Part shown: positions 1 to 28,254 of the stretch, piece by piece
Layout of the letters: each line of letters begins with the position of its first letter
Numbering within the stretch: the first letter of the stretch is position 1
Assembly (NCBI GenBank): GCA_024278555.1
Contig: JAJRSX010000181.1
Coordinates: 1 to 28,254, forward strand
Source of the DNA: a bacterium
GTDB lineage: Bacteria; CG2-30-53-67; CG2-30-70-394
Reading direction: 5' to 3'
Length of the DNA: 28,254 nucleotides
The notes under the pieces: model-generated
Database searches by the model: none
The model's input: only the letters and a program-made list of their open reading frames with translations
What the model was told of the DNA's origin: nothing
Translations under genes and position numbers: made by a program

Positions 1-88
1 CCACCTGTCCGGTGTGCAGGAGGGCGAAGGCGGTGGTCGCCCCCACCCGTCCACAGCCGATAATCGCGACCCGGTGCGTCGCTCCCAT
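1..88 (-). CDS. L-lactate/malate dehydrogenase family, N-terminus only
   Basis: Only the first 29 codons lie in the window; the gene runs off the left edge. The peptide begins MGATHRVAIIGCGRVGATTA and continues FALLHTGQV. This is the first beta strand and the Gly-rich NAD-binding turn (G-C-G-R-V-G) of the LDH/MDH family, and the 'AFALLHTG' stretch is closer to L-lactate dehydrogenases than to malate dehydrogenases. A strong ribosome site (AGGAGG) precedes the ATG. The gene lies 46 bp downstream of the hybrid-kinase-like gene on the same strand and could be cotranscribed with it. Catalytic residues lie outside the window, so lactate versus malate specificity cannot be decided. A different Rossmann oxidoreductase is possible but less likely. 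Confidence 0.7.
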   Translation of the reverse strand, partial: MGATHRVAIIGCGRVGATTAFALLHTGQV

Positions 89-134
89 GGCGCTCCTCCT
101 ATCTTTCGCCCCCCCCCGGCGAAAAATAGACGGG

Positions 135-1448
135 CTACGCCCGCTCGTCGAGGAGGCGCCGGATGGTGTCGGTCATCTCCTGGATGCGAAACGGCTTCGG
201 CAGGATCCCCGCCACCCCTTCGAGCTCCACCGGCAGGCCGCCCCCGCCGGGGCCGCGGCAGACGAGGACCCGCGCACCACACGCCACGCGGGTGAACTCA
301 CGGAGGAGGGCGCGCCCCTCGCGCTCCGGGAGGTCGACGTCCACGAGGATCAGATCGATCTCGCCGGCGTGTTGCCGGCATGTCTCCAAACCTGCCTCAC
401 CCGAGGCGACGGTCACCACGTGATAGCCACCCCGGGTGAGGATGTTGTCGATCAGGTTGCGCACCTCCACATCGTCGTCGACGACGAGGATCGACCCCCG
501 CCGACCGGCGGGAGGCGGTGCAGTCTCTTTCGCGCAGATGTCGCTCACCGGGAAGAGGAGGGTGACGGTGGTCCCCTCCCCCTCCTCGGCGAAGAGGTCA
601 AGGCGACCGCCGTGGGCCTCCACCACGCCGCGGGCGCTGGCGATGGTGAGGGGGGTGGCGAGCAGGCCGTGGCCGGCGACCCCCTCCTCCTCATGTGGTG
701 CCGCATCGCCCGAGTCGGCGATGGAGACCTCCACGTAGCGTCCCTGCGGTAGCCCCTCGCCGTTGTCCTGCGGCAGGTCGAGAAGACGACCGGCAAGCTC
801 CAGGGTCCCACCGCGGGGCATCGCCGCGATGGCCCGCAGGGCGATGCTGAGGACGACCTGGCGAATCTGCGCCGGGCTGCCGTCGATCCCCGGGAGGCTG
901 GGCTCGAGGTGGAGATCGATGCGCACGGCCGGGGTGATCCGCCGGCCGAGACGCTTGGCGACGTTCTCCAGGAGGGGGGCGACGTCGAGAAAGCGGTGGT
1001 TCTTCGCCGCCGGGGTGGCGTGCCCCAGGAGGTCGCGGGTGAGGGCGGGCGCGGTGAGATTGGAGTCTCCCTTGTCACCCCTCTTCCCCGGCGCTTCACT
1101 GCGCCGGATCGGATTGAGGAGACGGCCGTGGTGGGTCGCCAGGGTCGCGAGGGTGTCGCACCCCTGGCTGAGGCTGGCGGCGGCAACCCGTGCCAGGGCC
1201 ACCGCCTCACGCGCCACCGCGGCATCGTGGTGGGCGGCACGGAGCTCCTCCCGGAGGGGGGAGATCAGCCGGTGATCGACGGCAACCAGGGTAACCGTCG
1301 CACCGGCACAGAGGGCCGCCACAACGGCGGCGACGAGCGTGCCGGAGACCACTGCGCCCCCCCCGAAGAGGAGGGTCGCGACAGCCGACGCCGTGGCGAC
1401 AACCCGCAGGGAGGGAAAGGGTCCGGGGCGAGGGGGCGGGTTAATCAC
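135..1448 (-). CDS. Membrane hybrid sensor-kinase-like protein with degenerate kinase core and intact receiver domain
   Basis: With the GTG start at 1448 the protein has 437 residues. Two adjacent hydrophobic helices span about residues 15-34 and 36-57, with almost no loop between them. A helical region (about 60-110) follows, then an ATPase-like domain (about 150-303) and a C-terminal CheY-like receiver (about 319-437). The receiver keeps the acidic pocket (VVDDD), the phospho-acceptor Asp near 370 (ILVDVDLP) and the Lys near 418 (LPKPF). The kinase core does not. Where NtrB-like kinases have the phospho-accepting AHDFNN motif this protein has SQGCDT. The N-box asparagines are replaced (VVLSIALRAIAAM), and the GTGLGL loop reads GHGLLA. 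A longer ATG start at 1619 would overlap the divergent small gene and adds residues unlike a signal or sensor domain, so the shorter start is preferred, although its ribosome site is weak. It probably relays or titrates phosphate rather than autophosphorylating. Confidence 0.75.
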   Translation of the reverse strand: MINPPPRPGPFPSLRVVATASAVATLLFGGGAVVSGTLVAAVVAALCAGATVTLVAVDHRLISPLREELRAAHHDAAVAREAVALARVAAASLSQGCDTLATLATHHGRLLNPIRRSEAPGKRGDKGDSNLTAPALTRDLLGHATPAAKNHRFLDVAPLLENVAKRLGRRITPAVRIDLHLEPSLPGIDGSPAQIRQVVLSIALRAIAAMPRGGTLELAGRLLDLPQDNGEGLPQGRYVEVSIADSGDAAPHEEEGVAGHGLLATPLTIASARGVVEAHGGRLDLFAEEGEGTTVTLLFPVSDICAKETAPPPAGRRGSILVVDDDVEVRNLIDNILTRGGYHVVTVASGEAGLETCRQHAGEIDLILVDVDLPEREGRALLREFTRVACGARVLVCRGPGGGGLPVELEGVAGILPKPFRIQEMTDTIRRLLDERA

Positions 1449-1505
1449 GGGCGCTTTCGGGTACGAAAAGGGGGTCAGGGAGTCAACCAATGGATAGGTG
1501 GTGCC

Positions 1506-1667
1506 ATGGTTGCCACGAAGAGAAGGATCGAAGTCACCTTGCTGGAGCTGGTCGCCGCCGTGTCGCGCTTCACCGATGACGAACGGCTGCTCACCACGAT
1601 CGTCGAACGGATTGTCCACCAGCCCAATCTGCGGCTCGTGGGCGCCCTCCGCCGCGATCGCCGCTAG
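1506..1667 (+). CDS. Small conserved-looking protein, 53 aa
   Basis: This short frame starts at an ATG and encodes a basic, mostly helical peptide (MVATKRRIEVTLLELVAAVS, then RFTDDERLLTTIVERIVHQP, then a basic tail ending RRDRR). It resembles a widespread family of small bacterial proteins with the pattern 'TLLELVxAVxxxTxxxxxxVxxVxxLIxxxxVRLxG', whose function is unknown to me. The alternation of hydrophobic and charged residues and the clean fit between a divergent kinase-like gene and a convergent gene that ends 5 bp later support a real gene. No good Shine-Dalgarno sequence is visible, which keeps confidence moderate. No catalytic motif can be seen. Confidence 0.5.
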   Translation: MVATKRRIEVTLLELVAAVSRFTDDERLLTTIVERIVHQPNLRLVGALRRDRR

Positions 1668-1672
1668 GCGGC

Positions 1673-1954
1673 CTACTTCTTGGATCCACGCAGCTCCTCG
1701 TTCTCCCGCTTGGTCGCCTCCAGGTCAAAGAGGAGGTACTTGATCCCGAGCTGGAGGTTACCGAGCTGCGCCAGGGCCTGGGTGGTCGCCTTGCGCATCT
1801 GCTGGTGGAGCTCCTCGGTCGCGTCGGCGAGCTCTTCCAGCTCACCACGCTTGTCGTCGGGGAGGATGGCGATCTCCTCGCGCAGGGCGGCCAGCCGCTC
1901 GCTGAACGAATCGTTCTTCTTCTCGGGCTCGGGGGCGTTGTTCTGGGGTTCCAT
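1673..1954 (-). CDS. Small coiled-coil protein of unknown function
   Basis: The 93-residue product starts MEPQNNAPEPEKKND and is rich in Glu, Lys, Leu and Ala. A long heptad-like helix (about 20-90) includes the segments LAALREEIAILP and LEELADATEELHQQ. There is no cysteine, signal peptide or membrane segment. The ATG at 1954 has a GGAG ribosome site about 9 bases upstream. A longer frame to 2104 exists, but its extra residues look non-coding. The gene ends 5 bp from the convergent 53-aa gene. A sequence resembling a sigma-54 promoter lies about 85 bases upstream. I do not recognise the family. A role as a small cytoplasmic scaffold or adaptor is conceivable but has no support beyond shape. 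Confidence 0.6.
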   Translation of the reverse strand: MEPQNNAPEPEKKNDSFSERLAALREEIAILPDDKRGELEELADATEELHQQMRKATTQALAQLGNLQLGIKYLLFDLEATKRENEELRGSKK

Positions 1955-2038
1955 GGTTGACTCCGTGGCGGGCGTTTTCGCCTGGTTCTTCGAAATAGGA
2001 GCCCACCTGGCTCCTGCACGCTTCCTACCCCCCCCTCT

Positions 2039-2054
2039 TTCAATCCGTGTGCCA
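2039..2054 (-). promoter_or_regulatory. Weak sigma-54-like -24/-12 element
   Basis: On the minus strand the sequence reads TGGCACACGGATTGAA. It matches the sigma-54 -24 element (TGGCAC) with correct spacing to a TTGxA -12 box, but the normally essential GC at -12 is GA. It lies about 85 bases upstream of the coiled-coil gene. It resembles the perfect element at 5081-5096 (TGGCAC, five bases, TTG in both). Confidence 0.3.
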
Positions 2055-2191
2055 ACTGCCGTTTGGGAGACAAACCACAACAACTCATTGAAAAAGAACG
2101 ACATCGCCAGGCGACTCCATTATTAATCGCCCCAATATGAGACACTCTCCACAGACCACGCGTATCAAGATGAGACAGGCGCCCTCCACCG

Positions 2192-2216
2192 CACCCTCCC
2201 CCTGGGGCGAGGGTGG
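2192..2216. repeat. Small GC-rich palindrome upstream of hisA
   Basis: An imperfect inverted repeat (CACCCTCCCC and GGCGAGGGTG) has no T-tract, so it is not a standard terminator. The 'CCCTCCCCCTGGGGCGAGGG' type is common as a dispersed repeat in GC-rich proteobacteria. Only one copy is seen in this window. Confidence 0.4.
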
Positions 2217-2260
2217 CGTAGCTGCTACCCTTCCGCCCCGCTCAAGGAGCCTCGACGACC

Positions 2261-2992
2261 ATGCTCTTCCTCCCCGCAATCGACCTGAAAGAGGGGCGGT
2301 GTGTCCGCCTGCGCCAGGGGCGCATGGATGACGCTACCGTCTTCGGCGAAGACCCCGCCGCCCAGGCGGCCGCATGGCAGGCGGGCGGTGCCCCCTATCT
2401 CCACCTGGTCGATCTCGACGGCGCCATCGAGGGGAGCCCGCGCAACCTCGACGCGGTGCGCTCGATCCTGTCGGCCATCGACATCCCGGCGGAGCTCGGC
2501 GGCGGCATCCGCGACCTCGACCGGATCGAGGCGTACCTCACCCTCGGCCTCGACCGGGTGATCCTCGGCACCGCCGCGGCGCGCGACCCGAAGCTGGTGC
2601 GGCGGGCGTGCGCCGCCTTCCCCGGCCAGATCGCCGTGGGCATCGACGCCGCCGACGGCCAGGTGGCGGTGCGCGGCTGGGTGGAGCTCCTCTACCTCAC
2701 CGCCACCGACCTCGCCGCCGAGCTGGCGGACGCCGGGGTGAGCTGTTTCATCTACACCGACATCAGCCGCGACGGGATGATGCAGGGCCACAACGTGGAG
2801 GCGACCCGCGCCTTCGCCGCTGCCACCTCGGTTCCAGTGATCGCCTCCGGTGGCATCGCCTCCCTCGACGACGTGCACGCCATCTGCGCCCTGGAAAAGG
2901 TGGGGGTGGCGGGGATGATCTCCGGGCGCGCCCTCTACGACGGCGCCCTCGACCTCGCCGAGGCGCTGGCGGCGTGCGGCGGGGAGGGGTAG
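2261..2992 (+). CDS. hisA: Phosphoribosylformimino-5-aminoimidazole carboxamide ribotide isomerase HisA
   Basis: HisA performs the Amadori isomerisation of ProFAR to PRFAR, the fourth enzymatic step of histidine synthesis, in the cytoplasm. The 243-residue product is a standard-length (beta/alpha)8 barrel. The two catalytic aspartates are present: Asp8 in FLPAID at the N-terminus and Asp129 in AVGIDAADG. The phosphate-binding loops ELGGGIR (about 78-84) and ASGGIAS, plus the YTDISRDG motif, are intact. The ATG follows an AAGGAG ribosome site at a slightly long spacing (11 bases). hisF follows 3 bases after the stop codon, so the two genes are cotranscribed. The motif AELGGGIRD with AID at the start separates it from its paralogue HisF. 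Confidence 0.97.
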
Positions 2993-2995
2993 GGG

Positions 2996-3772
2996 ATGAT
3001 CAAGAAGCGCATCATCCCGTGCCTCGACGTGGCCGGCGGGCGGGTCGTGAAGGGGGTCAACTTCGTCGATCTCAGAGACGCCGGCGACCCGGTGGAGGTG
3101 GCCCAGCGGTACGACGCCGAGGGCGCCGACGAGCTCTGCTTCCTCGACATCACCGCCACCCACGAGGGACGCGACACGATCTACGAGATCGTCGAGGCGA
3201 CCGCCGAGCGGGTCTTCATGCCGCTCACCGTCGGCGGCGGCATCCGCACGGTGGAGGACATCCGGGCGCTGCTGAACGCCGGCGCCGACAAGGTGTCGAT
3301 CAACTCGGCGGCGGTGAAGAGGCCGGAGCTGATCCGCGAGGCGGCGGAGCGGTTCGGGGCGCAATGCATCGTGGTGGCGATCGACGCCAAGCGGGTGGCC
3401 GAGGCGCCCCTGCGCTGGGAGATCTTCACCCACGGCGGCCGCAAACCCACCGGGATCGACGCGTTGGCGTGGGCGGAGCGGATGGAGGCGTACGGCGCCG
3501 GCGAGTTCCTGGTCACCAGCATGGACCGCGACGGGACGAAGATCGGCTACGACAACGACCTCAACCGTGCCGTCGCGGCACACGCCCGGGTACCGCTGAT
3601 CGCCTCCGGCGGCGCCGGCACCCTGGAGCACCTGTACAGCGGCCTCGTGGACGGCGATGCCGACGCGGTCCTCGCCGCCTCCATCTTTCACTACCGCGAG
3701 CACACCATCGGCGAGGCCAAGCAGTACCTCGCCGAACGGGGGGTCGCGGTGCGCCTGGAGGGCGTGTCATGA
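2996..3772 (+). CDS. hisF: Imidazole glycerol phosphate synthase cyclase subunit HisF
   Basis: HisF uses ammonia delivered by the glutaminase HisH to convert PRFAR to imidazole glycerol phosphate and AICAR. The 258-residue barrel has both catalytic aspartates, Asp11 (IIPCLDV) and Asp130 (VVAIDAK), and the typical phosphate-binding motifs LTVGGGIR (about 77-84) and [11 protein letters not shown]. The length is normal. Its stop codon overlaps the ATG of hisIE (ATGA), which implies translational coupling. The partner hisH is not in the window, so the his genes are split between loci or continue elsewhere. Confidence 0.97.
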
Positions 3773-4473
3773 GCTGGATCGATGAGTTGAAGTTCGACGA
3801 CCGCGGGCTGCTGCCGGCGATCGCCCAGGACGCCGCCACCGGCGAGGTCCTGATGCTCGCCTACTGCAACCGCGAGGCGGTGCGCCTGACCCAAGAGAGC
3901 GGCTTCGCCCACTACTTCTCCCGCTCGCGCCAGCAGATGTGGAAGAAGGGGGAGTCGTCGGGCCACCTGCAGACGGTGCGCAAGATCGCCTACGACTGCG
4001 ACGCCGACACCCTCCTCTTTCAGGTGGACCAGGCGGTCGCCGCCTGCCACACCGGGAGGCGGAGCTGCTTCTTCAACCAGGTCGACGGCGACACCGCGCA
4101 CCAGGTGGGCGAGCCGCTCTTCGACCCGGAGGCGGTCTACGCCGGCGCCCCCACCACCGCCAACATCCTCCCCGCCCTGGCCCAGGTCGTCGGCCAGCGA
4201 CGCGGCGGCGACCCCGAGACCTCGTATGTTGCCCACCTCCTCGCCGGCGGCGCGAAGCACATCGGCGCCAAGCTCACCGAGGAGGCGGCGGAGCTCACCG
4301 CGGCGATTGCCGGTGAGGACGACCAGGCGGTGGTCCACGAAGCGGCCGACCTCCTCTTTCACATGGTGGTCGCCCTCGCCAGCCGCGGTATCGCCCCGGA
4401 GACGGTGCTGGAGGAGCTCGTGCGCCGCTTCGGCACCTCCGGCCACGCCGAGCGCGCCGCCCGTCCCCAATAG
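3769..4473 (+). CDS. hisIE: Bifunctional phosphoribosyl-AMP cyclohydrolase / phosphoribosyl-ATP pyrophosphatase HisIE
   Basis: This 234-residue fusion carries out steps two and three of histidine synthesis. The N-terminal HisI half (about 1-120) has [10 protein letters not shown], the [15 protein letters not shown] substrate motif, the Asp-rich metal site DCDADTLLF and [11 protein letters not shown] with the zinc cysteines. The C-terminal HisE half (about 125-234) has the MazG-like helices with KLTEEAAEL and [10 protein letters not shown] metal-binding glutamates and aspartate. It begins inside the hisF stop codon. Many proteobacteria carry hisI and hisE as separate genes; the fused form is as in enterobacteria. 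The last residues ([11 protein letters not shown]) look like a normal tail. Confidence 0.95.
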
Positions 4474-4571
4474 TCCGCATCTCTCACAGCGGTAAGCCGC
4501 CGGCCCCAACTCGCCGATGAGGTGGAGATCCGCGGCAACAATGTCTCCGCGGCGTGGAGAGGAGACGGGTG

Positions 4572-5009
4572 ATGGATCCGGCCGACAAGCACATCCTCGT
4601 GGTGGAGGACAACCATGCGAACGCCGCCCTGCTCGCCGCCTACCTCGGCCGTGCCGGCTACCAGGTAGAGACCGCCGACAGCGGTGACACCGCACTGACC
4701 CGCCTGGAAGGCCCCCCCCTGGACCTGCTGATCATCGACGGCCGGATGCCTGGAATGGACGGCTACCAGCTCCTGCGGGCGATCCACGGTGCAGAGGATG
4801 TCCCGCCGGTCATCATGCTCACCGCCTTTGACGACGCCGGTGACCGCGAGCGGGCGGTCAACCTTGGGGTCGACGACTTTCTCACCAAACCGGTGAACAA
4901 ACTCTCCCTCCTCCAGCGCGTCGAGGCGCTCCTGGAGGTCGCCGACCTCCCGGGCGGCCTGGAACGCACCCTCGCCTACTGCGAGGCGCTCGAACGCCGG
5001 ACCCGGTAG
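4572..5009 (+). CDS. Single-domain response regulator (CheY-like)
   Basis: The 145-residue product is a receiver domain with no output domain. It shows VVEDN at the first acidic pocket, the phospho-acceptor Asp in LLIIDGRMPGMDG, a Thr in MLTAF and the Lys in FLTKPVNK. The last 30 residues are a short helical extension. The ATG at 4572 has an AGGAGA ribosome site 6 bases upstream; an ATG at 4554 in frame overlaps that site and is rejected. The gene follows hisIE by 98 bp on the same strand. It probably receives phosphate from a kinase encoded elsewhere and acts by protein contact. No target can be named from the sequence. Confidence 0.88.
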   Translation: MDPADKHILVVEDNHANAALLAAYLGRAGYQVETADSGDTALTRLEGPPLDLLIIDGRMPGMDGYQLLRAIHGAEDVPPVIMLTAFDDAGDRERAVNLGVDDFLTKPVNKLSLLQRVEALLEVADLPGGLERTLAYCEALERRTR

Positions 5010-5080
5010 GTCGCGCCCCGGCGGGGCGCCGCACCGGGGCCGTGGGGCCGGGGAGACGCTGGCAGGCGGGTTTCGGACAC

Positions 5081-5096
5081 TGGCACGCGGGTTGCA
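5081..5096 (+). promoter_or_regulatory. Consensus sigma-54 (RpoN) promoter
   Basis: TGGCACGCGGGTTGCA is a full match to the -24/-12 consensus (TGGCACG, four bases, TTGCW), with the invariant GG and GC ten bases apart. It lies in a 176-bp gap upstream of the unknown gene starting near 5186. Transcription would begin about 12 bases downstream, near 5107, leaving a leader of about 80-130 bases. No enhancer site was recognised. Confidence 0.75.
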
Positions 5097-5128
5097 GTTG
5101 GACCGGCATAACCGGGACAACAAGGCGA

Positions 5129-5197
5129 CGGGACGCGATTAACCAATGGGTTACGTCCCGCGCACCCCTCGGGAGGTGTCGTTGGATGGCGACACCT
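5129..5197 (+). promoter_or_regulatory. Structured leader: two hairpins, the second over the probable start codon
   Basis: Hairpin 1 (5129-5160) pairs CGGGACG with CGTCCCG and can add an inner TAACC/GGTTA stem. Hairpin 2 (5174-5197) pairs AGGTGTCG with CGACACCT around the loop TTGGATGG. The 5' arm of hairpin 2 contains part of the ribosome site GGGAGGTG (5171-5178), and its loop contains the ATG at 5186. This geometry would let the fold control translation. There is no U-tract, so it is not a terminator. Confidence 0.45.
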
Positions 5198-6019
5198 GCC
5201 AGTCGTCCCCACCAGCTCATTCGCGAGGCGGCCATGTCGGTACTCACCAACTACGTAGAGCGGCTCGAACGCTCCATCGCGCGCAACCTCTCCATCCTCA
5301 GTGGTGAGGCGGAGGAGTTCGAAGCGGTCTGCCAACACGCCGTCGAGCGTGGGGAGGCCACCCTGGGACGCCAGGCACGGCAGTGGTACCAGCGTGCCCT
5401 CGCCCGCTTCCAGGAGATCGAGAAGGTGGAGCAGGTGCTGCGCGGGCCACGCTACCGGCGCCTCGCCGAGAGTGCGCCGCACCGCGAGTCGATGGTCCTG
5501 GCCCTGCGGGCCCGCTACTACCAGGCATTCCTGCCGGTGGAACGGCAACAACGGTGGGACGGCGGATCAACGCGACCAGCATCGACAAACGACCGTAGGG
5601 CCAACGACGGGACCAGGAGCCCCTTCACCACCCCCAAGCGGATGGCCGGTTTCCAGGCGATGGCGGACAACCTGGCCCCCGGGGAGGTCCTCTCCTTCGC
5701 CCTGATCCAGGCAGAGCCCAGCCACCTCGACACCCTCCGCCATGCCCCCTTCGGAACACGCGGTCTGGTGGAGCGGCACGGGGCGCGGGAGCTGCGCGCG
5801 GTGATCCACCACCCCGCCCTCCTCCCCCCCGCGACCATCGAGGCAATCGTCTACGACCGCCTCCTCGGCCGCTCAGCACAGGGGCGCGCGGTCATCTACC
5901 GCCTCGGCGGGCGCGACGACCTCGTCACCCCCTTCCTCTCTGCCCTGCGCCTCAACCTGCCGCGGGTGGCCCCCGGCACCGTCCTCACCCTCAACCCGGC
6001 GATGGAGGTCGCGGCGTAG
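5186..6019 (+). CDS. Unknown protein with helical N-terminus, sigma-54-driven
   Basis: I do not recognise this family. From the ATG at 5186 the product has 277 residues. That start has an excellent ribosome site, GGGAGGTG, seven bases upstream. A second ATG at 5234 (261 residues, starting MSVLTNYVERLER) follows a GAGG and has more typical codon use downstream, so it remains possible. The N-terminal 110 residues are highly charged and helical, probably coiled coil. A Thr/Ser/Arg-rich linker follows, then a C-terminal alpha/beta part ending TLNPAMEVAA. There is no signal peptide, membrane helix or clear catalytic motif. The gene is monocistronic and converges on the dioxygenase gene. Sigma-54 control suggests a response to nitrogen, motility, stress or an alternative energy source. 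Confidence 0.7.
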   Translation: MATPASRPHQLIREAAMSVLTNYVERLERSIARNLSILSGEAEEFEAVCQHAVERGEATLGRQARQWYQRALARFQEIEKVEQVLRGPRYRRLAESAPHRESMVLALRARYYQAFLPVERQQRWDGGSTRPASTNDRRANDGTRSPFTTPKRMAGFQAMADNLAPGEVLSFALIQAEPSHLDTLRHAPFGTRGLVERHGARELRAVIHHPALLPPATIEAIVYDRLLGRSAQGRAVIYRLGGRDDLVTPFLSALRLNLPRVAPGTVLTLNPAMEVAA

Positions 6020-6119
6020 CCGTGGTGGGTTGCGACGAGACGGCGGTTGCGACAGGCGACCGTCCACGGAGGCCGCTCCCCCTGGCACTGAGAGCGCCCC
6101 ACGCCATCCAGCGCCACAA

Positions 6120-7025
6120 TCAGCGGCCGGTCCCGGCGATCCGGTCGTAGTAACGACCACGGTAGAGGAGGCGGGGGCGTTGCTCCGCCTGGTCCACGAA
6201 GCCAGTACGATCGTGGAGGACGTTGTTGCACAGCAACCCCCAACCGGGTCGGAGCATGCCGCGCAGGCAATACGCGGCGGTCTCGCACTGGGTACGGATC
6301 CACGCCACCGCCGCCGCCACCAACGGCGCCTCCTTCCAGACGATGTTGCGCTTGCGCGCGGTGTAGCGCATCTGCAGCGTGCCGGTGGCCGGATCGACCC
6401 AGAAGACCGGGCCGCTGCGGTCGGGGCGCATCACCCGTGGATCCTCCATATTGCCGGGGATGGTCATCACGTCGGTCGCCATGAGCGCCTCGACATACTC
6501 CGGGTGGGCGTCACGCATGGCGATGTAGAGCAGCTCATGGTCGATCAGGCCACTCTCGCCGCCCTCCGGGGACTGCTCGACGCAGTGGAGCAGAAGGCCG
6601 AGGATCTGCCGGTCGGACCGGTTGTAGTAGCCGTCCGTGTGCCAGGAGATGGGCCGGTTGGAGTAGGGGATGTAGCCGCTCCCGTCGACGACGGTGATCG
6701 GCGTGATCCCCGCCGGATCCGCCCCCGGGTTGTGGTCGAGGTGGGTGAGGCCGAAGCGGCGGCCGAGCTCCACCGGGATCGCCGTGTCCGCGTCGCCGCC
6801 GGTGGTGCTGACATAGAGCGCCATGTTGGCTCGCCGACACCGATCCAGGAGGGCGGCGTATTCCGCCTCGGTGAGCTTGCGCGGATCGGCCACCTCCACC
6901 ACCAGCTCCCCGATCCCCGTCGGCGCCGCCGCCAACTTGGCATCACGCCAACGCGCATAGCCATCTTGATCCGCGAGACAGAAGGGGCCGCTGGTGGGGG
7001 GAGTTGGCCAGGCCGGGCTATCCAT
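6120..7025 (-). CDS. TauD/TfdA-like Fe(II)/2-oxoglutarate dioxygenase
   Basis: The 301-residue product has the double-stranded beta-helix signature of 2-oxoglutarate-dependent oxygenases. It carries the H-x-D iron motif in SWHTDGYYN, the distal iron His in NNVLHDRTGF, and a C-terminal Arg-rich stretch (LLYRGRYYDRI) suited to bind 2-oxoglutarate. The family hydroxylates small substrates such as taurine, gamma-butyrobetaine or clavam precursors; the substrate here is unknown. Its ATG overlaps the end of the upstream membrane-protein gene (ATGGATAG, 8 bases), which implies coupled translation and a shared function. The pairing with a possible oxygen- or NO-related membrane protein is unusual. 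The N-terminal 20 codons before this ATG are inside the upstream gene and were excluded. Confidence 0.88.
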   Translation of the reverse strand: MDSPAWPTPPTSGPFCLADQDGYARWRDAKLAAAPTGIGELVVEVADPRKLTEAEYAALLDRCRRANMALYVSTTGGDADTAIPVELGRRFGLTHLDHNPGADPAGITPITVVDGSGYIPYSNRPISWHTDGYYNRSDRQILGLLLHCVEQSPEGGESGLIDHELLYIAMRDAHPEYVEALMATDVMTIPGNMEDPRVMRPDRSGPVFWVDPATGTLQMRYTARKRNIVWKEAPLVAAAVAWIRTQCETAAYCLRGMLRPGWGLLCNNVLHDRTGFVDQAEQRPRLLYRGRYYDRIAGTGR

Positions 7026-8016
7026 CGATCCGCTCCTCGATCGCTGCGTTGATCTCCGCCGCCAGGCTCTCCGCCTCAATCCCATGCATCATCGCCGCCT
7101 GCGCCACCGACTCGGTCGCCTGACCGGGGCAGGTGAAGCAGCCCGAGCCGAAGCGAGCCTGAAACACCGCCTTCGCTTCAGGGTAACGCTCAATCACCTC
7201 GCCGATGACCGACTCGCCAGTCACCGGCCCGGTCGCCGACCCGGCCGCCTGCGCCGCCGCCTCGCCCCCCAGGGAGAGCTTCAGGGGCGTCGCCTGCGGC
7301 GGTGTGGGGGCGATGCTCGGCGGTGCCACGCCACGATTGAGCTCGGCGAGGAGCGCCCGGCCGTCGATCCCATGGTTCTCCGCCAGCCGCCCCACGGTGA
7401 CCTTGAAACGGCTGAGGTGGGCGAGGTTCGCCGGGTCATCAAGCCCCTCGACACCATGGCGGGTGAGGAGATCCCCCGCCCCGGGGAGGCGGTCAAGGAG
7501 CTCGGCCACCGGGGTATCGAGGGTAAAGGTGAAGCGATCGCGCGGTGAGGTCGGCCGCGAGGGTGGTGGAGCCCCCGGGGCGGCCGCCGCCGCGGGGGGC
7601 GCCGGGGCGACCGGCGCCTGGGTGCGCGCCGCACCCCGCCGCAACGTAACCCCAAGGTTCGCCACAAAGAGGAGAACCGAAAATATCTCAAGGCCGAAAA
7701 AGGGGGCAACGAGAGGCTCCGGAAGGAGGAGGCCATCGCGTGACAGACACATCCCCACGAGCCCAACATTCGCCGTCCACAGGTGCAGGGGCACGAGACG
7801 GGGCCACGCCAGGGGAACGGCGTTGAAGCGCGGCAGGATGAAGTAGCCGACCCCGTAGACCATCATCCCCATGAAACCGAGGAGGAGAAAATGGACGTGG
7901 ACAAAGCGGAACGCCATCCACCCCTCCGGATCGGCGCCCATCGCCCCACCCAGGGCCGCCCCAACGGCGAGATAGGCGAGGGAGCAGTAGATAAAGGCGC
8001 GGGTCGTGGTGTCCAT
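7018..8016 (-). CDS. Membrane protein: oxidase-subunit-I-like helices fused to two DUF1858-like domains
   Basis: The 332-residue product has an N-terminal block (about 1-130) of four hydrophobic helices resembling part of the cbb3 oxidase/NO reductase catalytic subunit, with histidines in RFVHVHFLLLGF and PLHLWTANVG that could bind haem, but no full set of oxidase ligands. An Ala/Pro-rich linker (about 130-160) leads to two DUF1858-type helical domains. The first begins TPVAELLDRLPGAGDLL and has no cysteine. The second begins VIGEVIERYPEA and has the redox pair in GCFTCPG. DUF1858 domains accompany hybrid-cluster and ScdA/YtfE-type nitrosative-stress proteins. The gene lies 108 bp downstream of cobA on the same strand. 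A role in sensing or handling O2 or NO is a guess. Its ribosome site is weak. Confidence 0.8.
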   Translation of the reverse strand: MDTTTRAFIYCSLAYLAVGAALGGAMGADPEGWMAFRFVHVHFLLLGFMGMMVYGVGYFILPRFNAVPLAWPRLVPLHLWTANVGLVGMCLSRDGLLLPEPLVAPFFGLEIFSVLLFVANLGVTLRRGAARTQAPVAPAPPAAAAAPGAPPPSRPTSPRDRFTFTLDTPVAELLDRLPGAGDLLTRHGVEGLDDPANLAHLSRFKVTVGRLAENHGIDGRALLAELNRGVAPPSIAPTPPQATPLKLSLGGEAAAQAAGSATGPVTGESVIGEVIERYPEAKAVFQARFGSGCFTCPGQATESVAQAAMMHGIEAESLAAEINAAIEERIDG

Positions 8017-8124
8017 AGGGGCGAGAAGATCAGGAGATAGGAAGGTTAGCCGGATCGCAAGCTCTCGGCATTCACCTTATCGCTCCGAGCCCCACGCCGG
8101 GAGGCGGCCCCGAGGAGGCTATCC

Positions 8125-8934
8125 TCAGCCGAGCACGCCGGTCGGCAGGGCGACCGTAGCGAGGGTGGTAAAGGTCTCCCGCTCCGCCACCACCTTGCCA
8201 ACCACGATGATCGCCGGCGTGGGGATCGCCTTCCGCTCTACCGCCCCCGCAAGCTCTGCCAGCGGTGCGATCACGTGGCGCTGTGCACCGGTAGTACCGT
8301 GGGCGATCACCGCCGCCGGCGTCTCGGGATCCGCCCCTCCGTCGAGCATCGCCGCGACGATATCGCGCAGCCGGGTGATCCCCATGTAGATCACCACGGT
8401 ATCGACGGCATGAACAACCTTCCCCCACGCCACCGGATCCGGGAGCCCCTTGCCCGGGTGGCCGGTGACAAATGCAACCGAACCGGCGGTACCCCGATGG
8501 GTAACCGGAATCCCGAGGGATGCCGGCACCGCAACCCCGGCCGTCACCCCCGGGATCACCACACACGGGATCCCCGCCGCGGAGAGGGCGGTTACCTCCT
8601 CGCCGCCGCGGCCAAAGACGAAGGGATCCCCCCCCTTGAGACGGACCACCATCTTGCCGGAGCGGCCGAGAGCGATCAGCCGCTCGTTGATCTCCGGCTG
8701 GGTCGGCGACTTGCACCCGGCCCGTTTGCCCATGAAGACCAGGTCCGCATGGGGGTGGGAAAGGCGCAACCCCTCCTCATGGACCAGCGCGTCATAGACG
8801 ACCACCTCCGCCTCGGCAAGGAGCTGCGCACCCCGCAGGGTGAGAAGCTCCGGATCCCCAGGGCCCGCGCCGACCAAGTAGACCGTGCCGACCTGGCCGG
8901 CGTCAGGGGGCAGCCGATCCTTCAATGGTTTCAC
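8125..8934 (-). CDS. cobA: Uroporphyrinogen-III C-methyltransferase (SUMT)
   Basis: SUMT transfers two methyl groups from S-adenosylmethionine to uroporphyrinogen III, giving precorrin-2, the entry to sirohaem and cobalamin. The 269-residue product starts at a GTG with GAGGTG upstream. It shows the tetrapyrrole methyltransferase motifs in order: YLVGAGPGDPELLTLRG (about 19-35), VVRLKGGDPFVFGRGGEE, and the PGVTAGVAVPASLGIP motif, followed by THR. The length matches stand-alone CobA rather than the CysG fusion. It is the last gene of the dsrEFHJCMK unit, 24 bp after dsrK, which suggests that it is dedicated to making sirohaem for DsrAB. The next enzyme is encoded at 15334. Confidence 0.95.
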   Translation of the reverse strand: MKPLKDRLPPDAGQVGTVYLVGAGPGDPELLTLRGAQLLAEAEVVVYDALVHEEGLRLSHPHADLVFMGKRAGCKSPTQPEINERLIALGRSGKMVVRLKGGDPFVFGRGGEEVTALSAAGIPCVVIPGVTAGVAVPASLGIPVTHRGTAGSVAFVTGHPGKGLPDPVAWGKVVHAVDTVVIYMGITRLRDIVAAMLDGGADPETPAAVIAHGTTGAQRHVIAPLAELAGAVERKAIPTPAIIVVGKVVAERETFTTLATVALPTGVLG

Positions 8935-8958
8935 GACTGCACCTCAGAGAAAGTGGGG

Positions 8959-10458
8959 TTATACCTCGTGCTTCGCCCCCCCGAGGACGATGGCGTCACC
9001 GACAAGCTGGTGGATGCCACCGACCACCTCCATCGGGATGTCGTAGTACGGGAGGACCTTGGAGAACTGAGCCTTGCAGATCGCACAGATCAACGCCAGG
9101 TAGTTCACCCCGTGGCTCTCCATGACCGCGTGGAGCGCCTGGGCACGGGGCAGGACACCCTGAATGCGGAGCTCCATGAGGTCGTCCGTAAGCAGGCCGC
9201 CACCACCACCGCAACAGTAGGTACTCTCCTTGATCGTGTCCTCGGCCATCTCCACGAAGTTGTTACAGGTGGCCTTGATCAAATCACGCGGCACCTCAAA
9301 CTGGCCGCCCTCGTAGCCGCCCATGGAGGAGGCGCGGGCGACGTTGCACGAGTCGTGGAAGGTGACGATGCGCTCGTCGTTCGCCGACTTGTCGAGCTTC
9401 AAACCGCCGCGCTTGATCAAATCGAGGGTGAACTCACAGATGTGCTGGGGCACCGGGTAGCGGCTGTCGAGGAAGTCCCACGGCCCCACCAGGGTGTTCC
9501 AGAAGGAGTGGCCGACGCGCCAGGCGTGGCCACACTCACCCACAATGATCCGCTTGACGCCGAACTCCCGAGCCACGTCCTTGATCCGCTGAGCGATCTT
9601 GCGCATGGCGTGGAAATCACCCACGAACATCCCAAAGTTGGCGAACTCCGAGGCGTACGAGCTGACCGTCCAGCTGATACCTGCTTCGTGAAAGACCTTT
9701 CCGTAACCAATCAGGGAATCGACGTGCGGAGCGCTGAAGAAGTCCGCCGATGGTGGAATGAGAAGCACCTCGGTGCCCTTCTCATCCATCGGATAGCGCA
9801 CGTCGACGCCGGTCGCCTCCTGCACATCCTCCTCGAGAAACTCCATCGTGCCCTGGAGGGCGGGCGCCGGAATCCCGAGGTTGTTCCCGGTGTTGTAGAC
9901 CTTGCCGATGATCTCGTTGCTGTACTTCGAGCCCAGACCGATGTGATTCATGATCAGACGGGCCGCCATGGAGATCTCGGCGGTGTCGATGCCGTACGGA
10001 CAAAAGACGGAGCACCGGCGACACTGGCTGCACTGGTGGAAGTAGGTGTACCACTCGTCAAGGACCTCCTTGGTGAAATCCTCTGCCCCCACCAGCTTCG
10101 GAAAGAGCTTTCCTCCAAGGGTGAAGTAGCGCCGGTACACCTTGCGCATCAGGTCCTGGCGGGCAACCGGCATGTTGCGCGAGTCGTGGGTCCCAATGAA
10201 GTAGTGGCACTTGTCGGTGCAAGAGCCGCACTTCACGCAGATATCCATAAAGACCCGCAGCGCCTTGTTGGTATCCAAGACCTCGCGGAACTTCTCGATC
10301 GCCTTCTCTTGCCAGTTATCCACCAACTCCCCGGGGTAACCGAGCGCCTCGTTCAGCGCCGGTGATGACTCCAGGGTGTGGTAATGGGCAGTTGCCCCCT
10401 CCTCCATCAAGGGGATGCGAATCTTACCGTCGAGCTTGGGGGTAGCGATATCGGCCAC
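8959..10458 (-). CDS. dsrK: DsrK, HdrD-like iron-sulfur subunit of the DsrMKJOP complex
   Basis: DsrK is the cytoplasmic catalytic subunit that is thought to act on the DsrC disulfide/trisulfide. The 499-residue product has two [4Fe-4S] motifs, Cys74/77/80/84 (CVKCGSCTDKCHYF) and Cys143/146/149/153 (CSQCRRCSVFCPYG). It also has the cysteine-rich CCG elements of the HdrD family: GECGHAWR, HDSCNVAR, YCCGGGGG and ICAICKAQF. The GTG start follows AGGAGC and lies 9 bp after the dsrM stop, so the two genes are a cotranscribed pair. Length and motifs are as in sulfur oxidisers. Downstream comes cobA, not dsrL, dsrJ, dsrO or dsrP as in Allochromatium. Confidence 0.96.
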   Translation of the reverse strand: MADIATPKLDGKIRIPLMEEGATAHYHTLESSPALNEALGYPGELVDNWQEKAIEKFREVLDTNKALRVFMDICVKCGSCTDKCHYFIGTHDSRNMPVARQDLMRKVYRRYFTLGGKLFPKLVGAEDFTKEVLDEWYTYFHQCSQCRRCSVFCPYGIDTAEISMAARLIMNHIGLGSKYSNEIIGKVYNTGNNLGIPAPALQGTMEFLEEDVQEATGVDVRYPMDEKGTEVLLIPPSADFFSAPHVDSLIGYGKVFHEAGISWTVSSYASEFANFGMFVGDFHAMRKIAQRIKDVAREFGVKRIIVGECGHAWRVGHSFWNTLVGPWDFLDSRYPVPQHICEFTLDLIKRGGLKLDKSANDERIVTFHDSCNVARASSMGGYEGGQFEVPRDLIKATCNNFVEMAEDTIKESTYCCGGGGGLLTDDLMELRIQGVLPRAQALHAVMESHGVNYLALICAICKAQFSKVLPYYDIPMEVVGGIHQLVGDAIVLGGAKHEV

Positions 10459-10467
10459 GGGGCGCTC

Positions 10468-11205
10468 CTACGCAGACTTCGTGTTCTCGAAGGGAGAGAC
10501 GTGCCGCCGTTCGGTGCTGCGCGTCCAATCGATCTGGTTACGCGTCGGGCTGAAGAAGATGCCGCCGGCGTGCATCAGCTTGCTGAACGGGAAATAGACC
10601 AACAGTGCGAGCACCAGAGAGAAATGGAGCAAAAACCACGGATCCGCCGGCACCGGCTGCGGATGCAGCCTGGCGAGGCCAAGCATGAAGGTCTTCACCG
10701 CGATGATGTCGGTCCGGACGCGGAACTTGATCAACAGGCCGCTCGCGGCGATCGCAAGCAGAAGGAAGAGGACGAAATAGTCGGAGAAGGCGGAGATATA
10801 CCGCGTCCGCGCATGAAAGAAACGCCGCCCCAGGAGCCACACGATACCGATGACCACCATGATCCCGCCGGTCACACCGACAAGCTGTTCCACCTGGCTG
10901 TACCACATGGGCAGGGGCCAGACGAAATAGCGGAGGTGCCGGAAGATCAGGAACAGCAATCCGAAGTGGAAGCAGTACGCACCTACCCAGATCCACCTAT
11001 TACCCCGAAAGAGGCTGCGGAAGAGGAGTGCATCCGAGGCGACCCGCGCCGCGGTGCCAATGCCGCTCTTGGCCCCGGGCGTCCCGACAATCACCAGCGG
11101 TGCCGGGGTCTTGGCAAAGCGCCAAATCTTGAAGAGAAAGCCACCCAACAAAATCGCGAACGCGATGTAATAGAGGATGATATAGACCATCGACAGTGAC
11201 GTCAT
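10468..11205 (-). CDS. dsrM: DsrM, NarI-like cytochrome b subunit of the Dsr membrane complex
   Basis: DsrM anchors DsrK to the membrane and exchanges electrons with the quinone pool through haem b. The 245-residue product starts MTSLSMVYIILYYIAFAILL and has about five to six hydrophobic segments. Paired histidines suited to haem b are seen in YCFHFGLLFLIFRHLRYF and in FLLHFSL. The C-terminal tail (NQIDWTRSTERRHVSPFENT) is cytoplasmic by family. The ATG at 11205 has a GGAGAGG ribosome site; a longer frame to 11283 adds an implausible basic leader. It is preceded by a strong hairpin and dsrC and followed directly by dsrK. Confidence 0.95.
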   Translation of the reverse strand: MTSLSMVYIILYYIAFAILLGGFLFKIWRFAKTPAPLVIVGTPGAKSGIGTAARVASDALLFRSLFRGNRWIWVGAYCFHFGLLFLIFRHLRYFVWPLPMWYSQVEQLVGVTGGIMVVIGIVWLLGRRFFHARTRYISAFSDYFVLFLLLAIAASGLLIKFRVRTDIIAVKTFMLGLARLHPQPVPADPWFLLHFSLVLALLVYFPFSKLMHAGGIFFSPTRNQIDWTRSTERRHVSPFENTKSA

Positions 11206-11293
11206 CTCGGCCTCTCCGGCGAGTGTCCGTGCAACCTTAGCGACTACCCTGCACTGCCCACGCGGCGGGCGAATGCCCGACACGCGTTGCCCC

Positions 11294-11328
11294 GTTTCCC
11301 TCTGGGAGGCAGCCTCCCAGAGGGAAAC
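11294..11328 (-). other. Strong hairpin between dsrC and dsrM
   Basis: This is a perfect 17-base inverted repeat (GTTTCCCTCTGGGAGGC) with a single central base. In the minus-strand transcript it lies about 40 bases after the dsrC stop codon and about 90 bases before dsrM. The sequence after the stem (GGGGCAACG) has no U-tract, so it fits an RNA-stabilising or processing structure, or a partial attenuator, better than an intrinsic terminator. Confidence 0.75.
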
Positions 11329-11368
11329 ACGCCGCCATCATCCGACCGCGGGGCGGATCAAAGGCCGA

Positions 11369-11704
11369 TCAAACGCAGCCGGTCGGCTTTGGGAGACCGG
11401 CGATCTTGCATGCCTGCTTCGCCGGGCCGCCCGGGTAGAGCTCGTACAGGTACTTGGTGTTGCCCTTGTCGGCACCAAGCTTCTTGCCAATCGCCTTGGT
11501 GAGGATACGGATCATCGGCGCGATCTTGTACTCCTCGTAGTACTCACGGAGGAAGTTCACGACCTCCCAATGGTTGTCGGTCATTTCAACGCCCTCCTGC
11601 TCGGCGAGAAAGTTGGCGACGTCCATGTTCCAGTCCTCAAGATTCTGGAGGTAACCTTCCTCGTCGACTTCGAGCTGCTTGCCGTTCACTTCGATGCTGG
11701 CCAT
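11369..11704 (-). CDS. dsrC: DsrC, sulfur-carrier protein
   Basis: DsrC carries sulfur on a swinging C-terminal arm between DsrEFH, DsrAB and DsrMK. The 111-residue product has both arm cysteines, Cys99 and the penultimate Cys110 (CKIAGLPKPTGCV), with ten residues between them; having both cysteines distinguishes true DsrC from TusE. The conserved core WNMDVANFLA, HWEVVNFLREYYEEY and PGGPAKQACKIAGLPKP is complete. The ATG has an AGGAGAG ribosome site. It lies between dsrJ and dsrM and is followed by the 17-bp hairpin, which could help maintain a higher dsrC transcript level than dsrMK. Confidence 0.98.
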   Translation of the reverse strand: MASIEVNGKQLEVDEEGYLQNLEDWNMDVANFLAEQEGVEMTDNHWEVVNFLREYYEEYKIAPMIRILTKAIGKKLGADKGNTKYLYELYPGGPAKQACKIAGLPKPTGCV

Positions 11705-11792
11705 GTTTACTCTCCTACTACCGGGTTAACTGTTTCAGGGCTATTGAGGCAGCCACGACCACGTGGCTGGTTATGCACAGCGAAATACCGCC

Positions 11793-12191
11793 TTATAGAT
11801 CCGCGGCAGTTTGCGGATAGTCGTGACACTCCCAACACTTGGGAGCCACACCGACAAAATCGTGACACCGATCGCAAAAATCACCGCGGGTCGGATGGCA
11901 CTCCTGACACTTGTCGAAACTAAAATCGGTCTCGATCGATGCCTCACCCATGTCGATACCGGCCGCCCACATATGCTTCATGCTATCCATTACCGAATGG
12001 AGGTAATTCATGTGGTGCGAACGCATCTCATCGGCCGAGCGAAGACACTCATCGCCGGATACCGCGGCCGTGGGATTCGGCCCCTCGACACCTTTGAGGA
12101 GATGGCCGGTCGCGGTGTTGATCACGAACGGTCCCAGCACGACGATCGCGAAGATGGTGACGGAGCTGATAATCCACGGTGTCCTGTTCAC
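11793..12191 (-). CDS. dsrJ: DsrJ, membrane-anchored triheme cytochrome c
   Basis: DsrJ is the periplasmic cytochrome of the DsrMKJOP complex. The 132-residue product starts at GTG after GGGAGG. It has an uncleaved-looking N-terminal helix (about 6-27) and three CxxCH haem sites, C95QECH, C106DRCH and C119WECH. It also has the family motif C49xxxxxxMRxxHM. Cys49 is the likely counterpart of the unusual Cys haem ligand described in Allochromatium DsrJ. Its position between dsrH and dsrC is unlike the classical order, and its partners dsrO and dsrP are not in the window. The similarity of the C-MR-HM motif plus three haems makes another small cytochrome unlikely. Confidence 0.88.
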   Translation of the reverse strand: MNRTPWIISSVTIFAIVVLGPFVINTATGHLLKGVEGPNPTAAVSGDECLRSADEMRSHHMNYLHSVMDSMKHMWAAGIDMGEASIETDFSFDKCQECHPTRGDFCDRCHDFVGVAPKCWECHDYPQTAADL

Positions 12192-12329
12192 CTGGCGCCT
12201 CCCGTAGGTTTGTGGAGCAACAACCCGGACCTAGAGCCAACCACTACAGATTACGATTCACAACTACCAACCCATCCTCACTCATGCTCTGGGCACTCGA
12301 CTGTGTTTCATTGTTTGAAGCGGCGTGGG

Positions 12330-12623
12330 CTACAGCCAAGGGCACATCACGTTGTCGGCCGCCAGTGCCACGAACCCGGCGTAGTCACAGATCTCCACGC
12401 CATCGACAATCGCGTCGATGCCACGCGCCTGCAGATCCGGGCCAAGGGCGTAGACCTTGTACTTGCCGGCCGCCTCTTTCACCATCGATTCGTACTTGGT
12501 ACCGGCCTTGGCCGCAAAAACACCATCCTCGAACAGCAGGATGTGGTCGTCAGGTTGCGCGCTCGCGAGACAGCTTGCCAAAGCGCTACGATCAAACGGC
12601 GATTTATTAACTGTATGAAGCAA
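12330..12623 (-). CDS. dsrH: DsrH, subunit of the DsrEFH sulfurtransferase
   Basis: DsrH is the smallest subunit of the hexameric DsrE2F2H2 complex, related to TusB. The 97-residue product begins MLHTVNKSPFDRSALASCL, the family hallmark, with Cys18 as the conserved cysteine. The C-terminus ends in the family-like tail DNVMCPWL. The start codon is TTG with a strong AGGAGG seven bases upstream. It lies 30 bp after dsrF. A gap of 138 bp separates it from dsrJ; no gene or clear promoter is seen there. Confidence 0.95.
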   Translation of the reverse strand: MLHTVNKSPFDRSALASCLASAQPDDHILLFEDGVFAAKAGTKYESMVKEAAGKYKVYALGPDLQARGIDAIVDGVEICDYAGFVALAADNVMCPWL

Positions 12624-12653
12624 GGTTCAGCCTCCTAGGGTTGATCTCTACAA

Positions 12654-13025
12654 TCAGAACGGCAGGACAACGTCCTGCTCGGCCATCACCTTGGCGATGG
12701 TATCACGATCCACAACCTCTACCGGAATCATCAGGTCGTCCGGCGTCAGACCACGATCCTTCATCGACTGGCCATCCACGTAGACCTTCTCGATACCGTA
12801 GTCCTCCATCACCCGGTAGGTGGTGGAAAACTCCTTCATTCCGATTCCGGACGAATCTTTGTCCTTCTTCAGGTCAAACACACCGTCGTCGACAAAGGCC
12901 GCCGCATATTCTTGCTCGTAGGCGGCAAAAATAAGCATCACCTCCAGCCCCTCGTAGGCATATACCGAACCGTAGGGAGCCTGACGGCACATAAACATAA
13001 TTTTGGTCAGTCGATCTCTCGCCAT
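12654..13025 (-). CDS. dsrF: DsrF, subunit of the DsrEFH sulfurtransferase
   Basis: DsrF is the TusC-like structural subunit of the DsrEFH complex. The 123-residue product starts MARDRLTKIMFMCRQAPYGS and keeps the family motif YEGLEVMLIFAAYEQ, with FVDDGVFDL and MKEFSTTYRVMEDYGIEKVYVD. The ATG at 13025 has GGAGA upstream and lies 4 bases after the dsrE stop codon; the longer frame into dsrE is rejected. Cys13 is the only cysteine near the N-terminus. Confidence 0.96.
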   Translation of the reverse strand: MARDRLTKIMFMCRQAPYGSVYAYEGLEVMLIFAAYEQEYAAAFVDDGVFDLKKDKDSSGIGMKEFSTTYRVMEDYGIEKVYVDGQSMKDRGLTPDDLMIPVEVVDRDTIAKVMAEQDVVLPF

Positions 13026-13029
13026 TGAA

Positions 13030-13389
13030 TCAATCTCCAAAGGTGACCATACGGTCGGCCTCAAGGCAGATTTCGCTCAACTGCCCGAGACCGTCAATGC
13101 GAACGTGGGGGATAATCACCTCGGGCGAAATCCCCCGCCGCTTTCCCGCCGCGATGCACACGATCAGGTCGAGATCGTGTTTCTCGGCGAGCTCCGCCCA
13201 GCGGGTGGCAATGTTGCGGTCGTCCTGGGGTGGCTCCATCAACTTCGCCACGTTATAGACGCCGTCATGATAGAAGAAAATCCCCTGGATCTTGTGACCG
13301 GCTTCGAGCGCTGCCTGCGTAAAGTTGTACGCGCTGTCCGACGCCTGATGGTTGTAGGGGCCTTCAAGGATTAGAATACCAAACGTCAT
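13030..13389 (-). CDS. dsrE: DsrE, active-site subunit of the DsrEFH sulfurtransferase
   Basis: DsrE (TusD-like) accepts persulfide sulfur and hands it to DsrC. The 119-residue product has the active-site Cys78 in DLIVCIAAGKRRGI, at the same residue number as in Allochromatium vinosum. Other family features are the N-terminal GILILEGPYNHQASDSAYNF and FFYHDGVYN. The presence of DsrEFH is diagnostic for the oxidative Dsr pathway. The ATG follows GGAAGGGA. It is the first dsr gene after the Rrf2 regulator, with a 248-bp gap that has no other gene and could hold the operon promoter. Confidence 0.97.
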   Translation of the reverse strand: MTFGILILEGPYNHQASDSAYNFTQAALEAGHKIQGIFFYHDGVYNVAKLMEPPQDDRNIATRWAELAEKHDLDLIVCIAAGKRRGISPEVIIPHVRIDGLGQLSEICLEADRMVTFGD

Positions 13390-13637
13390 TGCTTATCCCT
13401 TCCAAATACGATTGCGTACCGAAACCGCGTTAGGACTCGACTTGGGAACACTTCAAGCGCCACGATGGCACACACCCCGACTCCCACCCGTGCCTTGTGA
13501 CGTCGGCGCGGGAGGATGCCGCAAACGGGGGCGGTTGGCAAGACCCTTTTGGCGGTTCACGCCACCTTCCGGAGATGCGCCAGAGCCACACCAATCAGGA
13601 GGAAAAACGGGGTAAAGTTCCACTATCACCATCTCTC

Positions 13638-14108
13638 TTATGGGGCATCCTGTCCCGAACCATCGCCGTCTGCGGCCGGCTCACACTGGCCGTCACACCG
13701 CTCCTTCTCCATGGCCGCCAGACTCTCGAAGGTCACCCCGGCCAGCTCTTCCAGGAGACGGTCCTGGAGCCGACGCCACACCTCGGTGAGGGCACACTCG
13801 CCGAGCCTCGTACAGCGGGACTGGGGACGCATGCAGTCGGCCACGTGCATCTGCCCCTCCACCGCCTCATAGACGTCACGCAGGGTGATCTCCACGGGCG
13901 GCAAGGCCAGTGAAACCCCGCCGTTACGGCCCCGGTGGGCGTTGACGATGCCGGCCCGCACGAGGTCGCGGGTCACCCCGGCAAGGAACTTCGCCGGCAC
14001 CTTCCGTTGCCGCGCGATCTCCTCGGTACTCACCACCACCCCCGGCTCAAGGGTCGATAGGTGAAGGACCCCAAGGGCGGCGTATTCAGTAGCTCGGGTA
14101 AACTGCAT
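13638..14108 (-). CDS. Rrf2-family iron-sulfur-type transcriptional regulator
   Basis: The 156-residue product has the Rrf2 winged helix (about 1-75) with STEEIARQRKVPAKFLAGVTRDL and the wing HRGRNGGVSLALPP. A cysteine triad follows, Cys92-x6-Cys99-x5-Cys105, close to the IscR arrangement (92/98/104). It therefore probably binds a [2Fe-2S] or [4Fe-4S] cluster and senses iron-sulfur, redox or NO status. A C-terminal extra pair (RCDGQC) and acidic tail are unusual. The gene sits directly upstream of dsrE on the same strand and diverges from the radical SAM gene, so it is a candidate regulator of both. A palindrome overlaps its own ribosome site. The target cannot be proved from sequence. Confidence 0.92.
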   Translation of the reverse strand: MQFTRATEYAALGVLHLSTLEPGVVVSTEEIARQRKVPAKFLAGVTRDLVRAGIVNAHRGRNGGVSLALPPVEITLRDVYEAVEGQMHVADCMRPQSRCTRLGECALTEVWRRLQDRLLEELAGVTFESLAAMEKERCDGQCEPAADGDGSGQDAP

Positions 14109-14115
14109 TGGAATT

Positions 14116-14128
14116 CCTAAGGATTAGG
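14116..14128. promoter_or_regulatory. Possible autoregulatory operator of the Rrf2 gene
   Basis: CCTAAGGATTAGG is a perfect 5-3-5 palindrome located 7 bases upstream of the Rrf2 start codon, overlapping its ribosome site, in the 84-bp gap shared with the divergent radical SAM gene. Position is suggestive; the sequence is not a known IscR consensus. Confidence 0.35.
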
Positions 14129-14192
14129 GGGTCGCGCACATTGTGGGGGTGATGCAAGATGCGCGCCAGCTTTTTGCTGCGTCCTCGTCGTC

Positions 14193-15143
14193 ATGCTTAG
14201 CGGCCGCTCCCTCCCCTTCCTCCCCTACTCCCGATACCTCCGGGACCGGTTCGGCGGACCGGTGCGCAAGCTGTGCGTCGACGCCGGCTTCACCTGCCCG
14301 AACCTCGACGGCAACAAGGGGACCGGGGGGTGCGCCTTCTGCAACAACGCCGCCTTCTCCGCCGGCTCGCGCGGCAACCGCCGCGACCTGGCAACACAGG
14401 TCGAGGCGGGCCGGCGCTACCTCGCCCGGCGCTACGGCGAGAGTCGATACATCCTCTATTTCCAAGCATTTTCAAATACCTACGCGCCGCTACCCGAGCT
14501 CGACTACCTCTACCGCCTGTTCCAGGGAGAGGAGGATGTGGTGGGTATCGCGGTGGGTACACGCCCGGACTGCATCGACCACGGCGTTGTGGAGCTCCTC
14601 GATGGGCTTGCCGCCGAGACCCACGTCACCTTGGAGCTCGGCATCCAGACGATCCACGACGCCTCTCTGCGCCGGGTGCGCCGCGGCCACACCTGGACTG
14701 AGAGCCGGGCGGCGCTGGAGCTCGCAGCGGGGCGACGGTTCGACCTCTGCCTTCACGCGATCCTCGGGCTGCCCGGAGAGGGACGGGAGGAGATCCGGGA
14801 GACCGCGGAGGCCCTCGCCCGCTTTCCCTATCACAGCCTGAAGCTACACAACCTCCACATTGTCCACGGCACCGACCTCGCGGAGCCGTACCGGGCCGGG
14901 CGCATCCACCTTCCCGACCGCCCCACCTATATCTCATGGGTGGCGGACTTCCTTGAGCGGACCCCGCCGACGGTGGCCCTCCAGAGGTTGGTCGGAGATG
15001 CGCCCCCCAACCTGCTCCTCTCCGAGGGGTGGTGCCACGACAAGCCGGGCCTCTACCGTGATCTGCTGGCGGAGTTCGACCACCGTGGGAGCCGCCAGGG
15101 GATCTATGCTGCCGCCCCCCTTCGCCTCGCCGCCGGCGCCTAG
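14193..15143 (+). CDS. YhcC-type radical SAM protein (TIGR01212 family)
   Basis: The 316-residue product has the radical SAM cluster cysteines in the YhcC arrangement: Cys35, Cys47 and Cys50 (FTCPNLDGNKGTGGCAFCNN). Further family motifs are YFQAFSNTYAPL, GIAVGTRPDCI, ELGIQTIHD and HAILGLPGE. Its N-terminal PYSRYLRDRFGGPVRKLCVDAG is typical. The reaction of this family is not established to my knowledge. It begins 84 bp from the divergent Rrf2 gene and sits among sirohaem and dsr genes, so a role linked to this pathway is possible. No strong ribosome site is seen before the ATG. Its TAG stop codon forms the left CTAG flank of the inverted-repeat element that follows. Confidence 0.9.
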   Translation: MLSGRSLPFLPYSRYLRDRFGGPVRKLCVDAGFTCPNLDGNKGTGGCAFCNNAAFSAGSRGNRRDLATQVEAGRRYLARRYGESRYILYFQAFSNTYAPLPELDYLYRLFQGEEDVVGIAVGTRPDCIDHGVVELLDGLAAETHVTLELGIQTIHDASLRRVRRGHTWTESRAALELAAGRRFDLCLHAILGLPGEGREEIRETAEALARFPYHSLKLHNLHIVHGTDLAEPYRAGRIHLPDRPTYISWVADFLERTPPTVALQRLVGDAPPNLLLSEGWCHDKPGLYRDLLAEFDHRGSRQGIYAAAPLRLAAGA

Positions 15144-15303
15144 GAGCCTGTCGGACTTATGCACGATCTACTGCGGGAAAGCGGATCTCGGCCAGAATTG
15201 TGCCCCGTTCTTCGTTGCATAGGCCCACGTAGCGCTCGAACGGAGCGCAATTCTGGCTCGAGCCCGCTTTCCCTCGCGACGATCGCATAAGTCCGACAGA
15301 CTC
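15144..15303. mobile_element. 160-bp MITE-like inverted-repeat element
   Basis: The two ends are near-perfect inverted repeats: GAGCCTGTCGGACTTATGC on the left and the complement of GAGTCTGTCGGACTTATGC on the right (18 of 19 match). Matching blocks continue inward (GGGAAAGCGG, CCAGAATTG, CCGTTC), so the whole element can fold into one long imperfect hairpin. CTAG flanks it on both sides (15140-15143 and 15304-15307), which suits a 4-bp target duplication, although CTAG is itself a palindrome. No transposase is encoded. It separates the radical SAM gene from the precorrin-2 dehydrogenase gene. Confidence 0.65.
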
Positions 15304-15333
15304 CTAGGCGCCTCCCCAAATCCTCAAATAGCC

Positions 15334-15984
15334 ATGTCCTGCCTCTACCCCGTGATGCTCCGCCTCCAAAACCGCGCCGTGCTCGTGGTCGGCGCCGGGG
15401 CGATCGCGGCGAGCAAGGTCACCTCGCTCCTGGAGGCGGGGGCGCGGGTGACGGTGGTCGCCCCCGAGGTAGAGACCGCCCTCGAAGCGCGCGCTCGCCG
15501 CGGTGAGATCGAGCTGCTGCGCGAGGAGGTGGCCGCCCACCACCTCGACGGCAAGTGGCTGGTCATCGGCGCCAGCGGCGTCGAGCCGGTAGACCAATGG
15601 CTCGCGGACGAGTGCGACCGGCGCCGCATCTTCCTCAACGCGGTCGACCGCCCCCCGGCGTGCACCTTCTACGTCCCGTCGGTGGTGCGCGAGGATCCGG
15701 TCCTGGTGGCCATCTCCACCGACGGCACCAGCCCGGCCCTCGCGGGCCGCCTGCGCCGCATCCTCGGCGACGCCCTGCCACCGCGGGTCGGGGAGCTCGC
15801 TTCGTTGCTGGGGAGCTTCCGCGACGAGGCAAAGGCGCGTCTCCCCACCCAGAAGGGGCGGGCCCGCCTCTTCACCGCCCTCCTCGACGGCCCGCTACCG
15901 GAGTTGGTCGAGGCGGGCCGCATGGAGGAGGCGCGCCGGCTGGTGGCCCAGGCGATCGACGACGCCGCCGGGACGACGCCTTGA
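15334..15984 (+). CDS. Precorrin-2 dehydrogenase / sirohydrochlorin ferrochelatase-like protein (SirC/CysG N-terminal type)
   Basis: The enzyme oxidises precorrin-2 to sirohydrochlorin with NAD and, in bifunctional members, inserts iron to give sirohaem. The 216-residue product has the Rossmann motif VLVVGAGAIAASK (about 16-28). Asp105 in LNAVDRPPACTFYVPSVV corresponds to the catalytic Asp of CysG. The motif ISTDGTSPALAGRLR is also present. A C-terminal helical domain follows, and the length suits the stand-alone form without the methyltransferase, which is supplied by cobA at 8125. Its stop codon overlaps the TTG start of dsrN (TTGA), so the two genes are translationally coupled. Whether it also inserts iron cannot be told from the sequence. 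Confidence 0.93.
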   Translation: MSCLYPVMLRLQNRAVLVVGAGAIAASKVTSLLEAGARVTVVAPEVETALEARARRGEIELLREEVAAHHLDGKWLVIGASGVEPVDQWLADECDRRRIFLNAVDRPPACTFYVPSVVREDPVLVAISTDGTSPALAGRLRRILGDALPPRVGELASLLGSFRDEAKARLPTQKGRARLFTALLDGPLPELVEAGRMEEARRLVAQAIDDAAGTTP

Positions 15985-17348
15985 GCCTCTCCCTCGACCG
16001 CCTGGTGGTCGCCGGCGCCCACCGCTCCTCCGGCAAGACGACCCTCTCCATCGCCCTGGCCGCCGCCTTCACCGAGGCCGACACGGCGGTGCAGCCCTAC
16101 AAGAAGGGGCCCGATTTCATCGACCCCATGTGGCTCACCCTCGCCGCCGGACGACCGTGTGCCACCCTCGACTTCTTCTTCCACGGTGACGACGGCATCC
16201 TCCCCGCCCTCGCCTCTGCCGCTCCCGGGGCCGAGCTGGCGATCATCGAGGGCAACATCGGCCTCCACGACGGCGTCGACATTGACGGCAGCGACTCCAC
16301 CGCGGCCCTGGCGCGCGCCGTCGCCGCGCCGGTCCTCCTGGTGGTCAACTGCCGGGGGATGACCCGTGGGGTGGCACCGCTGCTCCTGGGGATGCGCGAT
16401 TTTCCCCCGCAGCCACGGATCGGCGGCGTCGTCCTCAACCAGGTGGGAAGCGCCCGCCACCAGGCCAAGCTGGTCGCGGCGATCGAGCGGTACGTCGACC
16501 TTCCGGTCCTCGGCGCCCTGCCGCGCCTGGCCGACGGCGAGGTGCGCCAGCGCCACCTCGGCATTACCCCGGTGGCGGAGGCAGAGCGGTGCGGCGAGTT
16601 GGTCGCCCGTCTCGCGGCCGCCGCCCGCGACCACCTCGACCTCGACCGCATCCGGAAGATCGCCGCCACCGCCCCCGACCTCGACGTTCCCTCGCCGACG
16701 CCCCCCGCCGCCGCCACCCGGCGGCTCCGTCTCGGGGTCGCCCGCGACGCCGCCTTTACCTTCTATTACCCGGAGAACCTCGCCGCTTTGGAGAGGGCCG
16801 GCGCCGAGCTCGTCCCCTTCAGCCCGCTGTCCGACGACCACCTGCCGGAGGTAGACGGCCTCTACATCGGCGGCGGCTTCCCCGAGTTCCACGCCGCCCG
16901 CCTCACGGCCAACACCGCCCTTCGCGGGGAGATCGCCCGCCACGGCCGTGACGGCATGCCGATCTACGCCGAGTGCGGCGGCCTCATGTACCTCAGCCGC
17001 GCCTTGACCTGGCACGGCGAGACCCACGAGATGGTCGGCCTGCTGCCGTGCGCGGTAGAGATGACCGACCGCCCCCAGGCGGGCGGCTATTGCCGCCTCA
17101 CCCCCACCGGCGCCCACCCGTGGGGCGGCGGCGTGGCGGTGCGCGCCCACGAGTTCCACCACTCCCACGTCATCGGTCTGGGGGAGGTGGAGCTCGCCTT
17201 CCGCGTGGAGCGCGGCCGGGGCATCGACGGCACGGGAGACGGGATCGTCGTCGCCCGCACCGTCGCCACCTACGCCCACCTCCACGCCGGCGCCACCCCC
17301 GACTGGGCGGAGCGCTTCGTCGATTTTGTGACCCGCGTGCGCCAATAG
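15981..17348 (+). CDS. dsrN: DsrN, CobB/CbiA-like sirohaem amidase
   Basis: DsrN is a glutamine-dependent amidotransferase thought to convert sirohaem to sirohaem amide, the cofactor of DsrAB. The 455-residue product starts at a TTG overlapping the upstream stop codon. It has the P-loop AGAHRSSGKTT (about 11-21), the CbiA motifs KKGPDFIDP and IIEGNIGLHDG, and a class-I glutaminase domain (about 250-455) with the nucleophile Cys332 (YAECGGLMYLS) and a late YAHLHAG histidine. Alone it could be read as cobyrinate a,c-diamide synthase for B12. Coupling to the precorrin-2 dehydrogenase and the dsr setting favour DsrN. A convergent double hairpin separates it from the second dsrA. Confidence 0.9.
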   Translation: MSLSLDRLVVAGAHRSSGKTTLSIALAAAFTEADTAVQPYKKGPDFIDPMWLTLAAGRPCATLDFFFHGDDGILPALASAAPGAELAIIEGNIGLHDGVDIDGSDSTAALARAVAAPVLLVVNCRGMTRGVAPLLLGMRDFPPQPRIGGVVLNQVGSARHQAKLVAAIERYVDLPVLGALPRLADGEVRQRHLGITPVAEAERCGELVARLAAAARDHLDLDRIRKIAATAPDLDVPSPTPPAAATRRLRLGVARDAAFTFYYPENLAALERAGAELVPFSPLSDDHLPEVDGLYIGGGFPEFHAARLTANTALRGEIARHGRDGMPIYAECGGLMYLSRALTWHGETHEMVGLLPCAVEMTDRPQAGGYCRLTPTGAHPWGGGVAVRAHEFHHSHVIGLGEVELAFRVERGRGIDGTGDGIVVARTVATYAHLHAGATPDWAERFVDFVTRVRQ

Positions 17349-17372
17349 GTAGGCCAAACCACGAAGGGGCAT

Positions 17373-17404
17373 CGGTGCGCCGCGCTGCGCTTGGCGCACC
17401 CTAC
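17373..17404. repeat. REP-like palindrome
   Basis: GGTGCGCC and GGCGCACC enclose an 11-base spacer and are followed by CTACGG. Read on the minus strand this is the GTAGGGTGCGCC...GGCGCACCG type of dispersed palindrome frequent in GC-rich gammaproteobacteria. The following bases to about 17550 look like degenerate repeat debris (TTCATGGTC twice, then CTCCGCGTCTCTGCG), with no gene. Confidence 0.5.
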
Positions 17405-17554
17405 GGCAACTTCATGGTCTTCATGGTCAACACGGCGTTCGGGGATACACCCATGAGGTCCCCGCAAATCGCGCCGCCCGGCCTGCAACCGAATACCCCC
17501 TCTGCCCCTCCGCGTCTCTGCGCGAGGCCCTCCTCGACACGAAACCCAAAGGGC

Positions 17555-17588
17555 AAAACGCCCCCCGGGAGCCGGCTCCCGGGGGGCG
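17555..17588 (-). terminator. Probable intrinsic terminator of the second dsrA
   Basis: A perfect palindrome at 17559-17588 (15-base arm starting CGCCCCCCGGGAGCC) is followed on the minus strand by TTTTGCCCTTT. It lies about 30 bases after the dsrA2 stop codon. The T-tract is short, but the stem is very strong. dsrN converges from the other side. Confidence 0.65.
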
Positions 17589-17598
17589 CAGCCCCGTC

Positions 17599-17625
17599 AA
17601 GAATCTGCCTAGCAGATTCTTTTAG
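17599..17625. terminator. Second hairpin between dsrN and dsrA2
   Basis: AAGAATCTGC and GCAGATTCTT pair around CTA. Read in the plus direction the stem is followed by TTTAG, so it could terminate transcription coming from dsrN. In the minus direction it begins at the dsrA2 stop codon. Confidence 0.5.
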
Positions 17626-18833
17626 TAGTCCGCCTTGAAGAAGGGGTTGTCGCGCGGGTACTCGACCATCTCCGGGATCGCCTCCAGCCCCGCCGCCTTG
17701 AGGAATGCCTGAATTCCGTGGCGCTCGATGCACTCCCCGAGGCGCTCGTGGTCCAGGCCGTTCTCCGCCCACCAGTCGATCACCCGGTCGGTGAGCTCCA
17801 GCAGCTTGTCGATGTCTTCGTCGGTCTCCAGCTTCATGAAGGGGACCATCATCGAGCCGAGCATGTTGCCCACCTTCAGGTGGCCCTTGCCGCCCATGAG
17901 CAGCGACACGCCGCGGTCCTTGCCCGGCGACAGCGCCTCGGTCATCACGTTGATGCAGTGCATGCAGCGGACGCAGTCATGGTTGTGGATCTCGAAGTCC
18001 CGCGTCCCCTTGAGCTCGATGGCGCGGGTCGGGCACATGTTGATCACCGAGTTGACCACGTAGTCGAGGCCGTGCTCGTCGATAAACGAGCCGACCTTCT
18101 CGTGGTCGATCTGGATGTCGTCGCGCCAGGTGCCGATCACCGCGCAGTCGGCGCGCTGGGTGGCGTTGGTGCAGTCATTGGGGCAGCCGGAGAACTTGAA
18201 CTTGAACTTGTACGGATACGACGGCCGGTGGACGTCGTCGCCGTACCGCTGCAACACCTTGTAGTGGGCGCCGAGGGTGTCGTAGCAGGCGTGCTCGCAC
18301 CGCGCCTGGCCAACGCACGACATCCCGGTCCGCATGTCCGCGCCGGCGCCGCCGAGGTCCCAGCCGAGCTTGTTGATCTCGTCGAAGATGTGCTGGATGT
18401 TGTCCTGGGTACAGCCAATCAGCATCAGGTTGCCGGTCTGGCCGTGGGTACAGATAATCCCCGATGCCTCCCGCTCCCAAACGTCGCACAGGTCACGGAG
18501 CGACTTGGTGGAATAGTGGAAGCCCGCCGGGGGCTGGACCCGGAGAGTGTGGAACTCCGTCGCCTCCGGGAACTTGTCGGCAAGGACCGAGAAGCGCGGG
18601 ATGATCCCGGCGCCGTAGCCCCGCACCCCAACCACGCCGCCCTTCCAGTAGCCCATCTTGGTCTCGTATGAGTACTCGAGCTGGTCGAGTGCCCCGCGGA
18701 CCATGGTGTTGTGGGTGCGGTTGGCGAGCTTCTTCAGACCGGTGACAAAGCTCGGCCACGGCCCCTTCTCCAACTCGTCGAGCATCGGGGTGGGGTGGAG
18801 GAAGGACTCCTGATTTTCGCTTGACCCTGACAT
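17622..18833 (-). CDS. Second DsrA-type dissimilatory sulfite reductase alpha subunit, without its own dsrB
   Basis: The 403-residue product has the same length as the DsrA encoded at 22435-23646. By hand count it differs at about 53 positions with no gap (about 87% identity). All cofactor cysteines are kept: Cys173 and Cys179 (MSCVGQARCEHAC), Cys217 and Cys221 (SGCPNDC) for the sirohaem-coupled cluster, and the ferredoxin-domain set (MCPTRA and DCVRCMHC). Most changes lie in the first 10 residues, around 30-130 and in 335-403. The ATG at 18833 has an AGGAGG ribosome site. It is separated from dsrL by a terminator and about 500 bp of repeat-rich DNA and is followed by its own terminator, so it is probably transcribed alone. 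No dsrB lies next to it. It looks intact, not decayed. Confidence 0.93.
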   Translation of the reverse strand: MSGSSENQESFLHPTPMLDELEKGPWPSFVTGLKKLANRTHNTMVRGALDQLEYSYETKMGYWKGGVVGVRGYGAGIIPRFSVLADKFPEATEFHTLRVQPPAGFHYSTKSLRDLCDVWEREASGIICTHGQTGNLMLIGCTQDNIQHIFDEINKLGWDLGGAGADMRTGMSCVGQARCEHACYDTLGAHYKVLQRYGDDVHRPSYPYKFKFKFSGCPNDCTNATQRADCAVIGTWRDDIQIDHEKVGSFIDEHGLDYVVNSVINMCPTRAIELKGTRDFEIHNHDCVRCMHCINVMTEALSPGKDRGVSLLMGGKGHLKVGNMLGSMMVPFMKLETDEDIDKLLELTDRVIDWWAENGLDHERLGECIERHGIQAFLKAAGLEAIPEMVEYPRDNPFFKADY

Positions 18834-19066
18834 GGTGGGACCTCCTGAGGAGAGATAAGCATGAATGACCATAAGCTATCTTGCATTTACAACCCCTTCG
18901 CGCTTCTGCACAAGCGACGCCCACCGGCAATCCGACCCCCGCCGGTCCCATTCGACAATACGGCTATCCCCTCAGCGCAGCCGTCGTTCGTTGGGTACGG
19001 CGGGACTCCTAACGGGCGGCGGCCAACGCAAACACTATGGAGAAAGGGGCTCCGGGCAGGTCATCA

Positions 19067-19218
19067 CCACGGGGGACACGGGGGGCTCATGGGGCAAGCC
19101 AGGGCCGACAGCGAGCTGACTTCTTGGCGGCTCCGTCGTAAGGCCACCAGGCCGTCCTTCGCGGCGGCGTGTAGAGAGGCGCCGCCCCTCTCTGCCCCTC
19201 CCTCCCCGTGTCCCCCGT
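19067..19218. repeat. Perfect 17-bp inverted repeat pair
   Basis: CCACGGGGGACACGGGG at 19067-19083 is repeated inverted at 19202-19218 with 118 bp between. Such 'CCACGGGGGACACGGGG' tracts are typical dispersed intergenic repeats. The pair could be the remains of a larger palindromic element or a recombination scar near the dsrA duplication. Confidence 0.55.
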
Positions 19219-19248
19219 GGCCAACCCTGTGTTGGAAGGGGGCCGCCT

Positions 19249-19276
19249 GTGGACGCACCACCAAGGCGGTGCGTCC
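19249..19276. repeat. Short hairpin with 9-bp arms
   Basis: GGACGCACC and GGTGCGTCC pair across a 10-base spacer. No T-tract follows. It lies inside the repeat-rich gap and has the same GGTGCGCC-like character as the REP-like palindrome at 17373. Confidence 0.45.
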
Positions 19277-19339
19277 GCTGCACAAAGGGGATAGGCCGTT
19301 TCGACGGGGGCGCAGAGGCCAGCACACCGCCGCCACCGG

Positions 19340-19375
19340 AAAAAAAACCGCCCCCCGGGAATCCGGGGGGCGGTT
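19340..19375 (-). terminator. Intrinsic terminator after dsrL
   Basis: On the minus strand a 13-bp stem (AACCGCCCCCCGG, loop ATTC, complement) is followed directly by a run of eight T. It starts 29 bases after the dsrL stop codon. This is the clearest rho-independent terminator in the window and marks the end of the dsrR-A-B-L unit. Confidence 0.9.
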
Positions 19376-19403
19376 AGTGTGCGCCACAAGAGGCGGTCGG
19401 AGG

Positions 19404-21155
19404 CTACAGCCCCTCACCCATCCCCATGGTGATGTAACCGGTGGGGCAGACGAGGGAGCAGATGTGGCACCCCACGCACCCCTTGTAGACGGTGAACATC
19501 ACCGTCCCAATCGGGTTCTTCTTGAACTTGGTGATCGTCTCCTGGGGGCAGAAGATCATGCACTGATCACACTCGAAGCAGAGGCCGCAGGACATGCAGC
19601 GCGACGATTCAGCCTCGGTCTCCTCCGGGGTCAGCTTGGTGAGGAGGTCGTCCCAGTTGTCCTTCACCTCCGTCAGATGGACGTGGCTGCGGGTGTGCTG
19701 GGGGGTGATCTCGAAGTAGTCGGACTTGAGCTTCTCGAAGCGGATCACATCCTCGTAATCCGCCTTCTCAAAGGGTCGGCCGGAGACGTAGTCATCGATC
19801 CGCTCCGCCGCCTTGCGGCCGTGGCCGATAGCGGTGGTCAGGAGGGTGAGGGAGAGGCAGTCGCCACCCCCGAAGACCCCCTCCATCCCCTCGACCTGGT
19901 AGTTGCGATCGACCTTCATCCACGGGGCGTCACCGACGACCTCCTCGACCCCCTCGCGATCAATCGCCTGGCCGATGGCAGAGACGAGCATGTCGGTCTC
20001 CACCTCGAACTCGGTGCCGGCGATCGGCTTGTAGCGGAAGAAGGGGATCGGCGAGTCCCAACCCTCTTCACCCTTCTCCTTCGGCTCCATGCGCACGCAC
20101 TCGACGATGATGCCGCCCTTCGGGTTCTCCTTCACCTGCACGGTGCCGATGGCGTACTCCACCTTGGTGCCCTCTTGCAAGGCATCGGTGAGCTCCTGGT
20201 CGAGGCACTTCATGTCCTCACGGGTGACCGCCGACAGCAGGGTGACCTCCTCGGCGCCGAGACGGAGGGCGAGGCGAACCACGTCCATGGCCACGTCCCC
20301 GTCACCGACCGCGGTGACCCGCTTCGGGACCTGCATCCCCTCCTTACCCTTCTCTTCGAAGCCGACCAGGAACTCGACGGCGTTCGAGACACTCGGGAGA
20401 TCGGCCCCGGGGATCGGCAGATCCCGGCCGTTCTGCCCGCCGATACCGAGGAATACGGCATCGTACTGCTCGCGAAGCTGGTCGAGAGTGACGTCCTTGC
20501 CCAGCTTGGTATTGGTCTTCACCTCGATGCCGAGGTCGATGATCCGCTGGATCTCCGCGTCGAGCTCACGCCGCGGCATGCGGTAGCCCATGATGCCGTA
20601 GCGGGCCATGCCGCCGAGCTTCGCCCGCCCCTCGTAGAGGACCACGTCGTGGCCGCGGCGGCGGAGCTGGTAGGCGCAGGAGAGGCCGGCCGGTCCGCCA
20701 CCCACCACCGCCACCTTCTTGCCGGTAGAGACGGTGGGCTTTTCGAAGCTGAGGCCGTTCTCGACCCCGTAATCGCCGATGGCGTGCTCCACCGCGTTGA
20801 TGCCGATGGTCTCATCGACAAACTGGCGGTTGCACCCCTCCTGACACGGCGCCGGGCACAGACGACCCATCATCGCCGGGAAGGGGTTGCGCTCGGTGAT
20901 CCGACGCCACGCCGCCTCCCACTTGTTGTCCGACTTATCAACCCCCCGGAGGAGGTTGTGGTAGCCGCGGATATCCTCACCCGCCGGACAGCTCGCCTGG
21001 CACGGAGGGGTTCGCTTTACATAGGTGGGGCACAGGTGGCTGTGGTCCCCATTGACAACGATCTTGTCCCAGCCGGTCTCCTCCGAGTACGGGGGAAACT
21101 CGTACTCCAGGGCCGACTGGAGGATCGGATTCATATCCACTGTTTTTTCTGCCAT
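19404..21155 (-). CDS. dsrL: DsrL, iron-sulfur flavoprotein NAD(P)H:acceptor oxidoreductase
   Basis: DsrL takes electrons from DsrAB during sulfur oxidation and reduces NAD(P)+. The 583-residue product resembles the small subunit of glutamate synthase. It has N-terminal cluster cysteines (Cys52, Cys56, Cys100, Cys104, Cys108), an FAD motif VAVVGGGPAGLSCA (about 148-161), the second nucleotide site VTAVGDGDVAMDVV, and GVFGGGDC near the FAD. A C-terminal ferredoxin domain carries CMSCGLCFECDQCMIFCP and CVGCHICSLVCP. DsrL is usually found after dsrK in purple sulfur bacteria; here it follows dsrB directly. The ATG has GAGGATC upstream. A strong terminator follows. Which DsrL subtype and which pyridine nucleotide it prefers cannot be settled here. 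Confidence 0.95.
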   Translation of the reverse strand: MAEKTVDMNPILQSALEYEFPPYSEETGWDKIVVNGDHSHLCPTYVKRTPPCQASCPAGEDIRGYHNLLRGVDKSDNKWEAAWRRITERNPFPAMMGRLCPAPCQEGCNRQFVDETIGINAVEHAIGDYGVENGLSFEKPTVSTGKKVAVVGGGPAGLSCAYQLRRRGHDVVLYEGRAKLGGMARYGIMGYRMPRRELDAEIQRIIDLGIEVKTNTKLGKDVTLDQLREQYDAVFLGIGGQNGRDLPIPGADLPSVSNAVEFLVGFEEKGKEGMQVPKRVTAVGDGDVAMDVVRLALRLGAEEVTLLSAVTREDMKCLDQELTDALQEGTKVEYAIGTVQVKENPKGGIIVECVRMEPKEKGEEGWDSPIPFFRYKPIAGTEFEVETDMLVSAIGQAIDREGVEEVVGDAPWMKVDRNYQVEGMEGVFGGGDCLSLTLLTTAIGHGRKAAERIDDYVSGRPFEKADYEDVIRFEKLKSDYFEITPQHTRSHVHLTEVKDNWDDLLTKLTPEETEAESSRCMSCGLCFECDQCMIFCPQETITKFKKNPIGTVMFTVYKGCVGCHICSLVCPTGYITMGMGEGL

Positions 21156-21240
21156 TTGCTCAGATCCTCATCGATGCGTGTGAGCCCCGCGCCTGCAACC
21201 ATCGGCAACCGGATACACCCCCGAAATGGGGGGTGCACCG

Positions 21241-21298
21241 CGGTGGCACACCGGCGGAGAGGGGGCGCAATTGCCCCCTCTCCGCGGTTTGCCACCCG
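21241..21298 (-). other. Hairpin between dsrB and dsrL
   Basis: The inner 13-bp stem pairs GCGGAGAGGGGGC with GCCCCCTCTCCGC around GCAATT, and an outer arm (CGGTGGCA with TGCCACC) can extend it. It begins just after the dsrB stop codon in the minus transcript. There is no T-tract. It could protect or process the dsrAB message and give less dsrL than dsrAB. Confidence 0.6.
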
Positions 21299-21303
21299 CG
21301 CCG

Positions 21304-22383
21304 CTAGAAGCGGACGTGGGCCGACTTGTTGAAGGAGATCCGGGCGTGACGGTAGTTATCGATCATGTACTTATCAAAGGTCAGACCGGTCTCTGCGAAG
21401 AACCGCTTCCAACCGATGCGGTCGATCCACTCACCGACACGCTCCCACGGCTTACCACCCGCCTTGTAGGCCGCGAGGATGTTCTTCACGACCTCCGCCA
21501 CCTCCGGCCAACGGGGCGGGTTGTTCGGCAGGCCGTGGGCGACCAGCTTCATGTTGGTCGGCTTGGTTCGCGCGTTGCCGAGCTTGCCGCCGACCCAGAC
21601 GGCGAACTTGGAGTACTCGGGGTGGTTGATCTCCATCGCCGGGCAGGCACCGAAGCAGGCACCGCAGACGATGCACTTGGACTCCTCGACCATCAGCGAC
21701 GGCTTGCCGTTCACCGTGGTCGGCCGGATCGCCGCCACCGGGCAGCGCGCCACCGCCTTGGGGAGCTCGCAGATGTTGGAGAGGATGTCGTGGTTGATCC
21801 GCGGCGGCCGGGTGTGCTGGATCACCACCGCGATGTCCGCCTGACCGCCGCAGTTGATCTCGCAGCAGGAGGTGGAGAGACGCACGCGGTTGGGCATCTC
21901 CTCACGACCGAACTCCTCGAAGATCGCGTCCATCAGGCTCTTGTTGGCACCGGAGGCGTCGGTCGCCGGGATGTCGCAGTGGAACCACCCCTGGGTGTGG
22001 GCGAAGCAGGTGATCGCGTTGCCGGTACCGCCGACGGGGTGACCCTCCGCCTCCAGCTCCTCGATGATCTTGTCGACGTTCGCCTCCTCGGTGGTCATCA
22101 GCTCGCAGTTGGAGCGGACGGTGAAGCGGAGGTGGCCCTCGCAGTACTTGTCGGCGATGTCGCACAGGAAGCGGACGGAGTCGACGGTCATCTGCCGCTG
22201 GATGCCGCAGCGAACGGTGAAGAGCTTCTCACCGCTCTCCGCCACGTGGCAGAGGACGCCGGGGCGCGGCCGGTAGTGGTACTGCCACTTGCCGAAGTTG
22301 CGGACCTGGGCCGGGTGGAGCTCCGGGATGTGGTCACGCACACCGGACTCGATGGTTTTCCATTCTTCGGTGGATGCTGACAT
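21304..22383 (-). CDS. dsrB: DsrB, dissimilatory sulfite reductase beta subunit
   Basis: DsrB forms the alpha2-beta2 reductase with DsrA and holds the catalytically active sirohaem. The 359-residue product has normal length. Features include the SCCEINCGG cysteine motif (Cys173, Cys174, Cys178), RCPVAAIRP, and the ferredoxin insertion CIVCGACFGACP (Cys237/240/243/247). The ATG has AAGGAAC upstream and lies 51 bp after the dsrA stop codon. It is the only dsrB in the window, although two dsrA genes are present. Confidence 0.97.
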   Translation of the reverse strand: MSASTEEWKTIESGVRDHIPELHPAQVRNFGKWQYHYRPRPGVLCHVAESGEKLFTVRCGIQRQMTVDSVRFLCDIADKYCEGHLRFTVRSNCELMTTEEANVDKIIEELEAEGHPVGGTGNAITCFAHTQGWFHCDIPATDASGANKSLMDAIFEEFGREEMPNRVRLSTSCCEINCGGQADIAVVIQHTRPPRINHDILSNICELPKAVARCPVAAIRPTTVNGKPSLMVEESKCIVCGACFGACPAMEINHPEYSKFAVWVGGKLGNARTKPTNMKLVAHGLPNNPPRWPEVAEVVKNILAAYKAGGKPWERVGEWIDRIGWKRFFAETGLTFDKYMIDNYRHARISFNKSAHVRF

Positions 22384-22434
22384 ATCGGTGTTCCTTTTGA
22401 TTTGGGTGGGTATGAGTTCGCCCCGCTTCCCGGC

Positions 22435-23646
22435 CTAGTAGGCGGCCTTGAAGAAGGGGTTGTCGCGCGGGTGCTCGACCATGTCCGGGGTCGCCTCCAG
22501 ACCGGCGGCATCGAGGAAGGTCTGGATGCCGAGGCGCTCGATGCACTCCCCGAGCCGCTCGTGGTCCAGTCCGTTCTCCGCCCACCAGTCGATCACCCGG
22601 TCGGTGAACTCGATCATCTTGGCGAAATCCTCGTCCGTCTTCAGCTTCATGAAGGGGACCATCATCGAGCCGAGCATGTTACCCACCTTCAGGTGGCCCT
22701 TGCCGCCCATGAGCAGCGATACGCCGCGATCCTTGCCCGGGGAGAGGGCCTCGGTCATGACGTTGATGCAGTGCATGCAGCGGACGCAGTCGCTGTTATT
22801 GATCTCGATGTCGCGCGTCCCCTTCAGCTCGATGGCGCGGGTGGGGCACATGTTGATCACCGAGTTGACCACATAGTCGAGACCGTTGTTGTCGATGAAG
22901 GCACCAACCTTCTCGTGGTCGATCTGGATGTCGTCGCGCCAGGTGCCGATCACCGCGCAGTCGGAGCGCTGGGTGGAGTTGGCACAGTCGTTGGGGCAGC
23001 CGGAGAACTTGAACTTGAACTTGTAGGGGAACGACGGCCGGTGGACGTCGTCGCCGTAGTTGTTGAGGATCTTGAAGTGGGCGCCGAGGGTGTCGTAGCA
23101 GGCGTGCTCACAGCGCGCCTCGCCGACACACGACATGCCGGAGCGCATGTCCGCGCCGGCGCCGCCGAGATCCCAGCCGAGCTTGTTGAGCTCGTCGAAG
23201 ATGTGCTGCACATTGTCCTGGGTGCAGCCGATGAGCTGCAGGTTGCCGGTCTGGCCGTGCATGCAGATGATGCCGGAGGCCTCCCGCTCCCAAACGTCAC
23301 ACACCTCGCGGAGCGCCTTGGTGGAGTAGTGGAAGCCCGCCGGCGGCTGGATGCGGAGGGTGTGGAACTCGGTCGCCTCGGGGAACTTGTCGGCGATCAT
23401 CGAGAAGCGGGCGATGATCCCGGCGCCGTACCCGCGCACGCCGACCACGCCGCCCTTCCAATACCCCATGCGCGTCTCATAGGAGTACTCGAGCTGATCG
23501 AGAACCCCACGCACCATGGGATTGTGGGTCCGGTTGGCGAGCTTCTTCAGGCGGGTGATGAAGCCCGGCCACGGCCCCTTCTCCAGCTCGTCGAGGAGTG
23601 GAGTGGGGTGGAGGAATGTCTCCTGGGTATCCGTCTGTTCTGACAT
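22435..23646 (-). CDS. dsrA: DsrA, dissimilatory sulfite reductase alpha subunit
   Basis: With DsrB this enzyme oxidises DsrC-bound or polysulfidic sulfur to sulfite in the oxidative pathway. The 403-residue product starts MSEQTDTQETFLHPTPLLDE. It has the sirohaem-cluster cysteines Cys173-x5-Cys179 and Cys217-x3-Cys221 (SGCPNDC), the phosphate/sirohaem-binding basic motifs around RIQPPAGFHYSTK and YKFKFKFSG, and ferredoxin-domain cysteines 267, 287, 290 and 293. The ATG follows GGAAGGAGA. It leads dsrA-dsrB-dsrL, with dsrR 124 bp upstream on the same strand. A TATAGA -10-like hexamer (complement at 23716-23721) lies about 70 bases upstream without a good -35. Confidence 0.97.
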   Translation of the reverse strand: MSEQTDTQETFLHPTPLLDELEKGPWPGFITRLKKLANRTHNPMVRGVLDQLEYSYETRMGYWKGGVVGVRGYGAGIIARFSMIADKFPEATEFHTLRIQPPAGFHYSTKALREVCDVWEREASGIICMHGQTGNLQLIGCTQDNVQHIFDELNKLGWDLGGAGADMRSGMSCVGEARCEHACYDTLGAHFKILNNYGDDVHRPSFPYKFKFKFSGCPNDCANSTQRSDCAVIGTWRDDIQIDHEKVGAFIDNNGLDYVVNSVINMCPTRAIELKGTRDIEINNSDCVRCMHCINVMTEALSPGKDRGVSLLMGGKGHLKVGNMLGSMMVPFMKLKTDEDFAKMIEFTDRVIDWWAENGLDHERLGECIERLGIQTFLDAAGLEATPDMVEHPRDNPFFKAAY

Positions 23647-23770
23647 GGAGTGGTCTCCTTCCAGCAGGTTGGTGGGGGCTTACACATGGACCGCCATCCG
23701 AACGGAGGGCGGGGTTCTATACAAACCGCAAGGGCCGCAAATCGTCCTTCGCAGGTCCTCTACGGAAGGC

Positions 23771-24094
23771 CTACGAGATCTCCTCTGGTCGCGACCCCGC
23801 AGGGACATCGAGCGGGTTGATGAATACGAATTCGCCCCCCTCCGGGTGGCCATCGCCCTCCTCGAAGTCGAGGACGAGGTCATCCACCAGGGGGGCGCTC
23901 TCACTATCGACGACCACCGTCACCCCTTCGCTGGTGAAGGTCGTCTCACCGTCGGCCACCTCATCGAAGCCCATCCGGTAGGAGAGCCTGTCGTTGCCGA
24001 GGCGTCGCGCCTCAATACGCAACGCCATGCCATGGAGATCGTTCGTTGAAGAACGACGCACCTGTTCAGCAGCACGAGGTGTAACGGAGACCAT
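23771..24094 (-). CDS. dsrR: DsrR, cysteine-less A-type scaffold-like protein
   Basis: DsrR resembles IscA/ErpA iron-sulfur carriers but lacks their three cysteines; in Allochromatium it has been proposed to act in post-transcriptional control of dsr expression. The 107-residue product begins MVSVTPRAAEQVRRSS and carries the A-type fold motifs LRIEARRLGNDRLSYRMGFD, GVTVVVD and FVFINP, with no cysteine at all. The ATG at 24094 is chosen because it aligns with the family start; a GTG at 24133 adds 13 basic residues. The ribosome site is weak. It stands first in the dsrR-A-B-L group, whereas the classical position is after dsrN. Confidence 0.85.
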   Translation of the reverse strand: MVSVTPRAAEQVRRSSTNDLHGMALRIEARRLGNDRLSYRMGFDEVADGETTFTSEGVTVVVDSESAPLVDDLVLDFEEGDGHPEGGEFVFINPLDVPAGSRPEEIS

Positions 24095-24436
24095 GGCGTA
24101 CCCAAAAAGTCGGTGCCGCACAGGCCGCTTCACCTAACCGCGGCCGCCCGGCCGGCCGAGAAGGATACAGCCACGGATCATCTTTTTCCACCCCCCTCCC
24201 GGTCTCTACCAAAATCCAGTGGCCCAACCACCTCCCCACCCCCGCGACGCAACCTAACCTGTGGTATGAAGATTGCATGTCTGTACGCCAGGGGATCGGG
24301 TGGCTGACCAACGCAAGACCGCGTCGCACCTGACCCTGCCTGCGTTTCCGCCTCCCCGGCCCGGTGGCCGGTGAAGCAGAATAGGTGAGCACTTAATTGC
24401 CCATATGTGCACCAAATAACCATTCCTGGCGCCCCA
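24095..24436. other. Divergent promoter region between dsrR and the NtrC-like regulator
   Basis: This 342-bp stretch has no supported gene. A Cys-containing 13-codon frame starting MKIACLYARGSGG (near 24266) is too short to claim. The region is the natural place for control of the dsrRABL unit and of the regulator gene. I see no sigma-54 element and no clear -10/-35 pair; the AT-richer part is 24385-24425, just before the regulator start. Confidence 0.5.
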
Positions 24437-25942
24437 ATGCCCTCCTCACCCATCCACGTCGTCTTCGTCTGCCCGGCCGGCCAGACCCCCCCCAACTGGG
24501 CCGAAGCGGCGCCGCTCCTCGGCTGGCAGCTCGTCCCCCTCAGCCCCGCCGAGCTGCGCGAGTGCGCCACCCCGGAGCATGACACGGCGGCGGTGGTCTA
24601 CTGCGAGGGGACCGGCTGCGGCGAGCACAACGGCCGCCGCCCGGCGTGCAAGCGCACCGAGTACCACTGCCCGTCGGTGGAAGAGGTGCGGGCGGTCACC
24701 GGCGACCGCCCCCTGATCGTCATCGCCGAGCAGTCGGACCCCATGGCGGTCACCCACGCCCTCCTCCACGGCGCCACCCTCACCCTCCCCGCCCGACTGG
24801 AGGTGAACGAGCTACGCCGGATCCTCCAGGAGGCGCAGACCTCGCCGTGGCTGTCGCCCCCCTTCCACATCACCGGCGGCGAGGCGGGCGAGGACCCCCT
24901 GCCGCAGGTCGTCGGCCGGTCGCGGCCGATGCAGCGGGTGAAGACCCTGGTCCGCCGCTGGGCCGACCTCGACCGCCCCGGCACCATCCCCCTGCCGGTC
25001 CTCCTCTATGGCGAGACCGGCACCGGCAAGGGCCACGTCGCCCGCACCCTGCACCAGCTCGGCGGCCACAAGAAAGGCCGCTTCGTCACCGTGAGCTGTC
25101 GTGCCCAGTCCACCGAGGAGGTCGAGCGCGCCCTGTTCGGCGACCCCCGAGGCGGTCGCAGCGGGCACCGCGCCGACCTCCCCACCGGCGGCGCCATCGG
25201 CCGCGCCCGTGGCGGGGTCCTCTTCATCGACGAGATCCTCGCCCTCGCCCCCGCCACCCAGGCAAAGCTCGTCCGCTTCCTGGAGGAGCGCGCCCACCTG
25301 CGCCTGAGCGAGGCCCACGAGCCGGCGATGGACTTCCGCCTCATCGCCACCACCAACGACGACCTCCCACGGGCGATCGCCACCGGCCGCTTCCGCGCCG
25401 ACCTCTTCCACCGCGTCGAGTGCCTCACCCTCCAGATGCCGCCCTTGCGCGAGCGCGGCGACGACATCGTCCTTTTGGCACGCCACATCCTCGGGCAGTT
25501 CGCCGCGGAGCACGCCACCCCACCCTTCTCAATCTCCGCCGGCGCGGTCCACGCCCTGCGCCACTACGCGTGGCCGGGCAATGTGCGTGAGCTCAGGAAC
25601 GCCCTCATCCGCGCGGCAATGCGGGCCCACACCCACATCCTCCGGGCCACCGATCTCGGCCTCACCCGTCCGGCCCCGAGCGGCGAGACCCCGGATCTCG
25701 CGCCCCCCCCGCCCACGGCGACCGGCAGGCCACAGCCGATCCAGATCAAGAGCAACCGCCGGGTGTCGGTCGACTTCACCTCGATCGACCAGATCGACAT
25801 CGAGGGGCTGCGCCGCGACCTCATCCGCCAGGCGATGGAGGCGAGCCGCGGCAACCAGAGCGAGGCGGCCCGTCGCCTCGGCCTGTCGCGCAACGCCCTG
25901 CGCTACGCGGTCAAGAAGTACGGCATCGTCGGCAGCAGCTAA
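24437..25942 (+). CDS. NtrC-like AAA+ regulator lacking the sigma-54 contact motif, with a cysteine-rich N-terminal domain
   Basis: The 501-residue product has an N-terminal alpha/beta domain (about 1-135) with six cysteines (12, 43, 56, 61, 71, 78) and no receiver-type phosphorylation pocket. An AAA+ domain (about 155-400) has Walker A GETGTGKG (192-199), Walker B LFIDE (262-266), sensor ATTND and arginine-finger segment GRFRADLFHR. A Fis-type helix-turn-helix closes the protein (about 455-497; NQSEAARRLGLSRNALRYAVKKYGI). The GAFTGA loop that contacts sigma-54 is GGRSGH (239-244). Such proteins usually act with sigma-70 or as repressors. The gene diverges from dsrR, so it may control the dsr genes. 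The cysteine cluster could bind metal, iron-sulfur or sulfane sulfur. The start is uncertain: a GTG at 24407 is also in frame. Confidence 0.87.
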   Translation: MPSSPIHVVFVCPAGQTPPNWAEAAPLLGWQLVPLSPAELRECATPEHDTAAVVYCEGTGCGEHNGRRPACKRTEYHCPSVEEVRAVTGDRPLIVIAEQSDPMAVTHALLHGATLTLPARLEVNELRRILQEAQTSPWLSPPFHITGGEAGEDPLPQVVGRSRPMQRVKTLVRRWADLDRPGTIPLPVLLYGETGTGKGHVARTLHQLGGHKKGRFVTVSCRAQSTEEVERALFGDPRGGRSGHRADLPTGGAIGRARGGVLFIDEILALAPATQAKLVRFLEERAHLRLSEAHEPAMDFRLIATTNDDLPRAIATGRFRADLFHRVECLTLQMPPLRERGDDIVLLARHILGQFAAEHATPPFSISAGAVHALRHYAWPGNVRELRNALIRAAMRAHTHILRATDLGLTRPAPSGETPDLAPPPPTATGRPQPIQIKSNRRVSVDFTSIDQIDIEGLRRDLIRQAMEASRGNQSEAARRLGLSRNALRYAVKKYGIVGSS

Positions 25943-26357
25943 AGGCCGGCCGCCACGGCCGCCGAGACTCCCTTGGCGGGGGCACCGCTCCGCGCCATGG
26001 GCAGCACCGCACCGACCGCCCCCATAACGGGTGGCGATCTCCCGACCCGACGCCCCAGCCGCGGAATCGGTCCGGTCGCCGCCGACGGCTGTCAGGTGGA
26101 CCGTCGCTCCGACACGCTTCGACCCCGAGGACTCCGCCATCGGCGGTGGTGAAACTTCACCACCCCGGTTCAGCTCCGAGCGAGCTGCCGAACTGACCGA
26201 CAAATAACGTTTTTTACGCCAACTTGGTAGCCCGGGATGGGCCGGAGACCGCCCCTCGCCCCCCGCCACCCCCCCCCCGTGTCGCAAAATGAGATTCTGC
26301 ATAACCCACTGATACTACAGAGCTCTTTTCACCGAACACGGCGCTCGACACCCATCC
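25943..26357. other. Non-coding stretch after the regulator
   Basis: No gene is supported. A hairpin at 26145-26164 (GGTGGTGA, 4-base loop, TCACCACC) lies about 200 bases after the regulator stop codon. A run of six T is at 26210-26215, too far from a stem to be a clear terminator. From about 26280 the base composition changes abruptly to AT-rich. Confidence 0.5.
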
Positions 26358-26403
26358 ATGAGACAATTCTCATATTGAAACAGAGAGGTGTCTCACTTCT
26401 AAA
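26358..26403 (+). promoter_or_regulatory. Candidate sigma-70 promoter with an abutting palindromic operator
   Basis: TTGAAA (26375-26380) and TCTAAA (26398-26403) are 17 bases apart, matching -35 in five and -10 in four of six positions. ATGAGA-CAAT-TCTCAT (26358-26373) is a perfect-arm palindrome ending one base before the -35, and a further GAGACA/TGTCTC inverted pair spans the -35. This arrangement suits a regulated promoter in an AT-rich island. The regulator is unknown. Confidence 0.45.
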
Positions 26404-26642
26404 CACTCCTCCACCCAATCAATAAAAAGACACTACCTGACTAGCCTAATAAATTAACCGTCTCTCATTGGCTTCTCAATGACTTATGTCGTTGTGGCAG
26501 AGATACTTCAGCAAACCGGTGAACGGCATGGAACTTGCGTAGGAGCACGCAAGCTCGCGTCGGGGTGACCGACCCCGGGGTGATCATCCTATCGCCTGGC
26601 GCTCCATGGGCGGCTTGCCCTCCAGGGAGAGCCTTTGTTGTT
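26404..26642 (+). promoter_or_regulatory. Structured leader with terminator-like hairpin before the secreted haem protein gene
   Basis: After an AT-rich 5' part, the leader can form CTTGCGT/ACGCAAG (26534-26553) and CGGGGT/ACCCCG (26561-26577). A terminator-like stem follows (GGCT-TG-CCCT, loop CC, AGGG-AG-AGCC; 26612-26633) with TTTGTTGTT after it. CCTGG at 26605-26609 could pair with CCAGG at 26622-26626 and disrupt that stem. The ribosome site is just beyond. This is the layout of an attenuator or riboswitch, but no known class is matched. Confidence 0.4.
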
Positions 26643-26666
26643 CCACCTCACGAAGGAGGGAGTCGA

Positions 26667-28160
26667 ATGAGCACGACAACCAGTTGGACCTGGACCTCGA
26701 CCCTGGTCGCGGTCGTCACCGCGGCGCTCTGTATGGGCACTGCACCGCCGGCCTTCGCCGACGACAACCACGGCGACAACCATAACCTCGGGCTGCACAT
26801 CGACAAGGCGGAGTACAAGGACGGCAAGGACAAGCTCGAGATCAGCGGCGAAGCCTTCAATAACGCCGCGGTCAGCCTCTTCGACGCGGCGAGCAACGCC
26901 GCCATCGCCACCCTCACCGCCGACGACCACGGCGAGTGGAAGTACAAGGAGAAGCACCCCACCGCCATCCCGTGCGCGGTGCGCGCCGAGTCCGCCGGCC
27001 AGACCGACCAGCGTGACGTCCGCCACGCCGACGAGTTCGCCGGCGGCTGCGGCATCGCCGGTGGCGGCGGCGGGGGCGGGGGCGGCGGGGGCACCCCCAC
27101 CGGCCCGACCCAGCCGAAGCACACCTTCAATCTGCTGATGAACTACGAGCTGGGCATGCACTGCACCGGCTTTGAGTTCTCCTACTGCTGCGTCCTGCCG
27201 CCGTACAACTCGATCGTCGCCCAGCTGGTGAAGACCGAGAAGAACGACAAGTTCCCGACCCTCCTCGGCGGCGACCCGAACGTCGGCATCGACCCGCTCG
27301 GTCGCGAGACGGTGGTCCGTGACGGCTTCAACAAGTACGTCATGCGCTACTGGCACGACGCCCAGCCGCGTAACGACGGCCGCGGCGCACCCCAACAATC
27401 GACCCTGATCTCCATGGCCGAGGGCAACTCCCTGCTCATGTGGAACACCAAGTTCGACGCCGCCGCCCCCGACGCGGGCAACAACCTGGTCTACGGCGCC
27501 TACAACGGCTCCACCGGCGTCATCCAGGGCGACGGCTCCTACGCCGGCGCCAACGACAACTACGCCAACGCCTGGTACAACCACTTCTTCATCTACGTCG
27601 ACCCCGCCACCCCGACCGCCGCCGGCCCGAACCTCGAGGGCAAGGGCAACACCGGCCTGGAGGCGGACAAGATCCGCCTCGGCGTCCACGTGGTCTACCC
27701 GGAGAACACCGGCGCCGGCCTCCAGCCACTGGGGCCGGGGGTTGTGGGTGCCGGCTTCGAGAACGTCCTCACCTGGACCGGTGAGACCGGTACGGTGGTC
27801 TACAGCCAGTCGAAGACGGTGGAAGACCTCCCGGTGATGCTCACCTCGCCGCGCATCTGGGAGGCCCTGGGGCTGCCACTGACCCCGTTCGAGGACACCA
27901 TCAACTTCTTCGGCGACCCCGGTGCGGTGGACGAAGGCTCCATCCGGCCGTACGTCCGGATGCGGGCGCAGCTCTTCGACTACGCCACCGGCAACGCGGT
28001 GCTCGACAACGGCCAGCCGGTCATCGGTACGGGCACCGCCCCGATCGACATCCCCAACTGCGAGCGGTGCCACGCCCTCGGCGACGGCGTCTCGGCAAAC
28101 TCGGCGCAGAACGGCCGCCCGGCCCTCGCCGCCCTGGCCCAGCACGAGCCCGACTTCTAG
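26667..28160 (+). CDS. Secreted c-type haem protein, frame closed by an in-frame TAG
   Basis: The product read to the TAG has 497 residues. A signal peptide (1-31, ending PPAFA) is followed by a small beta-rich domain (about 32-125), an 11-glycine linker, and a large domain beginning about residue 150 with NLLMNYELGMHCTGFEFSYC. One haem-binding site, C465ERC468H469, lies near the end (IPNCERCHALGDG). The ATG has a strong AAGGAGG site. The protein would act in the periplasm or outside the cell; its redox partner is unknown. The same frame stays open with strong coding character for 31 codons after the TAG to the window edge, so the true gene is probably longer. An upstream extension of the frame to 26535 runs through the leader hairpins and is rejected. 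Confidence 0.82.
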   Translation: MSTTTSWTWTSTLVAVVTAALCMGTAPPAFADDNHGDNHNLGLHIDKAEYKDGKDKLEISGEAFNNAAVSLFDAASNAAIATLTADDHGEWKYKEKHPTAIPCAVRAESAGQTDQRDVRHADEFAGGCGIAGGGGGGGGGGGTPTGPTQPKHTFNLLMNYELGMHCTGFEFSYCCVLPPYNSIVAQLVKTEKNDKFPTLLGGDPNVGIDPLGRETVVRDGFNKYVMRYWHDAQPRNDGRGAPQQSTLISMAEGNSLLMWNTKFDAAAPDAGNNLVYGAYNGSTGVIQGDGSYAGANDNYANAWYNHFFIYVDPATPTAAGPNLEGKGNTGLEADKIRLGVHVVYPENTGAGLQPLGPGVVGAGFENVLTWTGETGTVVYSQSKTVEDLPVMLTSPRIWEALGLPLTPFEDTINFFGDPGAVDEGSIRPYVRMRAQLFDYATGNAVLDNGQPVIGTGTAPIDIPNCERCHALGDGVSANSAQNGRPALAALAQHEPDF

Positions 28161-28254
28161 AACGCCTATGAGAACGTCGACGTCCCCGCCGGCGACTCGG
28201 ACTGGTACTCGCGCCTGAAGGCGGCCGCGGTCTCCAGGCTCGCCATCCATGACG
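28161..28254 (+). pseudogene. In-frame continuation of the secreted haem protein beyond the TAG
   Basis: Thirty-one codons follow the stop in the same frame and run off the window (NAYENVDVPAGDSDWYSRLK, then AAAVSRLAIHD). Almost all third positions are G or C, as in the upstream gene. From memory of similar proteins, a Trp follows the Phe at this point, so TGG to TAG is the simplest explanation: a nonsense mutation or a sequence error. Confidence 0.55.

Follow-up and report, generated by a model that had tools for sequence, protein, structure and literature searches.

A conserved second dsrA gene in a genome with a single dsrB: a probable alternative alpha subunit for an oxidative-type dissimilatory sulfite reductase

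The window, by which we mean the whole stretch of 28,254 nucleotides analysed here (contig JAJRSX010000181.1), carries a dsr locus in which two alpha subunit genes of dissimilatory sulfite reductase accompany one beta subunit gene (Table 1). On the minus strand the order runs dsrA1, dsrB, dsrL, a terminator, dsrA2 and a second terminator; beyond dsrA2 lie convergent dsrN-like and sirohaem synthase genes, followed by the gene of an Rrf2-family regulator, dsrE, dsrF, dsrH, a dsrJ-like gene, dsrC, dsrM and dsrK. A small gene resembling those of A-type Fe-S scaffolds (23771-24133, minus strand; PF01521, a weak match), possibly dsrR-like, is positioned directly 5' of dsrA1 and is kept in the sister species described below, with a divergent sigma-54 activator gene (24407-25942, plus strand) beyond it. 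A gene at 7018-8016 (minus strand), adjoining a sirohaem methylase gene, encodes a protein whose C-terminal domain is DUF1858 and which also has a membrane region resembling COX1. A TauD-family dioxygenase gene (PF02668; 6120-7085, minus strand) is also found near the dsr cluster, and a tauD-like 'dsrQ' has been reported near dsr genes in several sulfur oxidisers (PMC7596348).

Table 1. Genes and transcriptional features of the dsr locus, ordered by position in the window
Feature	Position	Strand	Remarks
dsrK	8959-10458	minus	NF045796, 585 bits
dsrM-like membrane subunit	10468-11283	minus	PF02665
dsrC sulfur carrier	11369-11704	minus	TIGR03342
dsrH	12330-12623	minus	TIGR03011
dsrF	12654-13064	minus	TIGR03010
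dsrE	13030-13389	minus	TIGR03012
Rrf2-family regulator	13638-14108	minus	TIGR00738
sirohaem synthase (CysG N-terminal type: precorrin-2 dehydrogenase)	15334-15984	plus	PF13241, PF10414
dsrN-like CobB/CbiA sirohaem amidase	15987-17348	plus	PF07685, PF01656; convergent with dsrA2; named by homology and PMC10504309
terminator-like hairpin 3' of dsrA2	17555-17590	minus	kept in the sister species
dsrA2	17622-18833	minus	orphan second alpha subunit, oxidative-type dissimilatory sulfite reductase, 403 aa
dsrA2 upstream region	18834-19345	minus	AGGAGG ribosome site just 5' of ATG
intrinsic terminator between dsrL and dsrA2	19346-19375	minus	hairpin of -30.3 kcal/mol, then T8; also in the sister species
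dsrL-like FAD/Fe-S NAD(P)H oxidoreductase	19404-21155	minus	583 aa; PRK12771, 700 bits
dsrB	21304-22383	minus	only beta subunit gene of the genome, 359 aa; TIGR02066, 456 bits
dsrA1	22435-23646	minus	alpha subunit gene adjoining dsrB, 403 aa; orthologue in the sister species

Given that the YRR motif rule separates DsrL-2 from DsrL-1 (PMC7596348), the DsrL of the window, which has SAV at the position where DsrL-2 (NADP type) has YRR, is read as DsrL-1 (NAD type). In a phylogenetic tree, DsrA clusters with sulfur oxidisers, nearest to Magnetococcales. DsrA2 is of the oxidative type (rDsrA) by this tree position, by the accompanying dsrEFH, by a DsrL lacking YRR and by dsrD, which was not found in a search where three positive-control genomes gave matches. 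The aprA gene was found both in the genome of the window and in that of the sister species. This gene set matches a published predictor of sulfur oxidation (PMC7596348), and according to a survey the candidate phylum CG2-30-70-394 has DsrL-1 but no dsrD (PMC10591310). The small class to which the window belongs may be that lineage. The gene content indicates that the organism most probably oxidises sulfur rather than reducing sulfate.

The original prediction held that the locus encodes two DsrA proteins of 403 residues, 3.6 kb apart, which differ at about 53 positions without an indel, and that the second retains every cofactor cysteine and has its own ribosome site, upstream gap and terminator; each of these statements was borne out. 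Alignment showed the two proteins to be full length and in register, with 87% identity, 53 amino acid substitutions and no indel, while their coding DNA differs at 156 nucleotides, more than half of them at codon position 3. Against the dsrA profile TIGR02064, dsrA2 scored 518.6 bits (profile positions 1-385 of 402) and dsrA1 516.9 bits, both above the curated equivalog cut-off of 392.85. All 14 cysteines are common to both copies, and 8 of them show little or no variation among 80 relatives; DsrA2 retains C173, C179, C217, C221, C267, C287, C290 and C293 together with T133. Among the 95 columns that are invariant in those relatives, DsrA2 has no deviation and DsrA1 has two (S28G and G32R), so that it is the dsrB-linked copy, rather than the orphan, that bears changes at invariant columns (codons 28 and 32). 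In the sister species both copies have a single common deviation (V296A).

The gap between dsrL and dsrA2 is 570 bp in length and starts with the strong post-dsrL terminator, the counterpart of which in the sister species has a hairpin of -35.2 kcal/mol followed by a T-run. Because terminators are found on both sides of dsrA2 in both species, dsrA2 is predicted to be a transcription unit of its own, separate from dsrABL. Alignment of the regions upstream of dsrA1 and dsrA2 revealed no meaningful similarity beyond the ribosome-site stretch and no common promoter, and a consensus scan gave no convincing sigma-70 promoter for dsrA2 and defined no conserved promoter or operator.

That two alpha genes are accompanied by one beta gene, as had been claimed from the window, holds for the whole genome (3.06 Mb in 211 contigs, rated 100% complete with 0.68% contamination), in which exactly two dsrA and one dsrB were found. 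A second dsrB elsewhere, which would have given dsrA2 a partner, was absent from whole-genome protein searches and dsrB-profile searches. Nor does any dsrB lie beside dsrA2, which thus departs from the alpha2-beta2 rDsrAB pattern of an alpha gene with its own adjoining beta gene.

We used the one other genome of the genus available for comparison, an independent assembly of a sister species (G001), to examine the history of the two copies. The gene order is identical (dsrA1-dsrB-dsrL-dsrA2-dsrN), although it is spread over three contigs, and the dsrA copies were joined across them by inference from synteny: one contig (C178) ends within dsrA1, whose upstream neighbours match those in the window; a second (C53) runs from the 3' end of dsrA1 through dsrB and dsrL into dsrA2; and a third (C42) leads from the 3' end of dsrA2 onward into dsrN. 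The contigs break inside dsrA because the copies share an overlap of 160-199 bp, exact or with one mismatch. The dsrA2 product of the sister species is 92% identical to DsrA2 of the window. Its two dsrA copies are identical over gene nucleotides 688-1005 (318 bp; L116, L117, L118) and diverged elsewhere, pointing to recent gene conversion around the ferredoxin-domain cysteines, while the longest identical run between the window's copies is 58 bp. A tree from all columns misplaced dsrA1 of the sister species, which we attribute to the inclusion of this conversion tract, and the analysis was repeated with the tract removed. The resulting codon-model tree (IQ-TREE) paired the dsrA1 genes of the two species with each other, and likewise their dsrA2 genes, and the alternative topologies were rejected (AU p = 0.0014 for within-genome pairing, and 2e-6). 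The protein tree without the tract agreed, with support of 94/92 for the A2 pair and rejection of within-genome pairing (AU p = 0.0066), although the A1 pair was weakly supported (48/45). At the residue level, 15 sites distinguish A1 from A2 in each of the two species, 9 separate the species, and none crosses the pattern. Combined, these comparisons strongly support a duplication of dsrA that predates the split of the two species, contradicting the suggestion in the original prediction that dsrA2 might be a recent duplicate.

Codon alignment was also informative about selection (all values by Nei-Gojobori, NG86). Between dsrA1 and dsrA2 of the window, dN was 0.074 and dS 0.444 (dN/dS about 0.17), and between species the values were dN 0.059, dS 0.406 and dN/dS 0.15 for A1 orthologues, 0.048, 0.606 and 0.08 for A2 orthologues, and 0.037, 0.301 and 0.12 for dsrB orthologues. 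These low ratios, far below the value near 1 that would speak against dsrA2 being under selection, indicate that both copies are under purifying selection and that dsrA2 is not relaxed.

To see how unusual a lone extra dsrA is, we surveyed 48 Magnetococcia genomes (dsrA exceeded the cut-off in 42), 9 more dsrA-bearing genomes from a Pseudomonadota spread, 3 Desulfobulbales, the 6 other genomes of the window's class and 6 more distant genomes. No lone extra dsrA was seen in these approximately 66 other dsrA-bearing genomes, in which each dsrA has its own dsrB barring cases due to contig ends or broken genes, and no second dsrA was present at 80 named loci within up to 9 kb on either side. Three Magnetococcales genomes (G091, G096 and G098) that seemed to have dsrA only were rejected, as their dsrB is gapped or the contig ends. 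A full-text literature search outside subscription journals returned no description of a cellular orphan dsrA, and the arrangement of two alpha genes with one beta gene appears undescribed. In other respects the DsrA copies, DsrB and DsrL of the window are ordinary members of the rDsrAB systems with DsrL-1, DsrEFH and DsrC known from Allochromatium vinosum, Magnetococcales and Chlorobi, the nearest named relatives being Magnetococcales MAGs with 63-69% identity. Unlike in those systems, where the other dsrA genes checked with intact flanks adjoin their own dsrB, there are two alpha genes per beta gene here. More than one DsrA per genome is also a feature of duplicated or second dsrAB or dsrABL sets (Magnetococcales UR-1, PMC6783814; Moorella; CG2-30-53-67); however, every alpha in such sets comes with a beta of its own, and the sets often differ widely in sequence, whereas in the window the alpha gene alone was duplicated and the copies are 87% identical.

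The only parallel that we found for an extra lone dsrA is viral. In a viral collection, 40 dsrA-bearing contigs extend for at least 1.5 kb on the side where dsrB would lie; 38 of them lack dsrB, and the full-length copies among them, 33 in number, keep 8 of 8 conserved cofactor cysteines. Phages of sulfur oxidisers are known to carry dsrA without dsrB, which has been interpreted as boosting host sulfur oxidation, and the authors of that work asked why DsrB is never seen as a viral gene (PMC8190135). Like the rdsrA of SUP05 phages (e.g. Lauvirus lau218; PMC8190135), dsrA2 is an intact dsrA without dsrB, with its cysteines kept, presumed to use the DsrB of another gene. By contrast, the phage genes are viral, belong to gammaproteobacterial lineages and are about 50% identical, while dsrA2 is a cellular gene, retained by vertical descent, that arose from the dsrA of its own genome. 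A viral origin of dsrA2 was considered and rejected, as a viral scan for close proteins was empty and the phage copies are only about 50% identical, against 87% for DsrA1. Neither its neighbours, which are bacterial dsr and sirohaem genes, nor its sequence, which falls outside the viral clade, mark it as a phage AMG.

The sirohaem site of DsrA has been described as inactive and structural, with a conserved alpha-Thr in the place of the active-site arginine of assimilatory enzymes (PMC10229431). The alpha-Thr133 of A. fulgidus aligns with Thr133 in both DsrA1 and DsrA2, and two of the 15 fixed differences, at sites 129 and 137, flank it. Site 129 is M in A1 and T in A2, with F, L, M or C in the 80 relatives; site 137 is Q in A1, as in Magnetococcales, and M in A2, as in most others.

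The reading that fits best, and which we consider probable, is that dsrA2 encodes a functional alternative alpha subunit, expressed separately, that joins the single DsrB, because the gene is intact and conserved, evolves under purifying selection, is terminated separately and lacks a partner of its own. Of the three options offered in the original prediction, it is the alternative alpha subunit for the same DsrB that stands, while its condition-specific use is plausible from the separate transcription unit. We infer the expression of dsrA2, its pairing with DsrB (by homology) and the effect of the 15 fixed differences from sequence. On this reading, dsrA alone would have been duplicated in a common ancestor of two or more species of the genus, and DsrA2 would be expressed from its own transcription unit and assemble with the sole DsrB, yielding a second isoenzyme (alpha'2-beta2), mixed tetramers, or extra alpha supply at high demand. 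Because DsrB provides the catalytic sirohaem, and DsrA contributes the structural sirohaem site together with residues that line the catalytic pocket, an alpha swap could adjust the handling of substrate, the docking of DsrC or the redox behaviour of the enzyme with no need of another dsrB. DsrA2 may tune the pocket or may raise supply, and the sequence favours neither decisively. The conversion tract of the sister species, which keeps part of both proteins identical, fits dosage as well as specialisation. A bolder and tentative extension is that alpha subunits are exchanged on a shared DsrB, giving the genus two rDsr isoenzymes or mixed tetramers; alpha would then act as a regulatory or tuning module, activity being set by its residues 129 and 137 beside the catalytic sirohaem, and phages would exploit the same modularity with DsrA alone. 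The viral and cellular cases alike are consistent with modularity, an extra alpha being useful while beta comes from an existing gene.

If the two alphas were equivalent and the second copy only raised DsrA supply, for example because alpha is limiting or labile, the amino acid differences would be near neutral. The gene conversion suggested by the identical 318-bp stretch, the small number of functional columns that differ between the copies and the viral habit of adding dsrA alone are all compatible with pure dosage, but the 15 sites fixed differently in both species, including the two beside Thr133, and the position of dsrA2 between terminators, outside the dsrABL unit, make it rather unlikely. 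A role independent of DsrB, whether as a homomer or in complex with a different partner, for example in sirohaem-amide handling or DsrC persulfide binding, would suit a gene without its own dsrB whose neighbours make and modify sirohaem and include a convergent dsrN-like amidase. However, a DsrA homomer, one of the options in the original prediction, is disfavoured because DsrA carries an inactive, structural sirohaem site (PMC10229431) and would be without the DsrB catalytic site; adjacent subunits in these enzymes complete one another's cofactor sites, and DsrA2 retains all normal alpha columns, with no sign of a freed interface constraint, so that such a role is improbable. Gene duplicates are often transient, but that dsrA2 is a decaying redundancy kept for lack of time is very hard to reconcile with its origin before the species split, the dN/dS of its orthologues and the absence of disabling changes in either species. 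An artefact of assembly or binning, with the dsrA genes of two strains collapsed into one contig, might be suspected from an assembly of 211 contigs and from the breaks within dsrA in the sister species, but is the least credible explanation, because the synteny recurs in the independent sister-species assembly with the same two flanks per copy, and the window's copies differ by 13%, share no longer identical run than that given above and have different intergenic sequences.

DsrAB is both a sulfur-cycle marker and a key enzyme, and its subunits are treated as paired one to one. A lone second alpha kept across a species split represents a natural experiment on the contribution of the alpha subunit, which is supposedly structural, and a cellular orphan dsrA bears on the question of why viruses carry dsrA and not dsrB (PMC8190135).

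Five class relatives (G002-G006) each carry two distant dsrAB pairs, about 50% identical to that of the window, one near the oxidative branch and one deep, as compared with the one dsrB of the window's genus. Extra dsrB-like matches in two class relatives, G005 (L137, 4063-5166) and G007 (L138, 4021-5118), were considered as orphan dsrB and rejected, as their identity to DsrB is only about 23%. In G005, the next gene resembles a PAPS reductase gene, judged by reading its sequence. Because of this neighbour and the low identity to DsrB, the two genes probably encode other sirohaem reductases, namely an assimilatory sulfite reductase of unusual type.
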